Shown: piece by piece, positions 1-45,289 of the stretch | Layout of the letters: each line of letters begins with the position of its first letter | Position numbering within the stretch: position 1 is the stretch's first letter | Source of the DNA: a virus | Length of the DNA stretch: 45,289 bases | IMG/VR virus record: IMGVR_UViG_3300031999_000050 | Coordinates: 1 to 45,289 of that record | Reading direction: 5' to 3' (one strand) | The notes under the pieces: model-generated | The model's database searches: none | What the model was told of the DNA's origin: nothing | What the model saw: the letters and a program-made list of their open reading frames with translations, nothing else | Program-made: the position numbers and the translations under genes

Positions 1-101
1 GGTACCGGCCACCGCTACGAAGACCCCGTTGCCGTAAGCCACGCCGTACCAGTCGTTGTCCGCGGCGCTGCTGCGGATCGTCCAAGTAATCCCGTCCGGT
101 G
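1..101. repeat. Terminal direct repeat of the contig (left copy)
   Basis: Bases 1-101 are identical to 45189-45289. A single exact end overlap of about this length is what a graph assembler leaves when a circular or circularly permuted molecule is closed. It lies inside a 126-bp tandem repeat array, but neighbouring units differ at several positions, so this match is specific to one unit. It is most likely an assembly overlap rather than a biological terminal repeat. Confidence 0.9.
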
Positions 102-600
102 AGGTCATGACCCGGTCGCCCGTGCCGCTGGTGGCCACTGCCACGAACAGCCCGTTGCCGTAGGCTATGGAGGCCCAACTGTTATCCGCGGCGCTGGTGC
201 GCAAGGTCCAGGTGATCCCGTCCGGCGAGGTCATGACCCGGTCGCCCGTGCCGGAGACGGCCACCGCCACAAACAACCCGTTGCCGTAGGCCACGGAGAA
301 CCAGTAATTGTTCGCGGCGCTGGTGCGGATCGTCCAAGTGATCCCGTCCGGGGAGGTCATGACCCGGTTGCCCGTGCCGGAGACGGCCACCGCCACAAAC
401 AACCCGTTGCCGTAGGCTATGGAGGCCCAACTGTTGTCCGCGGCGCTGGTGCGGATCGTCCAGGTGATCCCGTCCGGTGAGGTCATGACGCGGTTGCCCG
501 TGCCGGTGGCGGCCACCGCTACGAACAACCCGGCGCCGTAAGCCACGCCGTACCAGTCGTTGTCCGCGGCACTGCTGCGGATCGTCCAGGTGATCCCTCC
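1..600 (-). repeat. 126-bp tandem repeats (42-residue units) in the nozzle gene
   Basis: The block cccgtccgg recurs at 91, 217, 343 and 469, exactly 126 bp apart, and again at 45153 and 45279. Merged over the join there are six units, each translating to GITWTIR-SAADN-W-VAYGNGLFVAVA-SGTG-RVMTSPD. Units alternate between two flavours (NDWYG/NSWAS), suggesting recent duplication or recombination. The pattern resembles sialidase or propeller-blade repeats (inference). Copy number could be miscounted, because the contig was closed within this array. Confidence 0.85.
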
Positions 601-3159
601 AAATACCACTTCCTGATCCAGCGTTTCGCCGTCGGCATAGATCGCCACCGTCTTTAGCTTCAGATGATCCAGCCCCGAGAGATCCTTCACCACTTTCTCA
701 CAGAGGCCGCCGCTGACGTAGGTCCCGAAGGCCGTACCGTTCAAAGGAGTCGTCCCGTCGGTCAGGTACAATTCGAAGGTGCCGGCGGCTTTGTTTTTGA
801 CCATGTAGGTGTTGCCGTTGAGCTGGGTCATGCCCACCACGCCCGTGATGCGCACGAATTCGTTGTTGACGAAGGGGTGGGCGCCAGCGGTTACGACCAC
901 AGGCGTTGCCTTGGTGGCGCCGGTCATGGCGTCGGTGGTAGCGCTGTAGTCATAGATCTTGCCGCAATCCACGAAGTGGTAGTCGTCCTCATCCGCCGGG
1001 CGGTTGATGGGCTTCATGTATTCGATGTACTGCTTGGTGACGCCGTCAATCACTCGCTGCACGCACAAGTAGATCGTGTCCTCCGGGTTCGTGGCGTCTC
1101 CGGATACCACGGCTATGCTCTTTACCAATCCATCTCGCGGGTGTCTGGCCCAGGCCACGATGCCGTTGTTGCGGTCCAGGGTCAACGCCGCGAGTTCTCC
1201 CGTGGCGCGGATGGTCCAGAGCATCGACCTCGGCGACCGCTGCCAGGCCAGGTCTACAAAGACGTCTTCGCCGATGTGATCGGCCAACTGCGTAAGATCG
1301 GGTGAGATGTAGCCGCCCCGCTCCATGCTGTACATGAACTCGCGCAGGCGTTGCCCGCCTTTCTGCACGAAGAGGAGGGACTCGTTGGCCAGTATCGCGC
1401 CCACCCCGGCGTTGCCGTGGGCGGAGACGCGGTCCGTGTAGACGTTGGCGCCTGTGATCGGCGCATCCCCCCCACTCATCAGCCATTCGCCGTGACTGGT
1501 GCCGATCACGATCCTGTGATCCTTCGTCTTCATCCAGACGATCTCTTCCAGCACATCGGAGGCGAGGGTGTATTCGTAGGCGGCCGCATCATCCGTGGCG
1601 TCCAAGAGGAAGTTCTGAGGCCAACCTGTCCGAGATCCGCGGACTTTCTGACCACGCCCGAGGATCAACCTCTGATCGTGGAAGGTGAGGGCCGCGGGAT
1701 ATTGAGAACCCCAGGAGACTCCTTCCCAGGCATCCGGGACAAAAGCGCAGCAATACCCCATCCCCGATGGCAATGTTCCTGGATCGGCGAGTTTCGTGAA
1801 GGTGTCCCCACTGCGCTTGTAATTCGTGATGTAAGGACTAACATCGTGCGCCACCGCCAGATACACACCGTTGGCGGAGAAAGTACAGCCGCGTCCGATC
1901 CCCGCCGGAAGTGCCGCGGGGTTGGCGAGTTTCGTGAAAGTACCCCCGCTACGCTTGTAGATCGTGACGAAAGGCGTAGTAGCATGCGCCACTGCCAAAT
2001 ACATACCATCCTCGGAGAAGATGCAGCCATACCCTGTCCCCGTGGGGAGCGTCCCGGGGTTGGCGAGTTTCGTGAAGACATCGCCGCTACGCTTGTAGAT
2101 CGTGACGAAAGGCGTAGTAGCATGCCCCACCGCCAAATACACACCGTCGGCGGAGAAGGCGCAACCGTATGATATATTAGTCGGAAGTGCGCCGGGGTTG
2201 GCGAGTTTCGTGAAGACATCGCCGCTACGCTTGTAGATCGTGACGAAAGGAGTATTGTCATGCGCCACCGCCAAGTACACGCCATCTGCGGAGAAGGCGC
2301 AACCGCGTGCATGCGAAGCCGGTAATACGTCGGGGTTGGCGAGTTTCGTGAAGACATCGCCGCTACGCTTGTAGATCGTGACGAAAGGAGTATTGTCATG
2401 CGCCACCGCCAAGTATAAACCGTTGCTGGAAAAGGCACATCCATATGCACTCAGAGGAGGAAGTGTCCCGGGGTTGGCGAGTTTCGTGAAGGTGTCGCCG
2501 CTACGCTTGTAGATCGTGATGAAGGTGCCGGCGGAGTGCGCTACCGCCAGATATATGCCGTCCCGAGAAAAGGCGCAGCCACGTCCCTCGGTAGACGGCA
2601 AGACATCCGGGTTGGGTCTTTTAGTGAAAACATCTGCATAGTACGAATAAACCGTGATGCAAGGGGTTGTGCCGTGTCCCACCGCTAGACAAACGTCTAG
2701 ATCCGCACTGGCTAAACTCCAGAGTAGATCTCCATAAGTTTTCAGACCATGCAGTTGATAACTGCCGTGCGCCAGGTAGGCTTTGCTTTCTTGCTGTGCG
2801 GTCTGCAACCCGAACAGATCAGCCCCGAGCCAGGGCGTGATGATCTCCAGGGGGTTGGCCCCGTCCATGAGCTGGGCCTTGTTCTTGTAGAACCTGCACG
2901 CGCTCTCGGACAGCTCCAGCACGTACTTCTCGCTCGCGGAGACTTCGAAAGGCAGCAGCCGCACGGGTCCGGTGTTGGTCTTGGCCTCGCAGATGAAGAC
3001 GGTGCCGGGTGCGAAGTCCAGTCCGCCGCCGGCGTGCACGATGAAGTTTTCAAGGATACGGCAGGTGCGGTTATAGATCGAGGTATCGATCCTGGCCATC
3101 AGGCGGTCGCCGACTTCCCCGCCCGTGAAATCGGTGATGATCTTCCGCGCTTCCGCCAT
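1..3159 (-). CDS. Tail nozzle protein (T7 gp12-like), N-terminal 1053 codons; continues across contig end
   Basis: Frame is open from ATG at 3159 to base 1 and continues in register at 45188 down to the stop at 44700, giving 1215 residues. The start overlaps the upstream adaptor stop as TGATG. The N-terminus (FTGGEVGDRLMARID, then an aromatic/Gly-rich NFIVHAGGG stretch and RLLPFEVS) is typical of podovirus tubular protein B/nozzle proteins, as is the segment after residue ~478 (YPAALTFHDQRLILG, then GEWLMSGG). Inserted at ~146-475 are seven units of ~43 residues around LAVAH-TPFVTIYKRSGD, resembling a beta-propeller. Residues ~745-818 are an FCCH-like module also found in the adaptor gene. 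From ~854 come 42-residue repeats (GITWTIR-SAADN). It should sit below the adaptor at the tail tip; the inserted domains may bind receptors (inference). Absent as one ORF only because the contig is cut here. Confidence 0.85.
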   Translation of the reverse strand, partial: MAEARKIITDFTGGEVGDRLMARIDTSIYNRTCRILENFIVHAGGGLDFAPGTVFICEAKTNTGPVRLLPFEVSASEKYVLELSESACRFYKNKAQLMDGANPLEIITPWLGADLFGLQTAQQESKAYLAHGSYQLHGLKTYGDLLWSLASADLDVCLAVGHGTTPCITVYSYYADVFTKRPNPDVLPSTEGRGCAFSRDGIYLAVAHSAGTFITIYKRSGDTFTKLANPGTLPPLSAYGCAFSSNGLYLAVAHDNTPFVTIYKRSGDVFTKLANPDVLPASHARGCAFSADGVYLAVAHDNTPFVTIYKRSGDVFTKLANPGALPTNISYGCAFSADGVYLAVGHATTPFVTIYKRSGDVFTKLANPGTLPTGTGYGCIFSEDGMYLAVAHATTPFVTIYKRSGGTFTKLANPAALPAGIGRGCTFSANGVYLAVAHDVSPYITNYKRSGDTFTKLADPGTLPSGMGYCCAFVPDAWEGVSWGSQYPAALTFHDQRLILGRGQKVRGSRTGWPQNFLLDATDDAAAYEYTLASDVLEEIVWMKTKDHRIVIGTSHGEWLMSGGDAPITGANVYTDRVSAHGNAGVGAILANESLLFVQKGGQRLREFMYSMERGGYISPDLTQLADHIGEDVFVDLAWQRSPRSMLWTIRATGELAALTLDRNNGIVAWARHPRDGLVKSIAVVSGDATNPEDTIYLCVQRVIDGVTKQYIEYMKPINRPADEDDYHFVDCGKIYDYSATTDAMTGATKATPVVVTAGAHPFVNNEFVRITGVVGMTQLNGNTYMVKNKAAGTFELYLTDGTTPLNGTAFGTYVSGGLCEKVVKDLSGLDHLKLKTVAIYADGETLDQEVVFGGITWTIRSSAADNDWYGVAYGAGLFVAVAATGTGNRVMTSPDGITWTIRTSAADNSWASIAYGNGLFVAVAVSGTGNRVMTSPDGITWTIRTSAANNYWFSVAYGNGLFVAVAVSGTGDRVMTSPDGITWTLRTSAADNSWASIAYGNGLFVAVATSGTGDRVMTSPDGITWTIRSSAADNDWYGVAYGNGVFVAVAGT
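1740..2725 (-). repeat. Seven ~129-bp repeats encoding a predicted beta-propeller
   Basis: Within the nozzle gene, a unit of about 43 codons recurs. Each unit has the core GCAFS-DG-YLAVAH-TPFVTIYKRSGD-FTKLANP. Six complete units are preceded by a degenerate first unit (DVCLAVGHGTTPC), giving seven, and a partial GYCCAFVP closes the array. Seven such units fit a seven-bladed, WD40-like propeller, a fold call made from the pattern only. Confidence 0.8.
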
Positions 3160-3965
3160 CACATGCTCGTGATCGATGCCGAGCCCGCTTCCGGCTCCTG
3201 CCTGTAGCGCACGTCCTGCGCTCTGGCCAGAGTCAGCAGGCCCGCGAATTCCTGATCCAGCTGCTGTTGCTTGCCCTTGCTCTTGGTCAGGGTCGGCGCG
3301 CATACAGCTCCCAGCCTCGTGGCCACCGTGTCCGCCAGAAGCGGACTGAAGTATCTCGGGTCCGAGAGGTAGGTGATGTACAGGATCTCCAACTCCTCGT
3401 CGGCGAAGTTGGTGAGGAAGACGTTGTGCTCCTCCACCCAGCCCCCGATGTCTACCCCGGTCTGGATGACCTTGATGCAGGCATCCGGGAGCTTGAAGGC
3501 GTAGCCGTAGCCCCAGGCAGGAATCCGCCAGATCGTGCCGCCGCTGGTCCAGGCGCCGAAGCCCGTTCCATCCACCTCCTCCGTGCCTTCTTCGTTGTAC
3601 AACTCGAAGGTTGCGGCGGCTGGGTTCTTCGCCATGTAGGTGTTGCCGTTGAGCTCGGTCATACCCAGGACGTCGGAGAACTTCACCAGGTCCCCGTCCT
3701 CGAAAGCGTGCGCCGTAGCCGTGACCACCACGGGTTTGGCCTTGGTCGCGGCCTCCACCAGGTCCGTGTCTCGCCGCAGGACCGCTCTCTTGCGCGCGCA
3801 CTTCCACTCCGCGAGCTCCAGGACCTCGTGCAGTACCTGCTCCCAGACCGCGTTGAAGGCGTTGGCCTCCTCGCAGTTTTCGGTGCCGGTCGTCAGCCGT
3901 TCGGTGATCCCGAGTTTGGTAAGGGCCAGGTTGTAGATCCTGACCTTGGTCTCGTTCAGGTTCAT
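3159..3965 (-). CDS. Tail adaptor / tubular protein A (T7 gp11-like)
   Basis: 268 residues. The start MNLNETKVRIYNLALTKLGI, followed by EEANAFNAVWEQVLHEVLE and EWKCARKRAVL, is the usual opening of podovirus tubular A/adaptor proteins, which ring the portal and connect it to the nozzle. The family's later signature (WGYGYAFKLPDACIKV) is at ~165-180. Between these, residues ~75-145 form an inserted FCCH-like module (VVVTATAHAFEDGDLVKF, MTELNGNTYMAKN, FGAWTSGGT) that is clearly homologous to one in the next gene, the nozzle. The stop overlaps the nozzle start by one base (TGATG). The gene follows a short spacer with a stem-loop after the cement protein gene. Confidence 0.85.
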   Translation of the reverse strand: MNLNETKVRIYNLALTKLGITERLTTGTENCEEANAFNAVWEQVLHEVLELAEWKCARKRAVLRRDTDLVEAATKAKPVVVTATAHAFEDGDLVKFSDVLGMTELNGNTYMAKNPAAATFELYNEEGTEEVDGTGFGAWTSGGTIWRIPAWGYGYAFKLPDACIKVIQTGVDIGGWVEEHNVFLTNFADEELEILYITYLSDPRYFSPLLADTVATRLGAVCAPTLTKSKGKQQQLDQEFAGLLTLARAQDVRYRQEPEAGSASITSM

Positions 3966-3983
3966 TCAGCCCCCATGGACAAA

Positions 3984-4007
3984 GGGCCAGCCGTTTCCAG
4001 CTGGCCC
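3984..4007 (-). terminator. Stem-loop between cement and adaptor genes
   Basis: A perfect 8-bp inverted repeat (GGGCCAGC / GCTGGCCC) with an 8-nt loop lies in the only sizeable spacer (68 bp) between the capsid and tail genes. On the minus strand it is followed by TTTGTCC, a weak U-tract, and on the plus strand by CCGATTTT. It may act as a partial terminator that lowers tail gene expression after the abundant capsid and cement proteins. Confidence 0.5.
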
Positions 4008-4033
4008 CGATTTTCCGCGTCCGTTCGTGTGTC

Positions 4034-4435
4034 CTAGTTCATCACGATCCGCGCCAACAGTTTCCCGCCAGCCGTGATCGTGGTCTGGGCGTAGAAGTAC
4101 AACGAGATGTAGTCCAGCAGCCCCGTCGAGGGTAGCGGCACCTTCGCCACGAGCTTCTGCTCCGGCGTAGTCGCCAGCGACAGCCTGGCCGTGCTGACGT
4201 CCGAGAACACCTCCATGAGCTTGGTTGCTCCCGGGCTAGTGCTGCCCGTCATCAGGCGCAGCGAGACGACGGGGGCGCCGCTGGTGAAGCCGCCGTCGGT
4301 CATCACTTCGATGAACTTCTGGTGACCTCTGCCCAGCTCGTTGATGCTCGCCTCCAGCAGCACCTTGCTCAGGGTCGCGGTTGCGGTGCAACCGTCGCCC
4401 GTGTCCGCGGTGAAATTCAGGTATGCGTCCGTCAT
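4034..4435 (-). CDS. Bbp16-like capsid cement/stabilisation protein
   Basis: 133 residues, beta-rich. The pattern (VSLRLMTGSTSPGATKL, then KVPLPSTGLLDYISLYF, ending TITAGGKLLARIVMN) matches Bordetella phage BPP-1 Bbp16-type proteins, which bind the outside of the capsid and stabilise it. Its position directly after the major capsid gene, 10 nt downstream and in the same operon, is where the cement gene sits in BPP-1-like phages. Family assignment is from remembered pattern and gene order; a structural comparison would settle it. Confidence 0.65.
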   Translation of the reverse strand: MTDAYLNFTADTGDGCTATATLSKVLLEASINELGRGHQKFIEVMTDGGFTSGAPVVSLRLMTGSTSPGATKLMEVFSDVSTARLSLATTPEQKLVAKVPLPSTGLLDYISLYFYAQTTITAGGKLLARIVMN

Positions 4436-4445
4436 GGTTTCCTCC

Positions 4446-5480
4446 TTACGCCACCACGGTTTCGGTGTCCTTGATGGACAGCCATTTCCGCACGGGAGTG
4501 ATGCCCTTGAACATCAGCACGCTGCCTCCCGAGTCCAGCTTTACCCACCGTAGGATGTGCTCGCCCGCGGTCTTGGCCTCCTGCTCCAGTTGGATGAGCC
4601 CGGTCTTGCCCACGTACAGCACCGAACCATCGGGGTCGGGCAGGTTATGCCACAACTCGATGAGCTTGTTGATGTCGATGCGGTTGGCGGCCCCGGTGCC
4701 GATGTTGCACAGCCGCTGCAGGTAGGCCTCGTCCATGACGCGGATGCCGTAGCGGTAGTAGAACTCGGTCACGTACGCCAGCAACTGCTTGCTGTTGGCG
4801 CCGGTCACGAGCTGCTTGCCGATGTCCTCTTCCTTGACGAGATCGGTCTTTCCGCCGGGCGGGTACAAGTAGCAGACCTTCTCCGCCCCCCAGCCCAGGA
4901 GGTAAGCAGAAGTCACGGCGCCGGCGCTGGCATCACCGTTGTTGGAGATGTTGCCGCCCGCGATCGTGGCCCTTCTGGTAGCGAAGCCGTTGATGTGGTT
5001 GGGTGTGGCCACAGCCCGCACCGCGTACAGCATCTTGTCGCCGAGCCAGTTGGCCCCTCCTCGGATATGCTGGTCGTCTTTGCGCGCCCGGAACTCCGCC
5101 CCACCGCCTGGCTTCGCCTTCTCCGCAAGCAGCACCAGCTCCTGATCTACGATGCCGCGATCCTCGTATAGAGAGATCGGCTCGGTGAGCTGGTCGGTCT
5201 TGCCGGAGGTGGCGTCGATGCCGTTGTTGATGGAGCGCATATCGCCGTTGGGCAGGTATGCGTCGCGGCCGAAGATGTCTCCGGTGAACTGGTTGGCTTC
5301 CTCCCAGTGCGCGTCCTGGAAAGGAGGGATTGCCTTGGTCAGGATCTTGGCGACCTGGACGAAGCGTTCTCCGCCAGGTAGTGTCTCCTGCGCCAGATCC
5401 AGCAGGGTTACTTTCCCTGCCAAGTCCACGTCTCCGAACCACTGGAGGTGGACTCTCTCCAGCATTTTCAGGAAGTTCAT
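4446..5480 (-). CDS. Major capsid protein (BPP-1-like)
   Basis: 344 residues from the ATG at 5480, chosen because GAGGAG lies 7 nt upstream; a longer frame to 5495 would need a TTG inside that ribosome site. The sequence (FTGDIFGRDAYLP, YEDRGIVDQELVLLAEKAK, GGANWLGDKMLYAVRAV, YRYGIRVMDEAYLQRL, TPVRKWLSIKDTETVV) fits podovirus/BPP-1-type HK97-fold coat proteins in length and composition. It forms the icosahedral shell. It lies between scaffold-side genes and the cement protein. The N-terminus has the motif VHLQWFGD, almost the same as the scaffold protein's (VHLQWFTD). A 9-bp hairpin overlaps its ribosome binding site. Confidence 0.85.
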   Translation of the reverse strand: MNFLKMLERVHLQWFGDVDLAGKVTLLDLAQETLPGGERFVQVAKILTKAIPPFQDAHWEEANQFTGDIFGRDAYLPNGDMRSINNGIDATSGKTDQLTEPISLYEDRGIVDQELVLLAEKAKPGGGAEFRARKDDQHIRGGANWLGDKMLYAVRAVATPNHINGFATRRATIAGGNISNNGDASAGAVTSAYLLGWGAEKVCYLYPPGGKTDLVKEEDIGKQLVTGANSKQLLAYVTEFYYRYGIRVMDEAYLQRLCNIGTGAANRIDINKLIELWHNLPDPDGSVLYVGKTGLIQLEQEAKTAGEHILRWVKLDSGGSVLMFKGITPVRKWLSIKDTETVVA

Positions 5481-5489
5481 AGCCTTGCT

Positions 5490-5509
5490 CCTCAAAACAG
5501 GTTTTGAGG
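5490..5509 (-). promoter_or_regulatory. Hairpin overlapping the capsid gene ribosome binding site
   Basis: A perfect 9-bp inverted repeat, CCTCAAAAC / GTTTTGAGG with a 2-nt loop, sits directly upstream of the major capsid start. Its last bases (GAGG) form part of the GAGGAG Shine-Dalgarno sequence. In the mRNA the stem could hide the site, or serve as an RNase processing or stabilising element that yields a discrete capsid transcript. Confidence 0.5.
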
Positions 5510-5521
5510 AACGTCCGTCTG

Positions 5522-5665
5522 CTACAGATCGTCTTCCATGGGCCGCCGCTTCCGCTCCTCCCAGTCAGGTCGGAAGAAACGCACCTGCCGCAGGTTGGCT
5601 ATACTCTCGCTTCGGGTTGCCCCTTGGATGCGGTAGAACTCACGGCCTCCGCATCGGTATTGCAT
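5522..5665 (-). CDS. Small hypothetical protein (47 aa) overlapping the glycosyltransferase 3' end
   Basis: Begins MQYRCGGREFYRIQGA and ends RRPMEDDL. It starts inside the last 67 nt of the glycosyltransferase-methyltransferase gene in another frame and fills the otherwise empty ~100-bp spacer before the capsid gene. The composition (NLRQVRFFRPDWEERKRR) looks protein-like rather than like a shadow. No strong ribosome site is visible at the ATG, so expression may depend on coupling. Function unknown. Confidence 0.45.
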   Translation of the reverse strand: MQYRCGGREFYRIQGATRSESIANLRQVRFFRPDWEERKRRPMEDDL

Positions 5666-6891
5666 ATAGTATCTACCGCCTCGCACGCAACGTCAATATC
5701 TTTCAAGGGAATCAGGATCATGGTGGTGCGTGGGTATTTCGGATCTTGAATACGCCGGATCATCCTATTACCGGCGATGCTCATGGCGGCTTTATTTTCT
5801 TCCTCACGGTTCACATCATCGAAAACCCATGCGGTCTGCGGGTGCCCCCAGCGCTTGTATGATACCCTAGCGTACGGGCAATTGCGTCCCGCGACCGGTC
5901 CGTCCACGATCACCAGATCATAAGGAGCTTCGCTTTCGACAGCGAAAGGGACACGCGAGTACCAATCGCTCGCGGGGTATATGGGAACCGCGAAGGTTGT
6001 GTCCGCCGGCAGGCCGGCCTCCTGGAGGTTGAGAAGATGCCGAGTGTTGTATGGTCCTTCGTGATCGAGTGCCCGATAGACGGCCCCGTTGGCCAGACAC
6101 CAGGGCAGGACCACGAACGAACTGGCTCCGGGCCCGACCTCAAGTACCTTCTTCGGTTTCCTCTGTTCCAGAAGTTCCCGAACCGCCTCCAGGGCCAGGC
6201 GGCTGAGACGCCAGACTTCGTCGTATTGCTCGATGGCATCCACGGGCGGACCCGGAATTCGAATGACGTTGCGCTTGTCATGCCCGATCCTTACCGCAGG
6301 GTGTGCCCAGATCTTGAAACCTTTTGCTCGAATCCGCCGGCACCAGTCGATGTCCTCTCCCGGGAGAATCACATGCTCCCCTACCTCGTAAGGCACTTCC
6401 TGGAACCAGGGATAGTTGAGTGCCTCGAAAACCCCCTGGCGCACCAGCATGAAAGCCAACCCGCAGAAGTCCCAGTCCCGCATGGCCTCATCCCGGCGCA
6501 CGGCGTGGAGATTCACGAGTTTGGTGATTTCGCCCTCAAGCAGACCGAATGCGCCAACTCCCTCTGGATTGATGGGGACCATGCCAGAGATGATGTCCTT
6601 GTCCGCATCCAGCAAGCGGAAAAAGTCCTCAGACGTGTATACGCTGTCGCTATCGATCCACATCATGAAGTCGTAGTGTTTCCCGCCGAAAGGTTTTGCG
6701 TACTTCTTGAGTCCGACAACTCCCTCTTCGAGGATTTGGTTTCTACCGTGGGCCACACTTGCGTTATACCCACGTGCCACCTCCAGGCGCAGACCGCGTT
6801 CGGGACGGGAGGTTGCCGCGACAAGAGCATCCCAGCTCATGGCAGCTTCCATCGTCGGGGCCCCGGGCAGGCAGAAGATGATGTGCTTCAT
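5599..6891 (-). CDS. Two-domain glycosyltransferase (GT-A) / SAM-methyltransferase-like protein
   Basis: 430 residues. The N-terminal half looks like a GT-A fold glycosyltransferase: ARGYNASVAHGRNQIL, the metal/nucleotide-sugar DxD motif WIDSDS (D80, D82), and LPGEDIDWCRRIRAKGF with H205 downstream. The C-terminal half from ~246 starts KKVLEVGPGASSF, a class I SAM-methyltransferase motif I, and continues ALDHEGPYNTRH and DLVIVDGPVAGRN. The predicted role is to transfer and possibly methylate a sugar on a protein or surface glycan. It is out of place: it sits between scaffold-side genes and the capsid gene, within the assembly operon, and its start overlaps the upstream small gene as ATGA. Virion glycosylation is a reasonable guess, not shown. 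The second domain could be non-catalytic. Confidence 0.7.
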   Translation of the reverse strand: MKHIIFCLPGAPTMEAAMSWDALVAATSRPERGLRLEVARGYNASVAHGRNQILEEGVVGLKKYAKPFGGKHYDFMMWIDSDSVYTSEDFFRLLDADKDIISGMVPINPEGVGAFGLLEGEITKLVNLHAVRRDEAMRDWDFCGLAFMLVRQGVFEALNYPWFQEVPYEVGEHVILPGEDIDWCRRIRAKGFKIWAHPAVRIGHDKRNVIRIPGPPVDAIEQYDEVWRLSRLALEAVRELLEQRKPKKVLEVGPGASSFVVLPWCLANGAVYRALDHEGPYNTRHLLNLQEAGLPADTTFAVPIYPASDWYSRVPFAVESEAPYDLVIVDGPVAGRNCPYARVSYKRWGHPQTAWVFDDVNREEENKAAMSIAGNRMIRRIQDPKYPRTTMILIPLKDIDVACEAVDTICNTDAEAVSSTASKGQPEARV

Positions 6892-7040
6892 GCCGGCTTC
6901 GCCTCCTCCGAGCGCTCGGATAGAAGCTTGCGGCAGAAGTTGATCAGTTTCCGCATGTCCTCGGCCGCGTTGATCCAGCCGTAGTTCGCGTACTCCGGGA
7001 TCTTCACCTTCTCCAGGTACTCCAGCTCGTCCGTGGTCAT
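6888..7040 (-). CDS. Small hypothetical protein (50 aa)
   Basis: Starts MTTDELEYLEKVKIPEY at 7040, 4 nt after the preceding stop, and ends in an ATGA overlap with the glycosyltransferase start. A longer upstream extension would overlap the previous gene and has no coding look. Acidic/helical, with a Lys-rich end (LINFCRKLLSERSEE). Function unknown; by position it could have been acquired together with the glycosyltransferase. Confidence 0.6.
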   Translation of the reverse strand: MTTDELEYLEKVKIPEYANYGWINAAEDMRKLINFCRKLLSERSEEAKPA

Positions 7041-7044
7041 GGGC

Positions 7045-7296
7045 TCATTCCATTTTCGGGTAGCGGTCTTTGTACTTCGCCTTCCGTTCGCGGCGCTGCG
7101 CAAGCCGTTCCAGCGCCTGGGTCATTTCCTCCTGCTCTTCCTGCTGCTCCTTGGCGTCTTTCACCAATCGGCCAGCGGCTCCTTGCGCTTTCTTGAGGCG
7201 CTCGGGATCTTTGCCGATCGCGTCGGCCATGGCCAGAGTCCTGGCGTCGCTCTCGGCTTTCCAGTCCCGTTCTTGTTTCGTCAGTTCGCTACTCAT
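7045..7296 (-). CDS. Small helical protein (83 aa) after the scaffold gene
   Basis: Starts MSSELTKQERDWKAESDART at 7296, 4 nt after the scaffold stop. The rest is a highly charged helix (KEQQEEQEEMTQALERLAQRR) ending KDRYPKME. Proteins of this type, with an ESDARTLA segment, recur in phage genomes beside structural genes; the role is not known to me. The C-terminal RYP-M tail resembles the scaffold's C-terminus (KRYPSMGR), hinting at a shared partner such as the coat protein. Confidence 0.65.
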   Translation of the reverse strand: MSSELTKQERDWKAESDARTLAMADAIGKDPERLKKAQGAAGRLVKDAKEQQEEQEEMTQALERLAQRRERKAKYKDRYPKME

Positions 7297-7300
7297 CGGC

Positions 7301-8215
7301 TTATCTCCCCATGCTCGGATAGCGTTTGTGCAGGTTGTCCAGGGCCGCCTGCTCGGCTGGGCTGGCGGTTGCCGCGGCAACTTCGCCCGTGAGTTCCGGA
7401 CTCTTGTTGTAGCGCTTCTTCAACTCCTCGCGCCGCTTCTGCTCGGGTGCGGGTTGCGCAACCCCGGGCTTGCCCGGCACCAGATGCCCCTCGCCGATGG
7501 CCTTGCCGATCTTGTTGAATGCCTTGATCAGATTCGGCGAGTTTTCCAGGCCTCCCCCGGGGCCCCCCGCAATTTCTGCCACCAGTGCTTCGCCACCGAA
7601 GGTCAGGATAGCGCGGCGGGCGATTTCCTCCTGTGCCGCGAAATCGCCCTTCCACTCCGCCTTGAGCGCGGTCAGGCCAGTCTCGCGTTGCTTGGCGTAG
7701 TCGTCCTGGGTGGCCTTGGACGTGGCGAAGATCGCTTCGCGGAAGAAGCCGCTGACGACCTTGGCCGCTTCTTTGCTCAGGCCCGCCTTGAGCGCCAGGG
7801 CCCGCAGATCCTCGTCCTTCGCCTTCAGGTAGGCGCCCAACTGCTCGCGGTGTTTGGCGAACACATCTCCCGCCAGGTGTTCCGGGAACTTGAGTTCGTC
7901 GAAAACGTACTCCTCCGGCTTCTGCGGAGCCGCGGCCAACTTCGCCTGCAGTTCCGTCAACTGCTGCTCGCCGGTGTAGAGGCGATCCAGGACGTCCCCC
8001 CAGCTCTTGTGCTTGAGCAGGTCCTTGAGGAACTTCGGATCTTTCTTGTACTTGTCCGGGGCCTGCGCGAGAAAGGTACCGTCCGCCTTCAGTTCGGGCT
8101 CGGGCGCCGGCGGCACTACTGCCGGTGGAGTCGGTGCAGGCGGAGTTGCCGCAGGTGGCGTAACAACCGCAACAGTTGGATCTGTGAACCACTGGAGATG
8201 CACGTGTTTGAACAT
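7301..8215 (-). CDS. Capsid scaffolding/assembly protein
   Basis: 304 residues. Layout: N-terminal motif VHLQWFTD (5-12), a Pro/Ala-rich linker (15-40), then a long charged helical body, and a basic C-terminus with two similar segments (LKKRYNKSP and LHKRYPSM). Charged, helical proteins with a basic tail directly between portal and coat genes are scaffolds that direct procapsid assembly and are absent from mature heads. The N-terminal motif is shared with the major capsid protein. It lacks visible protease motifs. Confidence 0.7.
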   Translation of the reverse strand: MFKHVHLQWFTDPTVAVVTPPAATPPAPTPPAVVPPAPEPELKADGTFLAQAPDKYKKDPKFLKDLLKHKSWGDVLDRLYTGEQQLTELQAKLAAAPQKPEEYVFDELKFPEHLAGDVFAKHREQLGAYLKAKDEDLRALALKAGLSKEAAKVVSGFFREAIFATSKATQDDYAKQRETGLTALKAEWKGDFAAQEEIARRAILTFGGEALVAEIAGGPGGGLENSPNLIKAFNKIGKAIGEGHLVPGKPGVAQPAPEQKRREELKKRYNKSPELTGEVAAATASPAEQAALDNLHKRYPSMGR

Positions 8216-8223
8216 AGCGCCCC

Positions 8224-8439
8224 CTACGCCGTGATCCGGTGCCGCTGGATCATCCAGACCGAGAAGACGTCCAGAAAGTGAAGGTCCTCATCCTTCCGCG
8301 TGCTCGCCGAAGTGAGTTTGGTCTGATAGGCGGCCAAAAAATCCCGGTCCGACTTGGGGATGGAGGTCTCGAGCTCCAGCTTGTCGATGAGCTTGTTGGC
8401 CTCGACCATCACCACCGCTACCGCGTTCGTGTAAGTCAT
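8224..8439 (-). CDS. Hypothetical protein (71 aa)
   Basis: Starts MTYTNAVAVVMVEANKLIDK and ends DVFSVWMIQRHRITA. Mostly helical. It lies 5 nt after the Bbp19-like stop and 8 nt before the scaffold start, within the head gene operon. No family recognised. Confidence 0.6.
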   Translation of the reverse strand: MTYTNAVAVVMVEANKLIDKLELETSIPKSDRDFLAAYQTKLTSASTRKDEDLHFLDVFSVWMIQRHRITA

Positions 8440-8444
8440 TTCGT

Positions 8445-8720
8445 TTACTCCCTCAGCTGCGCCGGCGGTGTAGCTTCCACCAGCCTCCGCGTCAGCTCAT
8501 ATAGATTGCTCTCCCGGATCGCGCCGATCCGTTTCAAGAGCCGTTTGCCTAGATTTTGTTTGGCCACCAACTGGGGTTCGGGGTCGATCTCGTCCCAGAG
8601 CAGGCACTCCTCCGCCAGGAAATGCGCAAGCACGATCGGACCCACTGCGCTCTGGGCGAACAGCACGTGGTACATCTGGTCGATGTCCGCGTCCGTCAAC
8701 TGCTTGCCGAGGTAGATCAT
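8445..8720 (-). CDS. Bbp19-like head operon protein
   Basis: 91 residues. The pattern (HVLFAQSAVGPIVLAHFLAEECLL, DPEPQLVAKQNLGKRLLKRI, given here in part) fits the small Bbp19-type proteins encoded next to the portal in BPP-1-like phages, whose function is unclear. Its start overlaps the portal stop (ATGA). Gene order portal, Bbp19, scaffold, coat, Bbp16 supports the assignment. Confidence 0.6.
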   Translation of the reverse strand: MIYLGKQLTDADIDQMYHVLFAQSAVGPIVLAHFLAEECLLWDEIDPEPQLVAKQNLGKRLLKRIGAIRESNLYELTRRLVEATPPAQLRE

Positions 8721-10435
8721 GCCCCTGCCCTGCCGCCAGCCGCCATCATCGCCTCCAGGGGACTCCCGGCTTCGGGGCGTTTGCTCATCTTCGATCCCGC
8801 CTCCGCGCCGGACTTAGCCAACTCCGCCTGCTGCATGGCCTGCTGGATCTTGACCCGCTGCTCGCGGATCTTGCTCACTTCCTCATCGGTGCGGATGTCC
8901 TTTTCCGGCACGCCATGCGCGTGGGCCAAGTCCTCCACAATCTCATCATGCTTGGGCCGGTCCATAACCGCTTCCTGCGAGGGCACCATCCTCAGATCTT
9001 CGAGGAATCCCACAATACCATGCCGCTTGAACACCCGCTGCTGGGCTACCGCCAGCGGGCCGATGAAGACGACCTCCATCCCATACTTGAGTTTCCGCGG
9101 GTTGTCCGCCACCCAGTCGACCAGAACCTGCGGGGCAGCCGGCAGCCGACCCGCGCGACCCGCAATAGAGGCCGTCCGCTCGATGATCCGCTTAGGCCCC
9201 TCGGTCAGGTATTGATTGACCAGGGGCGCCAGGATAATCGCCTTTTCGCCGAGAACCTCTTCAATCTCGGTTGCCGTCTGCTGTTTGCGCTCCATGAGCA
9301 GGCGTAGAAAAATGTCGTAGAAATAGTGTCTCTTGACATTTTCTTCGAGCCTCTCCAGGAGTTGGAAGCCCGCAGGCAGTTGGATGCCCTGATGGATCGG
9401 ATAGATGCTGCCGGCGGGATACTGTTTGTCGTACCAGTTCCATGCTCCCGGGTTTTTGGAGAGTTGGCCGCGGCGCTCAATGGGCGCGTCCATGGCCGGG
9501 TCAACTATACGCTGGGCTCCCAGGATAGTGGCCATGCTCATGCCGCTGGCCATCTTAGTGTCCCGAATCGCGTTGCTGCCAGGAGAGCGGCCATATTCCT
9601 CGCCTCCGTCCTGAATGCAGCGCGCGGTGATGATCGGCATTTCGTCGAAGCCTTCCTCGCGCAGCATCCTGCCCATTTCGATGTCCACGTAGAAGGAGGC
9701 GATCGGCTTGTGTAGATAGTGCAGGAGGCCCTCGATCCGCTCTTGCCGCGGCAACAGCGCCCAGAGACATCTTACCTCGCTGAGCGGACTCTTCTCTGCC
9801 TGCTTGACGCGCTTCTCACCCACAGCTTCTTCGCCGAAATAGTCCACCAAGTTCCGCAAGCTGATGTAGTATTCGCGCAGCTCGATGTCGATCTCCCCTT
9901 GCTCATTCTCCCCGATGAAGATCTCTACCGGGTGAAATACCTTGTAGAACGGATACTGTTTGCCTGGCTGGTCGCCCGGGAAACAGCTTGCCGTGCCGAT
10001 GCTCCCCAGGTCCCGAAGGTAGATACCCAGCGCCTTGTATAAGCCGCCGCCCTGAAATTCGTCGTACATCTGCTCTTCATAATCCTGCAGGTACTGCTTA
10101 ACCTCGCTGATTTCGTTCAACTCCCGTTGTCTCATCTTGTAGCGCGCCCACCGGGAAGTCGGCGAGGCTGTGTTTCCCAGGATGCCATCGGCCCAGACGT
10201 GCAGACAGTGGGTCCCGATGTCGTTGTAGACGTTGGAATGCGTGCTCATGCCTTTTTTGTCAATCCCGAGAAGTAAGATCTCCCGATCGGGCAAGATGTA
10301 TTCCGCCACTTCCCGCCAGCGCTCTTCATGCCTCTTGCGCCGGGCCCGGTGCAGCTCGAGCAGCCGGATCAACTCCTTGGCCAACTCGACCTGTTTCAGG
10401 CTGTTCTCTTTTTCGAGGACGATTGCATCAGCCAT
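8717..10435 (-). CDS. Portal protein (head-tail connector, T7 gp8-like)
   Basis: 572 residues. The opening (ELIRLLELHRARRKRHEERWREVAEYILPDRE, quoted in part) and the GIYLRDLGSIGTA / YEMVVFIGPLAVAQQ-type segments are those of podovirus head-to-tail connector proteins, which form the dodecameric DNA channel and bind terminase. GRSPGSNAIRDTK and AMDAPIERRGQLSKNPGAWN are also family-like. Start ATG at 10435 overlaps the terminase stop by one base. The C-terminal helix is Gln/Lys-rich. Length is normal for the family (500-600). Confidence 0.9.
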   Translation of the reverse strand: MADAIVLEKENSLKQVELAKELIRLLELHRARRKRHEERWREVAEYILPDREILLLGIDKKGMSTHSNVYNDIGTHCLHVWADGILGNTASPTSRWARYKMRQRELNEISEVKQYLQDYEEQMYDEFQGGGLYKALGIYLRDLGSIGTASCFPGDQPGKQYPFYKVFHPVEIFIGENEQGEIDIELREYYISLRNLVDYFGEEAVGEKRVKQAEKSPLSEVRCLWALLPRQERIEGLLHYLHKPIASFYVDIEMGRMLREEGFDEMPIITARCIQDGGEEYGRSPGSNAIRDTKMASGMSMATILGAQRIVDPAMDAPIERRGQLSKNPGAWNWYDKQYPAGSIYPIHQGIQLPAGFQLLERLEENVKRHYFYDIFLRLLMERKQQTATEIEEVLGEKAIILAPLVNQYLTEGPKRIIERTASIAGRAGRLPAAPQVLVDWVADNPRKLKYGMEVVFIGPLAVAQQRVFKRHGIVGFLEDLRMVPSQEAVMDRPKHDEIVEDLAHAHGVPEKDIRTDEEVSKIREQRVKIQQAMQQAELAKSGAEAGSKMSKRPEAGSPLEAMMAAGGRAGA

Positions 10436-12783
10436 CAGCTCCGGCCACCTCCGGGGCGCCAGGAGTAAGGATCGTAACCAGTGCCTTCCAGAGGATTATA
10501 GTGGTCGCGGTAGGGAAGATTCAATACCGGGTCGCGAGCATCCGGGCGCAAGTCGGGTTTGAAGATGCGAACCATCAGATATTGCAGCGCGTCGTGACAA
10601 TTCCCTACCAAGACGCGATTGGCGAAGAATGAATGTGAGCCTTCGACGGTTAGATCGTAAACCCTATGCTTCTGGTGCAGTCGCTTTCTGGCTAGAAGCC
10701 GGATGCTCTTTTCTGCGCATTCGCTGCTGGCAGGCGGGAGAACAGAATCCGCGCTTCCGAGATTGAGGATACGTCCAATAATCCTTGCCGCACACGGTGC
10801 ATGCGTATTTTTGCTTTCGCTGTCTCTTCCAGCTTTCCCTGCCGTGATCTCGATGCCAGTCTCTTCCTTCAGCTGAGCCATGCCATTTTTTCGCCGCTTC
10901 TCTTGCAGCCCTGATTCCACGAGCCATTTGTTCGGGTATTTCTTTGATGTTCTTGCGGACATGATATTGCCCGTGTGTTGAGACAGCAAGGATGCAAAGG
11001 TTCTCCGGTCGATTGTCGCCTCGGTCCCCGTTGAGATGATGAACACAGTATCCCTTGGGCACTGATCGTCCGCTTGTATGCTCCCAAACCACGCGGTGCA
11101 TGAGCTTTCCGCCATGTTTGAGCCAGTCAGATTTGTAGTACCCGCCTGGCTTCTGGTAATAGCGGATTCCAAGATACTCTTGAACTTCGTGAATGCGCGG
11201 GCGACCCATGGCCTTCTCCTTGCCCCGATGATCCTGTCATCGTATCGCAAAGCATCAGCGCGTACAATACCCCTGGCCGTATAAATTGGATGATCGCCCG
11301 TGCATACCAAGCGCCTTCCACCTGACATTCGCAGGACCAATATCTCATCCGCTTCTCGGCTCATGGTCGCCGTTACGAGTCGTGGCCCATCAGGCGTCGT
11401 TACCGTTTCGCCCACGAGTATTGCTTCGATGGGCCGCGTGCCGGCTGGCGTATCAACCAAAGTTCCGCCAACAAGGCAATGGCTGTACTTGTTCTTGAGC
11501 ACGTTCGGCAGAAACTCGCCCATGAGGCTCTTGTTGGGAGGGTAGCAGTAGCCGCCGAGGAAGCCGTTGATCAACCTCGTACAACTGGGATCGATGAGCA
11601 CGCCCTCGATACGCGCCAGCATCTGGTCGACGGACTCCACGCGGGCCTGAAAGTTCTGCTCGCTGGGCAGCACATCCACGCCGCAGTCGTGCATCAGCTC
11701 GGCATTGCTGGTGAAGCCGCCCTCGCGCTTGGGATACTGCGCGCTGCCAGCGGGATCTGCCCAGTGCGTGATGTCCTTGGCGCCGCGGAACTCCATGTTG
11801 AGCTGGTGCACCACGTAGTTGGTGAAGTCGACGATGCCCATGCGGTCGCTGAAATATTCGCGCAAGATATGGGCCCGCATGGGAGAGGGGATCTGCGCCA
11901 CCACGCAGGCGGGGCAGTTGCCGCTATTGTCCCAGCCCATGATCAATTCCCCACCCAGCCAGGGGATCGGGGCCTTGGCGACGTGGTACTCGCGACGGAA
12001 GTTGTTGTAGACGAGCTTGCCGATGATCATGACCCCGGGCTTGCCGTCGATGTACATCTCTATCCAGTCGGGGTTGTCGCGGTAGACTAGGCGTAGCTGC
12101 GCGTAGTAGTCCGGCGGCAGGTTCTGCGCATTCTCCCCCGGGGGCTGCCAGTACCCGCAGTGCCCGGGTAGCGGCGCCCTCGGTGGCAGCGGCCCCGGCG
12201 GGGGCTTGTGCCAGGCGAAATCGGAATAGGTGGGGTCGTCAATTTCCGGGGGGTTGCTGGTTTCGAGGCCGTACTTCTCTGGGCATTTCTTGGGGAAGCG
12301 GCCAATGCGGTTTTTCAGCATCAACTTGATCGCTTGCGGGACCTCGATGGACTCGTCGATCCAGTAGCCGGTGATCTCCAGAGACTTCAGTTTCCGAATG
12401 TGCTCGGGCCTATCGCAAGAGCGAAACAAGATCTCCGCCTCGTAGCCCTCTGCGCGGATCGTAAGTTCCATCCGACTCTCAGACCAATCGCTGGAATTGA
12501 ATGCTTCGGGGAACCACTCCCTTATCGTGCGCAGCGTACTATCACGGAGCTCAATGTATGTATTTCTCACCACCACCCAGCGTGTCTTCGCTATCCCATA
12601 TGTGTCGAACAGGTGTTCCGGAATAAAGCCGCCGATCTCCAGGGCCGCCGCGGTGGTCTTGCCTGAGCCAACAGGGCCTATGATGCAGCGGTTGATGGAG
12701 TTGTCGCTGTGAAAGAGCCGCAGCGTGGGCAGCGGCTCGTAGTTGATGCGGTCGGTTTCGGCTTTGGTCGGAGCCGCAATCAC
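10435..12783 (-). CDS. Terminase large subunit interrupted by an intein
   Basis: 782 residues, of which 436-728 are an intein, leaving a 489-residue extein of normal TerL length. Motor domain: Walker A GPVGSGKT (36-43), Walker B ITGYWIDES (D143, E144). The nuclease domain has MGWDNSGNCPA near the first acidic motif. The insertion splits KNKYSH from CHDALQYL, the third acidic nuclease motif, so packaging activity needs protein splicing. The mature protein should cut and pump DNA through the portal. The stop overlaps the portal start. The gene upstream is a structural gene 3 nt away, while the terminase small subunit lies further off, separated by a nuclease and small genes. Confidence 0.9.
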   Translation of the reverse strand: MIAAPTKAETDRINYEPLPTLRLFHSDNSINRCIIGPVGSGKTTAAALEIGGFIPEHLFDTYGIAKTRWVVVRNTYIELRDSTLRTIREWFPEAFNSSDWSESRMELTIRAEGYEAEILFRSCDRPEHIRKLKSLEITGYWIDESIEVPQAIKLMLKNRIGRFPKKCPEKYGLETSNPPEIDDPTYSDFAWHKPPPGPLPPRAPLPGHCGYWQPPGENAQNLPPDYYAQLRLVYRDNPDWIEMYIDGKPGVMIIGKLVYNNFRREYHVAKAPIPWLGGELIMGWDNSGNCPACVVAQIPSPMRAHILREYFSDRMGIVDFTNYVVHQLNMEFRGAKDITHWADPAGSAQYPKREGGFTSNAELMHDCGVDVLPSEQNFQARVESVDQMLARIEGVLIDPSCTRLINGFLGGYCYPPNKSLMGEFLPNVLKNKYSHCLVGGTLVDTPAGTRPIEAILVGETVTTPDGPRLVTATMSREADEILVLRMSGGRRLVCTGDHPIYTARGIVRADALRYDDRIIGARRRPWVARAFTKFKSILESAITRSQAGTTNLTGSNMAESSCTAWFGSIQADDQCPRDTVFIISTGTEATIDRRTFASLLSQHTGNIMSARTSKKYPNKWLVESGLQEKRRKNGMAQLKEETGIEITAGKAGRDSESKNTHAPCAARIIGRILNLGSADSVLPPASSECAEKSIRLLARKRLHQKHRVYDLTVEGSHSFFANRVLVGNCHDALQYLMVRIFKPDLRPDARDPVLNLPYRDHYNPLEGTGYDPYSWRPGGGRS
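10600..11478 (-). mobile_element. Intein (293 residues) in the terminase large subunit
   Basis: Splicing motifs are visible in the terminase frame. Block A begins at Cys1 (CLVGGTLVDTPAGTRPIEAI). Block B is LVCTGDHPIYT. Blocks F/G are VYDLTVEGSHSFFANRVLV then GN, followed by Cys+1 of the extein. The penultimate residue is Gly, not the usual His; some active inteins lack that His. Between blocks B and F the intein frame (~170 residues) has no recognisable endonuclease; an HNH endonuclease gene fills the same DNA in another frame. The insertion point is a conserved nuclease-site motif, a typical intein location. Confidence 0.88.
10664..11209 (-). CDS. HNH homing endonuclease nested out of frame inside the intein
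   Basis: 181 residues, in a frame shifted relative to the terminase/intein frame. HNH core: YCVHHLNGDRGDNRPENL with H57-H58 and N66/N70, then STHGQYH. C-terminal zinc ribbon CTVCGKDYW and FCSPAC. The start has AAGGAG 6 nt upstream of ATG, inside intein codons (GARRRPW), so it can be translated on its own from the terminase mRNA. It ends just before intein block F. It likely cuts intein-less terminase alleles so that the intein is copied by repair. Normally the endonuclease is in frame within the intein; here both frames stay open over ~546 bp. Confidence 0.85.
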   Translation of the reverse strand: MGRPRIHEVQEYLGIRYYQKPGGYYKSDWLKHGGKLMHRVVWEHTSGRSVPKGYCVHHLNGDRGDNRPENLCILAVSTHGQYHVRKNIKEIPEQMARGIRAAREAAKKWHGSAEGRDWHRDHGRESWKRQRKQKYACTVCGKDYWTYPQSRKRGFCSPACQQRMRRKEHPASSQKATAPEA

Positions 12784-12786
12784 TTT

Positions 12787-13506
12787 CTAAGCGACCCGTT
12801 CCAGGGCCAGGTGCGCCGATCCGATGCCTCCGGTCACGGCCGCTATGGAGCGGATCTTCAAGTCCGTTCCCGGCAGGAAGTCGAACTCGTAGGCCGGCCA
12901 ATGGTCGCGGTCGCTGCCGGCGGCCAGGGTGAAGGGCATCTGGTAGATCCAGACCCCGCCCAGCGTTCGCGTCAGCAGGTAATGCGTGACGATCTGCGCC
13001 CGGGCCGTCATGTAGAGTTGCCGCAGGCGGTAGGTCACGCCCATGGGTACGGTGTAGAAGCCGCTCATGGTGCGGTTCATCCCGATCGCGACCCAGCCGC
13101 AGAGTTTGGTCAAGTCGGAGGGCACGCCCGCTGTCTGCGTGACCGCGGAGTCGGCGATGTAGATGATGCCGGCGTTCTTGAGGCCAGTGCCGACCGCAAT
13201 CACCTCAGCGCCCAAAAGGCGCAGGTAGGCCTTGGTGCTCACCACCGCCGTCTGGCCGTTGAGGTTGATGTCCTCGATCTGCAGTTTGAGATCCGCGTCT
13301 AGGCCTATCAACCGTAGCTTCCAGGCTCCGGTGCCGGAGGTCAGTACGTCCTGGGCGCTACCGCTGGATATGTCCAGTGTCACAGCCGCGGCGAACGGCA
13401 GCCAATCCTGGGATGCGTCCCAGCAGTCCTCTTCGGTGTTAGCGATAGCGCCGTTGAAGCCAAGCACCAATACGCTTTTACCAGTTAACTGCTCTAAAAG
13501 AGTCAT
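12787..13506 (-). CDS. Predicted virion structural protein (beta-rich)
   Basis: 239 residues. It follows a pattern common in environmental podovirus structural proteins: EDCWDASQDWLPF, then LTSGTGAWKLRLIGLDADL, INLNGQTAVVSTKAYLRLL, NAGIIYIADSA, and GFYTVPMGVTYRLRQLYM. Predicted beta-sandwich; possible head or tail decoration. It sits just upstream of the terminase (3 nt gap). Exact role unknown. Confidence 0.6.
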   Translation of the reverse strand: MTLLEQLTGKSVLVLGFNGAIANTEEDCWDASQDWLPFAAAVTLDISSGSAQDVLTSGTGAWKLRLIGLDADLKLQIEDINLNGQTAVVSTKAYLRLLGAEVIAVGTGLKNAGIIYIADSAVTQTAGVPSDLTKLCGWVAIGMNRTMSGFYTVPMGVTYRLRQLYMTARAQIVTHYLLTRTLGGVWIYQMPFTLAAGSDRDHWPAYEFDFLPGTDLKIRSIAAVTGGIGSAHLALERVA

Positions 13507-13516
13507 AATCTGCCTC

Positions 13517-13954
13517 CTACTTCTTGCCCAGTACTAAACGATGGAACTTCCCATGTTCGGCTTGACTGGATAGCACAACGAGATTGTCCAGATCGTTGTT
13601 CGAGGGATTGCCATCACGATGATGAACGATCTGACTCTTGCTGGCATTCGTCAAGATACGATGCAGTAATTGCTTCTTCCCGCGACCTCTTTGAAAGTAA
13701 ATGTAACCGGTGTTCCCTTCCCAGACTGAACCGCGTAACGGTCGGTGATTGAAACAGATTTTTGAACAGAAGCGAGCATATCGTCCTCGATGACTATAGC
13801 CTTTGAACTCTTTCCCACATCCTTCGCAACGCAACATCTTCCGAGATCCTTGACCAAGATTGTGGCCATGGACATAGGATCTTTCTCGCTTTCGGTCATC
13901 ATACCTAGACAATAGACGACCACAACCACAAGCGCAGGTTATCTTCGTCATCAT
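13517..13954 (-). CDS. Free-standing HNH endonuclease with zinc-binding N-terminus
   Basis: 145 residues from MMTKITCACGCGRLLS. N-terminal Cys pairs (CACGC, CEGCGKEF, FCSKIC) suggest zinc binding. The HNH core is QLLHRILTNASKSQIVHHRD with GNPSNNDLDNLVVLSS and EHGKFH. It lies between a small basic protein and the virion structural gene near the terminase, in the same direction, as selfish HNH genes often do. It probably makes a homing cut in related phages; an alternative is a packaging-linked nicking role. Confidence 0.8.
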   Translation of the reverse strand: MMTKITCACGCGRLLSRYDDRKRERSYVHGHNLGQGSRKMLRCEGCGKEFKGYSHRGRYARFCSKICFNHRPLRGSVWEGNTGYIYFQRGRGKKQLLHRILTNASKSQIVHHRDGNPSNNDLDNLVVLSSQAEHGKFHRLVLGKK

Positions 13955-13957
13955 GGT

Positions 13958-14107
13958 CTAGCTCCTGCGCGTTTTGCGCCGCGGGCGTCTGCCCGTCTTC
14001 AGGCTTAGGCCCGTCCTGCTTTGCGCAATCCGGGCTGACTTGCCTTTGCTGTAGCCCTTTCTTTTCAGCGCACTGTAGACCCGATGAACCTTTGTACCCT
14101 CTGGCAT
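13958..14107 (-). CDS. Small basic phage protein (49 aa)
   Basis: Starts MPEGTKVHRVYSALKRKGYS and ends GRRPRRKTRRS. Very basic, with a helix-turn segment KGKSARIAQSRTGLSLKTGR. Similar short proteins (VHRVY-ALKRKGYSK-SAARIAQ-TG-SLKTGR type) are frequent in phage genomes near terminase genes; the function is not established. Another frame over the same DNA (13905-14114) looks like a shadow. The stop lies 3 nt before the HNH gene. Confidence 0.65.
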   Translation of the reverse strand: MPEGTKVHRVYSALKRKGYSKGKSARIAQSRTGLSLKTGRRPRRKTRRS

Positions 14108-14147
14108 GAATCAACTGTAGTAACTGGGCGGGAAAAAATCAATAGTT

Positions 14148-14582
14148 TTACTTCGGGCTCCACCTGCCACTGATTTTGATGCCGATCTCGTCGTAGGCGC
14201 CTTCCCAGCCGGCTACCGGCTGGTAATAGAAAGCATAGACCATCTGCGGATGCCGGCAAGCGTGAAGGTAGTGCAACTCAATGCTCTTCCACCGAAGGCC
14301 AGAACGGAATTCATAGAACAGCGCTTCCGGTGCATAGTTCCATACGCCATCCTGCTGCATCTGCACGCGTATGCCACCGCCGATGAATGCGAAGCCGAAC
14401 ATCTCGACCTCGGCCTGCAGGTCGGTGTAGAAGATCGGCCCGCTGTCCTTTGCGGACACGTCCATAGGGTAGTAGTAGTCGCCCTCGTAGTAGAACACCT
14501 GCGCCTCGCGCTGGTACATGATGAAGCCGTTCTGAGGCACAATACCCGCCTCAAGGGCAAAAATAAAAGCTAACCAGTTCAT
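14148..14582 (-). CDS. Hypothetical protein, possible beta-barrel or exported
   Basis: 144 residues. The N-terminus MNWLAFIFALEAGIVPQNG is hydrophobic and could be a short signal or anchor. The rest is rich in aromatic residues with alternating strands (YYEGDYYYPMDV, ELHYLHACRHPQMVYAFYY, IGIKISGRW). Its start overlaps the terminase small subunit stop as ATGA. Alternating aromatic strands might suggest an outer-membrane beta-barrel, but this is only a pattern. No family recognised. Confidence 0.6.
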   Translation of the reverse strand: MNWLAFIFALEAGIVPQNGFIMYQREAQVFYYEGDYYYPMDVSAKDSGPIFYTDLQAEVEMFGFAFIGGGIRVQMQQDGVWNYAPEALFYEFRSGLRWKSIELHYLHACRHPQMVYAFYYQPVAGWEGAYDEIGIKISGRWSPK

Positions 14583-15235
14583 ACGATTCTCTCCTGTCTT
14601 TTCTTTTTGATCTTGCCGCCCACCACGTAGATGATGCCCACGTTCTGCTGCACGCCGCCGCCGGCGACCTGCTTGCGGGCTCCGTGTACGTCGGCGAGCA
14701 GCTCCGTGGCGCGCATGCGCGTGGCGTTGTCCTCGACCTCAATCGTTTCTCGTTGCGTCAGTACATACGGCATCTTGGCTGGTGCACCCTTCCTGGAGCG
14801 CGGCCGAATCACTTCGCTTTTCACGATCTCTTTCAGCGTATTCGCGTTCAACCGTTTCTCGTTTTCTACAGCAAGCCGCACCGCTGATTGTCCGCCAGCA
14901 ATAAAGGCTTCGACCACCTTTGTGTCCGCGCCCTGGCTCTTGGCGTAGGCGATTTCTCGCATGGCCATTCTAGAAGCCGTCGCCGTTTTCATCGTCTTAC
15001 GCTTCTCTGGCCAGACCTTGAAATAGGCAGTCGCGGCCTTGTGGTGATTCTGAGTCCATTCGAGATAGACCTGTATCGCTTGCTCATGTCGGACAGGATC
15101 TTCCTCCCGCGTGAGCCGGCCCCGTTTGCCACGGCCTGGCAGAATTACATCGTGCCGGTTCTTGCCGCTCTTGTTGACCTTCTTTGCCTGCGAGTTCTGT
15201 TGTGGTTTCTTCTTGATCTCAGCCAAGGCGGGCAC
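14579..15235 (-). CDS. Probable terminase small subunit
   Basis: 218 residues. Basic N-terminal tail, then a helical segment (VYLEWTQNHHKAATAYFKVW, TATASRMAMREIAYAK) that resembles the helix-turn-helix of TerS proteins which recognise phage DNA. A C-terminal NATRMRATELLADVHGARK region followed by IIYVVGGKIKKKRQ fits oligomerisation and tail segments. Position upstream of TerL in the same operon agrees, though four genes lie between. Not a certain assignment. Confidence 0.5.
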   Translation of the reverse strand: MPALAEIKKKPQQNSQAKKVNKSGKNRHDVILPGRGKRGRLTREEDPVRHEQAIQVYLEWTQNHHKAATAYFKVWPEKRKTMKTATASRMAMREIAYAKSQGADTKVVEAFIAGGQSAVRLAVENEKRLNANTLKEIVKSEVIRPRSRKGAPAKMPYVLTQRETIEVEDNATRMRATELLADVHGARKQVAGGGVQQNVGIIYVVGGKIKKKRQERIV

Positions 15236-15268
15236 GTCAACCCTTCGACGTTGGGAGCCAGATCTGGA

Positions 15269-15598
15269 TCATATGCTGATCCTCCCCCTGTGGGCTCTCA
15301 GGCCCATCATGAAGGCCATCAGGTCCCAATCCGGGTCAGACTTTATCAGGTAGTCCTCGAACCAGGCCTCCATCTTGCCGGTATCCTTTCGCTTTACCAA
15401 AAAAAGCAACTCTCGGCTGGCTTTCATCATTACCGGATAGCCCATTATACCAGTGAGTATCTTGAAAAGCCCCAAGCCACTACCGAGCCGAGCCCGCCTT
15501 ATCCCCCGTTTGCTGGCGATGATGAAGTCGATCTCGCCCCCCATGTCAGGGAGGCTGTTCCTTCTCTGGATGAAATAGTCGATGAAAGGTTGCTTCAT
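15269..15598 (-). CDS. Hypothetical protein (109 aa)
   Basis: Start MKQPFIDYFIQRRNSLPDMG at 15598, overlapping the upstream stop as ATGA; the longer frame upstream duplicates another gene and was not used. Contains MGGEIDFIIASKRGIRRAR and DPDWDLMAFMMGLRAHRG. Likely soluble, helical. No family recognised. Confidence 0.6.
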   Translation of the reverse strand: MKQPFIDYFIQRRNSLPDMGGEIDFIIASKRGIRRARLGSGLGLFKILTGIMGYPVMMKASRELLFLVKRKDTGKMEAWFEDYLIKSDPDWDLMAFMMGLRAHRGRISI

Positions 15599-15855
15599 GT
15601 TACCTCCGCTTTGTCGGCCGGCACCGGGAGCTGGATCTCCAGAAACCAGAGGGGGGGGCCCTGCGCAACACCTATTGCAGAAGGGTAATCCGCTCCGAGA
15701 TAGTTCGGCACAAACCCACCGCGTCTGATCATGATCCGCTTCGCGCTCGCCGATACAGCGCGAGGATTCGTTCCCCACAGGAAAATGCGCTGTACTGCTA
15801 CTTCCACAGGCTTCTGCCCGATATAGGGTAGCCCATCAAACCTATATAGCGGCAT
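15595..15855 (-). CDS. Hypothetical protein (86 aa)
   Basis: Starts MPLYRFDGLPYIGQKPVEVA and ends LEIQLPVPADKAEVT. Predicted beta-rich. Overlaps the next gene by ATGA; a 9-bp run of G/C at 15652-15660 lies within it and could be prone to slippage. No family recognised. Confidence 0.6.
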   Translation of the reverse strand: MPLYRFDGLPYIGQKPVEVAVQRIFLWGTNPRAVSASAKRIMIRRGGFVPNYLGADYPSAIGVAQGPPLWFLEIQLPVPADKAEVT

Positions 15856-15873
15856 CCCGCCCCTCCTTCTTGC

Positions 15874-16092
15874 TCAGGCTTCGCTCCCGCACCGCGGGCA
15901 GTAGTCTGCGGGTTCCACGTCCTCACCCGTACCGTCATTCTCGTAGCCGTGGCGCAGCCATCGCTCGGGTCCTCGCCAGCCGCACTCCAGGCACTCTACC
16001 GGCATCCAGTCTACATGCCGGCCGTGGCCTCCGCCAAGTCTCAGTTGCCACGCCCAGAGGAGACGGGCCAGCAGGAACCTCAACCAATTCAT
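15874..16092 (-). CDS. Small zinc-ribbon protein (72 aa)
   Basis: Start MNWLRFLLARLLWAWQLRLG at 16092, overlapping the radical-SAM stop as ATGA. It contains VECLECGW and, ~30 residues on, YCPRCGS, two CxxC pairs that should bind one zinc. The first 18 residues are hydrophobic enough for a membrane anchor. Function unknown; tight linkage to the radical-SAM gene suggests co-expression. Confidence 0.65.
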   Translation of the reverse strand: MNWLRFLLARLLWAWQLRLGGGHGRHVDWMPVECLECGWRGPERWLRHGYENDGTGEDVEPADYCPRCGSEA

Positions 16093-16895
16093 CCCGTGTT
16101 CCTCGCAATAAGCACCGGCCTTGCCCATTGCTTCTGAAAGCGCATCCAGTGTAGATCCCTCTGGCCGGTTGAATCCCGGTAAAGCATCGCCATCGGGAGA
16201 AAGCCGGCCTCGATCGTAGCGCGCAGGCGGCGCTCTGCCGCCTCGATGCTGTCGTGCGGGTAGCCGATGAGTACATAGGCCCGGAGCACATGACTGGCCG
16301 TGGTGAAGCCTGCCTCCCGCAGCGTCTCGCCCGCTTCGCGTAAGGGTTCCAGATCCTCCGGTGTATCGTAGGCGAAGAAAAGCTGTTTCGGCCGCAATTC
16401 CCGCAAGGCCTCGGCATAAGAAAATTGAAGTAACGCCGCTTCCAGGCCCCCTGTAAACTCTCCTCGCCGTCTTTGCCGCGATATCATGGCGAACACGGCG
16501 CGAATATGCTTCTCGGAGCAGGCCAACAGATTGTCGTCGAGCACATTCCAACCGTCGCGGATCGGCAACTCGCGAATTGGCCCCTCTCGCCGCCAAACCC
16601 CGCAGAACCAGCAGCGGTTCGGACAGCCTCGCGAAGTGATGGTGTAACCCTCACGCAGGTAGTGGCCCGGCACGAACTCCCCGCCCGACATCCCGGTTGC
16701 GGGGCCTCCCAGTTTCACGGGGGCCACCTTTTCCCACGCCTTCGCCAGCCGCTCGGCTGCCGGGAGATCCCAGGAGAACGTCACCGAGACATGAACCTCA
16801 TCGGCCTCCGCGAATAGATCGGGGGGGCCAATATAGGCCAGCGGATCAGTTGGTGTTGCCCGGGTACGGCGAGGGAAAACGCGGATTAATCTCAC
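16089..16895 (-). CDS. Radical SAM protein
   Basis: 268 residues from a GTG at 16895, chosen because GGGGAG lies just upstream and GTGA overlaps the previous stop. The radical-SAM signature CPNRCWFC (C91, C95, C98; CxxxCxxC) binds a 4Fe-4S cluster for S-adenosylmethionine cleavage. The N-terminal part (RVFPRRTRATPTDPLAYIG, VHVSVTFSWDLPAAERLAKA, VKLGGPATG) resembles the cobalamin-type domain before radical-SAM domains in MiaB/B12-like proteins, but short. Substrate unknown: nucleic-acid or protein modification are both possible. Located in the block between replication and packaging genes. Confidence 0.8.
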   Translation of the reverse strand: MRLIRVFPRRTRATPTDPLAYIGPPDLFAEADEVHVSVTFSWDLPAAERLAKAWEKVAPVKLGGPATGMSGGEFVPGHYLREGYTITSRGCPNRCWFCGVWRREGPIRELPIRDGWNVLDDNLLACSEKHIRAVFAMISRQRRRGEFTGGLEAALLQFSYAEALRELRPKQLFFAYDTPEDLEPLREAGETLREAGFTTASHVLRAYVLIGYPHDSIEAAERRLRATIEAGFLPMAMLYRDSTGQRDLHWMRFQKQWARPVLIARNTG

Positions 16896-17407
16896 TCTAT
16901 CTCCCCGATCGCGAACCCCTGCCACTTCCCGGTGTAGAGCCCGTCCAGCCGCGGCAGCGGGTTGTAGACGAGCTGGTGGGCGGCGTCCTGCAGAGTGTAG
17001 TGGAAGCCGCGGGGCCGTAGGATCTGCGCCACGATGAAACTCCAGAAGCGCCGGCCCGGCAGCGCCCAGCTGTACCACCCATCCTGATCCCGCACCTGCC
17101 ATCCGTGGACCTGCGGAGCAATCCACTGACAAGCCCGCTCCAGCACCTTCCCAGGGTCCCACAGGTAGCAGTCGAAGGTCTGGCCGAAGGGGTACTGGTC
17201 CATCGGGCCATGATCCACAATATGGTGCGGGCGATTGTCCCAGTCCCACCATTTGATCGACCGGCACTCCTCCAGGATCGTCAGGATCTTCGCGGCCGAA
17301 AACGCAACCTGGTAGACCAGCTGCGGGATCGCCAGAAGACTCATGAAGTAGCAACCGAACCGCGGCAGGCCGCTGTCAACTGGAAGTTCCTCTTGCTCCA
17401 ACGGTTT
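16892..17407 (-). CDS. DUF261-like protein, possible cysteine peptidase / endolysin candidate
   Basis: Start taken at MKPLEQEELPVDSGLPRFGC (17407), 171 residues. The LPRFGCYFMSLLAIPQ segment, with a Cys at the head of a helix, resembles DUF261 and papain-like (C39/NlpC-type) peptidases. Histidines follow at HHIVDHG and GFHY. It is the only protein in the genome that I could consider as a cell-wall hydrolase, and the next gene upstream looks spanin-like. The catalytic triad is not proven, so function is uncertain. Confidence 0.45.
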   Translation of the reverse strand, partial: KPLEQEELPVDSGLPRFGCYFMSLLAIPQLVYQVAFSAAKILTILEECRSIKWWDWDNRPHHIVDHGPMDQYPFGQTFDCYLWDPGKVLERACQWIAPQVHGWQVRDQDGWYSWALPGRRFWSFIVAQILRPRGFHYTLQDAAHQLVYNPLPRLDGLYTGKWQGFAIGEIE

Positions 17408-17441
17408 CATCCTTTTGATCTCCCTCCTGATTCTGATGCCC

Positions 17442-17795
17442 TCATCCAAATTGGGCAGTCTGGGTAAAGTCGACTGTGGCCAGCGTCTGTGAAACCTTCC
17501 CGCTCAGGATCGCTGCCGCCTTCGCCCTCCGCGCCAAGTCCCGATTGATCCTCTGCGCGTCCTTCAACTGCTCCTCCAGGCCGGCGATGTAGGCGTCCCG
17601 CTCCCGGATCTCGCTGCGGGCCTCCTCCTTGTAGCGGCTCATAAAGTCCGAATCCCAGCGCTTCTTGGCCGCCTTGTGCGTGATCAGGACCAGCGCCAGG
17701 CTGTAGAGTCCGCCGGCGACGAATGCGATGATCAGTGGCAGCAGGTCGAGTAGCTCTTTTCCCAGGTTTCGCCATGACCACGGGTCCACGTTCAC
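17442..17795 (-). CDS. Membrane-anchored coiled-coil protein (i-spanin-like)
   Basis: 117 residues from a GTG at 17795 that overlaps the upstream stop (GTGA). One N-terminal membrane segment (LLPLIIAFVAGGLYSLALVLI, in part) is followed by a charged coiled coil (EARSEIRERDAYIAGLEEQL, RINRDLARRAKAA). This is the Rz/i-spanin layout. A second spanin-like set exists at 35.8-36.3 kb, so it may have another job, for example in superinfection exclusion. Confidence 0.55.
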   Translation of the reverse strand: MNVDPWSWRNLGKELLDLLPLIIAFVAGGLYSLALVLITHKAAKKRWDSDFMSRYKEEARSEIRERDAYIAGLEEQLKDAQRINRDLARRAKAAAILSGKVSQTLATVDFTQTAQFG

Positions 17796-18121
17796 GCGAT
17801 TCTCCCGCCGGCGCGGCCGGAGGAGATCCCGAAGGGCGTCACTCCCTCCGCCCGCATCCAGCGCGGGTTGCCGAAACTGCCGCGCGGCGACCAGTGACTG
17901 CGCATATAAGAGCGCCGCCTGTTGTCGAAGTGTTTCCGCCGCGGCGTGCCCCGCTCCTTGGTGCGATCCGCGTAACGCCGCATCATGAGCTCCGCCACCC
18001 GCGCCCGGGCAGCCTCCGCCTCGGGCCGCGCGGGCCGGCCCTGCAGGTCCTCGTCGCACCGCGGCCGGTGCCGGCTAAGCCGATGAAACAGACTTCTAAC
18101 TAATTTCACGAGCCACCGCAT
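17792..18121 (-). CDS. Basic hypothetical protein (109 aa)
   Basis: Starts MRWLVKLVRSLFHRLSRHRP and overlaps the upstream gene by 26 nt. Rich in Arg, ending FGISSGRAGGRIA. The reading frame is supported by the tight overlap with the following GTG start. No family recognised. Confidence 0.5.
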   Translation of the reverse strand: MRWLVKLVRSLFHRLSRHRPRCDEDLQGRPARPEAEAARARVAELMMRRYADRTKERGTPRRKHFDNRRRSYMRSHWSPRGSFGNPRWMRAEGVTPFGISSGRAGGRIA

Positions 18122-18473
18122 TCCATTTTCCTTTCGCGGATTCCCGTTTCGCCGGCGGTGCCGCGCCAGGCACGGGACGCATCATCACAGGTTTCTTCAA
18201 GTCCTCAAGCATCCGCCGATACAGATGCCAGACGATCTTGCCCAGCAGGCGCCGGCGCTCCAAGAGCACCTCCAGAATGTTCAGCCGCGAGAACTTCGCA
18301 CGCATCCAAGCTTCCTGTTTGCCGACCAGATCTTCAAGCTGCGTCTTGGATAGCTTGAGATTCTTGCGGACGAACTTGCTGACCATGGCCCGCTGCGTGA
18401 TCATGGCGCCGCCGGCATACTCGTAATCCTGGCCGATCCTTTTCTTGGCCTCAAGAATCCAGTCCTTTTTCAT
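18096..18473 (-). CDS. Hypothetical helical protein (125 aa)
   Basis: Start MKKDWILEAKKRIGQDYEYA at 18473, with AGGAAAC just upstream. Contains a helical middle (QLEDLVGKQEAWMRAKFSRL) and a basic Pro-rich end. Possibly DNA-binding. No family recognised. Confidence 0.6.
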   Translation of the reverse strand: MKKDWILEAKKRIGQDYEYAGGAMITQRAMVSKFVRKNLKLSKTQLEDLVGKQEAWMRAKFSRLNILEVLLERRRLLGKIVWHLYRRMLEDLKKPVMMRPVPGAAPPAKRESAKGKWNAVAREIS

Positions 18474-18478
18474 GTTTC

Positions 18479-18577
18479 CTATCGCCTCCTCCTCACTGCT
18501 TCGATGACAGCACACACCACCCAGGCGAAGCACAGGAGCACAGAGACGTAACCGAGGATGCCCAGGAGGTCGGTCAT
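18479..18577 (-). CDS. Single-span membrane peptide (32 aa)
   Basis: Start at 18577 with GGAGGGGAGA directly upstream, overlapping the previous stop as ATGA. One membrane helix (LLGILGYVSVLLCFAWVVCAVI, in part) and a basic end EAVRRRR. Small phage membrane peptides of this type can act as holin or antiholin-like proteins; here this is only a guess. Confidence 0.55.
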   Translation of the reverse strand: MTDLLGILGYVSVLLCFAWVVCAVIEAVRRRR

Positions 18578-18744
18578 TCTCCCCTCCGGGGAATCCTCGA
18601 TTCGAGCGCGAGGGTGAGAATCTTCATCGCGTTCTCCACCGGGATTGAAAGCCAAGCGGTTTTCCCTTCCGGGGGCGGCCCGGGATGATGGCGATATTTC
18701 TGTTCGACCTCGGAGAGAATCGAAATGGCTTCCCATCGAGTCAT
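18574..18744 (-). CDS. Small hypothetical protein (56 aa)
   Basis: Start MTRWEAISILSEVEQKYRHH at 18744, overlapping the upstream stop as ATGA. Ends LTLALESRIPRRGE. The upstream in-frame extension runs through the preceding gene and is not used. Function unknown. Confidence 0.55.
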   Translation of the reverse strand: MTRWEAISILSEVEQKYRHHPGPPPEGKTAWLSIPVENAMKILTLALESRIPRRGE

Positions 18745-18965
18745 ACGCCCTCCCCTTCCTGCGGCTTCTCCCCGGCCCTTGCGGCGGGGGACAGCCTCAG
18801 CCCCCGTCGCGCCAGTATCCGTATCGCTTTCAGCTTCAGCGTCAACCATGCCATGTGATCTTCCGTCAGCACGTGACCCCGTTTGTCACTGGCAATCCAC
18901 AGGATTTCCTTTAGCGTCTCTTGCGCTGTTTTCACAGCGGGCAACTTGCCTATTTTATCACCCAC
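18741..18965 (-). CDS. Small hypothetical protein (74 aa)
   Basis: Starts MGDKIGKLPAVKTAQETLKE and has a helical core (AWLTLKLKAIRILARRGL). Overlaps the upstream gene by 8 nt and the downstream gene by ATGA. Function unknown. Confidence 0.55.
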   Translation of the reverse strand: MGDKIGKLPAVKTAQETLKEILWIASDKRGHVLTEDHMAWLTLKLKAIRILARRGLRLSPAARAGEKPQEGEGV

Positions 18966-19632
18966 GGCTCGCCTCCCGGCCCCGGGGCGCGGCAGGGGAC
19001 ATCACCTGTATTTCGATACGGTTCAAAATCCGTCGCCAACTCAAGGAGGGATTCTCGGCACAGGCATCGTCCATCGCCTGTTCAATCATTTCGCGCAGTT
19101 CTTCGGGAACATGGACTGCACATTCTCCCAACAGGCCAAGAGTTCCCAAATAATGCATATGTGTGGTCAATCCTTTCGGCAGAGGTTGCTCCCCGCCCTC
19201 CCCCGGCTCCCCGGCGAGCGCATTGTCGGCGCGGGCGAAAGCATCTGTCATCTTTTGCGCGGTGTCATTGCGCATCCTGTATCCAGTAGTGACGGCTGTT
19301 TCAGCCAAGTCTCTATCTGCGCACGTCAGCGCATCCCGCAGCTTCCGCACCATCGCCTCCAGCTCGACAGATCGAGCCATCAGCCACGCGAGTAAATCCC
19401 CGAGATCAGGTAGCACATCCTGCTTGCCCATCGCCTCTTGCCACATGCGGGTCGCCTCGGCCATGCGGGTCTGCTGCAGGTCGAATAGCGCCTCCAGCTC
19501 GGCGATACGAACCCCAGCCTCCAGCGACTCTGTTTCGAGCTGGACGATTAGCCAGCACTTGTCACCGTCCGCGCCCTGCTCCCTAACCAGGGATTTGATA
19601 AGGTGCAGCCGCTTCGTACCCTCGGCGTTCAT
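18958..19632 (-). CDS. Hypothetical coiled-coil protein (224 aa)
   Basis: Long helices (LETESLEAGVRIAELEALF, ARSVELEAMVRKLRDALTC) with an acidic linker (AGEPGEGGEQPLPKG) in the middle and a helical C-terminal part (VPEELREMIEQAMDDACAE). Overlaps its neighbours by 4-8 nt on both sides. No family recognised. Confidence 0.6.
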   Translation of the reverse strand: MNAEGTKRLHLIKSLVREQGADGDKCWLIVQLETESLEAGVRIAELEALFDLQQTRMAEATRMWQEAMGKQDVLPDLGDLLAWLMARSVELEAMVRKLRDALTCADRDLAETAVTTGYRMRNDTAQKMTDAFARADNALAGEPGEGGEQPLPKGLTTHMHYLGTLGLLGECAVHVPEELREMIEQAMDDACAENPSLSWRRILNRIEIQVMSPAAPRGREASRG

Positions 19633-19886
19633 TGCTTTTCCACATCCATCCGAGCGTTCGGATGCTCGGGTGGCGTCGACATGATCTCGCCCACCGGCAC
19701 AAAGGTGCAGGCTGACATTTCTTCCAGCTCGCGGTCGAACTCTGCCTGCTTCTCATCTTCGTGGACGGCCAGCCGGTGCACGAACACGTGGCAGGGCACG
19801 CCGCCTTCCGTGACTCCAGCCCAGAGCCTAGCCGGCACTCCGGCTAACATAGTGATCTTGTCCGTGGACTCCATCGTGATCTTCAT
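19629..19886 (-). CDS. Conserved small phage protein (85 aa)
   Basis: Starts MKITMESTDKITMLAGVPAR, then LWAGVTEGGVPCHVFVHRLAVHE and a Glu-rich helix. Short proteins with this pattern (ESTDK, VPARLW-G-TE-GVPCHVFV) are frequent in phages and prophages. Function unknown to me. Confidence 0.65.
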   Translation of the reverse strand: MKITMESTDKITMLAGVPARLWAGVTEGGVPCHVFVHRLAVHEDEKQAEFDRELEEMSACTFVPVGEIMSTPPEHPNARMDVEKQ

Positions 19887-20707
19887 CTTTTCTCGCCTCC
19901 TACTTCTGACAAACGCTTGTCTTTTGCCAGACGCCTTTGCAGATCCTCAAGGACGTTAAGGTTTTCTTTCCTCTCGGCTTCGCTCAAGGGTTGAGGCTGC
20001 GCGACCTGCGGCGCCGCCTGCCGGGCCGCGGCGGGTTTGTATCCGGGCGTACCGCCTCGCTCTTGGGTGCGGCTAAACCAATTGGTGAGGAAGCGGCGGT
20101 AGTTGCTCTTGCGTTTGCTCGGGTTAGAGCGCATCCACTCCGCGGCCTTCTTGATCTCGCCGGCGATGTTGACTGCCGGGTAGGTGTCCGCCCAGCGCTG
20201 CAGGTCCTCATAGGGAATGCCGATGAAACCATCTTCCAGGGTGAAGGAAAACTTAGGCATCGCCTTACATTGAATTAGATTAGATTCAATAAGATAAGAT
20301 GCGGGACTGTCGGCGACTGTCGGCGACTGTCTGTCCTCAGTCGCTTCTTCTTTCTCGCCGCGCATATATTCGGCCAGTTCTTGAGGTACTTCGGCAAGCT
20401 GCTGTTTGATTCCAGTTTGCACGTTGGGGCTTCTGGATTGATGTTTGAGCCAGTTGTGCATCGCAATCCATCCGTCTCGATAGAGGCAACGGCCATCTTT
20501 CTCGAAGCGTCCCAGAATCATGCGCACCATGTCCTGCTCGAAGCCGGTGTCAAAAGAGATGCGCTTGATGCTGATTTGATAGACGCCGCAGATTTCCGTT
20601 ACCGGATTGGTCAGAAAGTATAAGAAGAGAAGTTTTTCCGATGGGTCCAACTTCATGATGTAGGGGTCATCCCAGAAGCATGTTGAGACGATACGGTGCT
20701 TGCTCAT
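19883..20707 (-). CDS. Replication initiator / DnaD-like protein
   Basis: 274 residues. The opening RIVSTCFWDDPYIMKLDPSE, followed by KLLFLYFLTNPVTEICGVYQI and a winged-helix-like DTGFEQDMVRMILGRFEKDG, is typical of phage replisome organisers. These bind the origin and recruit host helicase. The middle is a low-complexity linker and the end a charged helix. Within the linker the DNA has 10-bp repeats and an AT-rich palindrome (20269-20331), a probable origin inside the gene, as in lambda O. No phage helicase or polymerase was found, which fits a host-recruiting role. Confidence 0.7.
   Translation of the reverse strand: MSKHRIVSTCFWDDPYIMKLDPSEKLLFLYFLTNPVTEICGVYQISIKRISFDTGFEQDMVRMILGRFEKDGRCLYRDGWIAMHNWLKHQSRSPNVQTGIKQQLAEVPQELAEYMRGEKEEATEDRQSPTVADSPASYLIESNLIQCKAMPKFSFTLEDGFIGIPYEDLQRWADTYPAVNIAGEIKKAAEWMRSNPSKRKSNYRRFLTNWFSRTQERGGTPGYKPAAARQAAPQVAQPQPLSEAERKENLNVLEDLQRRLAKDKRLSEVGGEKR
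20269..20331. other. Putative replication origin inside the initiator gene
   Basis: Three 10-bp-spaced GACTGT repeats (20305-20330; unit cggcgactgt, the first copy diverged) lie beside an AT-rich stretch (20269-20300). That stretch contains a perfect 7-bp inverted repeat ATTGAAT / ATTCAAT (20269-20275 and 20284-20290) with tagattag between. Ten-bp phasing puts the repeats on one face of the helix. Iterons next to an AT-rich unwinding region within the initiator gene is the lambda-O arrangement. Confidence 0.5.
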
Positions 20708-20713
20708 AAATTT

Positions 20714-21346
20714 TCAAAATGGACGATCATCATCCCATTCCCATTCGTCTTTTGTGGCTGGTTGTTTTTCCACTTGTAGTGCTTCGCCTTGCATTTTGAG
20801 TTTCTCTCGTAGATCTGTATTCTTGAACATGATGCACAACCACATTCCATTTCCTTCGGCCATCAAGTAGAAGTGCCATGTTGCTTCCGAATAGAGACCC
20901 CAACCCGCCTCGTGCGTGTTGCTATTCTTCTCATATTCCCAGAAGATCCGGGAGAATGTACTTCGCACGGCTTTGATCGAGATTGTTGCGTTCTTGCTTC
21001 CATTGTCCGTGAGAATATCGATATCCTTTTGTTTTTGAAGCATTTCGCATATCGACTCTGAACCGACCTGCATAAAAACGCTATCTGAATTTCTGGTTCT
21101 CAGATAAGGCCGAACGACCTGCTCATATACAGTCTTCTCAAGTTCCGCATCTTCTCTGAACCCGCCGTTGATAAGTTCGATTGGTTGGAGTTCGCGCAAA
21201 CGTATCTGTTTGTTGGCGATATCGGGCACCGGGACTAGAAGCCCATAGGTTTCATATAATAACTGTTGCCCCGAGAAGGTCTGTCCTTTGCCCCGCGGAT
21301 AGACATTCGCATCCCTCAGAGCAAATACCCAGTTCGGGATGGTCAT
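20714..21346 (-). CDS. Candidate PD-(D/E)XK endonuclease paired with the MT-A70 methyltransferase
   Basis: 210 residues from ATG at 21346, overlapping the methyltransferase stop as ATGA. Residues ~98-125 read ESICEMLQKQKDIDI then TISIKAV, a possible PD-(D/E)XK-like centre (acidic E98/E101, D110, then S-I-K125). The rest (FSRIFWEYEKNSNTHEAGWG, LYSEATWHFYLM) is compatible with a small alpha/beta nuclease. Base composition is visibly more AT-rich than the structural genes, as for its partner. It could be a restriction enzyme, but the motif is weak and no family was recognised. Confidence 0.45.
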   Translation of the reverse strand: MTIPNWVFALRDANVYPRGKGQTFSGQQLLYETYGLLVPVPDIANKQIRLRELQPIELINGGFREDAELEKTVYEQVVRPYLRTRNSDSVFMQVGSESICEMLQKQKDIDILTDNGSKNATISIKAVRSTFSRIFWEYEKNSNTHEAGWGLYSEATWHFYLMAEGNGMWLCIMFKNTDLREKLKMQGEALQVEKQPATKDEWEWDDDRPF

Positions 21347-22224
21347 GTTTTCCCTGCCAAACTTTGAATGTCTTTCGGCCAGAAGTCCCAATGTGCCGGG
21401 ATCTCCTCCTTCAGGCCAGGGAAAAGGATTATCCTTTTTTGCTCTGGGTAAAGTTGCTCAAGAATGCCCCGAAACTCGATCGGCTTCTGCGAATGTGTTT
21501 TGTTTTTCGGAATGACTTGGACTGAGTCGACGCTGTTTGCTAGTTTCGTGTCCCGTGGGCGGCTGCTTCCCCTGCCAGCGATAAGTAGAATTTCATGGTT
21601 TGCAGAACAATACCATCCGAGATTGTGTCCGACTTTGTCCCATACCATCGAAGTGAGATACTTGAAGCCCCACGCCTCAATGACGGGGAAAGCCCAATTC
21701 AGCCGGGCCGTTGTGGCCCATAGATAGAGTACACAATTCCCTTCGGCTATCTCCTGTATTTGGTCCCCAAGCCAGCAAAGTTCTTGCTTGTTGAGTACGG
21801 GATAGTGTTTGTCGACAGGCTTTGTTGATTCGGGCGTATCATATTCCCAGGGGGGATCGGCATAGATGAGACCGTATTTCTTGTCAGGGAGCGTCGGCGG
21901 CTGGAACTTGCGTTTCTTTGGCGCCGGAAGTTCTTTTTTCTTAATATAGTCCCAGGACAATTGTCGCTGATCCGGCGACAATTCGGGATATTTTTGATAG
22001 AACTGAACACAACGGAAGATCTCTGACCGGCTGATTTGTAGATCTTCTCCAAGTTGGTCAACAAAATAATCCCCATAGGTCGCCTCGGCCTTTTCCCGGG
22101 CCTCCGCTATGCGTTTGCCGAGATAGTGCTTGGCCTCCACGATCTTGATATTGGTGTGCAACTTGATGTCTTCGAGAAGTTTCTTATACCAGCCCTGATC
22201 TACTAGTTCTGTTGGTGTCATCAT
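21343..22224 (-). CDS. MT-A70 family DNA N6-adenine methyltransferase
   Basis: 293 residues. Catalytic motif ADPPWEYDT (DPPW at 123-126), then YLWATTARLNWAFPVIEAWGFKYL (in part) and NHEILLIAGRGS, THSQKPIEFRGILEQLYP, all standard for MT-A70-like adenine methyltransferases. The N-terminal ~100 residues are helical (IVEAKHYLGKRIAEAREKAE, LQISRSEIFRCVQFYQKYPE) and look like a DUF3102-type HTH region. It may protect phage DNA from host restriction, or work with the downstream gene. Start follows the CHC2 gene stop directly. Confidence 0.85.
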   Translation of the reverse strand: MMTPTELVDQGWYKKLLEDIKLHTNIKIVEAKHYLGKRIAEAREKAEATYGDYFVDQLGEDLQISRSEIFRCVQFYQKYPELSPDQRQLSWDYIKKKELPAPKKRKFQPPTLPDKKYGLIYADPPWEYDTPESTKPVDKHYPVLNKQELCWLGDQIQEIAEGNCVLYLWATTARLNWAFPVIEAWGFKYLTSMVWDKVGHNLGWYCSANHEILLIAGRGSSRPRDTKLANSVDSVQVIPKNKTHSQKPIEFRGILEQLYPEQKRIILFPGLKEEIPAHWDFWPKDIQSLAGKT

Positions 22225-22500
22225 TCAGTTTCGCTCACGCCATTCCGCCTCTCGCACCTTCGCTATCTCCCGATCCGCCAACATCTTGAGGAAGTCCATC
22301 ATGTCCCCGCCTTTCTCGCAGCCGAAGCAGTAGAATATGCCTTCCTGCGAATCGACCATAAAGGACGGCGTCTTTTCGGCGTGGAAGGGACACAAGCCCC
22401 ACCAGCGGCCTGTCTTGAATTCCAGTTTGATATGCGTCTGGACGAGTGTTAAAAATGCATGGCCCATCAAGGACCTATGGATCTTTTCATTCTTCGACAT
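22225..22500 (-). CDS. Stand-alone CHC2 (DnaG-type) zinc-finger protein
   Basis: 91 residues from MSKNEKIHRSLMGHAF. The zinc site GLCPFHAEKTPSF (C37, H40) and FYCFGCEKGGDMMDF (C58, C61) is that of bacterial primase N-terminal domains, which bind template DNA. The toprim polymerase domain of DnaG is missing and is not encoded nearby. It may modulate host primase or mark origin use. Overlaps the RHH gene by 14 nt. Confidence 0.75.
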   Translation of the reverse strand: MSKNEKIHRSLMGHAFLTLVQTHIKLEFKTGRWWGLCPFHAEKTPSFMVDSQEGIFYCFGCEKGGDMMDFLKMLADREIAKVREAEWRERN

Positions 22501-22762
22501 CTGTGAACTCCTTAGAACCCTCGTCCTGAGTACTAGCAGGTACCCTTCCTGCAACCATACCCTCAAGCCTTATGATTCTATCCTCCAGGGCTTTCAGGTC
22601 CGTTTTAGGGCCGTTTTTTTGCGTCTTGAGATAGCGACGCATGTGCTGCCGGAGAGTCTCGCAGACCAATTTGGAGAATGTCCTATTATCCAGTTGCGCG
22701 TATTCCTCTGCCTCTGCCAGCAACTCTTCCGGGATCGTGAAGCGTCTACGGACGTTCTTCAT
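22487..22762 (-). CDS. Ribbon-helix-helix-like DNA-binding protein
   Basis: 91 residues. RRRFTIPEELLAEAEEYAQL then NRTFSKLVCETLRQHMRRYL fits a short RHH DNA-binding unit (strand, then two helices), followed by a small coiled coil (LKALEDRIIRLEGMV). Placed after a terminator-like hairpin, so it may start its own transcript and act as a regulator of this early segment. Confidence 0.55.
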   Translation of the reverse strand: MKNVRRRFTIPEELLAEAEEYAQLDNRTFSKLVCETLRQHMRRYLKTQKNGPKTDLKALEDRIIRLEGMVAGRVPASTQDEGSKEFTDVEE

Positions 22763-22785
22763 CTTGCCCTCCCATAGGCAAAGAG

Positions 22786-22811
22786 CCCCGGGCGTGGGAG
22801 CACCCGGGGCA
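22786..22811 (-). terminator. Stem-loop upstream of the RHH gene
   Basis: Perfect 8-bp stem GCCCCGGG / CCCGGGGC with a 10-nt loop, followed on the minus strand by CTCTTTG. It lies in the ~110-bp gap between the small gene at 22875 and the RHH gene. It could end or attenuate transcription from the recombination genes. A TTGACT box at 22874-22879 might begin a new promoter, but its -10 is poor. Confidence 0.5.
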
Positions 22812-22874
22812 GGAGAATAAGAGGAGAAATGGGAACCTTCTTACTTTCATTTTCTCATACTCCCATGCCTGAAG

Positions 22875-23057
22875 TCAAATCGATTTCTGCCTTTCCACTC
22901 CCGACGCCCATTTCTCGACGGCCACAATTTTCACCCGCAGGCCGCAGCCGTCTCTAAGGTTCGCCCGGGCCCATTTCCTCGCATCGGTGGCGGTGTGCGC
23001 ATCCACCTCGATCGAGCCTTCGGATCGTTTAGTCTTCCACAAGCAGACGTAGAGCAT
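22875..23057 (-). CDS. Small hypothetical protein (60 aa)
   Basis: Starts MLYVCLWKTKRSEGSIEVDA and ends KWASGVERQKSI. Predicted alpha/beta (HTATDARKWARANLRDG). Begins 3 nt after the stop of the gene at 23061. Function unknown. Confidence 0.55.
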   Translation of the reverse strand: MLYVCLWKTKRSEGSIEVDAHTATDARKWARANLRDGCGLRVKIVAVEKWASGVERQKSI

Positions 23058-23060
23058 GGA

Positions 23061-23234
23061 TCAGCCTTTCTTATTCGGGAGCTGAAACTCACAAGGTTTC
23101 GCCATTTGCTGATGATCGATCCAGGTTTTTCCCGAATCTTCCATTTCCGCTTCGTCTGCCGCGTTACGAGGCAGCCTTTTACACTTCATGCACTGCCGGC
23201 GATTCTTTTCTGCGCCCATGCAAGCGATCATCAT
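23061..23234 (-). CDS. Small Cys-containing protein (57 aa)
   Basis: Frame MMIACMGAEKNRRQCMKCKR to EFQLPNKKG, with GGAGG upstream of the ATG cluster at 23231-23238. It has CMKC plus further Cys residues, possibly binding zinc. It fills the otherwise empty 190-bp gap between the HNHc gene and the gene at 22875. Function unknown. Confidence 0.6.
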   Translation of the reverse strand: MMIACMGAEKNRRQCMKCKRLPRNAADEAEMEDSGKTWIDHQQMAKPCEFQLPNKKG

Positions 23235-23246
23235 TCATCCTCCCTT

Positions 23247-24383
23247 TCAGAATTCGGGTGGCAGCGCGAAGTTGCCGTCCTTGTCGTATGCCGGCACCGC
23301 CGGCTGTTCCTCCAACGGTTCGGTCTTCGCCGGCGGCTCGTCGAAAAGAGTCTGCTGCTTCGGGGGTTCCGCGGGTTGCCTCCCCTCGACTTTCTTCTCC
23401 AGGGCCTTGAGCCGGGCAAGCATTCGCTCCTTGTTCTCGTCCTGTTGCGGCGTTTCCGCGGGCGCCGGCAGCTGCATGACGTCCCCGCCAAAAACCCGCT
23501 TCACCATTTCGGCCTGAACAGCGGCCACAGCTTCCGTAGTCGGCGCCGAAGGTTCCGCGGCCGGTTGCACCGCGCCCTGGCCAGCATCAGGTGCAGCAAG
23601 CGGCTTCTTACCAGAGCGCTCTCGAGCTCGGTCGACCTTCGGCCGGAGATGCGGATAGAGCGTGAGCAGATCCTCCCAACCATTTGCGTGCTGGGTGCAG
23701 AGATGGCATTTCGTGCAAAGCATAAGCCAGTCCCAATCAGGGTGTGCCCCGCCAGCTCCCACGCTGACGATGTGGGCCAGTTGCCCGCCATGCTGCAGAT
23801 CTCCGCTCCCGTCGGTAGTGAGCAGATACCCGCCGCAAGCTTCACAGCAGGGATGTTTTTCCTTGTAGTCCTCGGGTCCATAGTACGTTCCCTCCAGGGG
23901 ATCTTTCTCTTGCGCGAAGCGCCACTCGGTGAAGAGAATCCAGATGTCGCGGATCTCCACCGCAGGCACATGCGTCTGGCATTCGATCACGATCGCCTGG
24001 ATGAAGTTGGCAAACTCCACGGTCGTCAACGCGTTGCTCGATCGCGATACGAAGATGCCCTTGTACTCGTCCCTCGGCAGGACCACCAATTCTTTCACGG
24101 CGTAGTACACGATTTCTTTGCTGACATGATCCGCCTGGCCCAGGCGCGTTGCGAGCTCCCAGGCGAGATTGTTGGCGTTCAGGCTGCGACGTTTGTACCA
24201 ACGCTGGATTTCCATGTCGAAGTAGAGCTCGTACTCTGAATCGCGAGTCTTCCGTTCCTTCGCGTAGCGGTGCTGTTCGCGCAGGAAAGTACCCAACTCG
24301 TCGACCAGTTCCTGCGCTTCCAGCATCAGAGTGCCGGAAAGGCCGCTCGGGATCTGTTTAACCTTGAGGCGAAGCTTTTCCAT
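23247..24383 (-). CDS. Phage HNHc nuclease with NinB/YqaQ-like N-terminus
   Basis: 378 residues. The N-terminal half (RWYKRRSLNANNLAWELATR, HVSKEIVYYAVKELVVL) looks like the NinB/YqaQ recombination-associated domain. The HNH-type part has CCEACGG, QLAHIVSVGAGGAHPDWDW and LMLCTKCHL, i.e. zinc Cys pairs around a His-containing active site. The last ~130 residues are a Pro/Gln/Glu-rich disordered tail ending FALPPEF, an acidic-aromatic end that might contact SSB-type partners. It sits in the recombination block with ERF and exonuclease genes, so a role in processing recombination intermediates is likely. Confidence 0.65.
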   Translation of the reverse strand: MEKLRLKVKQIPSGLSGTLMLEAQELVDELGTFLREQHRYAKERKTRDSEYELYFDMEIQRWYKRRSLNANNLAWELATRLGQADHVSKEIVYYAVKELVVLPRDEYKGIFVSRSSNALTTVEFANFIQAIVIECQTHVPAVEIRDIWILFTEWRFAQEKDPLEGTYYGPEDYKEKHPCCEACGGYLLTTDGSGDLQHGGQLAHIVSVGAGGAHPDWDWLMLCTKCHLCTQHANGWEDLLTLYPHLRPKVDRARERSGKKPLAAPDAGQGAVQPAAEPSAPTTEAVAAVQAEMVKRVFGGDVMQLPAPAETPQQDENKERMLARLKALEKKVEGRQPAEPPKQQTLFDEPPAKTEPLEEQPAVPAYDKDGNFALPPEF

Positions 24384-24584
24384 TCAGACCAACTCCAGTT
24401 GCAGCTGCGAGCGAAACTCCGCCAGGACCCTGTGCACGCCAAAGCGTTCTTCCTGTGATTGCAGAGCCCCCTGGAGGCCCTTGCCGTGGTTGGCGCCTCC
24501 GCAACAGCAGACGCACTTATCGCCGTGCGCGTTGTAGCAGGCAGCGGTACAGCGGCGCTCGCCGTGGTTGTCGCCCTGGCTCAT
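24384..24584 (-). CDS. Small Cys-rich protein (66 aa)
   Basis: From MSQGDNHGERRCTAACYNAH with KCVCCCGGANHGKG; the ATG at 24593 is a possible longer start. Cys-rich small proteins with a CYNA-GDKC-C-CGG-NHG pattern are frequent in phage genomes and probably bind metal. Start overlaps the HNH gene end if the longer start is used. Function unknown. Confidence 0.6.
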   Translation of the reverse strand: MSQGDNHGERRCTAACYNAHGDKCVCCCGGANHGKGLQGALQSQEERFGVHRVLAEFRSQLQLELV

Positions 24585-24589
24585 GATGG

Positions 24590-25018
24590 TCATATTCGCC
24601 CTGACTTAATCTTGGCTTTTCTTCTTCGTTCACTCAATTTGTGGCAGACTCTACAATATCGAGAACCATCTTTCGTGATATGTGTATTTTCCTTGTCCCA
24701 TGGGTGCCCATTTAAACAATGCATTCTACGAGCAGCCTGTGCCGCTGGGGATTCACCACGAAGAATATTTTCCCGACAGGTTACTACCTCAAGATGTTCT
24801 GGATTCACACAGGATCGATTTCGACAAAGGTGATCAAGTTCAAATCCTGACGGAATCGAACTTATGTAGTGCTCATAGGATAATCGGTGCGCTTGAATTA
24901 CATGATCGCCAACCTTAATTCTGCCATAGCCTTTGGTAGTACAAGCCAGCCAAACCCAGCATCCATTTTTTGCTATTTCGATCTTATTCAAGAAACGACG
25001 AAAGATAGCCGCATTCAT
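24590..25018 (-). CDS. Free-standing HNH homing endonuclease
   Basis: 142 residues from the ATG at 25018, which overlaps the exonuclease stop (ATGA). HNH_3-type core: GCWVWLACTTKGYGRIKVGD, AHRLSYEHYISSIPSGFELD, HLCRNRSCVNPEHLEVVTCR, then ENILRG. A second Cys/His cluster (MHCLNGHPW, YCRVCH) follows. More AT-rich than its neighbours, and it splits the recombination block, as expected of an invading selfish gene. Confidence 0.85.
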   Translation of the reverse strand: MNAAIFRRFLNKIEIAKNGCWVWLACTTKGYGRIKVGDHVIQAHRLSYEHYISSIPSGFELDHLCRNRSCVNPEHLEVVTCRENILRGESPAAQAARRMHCLNGHPWDKENTHITKDGSRYCRVCHKLSERRRKAKIKSGRI

Positions 25019-25572
25019 TTCTGACGCCTTCTCCAATGATAAAGAGTCATAATTTTATACCAGGCCAAACTGAACTCCTCCCGCTGCTCCGGCTTAAGTA
25101 CCACGGCCTTGTAGCCGTCCGGCCGCAGGTACAGCAGGAGCAGCTGCGGCGGTTTGGCGTGGGTGGCGCCGTAGCCGGCGAGTTGCAATTTGTCCGCCAG
25201 CGTCGGCGCGCCCGTCTTCAACTCGACCACCATGAGCTGGCGCCCCCAGGTGGCCTCCCGGTCTTCAATTCCCGCCCACAATCGGGCCTTGTGGACGATG
25301 CACTCGATCCTGCGGATGCCCAGCCCCAACTCCGCCCTGGCGCGCTCGTAGCTGAGTACGTAGGCGCGGATCTCCTCCGAGAGGCTGGTCCAGTCCAGGC
25401 GTTGCTGATCCAGCAGGGCGGTCGCGCGGTGCACGTCCTCGCCGCGCTTCCGGGCCTCCTCGTTGAAAAAACGGTCATCGATCCAGCCGCCGGCCTTGAG
25501 GATGTGCGTAACGGAAGGTACTGTCTCCCCGTTGATGGAGAAACGGTGTGTATCAGCTTCGAACTGGATCAT
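25015..25572 (-). CDS. RecB/PD-(D/E)XK-type exonuclease
   Basis: 185 residues. VTHILKAGGWIDDRFFNEEA and RGEDVHRATALLDQQRL open the family fold. The catalytic core is RLWAGIEDREATWGRQLMVV followed by ELKTGAP (acidic residue, then E-x-K), then LQLAGYG with the usual Gln-Tyr helix. This is the Cas4/RecB-like nuclease type found beside phage annealing proteins, where it makes 3' single-strand tails for ERF. Confidence 0.75.
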   Translation of the reverse strand: MIQFEADTHRFSINGETVPSVTHILKAGGWIDDRFFNEEARKRGEDVHRATALLDQQRLDWTSLSEEIRAYVLSYERARAELGLGIRRIECIVHKARLWAGIEDREATWGRQLMVVELKTGAPTLADKLQLAGYGATHAKPPQLLLLYLRPDGYKAVVLKPEQREEFSLAWYKIMTLYHWRRRQK

Positions 25573-26237
25573 TTCCCGATCTTCATGAAGTTGTCGTTGT
25601 AGAACTCGATGCCCACCACGGGGACCTTGCCGTTGGTCGCCTTCGCGAACTTGTTCACCGCGCTCTCATTGAGCATGATGAAATCTGGCGGGGCCTTCTC
25701 GGCGAGAACGGCCTTGATCAGCGCCGGCATGTCTACAACCTTGCCTTTCCAGTTGTCAACGTAGCTGGTACCGGCCACATGGGCGCGATTCTCCCGCGGC
25801 GCGGGCAAGGTCGTCTCGATCTTCTCGACTTTGGCCTCGTCTCCATTTTTACGGGCCTCCGCGAGAACTTCCTCACGCTTCTTGGCAGCGGCGGCCTCTT
25901 GGTCCCGGCGCTTCTTTTCTTCCGCCCTTTCCCAGGCCTGCATCTTGGATTTACCGATTCCCTCTCCTTCTTCGAAGGGTTTCAGGTACTCCCGAATGCG
26001 ATTGATCACCGCCTGAGCCCTCTTCCGAATGCCTAGCTTCTGGGGCGTTCCGTCGACGTACTCTACGGCGGCCTTGTAGTGCGCCTTACCCGTACGGATC
26101 ATGGTCAGCATTTCGTTGAAACTATCTTGGCTGGTGATTTTGAGAGCTTCTATCTGTTCCTTAAATCTGGAACCGATCTCCATGATCTCCTTTTCGTCCT
26201 GATAGCGAACTAAGTCAGTGGCGGTTTCCGTGCTCAT
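25569..26237 (-). CDS. Recombination-block coiled-coil protein (222 aa)
   Basis: Long charged helices (KAHYKAAVEYVDGTPQKLGI, WERAEEKKRRDQEAAAAKKR, EEVLAEARKNGDEAKVEK) and a small C-terminal domain (LNESAVNKFAKATNGKVPVV, GIEFYNDNFMKIGK). Proteins of this type are common between annealing-protein and exonuclease genes of phages. Probably assists recombination, mechanism unknown. Overlaps both neighbours by ATGA. Confidence 0.6.
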   Translation of the reverse strand: MSTETATDLVRYQDEKEIMEIGSRFKEQIEALKITSQDSFNEMLTMIRTGKAHYKAAVEYVDGTPQKLGIRKRAQAVINRIREYLKPFEEGEGIGKSKMQAWERAEEKKRRDQEAAAAKKREEVLAEARKNGDEAKVEKIETTLPAPRENRAHVAGTSYVDNWKGKVVDMPALIKAVLAEKAPPDFIMLNESAVNKFAKATNGKVPVVGIEFYNDNFMKIGK

Positions 26238-27163
26238 TGCTTGGCTCCTTTCTTGAGACTTATCTGTTTATTCAAGCTTTGCTGCAGGCCGCGCAAACTC
26301 TTCTCGTCTTTCTTCTGCACGTACTGCTGGACCTGCTTGCGATACATGGCGGCCGTGGTTTCCGGAAGCCAGCGCATTTGAGCGAGCAACTTCTCCACTT
26401 CCTTGATCCCGGGATTCTCCGGCAGGGCGCCCGGGGAGACGTTGCGTTCAGTTGCCGCGGGTTTCGCCTTTCCCCCGTTGGGCGTGGGCAGTCCGGCGCT
26501 CTGCGCGTCGTCGTCGGTGTCCGTGGCTACGATGCCCCAGAGGTTGCAGAAGGCTTGGCGCTTGCTGAAGGTCTGCGCGGAGGCCACGCTCTGGGGAGCA
26601 GTCATGTAGTCGCTCGCCATGATGGGGACGGTCATTCTGGAGCTTTTTGAATGCCCGCCCACGTGGTAGCCATGAACGATCGCGGTAAACGCATTCTCCT
26701 TCTGCTCGCCTTCGATCATGTAAGAGAAGCCGCAGTCGGCCAGGGGTTGATGCACCAAGCCGATGATCACGTCGAGAGGCGCATAGCGGTAGCGGACCCC
26801 GCCGCCCTTTTCCGGCTTGTTGTAGACGATCTTGGTCTTTGGAATGACCGGGCAGATCCGCTGGAAGCGGGCCAGCGCCTGCATGTACTCCTTCTTGGCG
26901 TGCTCCTCTTCCAGCTCCCGCCGCATCTGCAGCAGACGCTCCAGGGTGTTGATGTCGCCCTTAGTGATGGCCTTGCCGAGCAGTTCCTGCGGGCTCAGCG
27001 CGAGGAAGCCCTTGTGCACAGGCCGCGGCGCCAGGTGTCGAGACAGAGATTTGCCTTTTGCATGGCCACTTTTTCGTCCGGCTCCGCGACGGTGAGCAGC
27101 AACAACCGCCACCTGCTTTCCGGGCTGGACAGACTTCTTACCTGATTGAGTCTTTTTCCCCAT
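26234..27163 (-). CDS. ERF-family single-strand annealing protein
   Basis: 309 residues from ATG at 27163 (GGAGAGAGAGGT upstream); the longer frame overlaps the zinc-finger gene. Basic N-terminal tail, then the ERF domain at ~80-225: EYMQALARFQRICPVIPKTK, YRYAPLDVIIGLVHQPLADC, GFSYMIEG, and QSVASAQTFSKRQAFCNLWG with IVATDTDDDAQ. ERF anneals complementary single strands to circularise or recombine the phage genome. It fits the terminal redundancy implied by the closed contig. Charged C-terminal helix. Confidence 0.85.
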   Translation of the reverse strand: MGKKTQSGKKSVQPGKQVAVVAAHRRGAGRKSGHAKGKSLSRHLAPRPVHKGFLALSPQELLGKAITKGDINTLERLLQMRRELEEEHAKKEYMQALARFQRICPVIPKTKIVYNKPEKGGGVRYRYAPLDVIIGLVHQPLADCGFSYMIEGEQKENAFTAIVHGYHVGGHSKSSRMTVPIMASDYMTAPQSVASAQTFSKRQAFCNLWGIVATDTDDDAQSAGLPTPNGGKAKPAATERNVSPGALPENPGIKEVEKLLAQMRWLPETTAAMYRKQVQQYVQKKDEKSLRGLQQSLNKQISLKKGAKQ

Positions 27164-27204
27164 ACCTCTCTCTCCTTCGTTTTCTTTTCGTCCATGGCCA
27201 TGCC

Positions 27205-27426
27205 TCAGTCCGAATTGGATTCGGAAACGAAAGAAGCCGGCCCCTCTAAGGTGACGTCTTCTTTGGGAAGCCAACCCGTGCCGTTACAGACAGGGCACGA
27301 CTCTTCGTACTCGCTACCCTGGTTGTCGGGACCGCACATTACCACGCCGGAGCCCCCGCACACGCCGCAGCGACGCCGGCGTTCCCGCAGTCCGATACTG
27401 AGAACCTGTTGCAGTTTTATCCCCAT
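27205..27426 (-). CDS. DnaJ-type zinc-finger small protein (73 aa)
   Basis: CGVCGGSGVVMCG and ESCPVCNGTGWL, two CxxCxGxG zinc-binding repeats like those of the DnaJ central domain, in a 73-residue protein with no J domain. Small phage proteins of this kind are widespread and of uncertain function, possibly nucleic-acid or protein binding. Lies upstream of the ERF gene. Confidence 0.7.
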   Translation of the reverse strand: MGIKLQQVLSIGLRERRRRCGVCGGSGVVMCGPDNQGSEYEESCPVCNGTGWLPKEDVTLEGPASFVSESNSD

Positions 27427-27447
27427 CTTCTCCTCCTTCCCTCCGGA

Positions 27448-28032
27448 TCAACCGAACAGAAATTGAGATTCATAATCATCATCTTTTTGCCATGGCCACT
27501 TTCCTGGCGGGATGAGACAATTCATCAACTGCTTCCTTGTGGTTTCAGGCAGACCGAGATTATTTGCTGATTTTGCTAAGACCATCCTGCTTTGCATGAA
27601 AACTTTTCGAGCTTTTTGTAGTGAAGCGCTTGCAGGTGCAGACAATCCTTCGGCCTGTGATAATTCATCAAGTCTTAGGGCGGCATTCAAAATATCACGG
27701 CATTTATTGGCGAATGTTCTGACGATTTCAGCATGCGCGACATCATCTTTTCTGTGTAAGATTATTGAAACGCCAGGAACGCCTGGCATAAATTGAAGAG
27801 CAATATGATGATGTCTCCACCATCGGTTGAGCGAATCTTTATCGCGGTTTCTTTTTTCTCTATGACCAGCCCATTCCGGGCTTCCTATTTCTGCGGAGGG
27901 GATACCACGCAATTCGTTATAATCCCTCCAGGGGATTTCGATGCTTTCTACACCATTCTTCCCAAACATCTTCAGGAAGTATTCAGTGATTTGTTCTTGC
28001 GGGGAATCCTTTTTAAGCAGGGATTTGTCCAT
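27448..28032 (-). CDS. Hypothetical protein (194 aa)
   Basis: Start MDKSLLKKDSPQEQITEYFL at 28032, directly after the ParB-like gene. Contains HHHIALQFMPGVPGVSIILH and a helical part (FANKCRDILNAALRLDELSQ). More AT-rich than most of the genome. Product not recognised; position and co-orientation suggest partnership with the ParB-like protein. Confidence 0.6.
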   Translation of the reverse strand: MDKSLLKKDSPQEQITEYFLKMFGKNGVESIEIPWRDYNELRGIPSAEIGSPEWAGHREKRNRDKDSLNRWWRHHHIALQFMPGVPGVSIILHRKDDVAHAEIVRTFANKCRDILNAALRLDELSQAEGLSAPASASLQKARKVFMQSRMVLAKSANNLGLPETTRKQLMNCLIPPGKWPWQKDDDYESQFLFG

Positions 28033-28033
28033 T

Positions 28034-29002
28034 TCACTTTCTCCCGTCAGCGATCCGCGCAGGCACAAGCACCTGGAGTCTCTTTATTGAGTTCAAGAGA
28101 TTCATCATTCCCTGGGTTAGCCGTGCGCGGGCGAGTCCCTGTAATTCGGTATTTTTGCCGATCTTCTCGGCGCGGCTCAGAAGGTCAGAGATTTCAGCCG
28201 ATGCGATGGCAATCGCCTTTTCGGTGCTGGTGAGAGTCTTCTGGAAAGCTTCAAGCTCTTTATCTCCCTTCGCCGCATCGCGCAAAACACGAAGATCGCG
28301 GCGGAGTTCTTTGATAGCATTTTCGTTTTTTGCGCCGGATTCTTGTTGTTCCTTTTGGGCGGCTTCGAGAGCAATGACTCTTTTTTTGATTTCGAGTTTG
28401 AGATTTTCGATTGTCTTTCCAGTAATGAGGCGTTCTTTTTCCAGTTCCTTGACCTTGGCGATGAGTTGCCCGTCCGTGGGCCGTTCCTCTTGCTTGTAGA
28501 ACCATGCCCTGAGTTCCTTCTGCTGTTCCTCGCTCAAGGAGTTGTAGATGTCGGCGGCGGAAATGAAGGTGCCTTTCTTTTTCAGGGTTTCGGCAATAGC
28601 GCCTATACTACGAGGGTCTTGTCCTGGGTCAGACCGTCCTACCCCGTCATACCCTGCCCGCAGGATACCGATGTACTCAAACAGGGTGATCGGGTCCAGT
28701 TCCCGGCGCATGACGTTGGCCGAGATCATCTTGCGGATTTCATCCTCTGGATCGGTGGATTTGCAGAGAATGCAGGGCACGGTTTCGATGCCGAGTTCGC
28801 GGGCCGCTTTGAGTCTTTGGTTGCCACTGACAACCTCCATGCTGTCTTGGTTGACAACTAGAGCCTCGATGATCCCGATGTTCTCGATGTTGGCTTTGAA
28901 CTCTTTCCAGAAACTTTTTGATACGCTCTCGATGTCAGAAAAGTACTTACGATTTTGCGGATGCTCTCGAAGTTGAGACACGGGAATCTGCTTGTAAATC
29001 AT
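28034..29002 (-). CDS. ParB/Srx-domain protein
   Basis: 322 residues. ATG has AGGAGGAG upstream. The ParB N-terminal fold is clear: IPVSQLREHPQNRKYF, GIIEALVVNQDSMEVVSGNQRL, KAARELGIETVPCILC, with EIRKMISANVMRRELD following (quoted in part). The second half is a long coiled coil (LEKERLITGKTIENLKLEIK, KEQQESGAKNENAIKELRRD). Could act in plasmid-like partition, in transcription control, or as a nuclease/NTP-binding switch; no ParA gene is present, so partition is less likely. Confidence 0.7.
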   Translation of the reverse strand: MIYKQIPVSQLREHPQNRKYFSDIESVSKSFWKEFKANIENIGIIEALVVNQDSMEVVSGNQRLKAARELGIETVPCILCKSTDPEDEIRKMISANVMRRELDPITLFEYIGILRAGYDGVGRSDPGQDPRSIGAIAETLKKKGTFISAADIYNSLSEEQQKELRAWFYKQEERPTDGQLIAKVKELEKERLITGKTIENLKLEIKKRVIALEAAQKEQQESGAKNENAIKELRRDLRVLRDAAKGDKELEAFQKTLTSTEKAIAIASAEISDLLSRAEKIGKNTELQGLARARLTQGMMNLLNSIKRLQVLVPARIADGRK

Positions 29003-29303
29003 GTTTCTCTCCTCCTCTTGGATTCAGTTCTCTATCCGACTTCCAGATCCAACCGCTGTCCCAAACCTGTTGATAGGACCAGCGATCATTACCGCCCTGT
29101 TTCGAGGGTTCGCCATGCGGAAGTAGCCAGGGTTTGTTGTAGAAGACGGAAACAATCATGCCCTTGAGCTCGGCTAGTTCGGCGCGGCTATACCAGAGTT
29201 TCCCAGGGAGCATTTTCTGGCGCAGATCTTCGATCTGCTGGGCCAGGTTGCGCACCAATCCACAGATTTCTTGAACTTCGGGTAGCTGGATCGACTGTTC
29301 CAT
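28947..29303 (-). CDS. HTH/excisionase-like protein (118 aa)
   Basis: Start MEQSIQLPEVQEICGLVRNL at 29303, 1 nt after the AbrB-like stop. KLWYSRAELAELKGMIVSVF with NKPWLLPHGEPS resembles a MerR-type/HTH_17 winged helix as in excisionases. Its last 56 nt overlap the ParB-like gene, whose own ribosome site is excellent. May serve as excisionase for the integrase at 30.4 kb or as an early regulator. Confidence 0.55.
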   Translation of the reverse strand: MEQSIQLPEVQEICGLVRNLAQQIEDLRQKMLPGKLWYSRAELAELKGMIVSVFYNKPWLLPHGEPSKQGGNDRWSYQQVWDSGWIWKSDRELNPRGGEKHDLQADSRVSTSRASAKS

Positions 29304-29304
29304 G

Positions 29305-29511
29305 TCAAGCAGAGACAGAGGCAATAGTCTGTCGCTTTTTTCCGGCGCGCACCGGAACCAGAATCAACCGATCTTCGCTATCCCGGTAGATGTCGATCTT
29401 GTCACCCGGTTTGAGACCGGTGTCATCGGTCCACACCTTGGGAAGACCGATCACCGTTCCTCTTTTCCCTTCCTGCCGGATCGAATAGCACTTGATCTTT
29501 ACGCCAACCAT
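29305..29511 (-). CDS. AbrB/SpoVT-type transcription regulator
   Basis: 68 residues, MVGVKIKCYSIRQEGKRGTV then IGLPKVWTDDTGLKPGDKID, IYRDSEDRLILVPV. This is the swapped-hairpin AbrB/MazE DNA-binding fold. AGGAGG lies at 29523-29528 and a strong promoter at 29535-29563. It is the first gene of the leftward early operon and divergent to the Arc-like regulator, so it may feed back on the lysis/lysogeny switch. Confidence 0.75.
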   Translation of the reverse strand: MVGVKIKCYSIRQEGKRGTVIGLPKVWTDDTGLKPGDKIDIYRDSEDRLILVPVRAGKKRQTIASVSA

Positions 29512-29534
29512 TTTATATCCAGCCTCCTACCATC

Positions 29535-29563
29535 ATTCTAATGGGTTTGAGCTGGCTTGTCAA
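29535..29563 (-). promoter_or_regulatory. Leftward early promoter with operator-like palindrome
   Basis: TTGACA (29558-29563) and TAGAAT (29535-29540) separated by 17 bp, a near-consensus sigma-70 promoter. The -35 box lies within GCTTG-T-CAAGC (29555-29565), a perfect 5+1+5 palindrome that a repressor could bind to block the promoter. It drives the AbrB-like gene and probably the whole early operon. Confidence 0.75.
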
Positions 29564-29605
29564 GCAGTATTGGAAAATAATGATGGATGAAATACGGGAA
29601 GGGAT

Positions 29606-29611
29606 TATACT
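29606..29611 (+). promoter_or_regulatory. -10 box of rightward promoter giving a leaderless mRNA
   Basis: TATACT sits 7 nt before the ATG of the Arc-like gene, so transcription should begin at or next to that ATG and no Shine-Dalgarno site is possible. No good -35 was found, as is common for activated promoters. Lambda cI is likewise leaderless from its maintenance promoter. Confidence 0.45.
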
Positions 29612-29618
29612 TTAGTAG

Positions 29619-29849
29619 ATGAAGAGGATAGAGGTGAAGTTGCCGGAGGAAATCCACGAGACTTTCAAGAAGTACTGCGCTTCCCAAGAGCGTTCTATGC
29701 ATGGTCAAATCGTTTGGATGGTTAAGAAGACCTTGGGCCTTTGTAAGGAGGAGGCACGGCGAAGCGATAGTCAGATGGCGGTTGGCCGCATACAAGAGGA
29801 TTCTATAAGAACCCCTAGTGAGAAGGCCAAAAAAGGGGCATCAGATTAA
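29619..29849 (+). CDS. Arc-like ribbon-helix-helix regulator, putative repressor
   Basis: 76 residues. MKRIEVKLPEEIHETFKKYC followed by SQERSMHGQIVWMVKKTLGL is an Arc/MetJ-type RHH unit (strand, helix, helix), with a short hydrophilic tail. It is the first rightward gene, divergent from the early operon, and the ATG appears leaderless. It is a good candidate for the lysogeny repressor or switch protein acting at the palindrome in the leftward promoter. No classical CI-like HTH repressor was seen elsewhere. Confidence 0.65.
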   Translation: MKRIEVKLPEEIHETFKKYCASQERSMHGQIVWMVKKTLGLCKEEARRSDSQMAVGRIQEDSIRTPSEKAKKGASD

Positions 29850-29858
29850 AGAACAGAG

Positions 29859-30152
29859 ATGTTATCGATGCAGAATCATCAATCTGAAGAAGTGGAAAAA
29901 GCAACACTTCAGAAAATAAGAAGGCAGATCATGAAAGAAGAACGCAAATGGTGGGCGACACCGATGATTCTATCAGGGGGTTTTGTCTTTGGGCCGGTGC
30001 TGGGCGACATACTGGGTTCTTTATTGTATCCAACCAGAGAGCACTTGCTGATATCGCGGGGAGGCTTGGTCGTTGTGAGCGCGGCATTGGTCATGATATG
30101 GATTATCGCTACTGCCGCTCTGGCGATTCGCAAACTAAAACATAAATCGTAG
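29859..30152 (+). CDS. Membrane protein with two TM segments (97 aa)
   Basis: Predicted membrane segments at ~35-58 (PMILSGGFVFGPVLGDILGS, in part) and ~70-90 (GLVVVSAALVMIWIIATAAL). Charged ends, KLKHKS terminus. Start MLSMQNHQSEEVEKATLQKI; the second Met is an alternative. Lies between the repressor candidate and attP, so it is probably expressed in the lysogen. A lysogenic conversion or superinfection exclusion role is possible. Confidence 0.6.
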   Translation: MLSMQNHQSEEVEKATLQKIRRQIMKEERKWWATPMILSGGFVFGPVLGDILGSLLYPTREHLLISRGGLVVVSAALVMIWIIATAALAIRKLKHKS

Positions 30153-30154
30153 TG

Positions 30155-30172
30155 TGTGCCAGGATTGTGCCA
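30155..30172. repeat. Direct repeats TGTGCCA near attP
   Basis: TGTGCCA occurs at 30155-30161 and 30166-30172, 11 bp apart, about 105 bp before the attP core. Such spaced short repeats are typical of integrase arm-type binding sites. An inverted pair TTGGCG / CGCCAA (about 30185-30220) lies next to it. Confidence 0.35.
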
Positions 30173-30277
30173 CGGGCGTTATGAATTGGCGTGAAAGGCA
30201 AGAAGAACGGATTTCGCCAACTCTCTATGAATCCAGCAAATAGAAGTGGTAGCGAATCCACAGTAACCCGCGACTTT

Positions 30278-30320
30278 GCCTTCCAAGCTGGAGATGTGGG
30301 TTCAATTCCCATCGGTCGCT
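30278..30320 (+). other. attP core: 3' half of a tRNA-Gly(TCC) gene
   Basis: The sequence starts at gccttccaagctg, the anticodon loop (TCC) and 3' anticodon stem. It continues through the variable loop, T-arm (GTGGG-TTCAATT-CCCAT) and acceptor 3' strand ggtcgct at 30320. The matching 5' anticodon stem strand, D-arm and 5' acceptor strand are absent, so it is not a functional tRNA. The integrase starts about 97 bp downstream. This is the usual picture for phages that integrate in a host tRNA gene and restore its 3' end. Confidence 0.8.
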
Positions 30321-30416
30321 GATATAAATGCTTTGAGTGAAAAGATTTAAGAGAACGGGAAAAAACGACATTCAGAAAATCCTTTCAACTATGAAACAAT
30401 TTGTGAAAGATTTTTT

Positions 30417-31601
30417 GTGAGACGACCCTACTTGCTCAGCAAACGCGGCAAGGTTTGGTACTTCCGCCTAGCCGGGCAGATCACCTTCCACTCCACCGGT
30501 CAGACCGCCGAATCCAAGGCCCACAACTACGCCCTAGCCGCCGTGCAGCAAAAGGAGCGCCGGCAATTCCCCGCGATCAACCTGGAGTACTACGCTCGGG
30601 ACTTTTTCGTCTGGGATCGCTGCCAGTGGATCCATCGACAGCACGCCAAGGGCCACTCCTTTTCGCGTACGGTGGCCGCCGACCGCCGCGCCCACCTGGA
30701 CAACCATCTCTTCCCGCGGTTCGGCAAGATCCTCTTGAGCGCCTTCAACGCCGTGGACGTCGAGACCTGGTTGAGTTCGCTTGAACTCTCCAACCAGACC
30801 CGCATGCACATCCTCAACAGCCTGCGCATCATCATGAGGGAGGCCAAGCGCGAGGGCCTGCTCGAAACCAATCCCCTGGCCGAGGTCGAAACCTTCAGCG
30901 TGCAGCACCAACGCCGCGGCGTACTCACCGAGGAGGAGCTGGAGAGACTCTTCCCGGAGGACCGCAAGAAGTTCCGCAGGGTCTGGCCGATCGCCTACCA
31001 CGGCGTCATGTACGCGCTCATGGTCTCCTCCGGCGCCCGCTCCGGCGAGATCCGGGCCCTGCCCTGGAAGGCGGTGCTCTGGAAGCACTCCGGCATCTTG
31101 ATCCTGCGCGCCGTGACCGCCGATGGTGTCATCGATCTGCCCAAGGGCTCCGCCAGGTCCCGAGACTTCAGCCGGCAGCGGGCCGTGATCATCCCCCAGC
31201 GCAGTTTGGAGCTGCTTTCCTGGTGGCGCAAGCTGACCCGCTTCCCCGGGGACGAGGATCTGGTCTTTGCCGGCGCCCGCGGGTTGCCGCTGAGCAAGCG
31301 CACTGTCTCGAACTCGCTGCAGGCGGGTCTGCGCAACGTCGGCATCGAAGCCGGCGGTCGCGTGCTGGTCGCCCACAGCCTTCGCCACACCTACAATACC
31401 CGCATGAAGGAGCTTCTTACCGGCGAACTCTATGAGGAGTTCTCTGGCCAGAGCCTCCTGCGGGAGTTCACCGGCCACCATTCGCAGAAAATGACGGACT
31501 GGTACGACAATCCCCAGTGGACCCAGCGCCTGGAATCCTACGCTAAGGCCCGGCCGCAGATCGAGCAGTTTTGGAAAGGAGAGAAACCGAATGGCGGATG
31601 A
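30417..31601 (+). CDS. Tyrosine recombinase integrase
   Basis: 394 residues from GTG at 30417. N-terminal SAM-like DNA-binding domain (HLFPRFGKILLSAFNAVDVE, HILNSLRIIMREAKREGL) and a catalytic domain with R208 (SGARSGEIRAL), K243, H320-R323 (HSLRHTYN), H354 (FTGHHS) and the nucleophile Y363 (DWYDN). All catalytic residues are present. It should recombine attP (30278-30320) with a host tRNA-Gly gene. Overlaps the next gene by 11 nt. Its GC content matches the structural genes. Confidence 0.9.
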   Translation: MRRPYLLSKRGKVWYFRLAGQITFHSTGQTAESKAHNYALAAVQQKERRQFPAINLEYYARDFFVWDRCQWIHRQHAKGHSFSRTVAADRRAHLDNHLFPRFGKILLSAFNAVDVETWLSSLELSNQTRMHILNSLRIIMREAKREGLLETNPLAEVETFSVQHQRRGVLTEEELERLFPEDRKKFRRVWPIAYHGVMYALMVSSGARSGEIRALPWKAVLWKHSGILILRAVTADGVIDLPKGSARSRDFSRQRAVIIPQRSLELLSWWRKLTRFPGDEDLVFAGARGLPLSKRTVSNSLQAGLRNVGIEAGGRVLVAHSLRHTYNTRMKELLTGELYEEFSGQSLLREFTGHHSQKMTDWYDNPQWTQRLESYAKARPQIEQFWKGEKPNGG

Positions 31602-32319
31602 ATCCCTCCCCTACCGCTACGCCCTCGCCCCACGGCAAGATCGCCCAAAAATAGAATTGGACTACCTGCGCTCTGACGATCTGGACATGATCGAGAAAGG
31701 CATCCGCGAGACAGTCAAAGGCGTGGATTTCTCCAACTTGGTCGTGGCCATAGCCTTTGCCAAGATCGACCGTGAGGCCCTGTATGCGCAGGCCGGCTGC
31801 AAGTCTTACCTGGAATACCTGGACAAGGCCGAAGAACGCCTCAACATGAGTCGGCAGACCATGAGCGACTACAAGCGCATCGGCGAGATCTACATCGAGT
31901 ACAAGAGCCAGCTGCAGCAGGTCGGCTTCCGCGAGGAAGGTAACCTACACAAGTTGCGCTACCTGCCGCGGGCCCTGGAGCGTCACCCCGCGCGCGAGGT
32001 CTTCAACCGCCTGGTGCGCGATTCCCTGCGGAAGTTCGTCGCCTACGCAATCCCGGATGCTGACGCCGTCGCCCCGCCGGCCCGGGAGCGCATGCCGCAC
32101 ATCGAAATCACGGCGCGCAAGATCTCGGTCGACGGCAAGAACATCCTGCGTTTCGATCCCGATCTCCGGCCGGAGGTCCGCGAGGAGTTAGCCGGCTACC
32201 TGGTGAAGATCTATGAAGTGCGGGCCAGCGGCAACAAGCCCTACATTCTGAACGTGTACGACGAGCTGGAGGCCAGGGCGGTAGAGCGCTTTCTACAGCG
32301 CCGGCGCATGCGGAAGTAG
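31591..32319 (+). CDS. Integrase-linked DNA-binding-like protein (242 aa)
   Basis: Overlaps the integrase end, with GGAGAG just before ATG. Helical N-terminal half with NMSRQTMSDYKRIGEIYIEY, a likely HTH, preceded by FAKIDREALYAQAGCKSYLE. The C-terminal part has IEITARKISVDGKNILRFDP and YLVKIYEVRASGNKPYILNV. Resembles DUF3102/regulator-type phage and plasmid proteins. Could direct integrase or control its expression. Ends 5 bp before the convergent fibre gene stop. Confidence 0.6.
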   Translation: MADESLPYRYALAPRQDRPKIELDYLRSDDLDMIEKGIRETVKGVDFSNLVVAIAFAKIDREALYAQAGCKSYLEYLDKAEERLNMSRQTMSDYKRIGEIYIEYKSQLQQVGFREEGNLHKLRYLPRALERHPAREVFNRLVRDSLRKFVAYAIPDADAVAPPARERMPHIEITARKISVDGKNILRFDPDLRPEVREELAGYLVKIYEVRASGNKPYILNVYDELEARAVERFLQRRRMRK

Positions 32320-32324
32320 AGTCG

Positions 32325-33446
32325 TCATGTCTTGATGATAAAATTAATTCCGATCTCCGGCCCGTGGGTGTAGGCTCCGGCGCGAACTGGATCGGTTCCG
32401 TCGATAGTTGGAGAGCCAACAATGTCATACAGATCATTAGTATTCGTATTCGTTCCTCCAACCTCATAGTTTGGTGAGGTCAAGGTATATTTCCAAGCAT
32501 ACCCCGCGTGTTTGTGGGTTTGGAATGTATCCTCCCGCACCACCCCCAGCGCCGGGCCGGTTTTCGTGCGGGTGCTGATGTCCTGAGCACCAACCCCGGT
32601 AGGACTGATACCCTTGAAATTGGGAAGATAGAAATTGCCACCGCCGGGATCTCCACCGAACCCGTGCCCAATCACGGCAAACAGAGCCGCATAGATGGTC
32701 TCGGAGATAACTGTGCCGTCGCAGGTCAGCCAACCCGTGGGGGGACTGGCGGTTCCCCACATGGCGATCACGCCAGTCGGAATTACAACAAGACCGTCAG
32801 CATAACCTTTCGTAGCAATGTCCGCAGCTACCGAAGGCGCGACTACCTGTGCCCGCCCCGCGGTATCCCGCGTCATGAGCTGGCTGGCCGTGGGCGCGGA
32901 AACGGCGCCGTGGGCCGAGGATCCAGCGAGCGCGGCATGGGTGTCCAGCGTGCCCTTGTTCACAATATCCGCGGCCACCGAAGGCGCGACGATCTGCGCC
33001 CTGCCGGCAGCATCCCTCGTTATGATCTGGCTGGCCGTGGGCGCGGAAACAGCTCCATGGGCAGAAGACCCGGCCAAGGCAGCATGCGCGCCCAATTGAT
33101 CCTGCAAATCGTTGATATCTCCTGCCTCGTTGGAATCCGCAATGTACTTGCCCGAAAAGTACAGATCCCCGCTCTGATAGGTGGAGTTGATGATCGTGAT
33201 TTGGTGGAAAACCTGACGCTCGGGACCCGCCGCCGACACTCGCGCCGACAACTCGTTTGATTTCGTCCCGAGTGTATAGTCGGTGCCTTCGATCAGTAGC
33301 GTACCTCCCCATGCCGGCGCGGTACGGATCACTAGGTCTTCCTTCGTCCACCAATCATGCTCCAGCTGGAAAACCCCAGCACCCACGTTGACTAGGTGAT
33401 AGTCCGTGAAGGGCGTGCCTGTCAGATTGATGTTCATGAGTGCCAT
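32325..33446 (-). CDS. Tail fibre protein with phage tail-collar domain
   Basis: 373 residues. N-terminal domain (~1-115), then two copies of a ~45-residue repeat (HAALAGSSAHGAVSAPTASQ, TRDAAGRAQIVAPSVAADI) at ~135-225, then the collar domain: GVIAMWGTASPPTGWLTCDG, GHGFGGDPGGGNFYLPNFKG and a His/Asn-rich end (THKHAGYAWK, GPEIGINFIIKT). Tail-collar domains form the receptor-facing tip of fibres. It is the last gene of the late operon and converges on the integrase operon. Confidence 0.85.
   Translation of the reverse strand: MALMNINLTGTPFTDYHLVNVGAGVFQLEHDWWTKEDLVIRTAPAWGGTLLIEGTDYTLGTKSNELSARVSAAGPERQVFHQITIINSTYQSGDLYFSGKYIADSNEAGDINDLQDQLGAHAALAGSSAHGAVSAPTASQIITRDAAGRAQIVAPSVAADIVNKGTLDTHAALAGSSAHGAVSAPTASQLMTRDTAGRAQVVAPSVAADIATKGYADGLVVIPTGVIAMWGTASPPTGWLTCDGTVISETIYAALFAVIGHGFGGDPGGGNFYLPNFKGISPTGVGAQDISTRTKTGPALGVVREDTFQTHKHAGYAWKYTLTSPNYEVGGTNTNTNDLYDIVGSPTIDGTDPVRAGAYTHGPEIGINFIIKT
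32800..33100 (-). repeat. Tandem duplication inside the fibre gene
   Basis: A ~145-bp unit occurs twice, nearly identical, encoding SSAHGAVSAPTASQ then TRD-AGRAQ-VAPSVAADI. It probably forms repeated fibre shaft segments and can change copy number by recombination. Confidence 0.75.
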
Positions 33447-33450
33447 GGTC

Positions 33451-33657
33451 TTACTTTCCTTTGAATCTACGCACTAGATTTTCTGAACCCCTATAACTCC
33501 ATGATGGATCTTTCCTGCGCATCCTTGCAATCAGATCTAACTCCAGAGCATGAAACGCCGATAGTCGCGGCGGCATCTGAGGTACAAACGGGTCGAGGAG
33601 AATGCCATAGCAAGAATCGCCATAAAAGGAATCGCCCAGGATACAGGAAAGAGCCAT
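33451..33657 (-). CDS. Small hypothetical protein (68 aa)
   Basis: Starts MALSCILGDSFYGDSCYGIL and ends ENLVRRFKGK, filling the gap between the repeat protein and fibre genes with 4-5 nt spacers. GGAAG lies upstream of ATG. Function unknown. Confidence 0.5.
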   Translation of the reverse strand: MALSCILGDSFYGDSCYGILLDPFVPQMPPRLSAFHALELDLIARMRRKDPSWSYRGSENLVRRFKGK

Positions 33658-33662
33658 TCAAA

Positions 33663-34370
33663 TCACTTCCTTCGCGGTTGAGGACCGAAAATCTTTCTCA
33701 ATCTATCAAATGGAACACCTTGTTTAAGAATCCATCCCGGAACATTTCTTCGAATCGTTCTGTAGAACTCCAGAGTCGGCGAACTCAAACCCGGCTCCCG
33801 GGGCGACGGTATTGGGGTATAGACAAGATCGACATTTTGACCTGTCAGCAGGAAGGTGCCGGAAGCCAGGGCAAGCACGTGGCACCAGAGGAATCCGATG
33901 TCCTGCCCGGTTTCGACAAACGCGCCGGGGGCCAGCGACAATAAGTAGCCCTTGAGTAAGTTTATCGCCTGCCCGGTGAGCGCAAAACTGCCAGCTCCCA
34001 CGGGAAGCAGGTGCCCGACAAGTAGCCCGATGGGTTGCCCAGTATGGGTGAACATTCCCGCGCCGATGGGCAGTCGATGTCCGACAAGTAGACCTATCGC
34101 CTGCCCGGTTTCGGTGAATAATCCTGCGCCGATAGGAAGGCGAAGTCCGCGTAGAAGCGAAATAGTCTGTCCGGTTAGGGAGAATACCCCGGCGCCGACG
34201 GGAAGAAGAAAACCGCGCAGGAGTGAAATTACTTGCCCAGTGAGTGAAAATGCTCCAACCTCACAGGCTAAGATATACGATCCTGGCGCCCCGCCGCGCA
34301 GGACCGTAGGATCTGAGAGTTTTACATCGGCTGGGGTTGTTTCTCCAGCGTATAGGAAAATATCGGGCAT
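33663..34370 (-). CDS. Virion-associated protein with seven 22-residue repeats
   Basis: 235 residues. After a 35-residue lead, seven units of about 22 residues follow, each LPVGAG-F-LTGQ-I-LLRG-like (GAGVFSLTGQTISLLRGLRL is one). Such GAF-LTGQ repeats occur in phage tail-region proteins and should give a beta-solenoid or stacked hairpins. The last ~45 residues (LEFYRTIRRNVPGWILKQGV) are non-repetitive. Likely an accessory tail or fibre protein; role unknown. Confidence 0.65.
   Translation of the reverse strand: MPDIFLYAGETTPADVKLSDPTVLRGGAPGSYILACEVGAFSLTGQVISLLRGFLLPVGAGVFSLTGQTISLLRGLRLPIGAGLFTETGQAIGLLVGHRLPIGAGMFTHTGQPIGLLVGHLLPVGAGSFALTGQAINLLKGYLLSLAPGAFVETGQDIGFLWCHVLALASGTFLLTGQNVDLVYTPIPSPREPGLSSPTLEFYRTIRRNVPGWILKQGVPFDRLRKIFGPQPRRK
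33810..34275 (-). repeat. 66-bp tandem repeats (22 aa)
   Basis: Seven units of 66 bp in the gene at 33663, recognised by the recurring TTGCCCGG/CTGCCCGG and AAGTAGACC-type blocks and by the LTGQ peptide motif every 22 residues. Units 2-5 are the most alike. Confidence 0.75.
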
Positions 34371-34371
34371 C

Positions 34372-34719
34372 CTAGGCCCCCACTAGGATATTGACTGTCG
34401 TTCCTGCCACGTCCGGCGCGCCCGCCTTGTAGGCTATAACGTAGTACGCGGTGGACAGGGACGCGCTTCGGAACTCATAACTCCCATCGGCACCCGAGAT
34501 CAGAACATCGGCCAATGAGTCGTTAACTGTTCGGAAAAGACGGACGGCGCAGGCCGCCAATGGACTTCCCGCACTGTCCTTGGTGATGCCGAAAATACGC
34601 AGATAGATGGCCGGCAGTGGTATGCCCCCACGCAGGAGACGCGGACTGCCCAGTTGTCCCGCAGATCTAATACCTTGAGCAGGGTTTTCGCGGAGTCCGA
34701 ACAGGATGGGTTGCGTCAA
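34372..34719 (-). CDS. Ig-like / carboxypeptidase-regulatory-like virion protein (115 aa)
   Basis: Starts at a TTG (34719) that overlaps the upstream stop as TTGA. Residues ~45-110 (LRIFGITKDSAGSPLAACAV, DVLISGADGSYEFRSASLST, YYVIAYKAGAPDVAGTT) have the CarboxypepD_reg/Ig-like pattern. Such domains decorate phage surfaces and bind carbohydrates weakly. The N-terminal 40 residues are Gly/Arg-rich. Confidence 0.55.
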   Translation of the reverse strand: MTQPILFGLRENPAQGIRSAGQLGSPRLLRGGIPLPAIYLRIFGITKDSAGSPLAACAVRLFRTVNDSLADVLISGADGSYEFRSASLSTAYYVIAYKAGAPDVAGTTVNILVGA

Positions 34720-35276
34720 TTCATCGCCACCACTTCCATGTCGTGGACCTGCATCGTCTCCGCCGTGGAACCGGATCGCAAGAACTGAACACTGATGATG
34801 AGCGCTGCCGTGAGATCGCATGCGCCCGATACTGCCGGCACTGAGGCGGGAAGTAGGATCGGTTGCGAGGCGGCGGCAATCAGACCGACGTTAAAGTTGG
34901 CCTCCCCGGTGCAGAACAGTGTGCCGGTTGACCCAAGACTGCGGCAGTGGACGAAAATCTGCATCCACCATGACAGGTTCGTCCCCGAAGCCACCAGCGC
35001 CACGGGCGTACCCGTCATCAGCACCACGCCGTTCGCGTCCGCGCCCGTCCCGTAGTAGATGTTGAAACTACCGTTACCCGGTGTCAAAACCGTTGTCATT
35101 CTGCCGAACAGACGGATGCGGAGTTTCTTGCCAATGCGGCTGAAATATTGACCGCCCAACACCGGAAACGCCGAAGCCGTGTAAAGTGCCTTGGCCGTTA
35201 AGCCAAGCGTCACCACGCCCTGGTCCGACGCTATGAACGGTTCTCGTAGATCGTTGTAGAATAGTCCATCTGCCAT
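34716..35276 (-). CDS. Virion structural protein, tail-region family
   Basis: 186 residues. GGQYFSRIGKKLRIRLFGRM then TTVLTPGNGSFNIYYGTGAD, ANGVVLMTGTPVALVASGTN, LSWWMQIFVHCRSLGSTGTL match a beta-rich family common in environmental phages, placed in tail or fibre gene clusters. Precise role unknown. Confidence 0.6.
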   Translation of the reverse strand: MADGLFYNDLREPFIASDQGVVTLGLTAKALYTASAFPVLGGQYFSRIGKKLRIRLFGRMTTVLTPGNGSFNIYYGTGADANGVVLMTGTPVALVASGTNLSWWMQIFVHCRSLGSTGTLFCTGEANFNVGLIAAASQPILLPASVPAVSGACDLTAALIISVQFLRSGSTAETMQVHDMEVVAMN

Positions 35277-35288
35277 ATTCTTTGCTCC

Positions 35289-35762
35289 TTATTGCAATGT
35301 CAGCACGCCGGTAGTCGGGTCCATGTCGGCCTTGAAAGTCTCGCCGATCCCCAGTGTTACCCCGCCCACCCCATAGTCATGCCATCCGACAGGAAGCCGG
35401 GCAGCGCTAGTCCCGGAAGTTTCGTTATAGAGCACAGCGTATCGAAACGTGGGCATAGCCGCAGGAGTTGCCGTCCAGGTAGCCGGGTCATCGAGTACAA
35501 GTTTATAGAGGCCGCCGGATTGTGCGGAGGAGGCAATGGCCGCAGAATTGCCACCCTTGGTATAACCATTACCCGCCGCTATCTCCTGGGCGGCAGACAC
35601 GGCCTGAATGATGCAGACACCTCCGGTCGTGTCGATGTAGGTATCCCCGGCGTTCGGGGCGGTGTTCGTGAGCAATACTTTGAATATGTCACTGCCGAGG
35701 TTGTGTTTTTTCTCGGCCACGTCCTCGACGAAACAGTTAAACTTGTTAAACGTAGCCATCAC
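35289..35762 (-). CDS. Conserved virion structural protein (157 aa)
   Basis: MMATFNKFNCFVEDVAEKKH, NLGSDIFKVLLTNTAPNAGD, EIAAGNGYTKGGNSAAIASS, SGGLYKLVLDDPATWTATPA, FRYAVLYNETSG. This pattern is well conserved across tailed phages, next to tail or fibre genes. Assumed to be part of the virion. Directly follows the u-spanin-like gene (1-nt gap). Confidence 0.7.
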   Translation of the reverse strand: MMATFNKFNCFVEDVAEKKHNLGSDIFKVLLTNTAPNAGDTYIDTTGGVCIIQAVSAAQEIAAGNGYTKGGNSAAIASSAQSGGLYKLVLDDPATWTATPAAMPTFRYAVLYNETSGTSAARLPVGWHDYGVGGVTLGIGETFKADMDPTTGVLTLQ

Positions 35763-36203
35763 TTACCTCCCCAATGCGAATCCCGCCGCGATGCCGACTG
35801 CGGTCGCAAGCAACAGCCAGATCCCGCCGCGCTTCAGTTTCTTATTCGCCTTCTCCAGATCCATCTGCATACCGTCGTACAAAAGCCCGCGCCTTTGCAA
35901 GTCCTTCTTCTCCGCTTCTAACCGCTTCCGTTCTGCGGATAAGTTCTGTTTCTCGCTCGCGATTTCGGATCTCTCCAGCGCGGAGGCGGTTTTCGCGCTC
36001 TCTAGCTCGATCCTCTCTTGCTGCAAGCGTTCGCTCTCGGCCTCCGAGCTCAAGGTCACGTTCTGAAATGCGTTCCCGATCTCGTCCAAGTAACTCTGTA
36101 ACTCCGGCCAGTCCGGTGCCGATTCGCTTGAGGTCTCCGCGCAGACCGGAAGCGACAGCGCCAAGGCCAGACAGATCCAGAAAATTGAAACGCGCCCCGA
36201 CAT
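35763..36203 (-). CDS. u-spanin-like protein overlapping the i-spanin-like gene
   Basis: 146 residues. The ATG is preceded by an excellent AGGAGGAC site. N-terminal signal peptide (SIFWICLALALSLPVCAE; Cys21 in a lipobox-like but non-canonical LPVC), a periplasmic coiled coil (SERLQQERIELESAKTASAL, EKQNLSAERKRLEAEKKDLQ) and a C-terminal membrane helix (GIWLLLATAVGIAAGFALGR). This resembles phage T1 gp11, a one-protein spanin joining both membranes. Its first ~120 codons lie in a different frame within the upstream gene. Confidence 0.65.
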   Translation of the reverse strand: MSGRVSIFWICLALALSLPVCAETSSESAPDWPELQSYLDEIGNAFQNVTLSSEAESERLQQERIELESAKTASALERSEIASEKQNLSAERKRLEAEKKDLQRRGLLYDGMQMDLEKANKKLKRGGIWLLLATAVGIAAGFALGR

Positions 36204-36258
36204 AAAGTCCTCCTATCAGTGCCAGCATCACGCCAGCCGGCAACAGCCATTTCCTCAT
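35842..36258 (-). CDS. i-spanin (Rz)-like protein
   Basis: 138 residues. N-terminal membrane anchor (LLPAGVMLALIGGLYVGARF), then a long Arg/Glu-rich coiled coil (RDRERISERDLELGGRERTL, AAREDRARERENRLRAGEIR). The ATG overlaps the holin stop (ATGA). Such inner-membrane coiled coils are Rz-type i-spanins that disrupt the outer membrane at lysis. It shares 362 bp with the next gene in another frame, a version of the Rz/Rz1 overlap. Confidence 0.65.
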   Translation of the reverse strand: MRKWLLPAGVMLALIGGLYVGARFNFLDLSGLGAVASGLRGDLKRIGTGLAGVTELLGRDRERISERDLELGGRERTLAAREDRARERENRLRAGEIRNRERETELIRRTEAVRSGEEGLAKARAFVRRYADGSGEGE

Positions 36259-36518
36259 CCCGTGATCCCCTGCAGGCCGTTGCTCTTGGCCTCGCTTTTG
36301 GCCTTCAAGGTCTCACTCCAGCGTTTGAAGTGACTACCGCCGGCGGCCACACTGAACACCGCGAACCAGGGCCCGAGCAGAAACTTCGCCACTTCCATGT
36401 AGCGCTTAAGGTCTGCCTGGGCGAAGTAATAGGCGCGAATGCCTTCCGCAGCCATCCAGATGAACACTAGCAGCGCCACCACGCGCAGCACCTTGATCCC
36501 GACTTTCATATCTTTCAT
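36255..36518 (-). CDS. Holin-like protein, two membrane helices
   Basis: 87 residues. Membrane segments at ~10-26 (VLRVVALLVFIWMAAEG) and ~45-62 (FLLGPWFAVFSVAAGGS). The tail is basic and hydrophilic. GAGAGGA lies upstream. Located immediately before the spanin pair, so it probably makes the inner-membrane lesion that starts lysis. No endolysin is adjacent. Confidence 0.6.
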   Translation of the reverse strand: MKDMKVGIKVLRVVALLVFIWMAAEGIRAYYFAQADLKRYMEVAKFLLGPWFAVFSVAAGGSHFKRWSETLKAKSEAKSNGLQGITG

Positions 36519-36565
36519 ATTTCTGTCCTCTCCAGCAATGGCCTTTCCCCGAAGTCCCCCGTCTT

Positions 36566-37234
36566 TTAGTCTGTGACGGTCAGGGTCGAAGTCACGCGCA
36601 GGGTGTCGCCAGTTTCAACGTTTCGCGCGCCACCGGTGAAAGCTCCGACACCGTAGAGAATGCCATCAGTGGCTTCCTTCACAGCATCGTCGGTAAGGAA
36701 GCAACCGGCGATACTCCCATCCCCGGTGATGGTGAAGATTGCTCTCTGGTCGCTGTTGTCCACCGCGCCGCCGGCGATCTCGCCGGGAGTAAAGTCCTGG
36801 CGAGCCTGTTCCTCATACAGGACGTTTTCGACCCACCCCACATGTGAAGCCATGACATCTGCAGCTGAGTAGGCGGGATCCTCCGCCCCATCCACCAGAC
36901 CCACGAACCAGGCCGGCTCCGCAATCCCGGTCTTGAAGGTCGCGTCCAGCAGGGTATTGAGTCCTTCGGTGGTCACCAGGTTCTCGAAGTCCTCGGCCCA
37001 TTTGAGCCTGCCGTCTTTGTCTCGCAGTTCCACATGATGGTGGGTATGCGCCTTCGCCTCGAATTGGCGGTACTTGTATCCATCGATGGACCCATCTACC
37101 GCCATCGATCCCTTCGCTGAGATCTCCCCTACAACACCGCCGCCCGTGCGAATGGCCTCATTGGCCATTCCCGCATTTGCCGCCAGATCGACGGACTCCG
37201 GGCCGCTTACCGATGCGAAAGATTCCATGCCCAT
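36566..37234 (-). CDS. Conserved virion structural protein (222 aa)
   Basis: ENLVTTEGLNTLLDATFKTG then AWFVGLVDGAEDPAYSAADV, ASHVGWVENV, GGAVDNSDQRAIFTITGDGS, GVGAFTGGARNVETGDTLRV. This family is common in tailed phages in the tail or head-decoration region. The N-terminal ~85 residues (YKYRQFEAKAHTHHHVELRD) are typical too. Exact role unknown. Confidence 0.7.
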   Translation of the reverse strand: MGMESFASVSGPESVDLAANAGMANEAIRTGGGVVGEISAKGSMAVDGSIDGYKYRQFEAKAHTHHHVELRDKDGRLKWAEDFENLVTTEGLNTLLDATFKTGIAEPAWFVGLVDGAEDPAYSAADVMASHVGWVENVLYEEQARQDFTPGEIAGGAVDNSDQRAIFTITGDGSIAGCFLTDDAVKEATDGILYGVGAFTGGARNVETGDTLRVTSTLTVTD

Positions 37235-37271
37235 TTAATTCTCCTCTCATCCCGCAGGATGATGAAAGCAT

Positions 37272-37296
37272 AATTGGTGCTAGGCACCAATTTTTT
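37272..37296 (+). terminator. Intrinsic terminator-like hairpin
   Basis: Perfect 9-bp stem AATTGGTGC / GCACCAATT with a 3-nt loop, followed on the plus strand by TTTT. On the minus strand it comes right after the stop of the gene at 37295 but lacks a proper U-tract. It may stop antisense rightward transcription, or work in both directions. Confidence 0.55.
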
Positions 37297-37732
37297 ACCT
37301 AAGCCGCATCAGAAATACAATCCATACCGGAACCTGTGCCATCAAGCCAACCAGGACGGGCACCCATCGACGCCATCGCAGATTCGATGGACAGGTTTCA
37401 GCGCGAGTGTTCAGAAAGGTCTGGAATGCCCCCTGCAACGTGCTGAACCGTTCAGAGAAGCCATCCTCAAAGAACATGGTGAAAAGCTTTGCCACCTTGT
37501 CTGTCGTATCCCGAAGTCGTACGAACATCGCCTCGTGCTCGTTCAACTTGCCGATGATGAGACTATTGTGTTCTTCATTCCCTTTGACTTCGATGACCAA
37601 CTTGTGAAACTCTTCCGCCCAACCATCGCTAAAGGCCTGCACTTTTTCCATGACCGCGGTCTGATTTTCCATGACCACGGTTTGCACCCGGCTGGAGATT
37701 ATGTCGACTAGCTCCTGTTTGGTGATAGACAT
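37295..37732 (-). CDS. Coiled-coil protein with C-terminal membrane anchor
   Basis: 145 residues. Helical body (VQTVVMENQTAVMEKVQAFS, RLRDTTDKVAKLFTMFFEDG) and a C-terminal membrane segment (WVPVLVGLMAQVPVWIVFLM). Tail-anchored layout as in some phage lysis-control or exclusion proteins. Lies between the internal virion proteins and the decoration genes. Function unknown. Confidence 0.6.
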   Translation of the reverse strand: MSITKQELVDIISSRVQTVVMENQTAVMEKVQAFSDGWAEEFHKLVIEVKGNEEHNSLIIGKLNEHEAMFVRLRDTTDKVAKLFTMFFEDGFSERFSTLQGAFQTFLNTRAETCPSNLRWRRWVPVLVGLMAQVPVWIVFLMRLR

Positions 37733-37776
37733 TCTATTTCCTCCGGTACGGCCAGACTCGGGTCTCTTCCATCAGA

Positions 37777-40700
37777 TTATCTCCGGCCACCCAGCAACTC
37801 CCAGGGATCGCCGGTCTCGATCAGGTGGATGATCCGCCCCGCGGCCACGCCGGGAAGCCCCAGCATCTTCATCAGCTCCGGCACCACTGATAGGAAGCCG
37901 TCCGCCCAGTCCTGAAGGTCTCCACCTTTCTCCAGGTGTTTGCCAACCGCCAGGGCCGCTCGGGCGACTCCGGGAATGAGATTCACGCCACGGCCGCTCC
38001 ACCAGTAGCCCTGAAGGCCGGTCAGCACATCGTTGCCAACCAGCGGGATCCCGGAAATGAATTGCCCTACCAGGTCCAAGGCCCATTCCTTCGGATCCTC
38101 CGGTAGCCGTTTCCGTCCAATCAGCCCAATGCCCAACCCCGTCAAGGAAAGGGCCAGAGCGTCAGCCAGCGCATGCAGGATCTTGCCCTGCCGAATATCC
38201 ATCGGAATGTCCGCGGTGGTCATGTTCCAAATCTGATTGAGCTGCCGGGTGAACATCAGGAACATGTGGGCTGCCCGGTCCTGATACATCAGGGGCAGGT
38301 CCTTGATCCGGCCGGAGGGTTGGGTCCGCAGGGTCGACTTCTGCGCGGCCTGGATGGCTTCCGCCTCGCTCATCTTGGCGGCGATGCTCTTATCATATAC
38401 GGCCTTCCAACCCACAAGCCGGGTCCACATGTCGATAGCCTCCAGGGGCTTCATGCCGATCTTGGCCACGACGTCCTGGAATTGCTGGAAGGCATTCTGC
38501 CCGAAGCGCCGCCGGAGGTTCTCCAGGACCGGATCCATGGAGGCGTGTTTCACTTGTGGATCCCGGGATGTGACGAACTCATAGAGCGCCTTGGGGTTGC
38601 GGACCCATTCGGCCAGGGCGCTCATCATGTGCATGGGCCCGGCATCCGCCAGGTACAGCATCGGCCCGGTGAGATTGTTCAGCAGGCTGTTGAGGTTGAA
38701 GGCCAGGGCGCCCAGGGTGACGTTGGAGCGCAGCGCATCCATCAGTGGCATCCGGAGTTCGTTTGCCCGGAAGGCGCCTGGGTTAGCCACCTCGTTGATG
38801 TAGGTGTTGATGGCCTTGTTCCAGTCCCGGCCGAAGCGGCTGGCGATCGTCTCCACCAGATTCGGGTCCCGGGTGAAAATGTTCTGCAGGCGTCGGGCCA
38901 GCTTCCAATGGCTGATGTAGTGCTCCTGCTTTTCGATCTGCTCGAAGAAGATCGCGGTAGCCCCCAGGCGCATGGGCCGGCGGTGTTCGTCGGCGATGTT
39001 CATGCGTTCGATCAGGAAGCCTTTGGCCGGGTAGCCGCGGCGGGCCCCCGCACGCGTGAGTAGATCGCTGGAAATCTCCTGGGCGATGGCATCGTAGGTG
39101 CCCTCCCGGGCCCGGATCGGGAAGTAATTCTCGACCTTGTGCGAGGCTCGGTTCTTGTCCTCGATGTAGGCCCGGTTCAGGCGCTCGAAATTGTCCCCGG
39201 CAAACACGGTCAGCATATAGTCACCCCAGGCGACTTGCTCTTTAGTCAACTGGCCGACCAGTTCGACCACTTCCACGGCGTTGACTTTGTTCCCGTGGAT
39301 CAGGGTTGCCCGCTCGTCCTCGTTTTTGATGGCCAAGTACATATGGATCACTTGGTCCACCGTGTAGCGCACCCCGTCCTTGGTCGCCAGAGGCTGGGTC
39401 AAATCCCGGGGCTTGATCCCCAGCTCCTTCAGCTTGGCCTTGGCCGGCTCCGCGATCAGATCCACGGCGCGCAACTCCTCGTCCAGGGTCTTATTGACTT
39501 CGGTGGTCAGCCAGGTCTCCGCCGTGGGCCCCATCATCCGGGCCAGGCGCAGCATGTTCAAGGTATGGGCCTGGATGAAGCGCTTGGCTCCACCCCGCAT
39601 CTTCTTCTCCGCGGTAATCGAACCCTTGGCGCGCATCCCCTCGAAAGGCCGCTTCAAGATCTCGATCTTGATTCCCTCCTGGGCCTTGGCGACGATCTTG
39701 CGCTCCTCCAGGAACGCCATGCTGCGTTTCAGGCGACCCTCCGAACGCAGGTCCCGGATCTGCTTGTCAAAGGCCTCCAGCTCGCCGTAACTCATGGAGC
39801 CGAGGAAGCGCTTTGCTAGAAAGCGCCTGGTGTCCGAAGAAGGCGGCTCATTAGGGTGGGTGGCGTAGTAGTAGCGCACGCGCGCTTGCGTTTTAACCAG
39901 GCGCTTACTGGGTCGGGGGTCCACACCCTCTTGCATGTCCTGGATCTTCATCGCCTCCTCGTAGTTGATCGCCGCCGAGGGCGACTTGAGGGCCGTGTGC
40001 ACGATTTGGACGATACGCTCCCGCACCGGTTCCAATTCTTTCTTGTCTTTCTGCTGCATGATGTCGGCCACATTGAGCGTTCGGTACGGCTCCAGTCCTT
40101 CCCCGGGCTGCTTGGGAAGACGCCGCTTCAGTGCGGCCTCGTAGAGACGAGCGCCTTCATAGTCCGCAGTTTCCTCGGTGAGGGCCCGCTCGAAGGCCTC
40201 TTTCCACTTCCGCGGTTGGGTGACCATCTTCCGGACCAGCTCCCCGTAGGCCTCCTCGCTCAACGTGCCCTCGGCGGTGATCTTGCGGTAAATCGGGGCG
40301 AGCAATTTCAAGGCCTCCGGCGGCACATTCGGGTTACTCACGGCCTCGAGGACCTGGTTCTCCACGTCCTCCTTGCTCAGGCCCTCCAGGAAGCGTTGGA
40401 CTTCCTCATCGGCGGGTGTCTGCGGCGAGGTCTCGAACTGTTGCTGGTAGAACTCGGCTGGCTTCTCCTGGCCGGGCAACTCCACGGCTTTCATGTCGCG
40501 GGCGAAGTCCTCCGCATTCTCCGTCCCAGCCACCCGGGCCAGTTGGACTTCTTCCTGGATTTCCTGGACTTCGGCCTCCTGCAGGCCGCTGGCGATGATT
40601 CGCAGGGCTTCCGCCTGTGCCTCTGGGGTCTCCGCCTTCACGCCGGGCAGGATCTCCAGCTCTCGGTCCACCGCGTCGGCCACCTCTGCGGCACGCACGA

Positions 40701-42219
40701 TCTCCTCCGGCCGAACCTCGGCGCTTTCGGCCATCATATCCAGCTTCCGCAGAGTCTGTGCAGCTTTCTTCGGCGCGATCGGCTCCTGCTGGGAAAGCAG
40801 ACTCTTCGCTTCACTGACCGCTCGCTCGAGGGGGGAGAGGGTGACCGGCGCTTCCACCCCCAGTTGCGTCGCGCGGCGCTGCTGGGCGAATTGGCGAATA
40901 TCCGCGGCCCCGCCCATGACGTGGCCCGGGATCCCGAGCACGGCCAGTGCAGGAGCAGAATGAATGAAGGTGTTGGCCAGGCGCTTCAGGTCCTCCTGGA
41001 AGGCCTCGAACTCGCCAACAGAGGCTTCCAGCTCCCAGGGCAGGCCCTGGGTGATCACGTTGGCCAGCTGGGGGTTGGTGCGAGGATCGGCGAGCGTCGC
41101 CCGTCGACTGACCAGGTAGTTGGCCATGTCCTGCGCCAGGCCCTCGCTGGTGATGTCCAGCAGTTCCTGAATCAGTTCTTCTGAAACCTCTCGGGTCCAG
41201 TAACGGCCGAAGGACTTCATGCGCTCCAGGATCAGCCGGCCCACGGTGCCGTCCTTCAGCACTTTATCGATCCGCCGGCCTAAAGCCTTGTTCAGGACCT
41301 GTTGAACTCCCGGGAAAGTCTCGGCAACTTGGCCGATCTGCACGACCTCTACTGCGGCATTGGCCGCCCCGAAAACCGCGGACACCAACTGCACGACGGC
41401 CTGGGGGATGGGCTCACCATTCTCATCCCGCAGGCGACTGAGGGTCAGCCAGCTGCGCCCGCGGGCCTGCCGGAAGGAATACGAGGCCATGCCCGCGCCG
41501 AAGCCGAATAGAAAGCCGCCCGCGGCCGCCGGACCCGCGCCCACTCCGCCAACTCCCAAGCCGGCCAGGGCCCCCACCGCGGCAGTGCCTGCGCCCATGA
41601 TGGTCCCTTCGCGCATGCTGCCGGCGATGCCCGGTAGAATCTGACCCACATCCCAGACCATTTGATGTAGGAAATCGGAATCCTCCCCGGGGGTCAGCGC
41701 GAAAATCTGTTCCTCCAACTCCTGAATGCGAGTCCAACGGCTGGTGGGAGATTTGCCCGCCAAGACTTCCAGACTCAGTTGAAAGGCTTCGTCATACAAC
41801 TTCTCGGCCAACAGGCCCGCTTGCACGCCTTCGTAGCCGGAGCGGGCGCCGCTCTTGACCGTATCCAGGAGCCGCGGGAAAAACCCCTTCTGTGTGACCC
41901 GCTCGTCACCAGTGAGTTGCTGCGCCACTTGGTCGCGGATCTCGTAGGCCTGCGTCGGCGGGAGGTTCAGGGCGCGGGAGAAAGCCAGGGAATTAACCAG
42001 ACCCGATTGCTCCTCCTCGGGGTTTTCGCCTTCACTGATCGCAGCCTGAAGCTGGCCGGCCAGGGTGGCGCGACGTTGAAACTCCGCAAGGTTCGGGTCC
42101 TGAGACTGGCGAATCAAGCCCGGTGGATCCAGCCTGTCGGCGGATGGCTCGGCGGGTGTACGGACAAGCCCAGGCGGGGGCGGTACTATTTCAACAATGA
42201 CTTGCTTTCGATCACCCAT
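37777..42219 (-). CDS. Large internal virion protein (1480 aa)
   Basis: Third of the internal protein genes and the largest gene held wholly in the window. It has a Pro-rich N-terminus, a Gly/Ala-rich hydrophobic stretch at ~205-255 (GTAAVGALAGLGVGGVGAGP and AAGGFLFGFGAGMASYSF), and long helices. The C-terminal part has membrane-prone segments (LALSLTGLGIGLIG, WALDLVGQFISGIPLV). This architecture suits podovirus ejection proteins (T7 gp16 role) that cross the host envelope as a DNA channel. No lytic transglycosylase motif was seen. Its start overlaps the previous gene by 34 nt. Confidence 0.65.
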   Translation of the reverse strand: MGDRKQVIVEIVPPPPGLVRTPAEPSADRLDPPGLIRQSQDPNLAEFQRRATLAGQLQAAISEGENPEEEQSGLVNSLAFSRALNLPPTQAYEIRDQVAQQLTGDERVTQKGFFPRLLDTVKSGARSGYEGVQAGLLAEKLYDEAFQLSLEVLAGKSPTSRWTRIQELEEQIFALTPGEDSDFLHQMVWDVGQILPGIAGSMREGTIMGAGTAAVGALAGLGVGGVGAGPAAAGGFLFGFGAGMASYSFRQARGRSWLTLSRLRDENGEPIPQAVVQLVSAVFGAANAAVEVVQIGQVAETFPGVQQVLNKALGRRIDKVLKDGTVGRLILERMKSFGRYWTREVSEELIQELLDITSEGLAQDMANYLVSRRATLADPRTNPQLANVITQGLPWELEASVGEFEAFQEDLKRLANTFIHSAPALAVLGIPGHVMGGAADIRQFAQQRRATQLGVEAPVTLSPLERAVSEAKSLLSQQEPIAPKKAAQTLRKLDMMAESAEVRPEEIVRAAEVADAVDRELEILPGVKAETPEAQAEALRIIASGLQEAEVQEIQEEVQLARVAGTENAEDFARDMKAVELPGQEKPAEFYQQQFETSPQTPADEEVQRFLEGLSKEDVENQVLEAVSNPNVPPEALKLLAPIYRKITAEGTLSEEAYGELVRKMVTQPRKWKEAFERALTEETADYEGARLYEAALKRRLPKQPGEGLEPYRTLNVADIMQQKDKKELEPVRERIVQIVHTALKSPSAAINYEEAMKIQDMQEGVDPRPSKRLVKTQARVRYYYATHPNEPPSSDTRRFLAKRFLGSMSYGELEAFDKQIRDLRSEGRLKRSMAFLEERKIVAKAQEGIKIEILKRPFEGMRAKGSITAEKKMRGGAKRFIQAHTLNMLRLARMMGPTAETWLTTEVNKTLDEELRAVDLIAEPAKAKLKELGIKPRDLTQPLATKDGVRYTVDQVIHMYLAIKNEDERATLIHGNKVNAVEVVELVGQLTKEQVAWGDYMLTVFAGDNFERLNRAYIEDKNRASHKVENYFPIRAREGTYDAIAQEISSDLLTRAGARRGYPAKGFLIERMNIADEHRRPMRLGATAIFFEQIEKQEHYISHWKLARRLQNIFTRDPNLVETIASRFGRDWNKAINTYINEVANPGAFRANELRMPLMDALRSNVTLGALAFNLNSLLNNLTGPMLYLADAGPMHMMSALAEWVRNPKALYEFVTSRDPQVKHASMDPVLENLRRRFGQNAFQQFQDVVAKIGMKPLEAIDMWTRLVGWKAVYDKSIAAKMSEAEAIQAAQKSTLRTQPSGRIKDLPLMYQDRAAHMFLMFTRQLNQIWNMTTADIPMDIRQGKILHALADALALSLTGLGIGLIGRKRLPEDPKEWALDLVGQFISGIPLVGNDVLTGLQGYWWSGRGVNLIPGVARAALAVGKHLEKGGDLQDWADGFLSVVPELMKMLGLPGVAAGRIIHLIETGDPWELLGGRR

Positions 42220-44243
42220 TTCTCACCATCCCAGAAACGCCAGGCTCCTTCGTCGAAGATCCACCAATAGCGGCCATCCGAAAATGCTGGTTTGCCGTCC
42301 ACCATGGCGCTGTCTGCGGGTTCCCGGCCTTTCAACTCGCGGAAGTTCTGCCGTAGTTGCTTCTCAGTTTGCTGCACGGGGGCTGCCGCAGGTGCCCGAG
42401 GCTCGGGAACCGCCAGGGTCTTCAGAAGATCTTTCACCCGCCGAGTCTTCAGGCCGGACAACAGCGTCATCGACTGCTGCATCAGGTCTATTTTTTCGTT
42501 CTTGGCGCCCTCTTGGAGCGCAAGTAGCATCCGGTCCCGCTCACTCATCAGCCGATACATTTGCTCCGTTGGCCCCTTCTTCCGGTTTCCTTCAAGTTCT
42601 TTGATCTGCGGATCGTAGAAGACGCGGATGCGCTCCTCGGCCATCTTCAACTCTCGCGTGCGCAGGTCCGTACCTTTGGCCAATTCCTCCTGCTTGGCTT
42701 TGATCCGCGAACCCATCAACTGGAAGGTTTCCTCTTCGATGCCCGGCAGAGCCTTGTTCCGTTCATTTTGCGGATAGTTGCGCCACCGCCACTGATCCAC
42801 CCGCCGCACCTCATCGGCGCTCACCTCCGGATTGTCCATGATGCCGGAGAAGTAGCGGTAATATTCCAGCTGCAATTCCGCGGCGCTCTTGCCCGTGGAC
42901 TTGGCAGCCCGGGCCTCGGCCTGCGCTTCGGCCTGCTGCAACTCGTTGAATAATTGCTGATGTTCTTCCCGGCCCTCCTTGCTGGGGAACTTCTTCAGGA
43001 ATCCGGCCAACTCCTCCCGCATACCGGCAAGCCGCCGATCACGCAGCCGGCCCCATAGCCGGTTGGCCTCCCGGTCGAAGTCGCCGACTTCCCCGCCGGT
43101 CTGCAAACGCTGAAGTTGCTCGCTGTAGCGGCGCACGTCGGGATCCACCCGGCCCATGCGGTCCACCGCGTAGCCGCCGTCCACCAACTCCTGCAGGTAG
43201 CGCTGGGCCAAGTCCTTGTCGCCAGCCTTCAAGGCATCCTCGACGGTTTTCAGAAGATCGTTGCTGTAGGCTTCGCGGTCCTTCTCGGCGGCCTCCGCGC
43301 GGGTGGCCAGGATCTGCTCCACCTTCGTGCGGTCGTCGGGCGTGAACCCCATGTCCCGGCCGTGCTTCTGTCGGAACTGCTCCTGAAGATCCCCGCCCTC
43401 CAGCTGATCCATGCTGGTCAGCCGGCCAGCGGCAATCTCCTCTTGGGCGAAACTCAACACGGCGCTCTTCCGGCTCCAGTCGGCCAGCTCCTCGGCCTTC
43501 CGGCGGTTGGCCAGTTCGTTGGCGGCCTGCGTGGCCAACTGATTACGCCGTTCCGGGGTCAGGAAGTAACGCTCTCCCGACTCCAGCTCCATGGCAAATT
43601 TGTCCCGGGCTTCATCGGACAATAACCAGGCCGGCCCCTGGTCGCCCAAGAGGCGGGCGTAATCCAGAGCTTGACCTTCCATCAGTTCCGAGATTCCGGT
43701 TTCCATGAGCTTCACCAGGTCGGAGTCCACAAACTCCCGCGCTTCCTTACTCTGCCGCAGCTCCGAAAGCAGCCGCTCCCGGTCCCGGTCCCGGATCGCC
43801 TGATTGATGCCCTGCAAGCGCACAGTGCGCGCGTGCTCGATGGTCCGCGAGTCGGAGATCTTGCCGATTGTCTCGGTCCAGTCCTGCCGCAGGTTTTTCA
43901 GCTGTGTTTCGATCTCCCGCCTGGCCCGCGGCAGCTTTAGGCCTCCTTGCAGTTCCTCGCGCAGGCCGCTGAAGAAGCTATCGAACTTCTGCCCGTAGGA
44001 GGCATAGTCCGGGTCGCGCTCCAGGTCGCTCGAGAAGCTGCGCCAGCGGTCCCGGGCCTTCACCACCGCGTCGTTGACCTGGTTGTTGTTGGCCAGGTCG
44101 AAGAGCCTGCCGGCGAACTGGAAACCGATCTGCTCGACTCCGGCCGCCAGCTGACTCTGAGCCCGGGCCTCCGCGCCCGCGATGCCGCGGCGGCTGGGCT
44201 TGTGGGGAGGGGCTACCTGCGGGTTGTAGATCGGGATCGCCAT
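42186..44243 (-). CDS. Internal virion protein, helical (685 aa)
   Basis: MAIPIYNPQVAPPHKPSRRG start, then mainly charged helices (KARDRWRSFSSDLERDPDYA, LPRARREIETQLKNLRQDWT). The size and place (between the small gp14-like gene and the 1480-residue gene) suit the second ejection protein (T7 gp15 role). The last residues (AFSDGRYWWIFDEGAWRFWD) are aromatic-rich and could cap or contact the large protein. Confidence 0.65.
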   Translation of the reverse strand: MAIPIYNPQVAPPHKPSRRGIAGAEARAQSQLAAGVEQIGFQFAGRLFDLANNNQVNDAVVKARDRWRSFSSDLERDPDYASYGQKFDSFFSGLREELQGGLKLPRARREIETQLKNLRQDWTETIGKISDSRTIEHARTVRLQGINQAIRDRDRERLLSELRQSKEAREFVDSDLVKLMETGISELMEGQALDYARLLGDQGPAWLLSDEARDKFAMELESGERYFLTPERRNQLATQAANELANRRKAEELADWSRKSAVLSFAQEEIAAGRLTSMDQLEGGDLQEQFRQKHGRDMGFTPDDRTKVEQILATRAEAAEKDREAYSNDLLKTVEDALKAGDKDLAQRYLQELVDGGYAVDRMGRVDPDVRRYSEQLQRLQTGGEVGDFDREANRLWGRLRDRRLAGMREELAGFLKKFPSKEGREEHQQLFNELQQAEAQAEARAAKSTGKSAAELQLEYYRYFSGIMDNPEVSADEVRRVDQWRWRNYPQNERNKALPGIEEETFQLMGSRIKAKQEELAKGTDLRTRELKMAEERIRVFYDPQIKELEGNRKKGPTEQMYRLMSERDRMLLALQEGAKNEKIDLMQQSMTLLSGLKTRRVKDLLKTLAVPEPRAPAAAPVQQTEKQLRQNFRELKGREPADSAMVDGKPAFSDGRYWWIFDEGAWRFWDGEKWVIESKSLLK

Positions 44244-44251
44244 GACTTCTC

Positions 44252-44695
44252 CTACTTGGCGGCCGGCCGCGGGATGAGCATGCTCGCGCCCGATGCCAAG
44301 CTCCCCAGAAGGCTGCCCCAGACCTGGTAGGGCCGGGTCTTCTTATACATCTCCGCCTCCGCCTCCAGGGCCTCCGCACCCCATTCCCCCGCTTGCCGCA
44401 TGCGGCGGACGTCCTCAGTCATTCGCGCGCCAGTTTCACTCAAGAGGGCCAGCGGCGAGCCGCTACTGAGTTTCACCCCCGAACGCCCGATCAGCGCCTG
44501 CTGCGTACCCAGGAACTGTTTCTGTTGGGTCTGGAGGTCCTCGACCCTCCACTGCGTTTCCACGCGCGTCTGTGCGGCCTCATCCCGGGCCGCGGCCTCC
44601 TGGGCTTTGCTCGCCTCGGATTCGGCCTTGGCCTTCAACCCGCCTCCGATGATGGCGGCGCCGGCGGCGATGATTCCTGCGATGATCCAGAACAT
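44252..44695 (-). CDS. Internal virion protein, small (T7 gp14-like role)
   Basis: 147 residues. MFWIIAGIIAAGAAIIGGGL hydrophobic start, then a charged helix (KAESEASKAQEAAARDEAAQ), SSGSPLALLSE and a C-terminal LLGSLASGASMLI. First internal protein gene after the nozzle, where gp14-like ejection proteins (outer-membrane pore) are encoded. Stop lies 8 nt before the next start. Confidence 0.7.
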   Translation of the reverse strand: MFWIIAGIIAAGAAIIGGGLKAKAESEASKAQEAAARDEAAQTRVETQWRVEDLQTQQKQFLGTQQALIGRSGVKLSSGSPLALLSETGARMTEDVRRMRQAGEWGAEALEAEAEMYKKTRPYQVWGSLLGSLASGASMLIPRPAAK

Positions 44696-44699
44696 CTCT

Positions 44700-45289
44700 C
44701 TACTCTCCCGCCACTATCTCGGCCACGATTCCCAGCACCGTCATCGGTAACGGTTGGTCTTGCACGATCATGATGCTTCCCTCCCTGCTGAAAGCGCCTC
44801 CGATCCGCACCTCCTGCGGACCCGTCAACAGCGTGTCGCTGGCGTAGCGAATGTTCTTGAGACTGCCGGCGTCCGCTCCGATCCTGCCGCCGCGACTCTT
44901 GTACAGCAACAGCGTGGCCTCGGGAATGCGCACTGGAGAGAAGCCGCCTAAACGTTGCGTCCAGAGGCGGCCGGTGTAGGGCAGGCCCACGTGGATCTTG
45001 GCCGCGTACTCGTCGATGGTGATCGAATCAGCATCCGAGATCATCACCCGATTACCCGTGCCGCTGCAGGCCACCGTTGCGAAGAGCCCGTTGCCGTAGG
45101 CCACGGAGAACCAGTTGTTGTTCGCGGCACTGTTGCGGATCGTCCAAGTGATCCCGTCCGGCGAGGTCATGACCCGGTCGCCCGTGCCGGTACCGGCCAC
45201 CGCTACGAAGACCCCGTTGCCGTAAGCCACGCCGTACCAGTCGTTGTCCGCGGCGCTGCTGCGGATCGTCCAAGTAATCCCGTCCGGTG
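44700..45289 (-). CDS. Tail nozzle protein (T7 gp12-like), C-terminal part; continues from base 1
   Basis: This is the end of the gene that starts at 3159. The first 101 bases on this strand (45289-45189) duplicate bases 101-1. The segment carries the last two 42-residue GITWTIR repeats and then the conserved nozzle C-terminus (HVGLPYTGRLW, FSPVRIPEATLLLYKS), ending in GIVAEIVAGE. The ATG at 45230 is only an in-frame internal methionine, not a real start. The following gene (internal virion protein, start 44695) lies 4 nt downstream, so the structural operon is continuous across the join. The frame is preserved exactly over the join (3648 nt in total, divisible by three), which supports the circular reading. 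Confidence 0.85.
   Translation of the reverse strand, partial: PDGITWTIRSSAADNDWYGVAYGNGVFVAVAGTGTGDRVMTSPDGITWTIRNSAANNNWFSVAYGNGLFATVACSGTGNRVMISDADSITIDEYAAKIHVGLPYTGRLWTQRLGGFSPVRIPEATLLLYKSRGGRIGADAGSLKNIRYASDTLLTGPQEVRIGGAFSREGSIMIVQDQPLPMTVLGIVAEIVAGE
45189..45289. repeat. Terminal direct repeat of the contig (right copy)
   Basis: Identical to bases 1-101. When the copies are merged the tail nozzle gene becomes one uninterrupted frame. Confidence 0.9.

Follow-up and report, generated by a model that had tools for sequence, protein, structure and literature searches.

Two predicted propeller modules inserted into the tail nozzle of a short-tailed phage as candidate adhesion modules

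The window analyzed here (the whole 45,289-nucleotide IMG/VR virus record IMGVR_UViG_3300031999_000050) opens inside a minus-strand reading frame that starts with an ATG at position 3159 and has met no stop codon by position 1. The contig ends carry identical 101-bp direct repeats (left copy, 1–101; right copy, 45189–45289), and circular joining on them produces a single 1215-codon minus-strand ORF that runs from 3159 to 1 and continues from 45188 to its stop, which ends at 44700. The closure point lies within the second of two tandem repeat arrays in the gene, each with a TRF score of 939, which rules out a chance origin. An earlier note had placed a 1215-residue nozzle at 1–3159; the length was confirmed once the circular join was made, whereas the span was not, since the gene runs off position 1 and this interval encodes residues 1–1053 only, the last 1.3 units of array 2 and the nozzle C terminus being encoded at 45188–44700. 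Among 94 other complete homologues, compared by stop-to-stop length, the proteins measure 481 to 1000 residues with one at 1167, so that the window nozzle and its two close relatives, L004 and L005 (1285 and 1286 residues), are length outliers rather than representatives of a standard family length.

The gene product is a tail nozzle of the T7 gp12 (tail tubular protein B) type from a short-tailed phage. The ORF matches the tail protein family PHROG 376 (phrog_376; E 4.2e-133), and the best structural match of its core is the Carin-1 nozzle (PDB 8ck1, Tail Nozzle; E 2.2e-59). With both arrays removed, query residues 8 to 151 and 139 to 632 cover nearly the whole 8ck1 chain except residues 158 to 312. 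In Foldseek searches with an AlphaFold2 (AF2) model, built from residues 1 to 1053 with 33 sequences, the top six matches were phage tail complexes, T7 appeared at ranks 8 and 10, and nozzles preceded WD40 propellers. Pfam Phage_nozzle (PF25675) gave no match at E ≤ 1 for the window protein and 27.9 bits (cut-off 27) for one homologue, L212. Four conserved parts of the nozzle are recognizable, all on the minus strand. The N-terminal part (residues 1–147; 2719–3159), with platform strands and the first core-propeller blades, aligns with 8ck1 residues 14 to 157 and carries invariant family residues. The core blades (residues 473–734; 958–1743) are supported by phrog_376, 8ck1 and Foldseek alike. 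An E1_FCCH-like module (residues 758–823; 691–888) scores 34.8 bits against PF16190 (cut-off 29.5, E 1.8e-8), in agreement with the FCCH-like module that had been proposed from the sequence. The C-terminal platform domain and stop (44700–45029), reached across the circular join and aligned with 8ck1, follow the second array as a conserved C terminus, also as proposed.

The gene neighborhood is that of a nozzle. Upstream lies a gp11-like adaptor gene (3159–3965, minus strand; phrog_394, E 8.9e-29) with an E1_FCCH module of its own at residues 81 to 144 (PF16190, E 9e-10), and downstream an internal virion protein (44252–44695, minus strand; phrog_418, E 1.3e-15). A similar order of the same three families, with one extra gene between, is found in vir555. 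The E1_FCCH modules of the adaptor (3534–3725, minus strand) and the nozzle share ∼73% DNA identity along a 154-bp stretch, which suggests duplication between neighboring tail genes. Two further minus-strand genes downstream of the nozzle (37777–42219 and 42186–44243) encode proteins of 1480 and 685 residues that are almost without family match and by position are likely ejection proteins. Other minus-strand genes in the window include one for a 430-residue protein with a PHROG 1574 / glycosyltransferase-like N terminus, located between the major capsid and head-tail adaptor genes (5599–6891), one with an MT-A70-type methyltransferase domain and a subthreshold DUF1016_N-like N terminus (21343–22224), and an ORF without family match (33663–34370) that contains 66-bp tandem repeats at 34015–34229, corresponding to units of about 22 residues. 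Direct comparison of window positions 1 to 12000 with cultured phages identified no DNA relatives.

Array 1 (residues 151–472; 1744–2709, minus strand), delimited by TRF, alignment and AF2, is an insert of exactly 322 residues, or seven units of 46; the seven units noted earlier at the meeting point of the N-terminal and middle domains were thus found, with a unit length of 46 rather than ∼43 residues. The array begins just past W147, at strand b of a blade, and finishes with strand a. AF2 predicts a closed seven-bladed propeller off the nozzle core, as had been suggested, with four strands per 46 residues between residues 157 and 456, a final velcro strand (468–474) that completes the first blade, and pLDDT mostly 65 to 89 (lower near residues 180–190). 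Sequence and homology assign array 1 to the tip slot of the nozzle: 8ck1 residues 158 to 312 are unmatched, the nozzle domains of phage SU10 are located between blades 2 and 3 (PMC9509320), and the nozzle family profile aligns with T7 gp12 residues 336 to 461 (E 3e-6), just past the region of this slot. By alignment, array 1 thus appears to sit where other nozzles are empty or hold a distal tip domain. Foldseek matches of array 1 include WD40 propellers; its units lack the WD dipeptide (consensus YKRSGD), and Pfam WD40 (PF00400) scores 15.3 bits, below the cut-off of 27.

Array 2 comprises six units of 42 residues (855–1106) in the fiber-dock hairpin, the first 4.7 units encoded at 1–597 (residues 855–1053) and the remaining 1.3 at 45030–45188 (residues 1054–1106), both on the minus strand, with the contig join inside the fifth unit. 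The two arrays were considered as a single repeat type and this was rejected, as unit length, motif and velcro phase differ. Array 2 units read S-P-D-G-[IV]-[TN]-W, one residue short of the strict Asp-box SxDxGxTW. The truncated array in the model of residues 1 to 1053 has pLDDT below 50. L059, L061, L066 and L070 carry exact six-unit arrays that begin and end in the phase of array 2, and models of six-unit relatives are closed six-bladed propellers (pLDDT 87, pTM 0.87) that match the designed six-bladed SAKe6 and the Keap1 Kelch propeller. Since such relatives are predicted to fold closed, a closed six-bladed propeller is plausible for array 2 of the window as well; the proposal that each array folds as a propeller was supported by the model for array 1, and by models of six-unit relatives in the case of array 2. 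The six repeats ahead of the C terminus were recovered on the joined contig, a count that rests on the assembly because whole units could vanish in frame at the join. An unlikely alternative, compatible with an adhesive function, is that assembly distorted array 2 or its unit number, identical units having collapsed and the true propeller having perhaps seven blades. The contig was closed inside the array, which occupies about 1.7% of the genome, on a 101-bp overlap; any loss of whole units would keep the frame, and related arrays most often have seven units (29 ORFs as compared to 13 with six). Against this, the other array 2 units share at most 48 bp exactly, and the phase-matched six-unit arrays named above include one predicted to close. 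A seventh, collapsed unit as a requirement for ring closure was also rejected, as natural six-unit arrays exist. An exact 63-base pattern from array 2 was sought in other contigs and was not found.

Insert positions across the family were surveyed in an alignment of 97 complete nozzles, 94 of which are neither the window protein nor its two close relatives. Slot 1 is about 17 to 21 residues long in empty members and otherwise about 100, about 190 to 200, or up to 419; the window has 339, or 17 + 322, as compared to 17 in empty members. Slot 2 is either empty (about 14 residues) or holds FCCH-like modules (83–168 residues). Slot 3, the fiber-dock hairpin past an ADG motif, has 14 to 16 residues in almost all members and 266, or 14 + 252, in the window; the value of 352 obtained for L004 and L005 is an alignment artifact, as these two have a short hairpin and their additional residues belong to the FCCH module. 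Exact, in-frame insertions of whole units are thereby shown at slots 1 and 3. Varying slot lengths, an insert of the laminin-G (ConA-like lectin) type (E 4e-20) ahead of slot 1 in a nozzle homologue on a Methanoperedens-binned contig (L213:4828-7215), and viral fold matches to the nozzle model over ∼1000 aligned columns, which include nozzle-like proteins with VWFA, GLEYA-adhesin or FCCH domains in their names, indicate that inserts are common in the nozzle family. Propellers of the array 1 and array 2 types were found on nozzles of this lineage only, among the nozzles examined.

Comparison with close relatives suggests that the modules change independently of the nozzle core. The cores of L004 and L005 (IMG/VR contigs; a third relative, L006, is partial) are about 88% identical to that of the window. 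Both carry array 1, again with seven units, and lack array 2; in both, the FCCH module is interrupted by a further array 1-type propeller, also of seven units. When L004 is compared with L005, dS is 0.23 for the core, 1.78 for array 1 and 0.012 for the FCCH propeller. Unit-by-unit DNA identities of array 1 form no diagonal in any phage pair and are mostly 0.6 to 0.78, the exception being one L005 unit that carries a codon insertion, while the FCCH propellers of L004 and L005 show 0.96 to 1.00 identity on the diagonal. Array 1 is non-orthologous unit by unit between these relatives and has therefore been exchanged or amplified anew without its flanking regions. The high dS of array 1 is near saturation, and independent amplification of blades, instead of import, could have occurred. 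That repeat number is open to variation, as had been suggested, is not supported, because array 1 stays at seven units in all three phages; its sequence and the sites of insertion vary instead.

Within the repeats, variability is concentrated at a few positions. Entropy is highest at positions 16, 46 and 44 of repeat 1 and at positions 16, 30 and 14 of repeat 2, corresponding in both cases to the residue that opens the b-c loop and to a pair, two positions apart, at the d-a loop/strand a start (strands of repeat 2 were assigned from the model of relatives). On the predicted folds, these are the topological places of D-1, R1-2 and R1, the top-face hotspots of WD40 proteins (PMC3419727). Highly repetitive cellular WD40 proteins are reported to be diverse at these hotspots too (PMC5587647), and the pattern therefore points to partner diversification in general rather than to host-receptor binding in particular. 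A diversity-generating retroelement in the record was rejected as the source of variation, since no reverse transcriptase (PF00078) was found in it.

Both module types recur on other phage proteins. The array 1 type was detected at 40 IMG/VR loci, where six or seven units could usually be recognized, and among 50,697 cultured-phage records 6 contain it. For the array 2 type there were matches to 336 stretches and to 9 cultured-phage records. A tail or baseplate family could be assigned to about half of 20 scanned carriers of the array 1 type, which include a Baseplate_J protein and its neighbor in L018, a Collar protein in L015, and tail-fiber-like proteins in L013, L035, L036 and L046. No nozzle core was found among the carriers outside this lineage. 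In L018 (2993–6753), a seven-unit array 1-type propeller forms the end of each of two adjoining baseplate genes. Giant ORFs in L062 (1–7986) and L060 (8103–12518) contain 31 to 35 detectable array 2-type units and are probably strings of propellers.

These observations favor the interpretation that two portable propellers have been grafted onto the nozzle and that they are probably adhesion or receptor-binding modules; the precise insertion into presumably exposed slots, exchange uncoupled from the core, recurrence at the ends of fibers and baseplates, and a diversified top face all argue for it. A predicted seven-bladed, WD40-like propeller would replace the distal tip domain in its slot, and a predicted six-bladed, loosely Asp-box-like propeller would be grafted into the fiber-dock hairpin, each in frame. 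If the nozzle is hexameric as in T7, twelve extra propellers would be carried at the tail end, presumably exposed and capable of binding ligands. Recombination may pass whole modules from one phage to another, or modules may be built up again from a single blade; the DNA-conducting core would be kept while the modules change and their top faces diversify. Binding of a host receptor has been shown for a tail tubular protein B (PMC7241545). A structural role, in which the propellers would extend or stiffen the tail end or serve as docking sites for other virion proteins (e.g., the tail fiber near 32325–33446) without host contact, has some basis: the core of the nozzle also has a propeller fold, the fiber-dock domain holds array 2, and in SU10 the tail needle is bound by loops of the core propeller (PMC9509320). 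However, structural interfaces are expected to be conserved and array 1 shows the lowest conservation within the protein, with its module also present on unrelated tail proteins of other phages, rendering this role improbable. Cleavage of surface polysaccharide by the propellers, as sialidase- or lactonase-like enzymes, is very improbable: some phage propellers are endosialidases (PMC4901313) and array 1 has a weak Lactonase match (19.8 bits, cut-off 21.7), but a ring of near-identical blades would lack a unique catalytic pocket, the residues that vary most are on the top face, and no glycoside hydrolase family and no other catalytic family above cut-off matched the window protein. Of the receptor-binding or enzymatic nozzle originally envisaged, the binding half is thus favored by exchange, recurrence and the hypervariable top face, and the enzymatic half is not.

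In T7-like tails, host recognition is normally credited to fibers and spikes, and closing and opening of the DNA channel to the nozzle. If the propellers are adhesion modules, a channel-closing protein can itself be an adhesin, which suggests a simple route from binding to channel opening and opens the nozzle's part in host choice to testing. The slot survey provides a map of large-insert tolerance in this nozzle family. A more tentative extension, which we regard as possible but doubtful, is that the nozzle is the variable receptor-binding device of this lineage, in which a diversified, lectin-like seven-bladed propeller, passed between phages as a cassette, would stand in for the tip domain and other slots would have gained further propellers, a single polypeptide thereby coupling recognition to DNA release.

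The window nozzle shares with T7 gp12, the Carin-1 nozzle and PHROG 376 proteins the same core, N- and C-terminal domains, a gene position after the adaptor, and a domain inserted at the tip slot. In contrast to T7 gp12-type nozzles, its tip-slot domain is a predicted seven-bladed propeller, and an extra propeller is placed in a usually short hairpin. Array 1 is reminiscent of highly repetitive WD40-like propellers (PDB 2ymu; the 343-residue protein A0A0N7GFD2 of phage POR1) in its seven similar four-stranded blades and diversified top-face hotspots, and differs from them in lacking the WD dipeptide, in its subthreshold Pfam WD40 score, and in being carried within a nozzle. Array 2 shares an S-x-D-G-x-T-W turn per 42-residue unit with Asp-box, YCF48- and BNR-type propellers, and the fold of its type matches YCF48 (5ojr) and six-bladed Kelch domains; it is distinguished by a turn one residue shorter than SxDxGxTW and by six blades. 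As in the phi11 receptor-binding protein, PRD1 P2 and phiKZ gp131C, propellers would occupy the distal, host-facing part of the virion; those of phi11, PRD1 and phiKZ reside on dedicated receptor-binding or baseplate proteins (PMC4901313), whereas those of the window are carried by the DNA-conducting nozzle.
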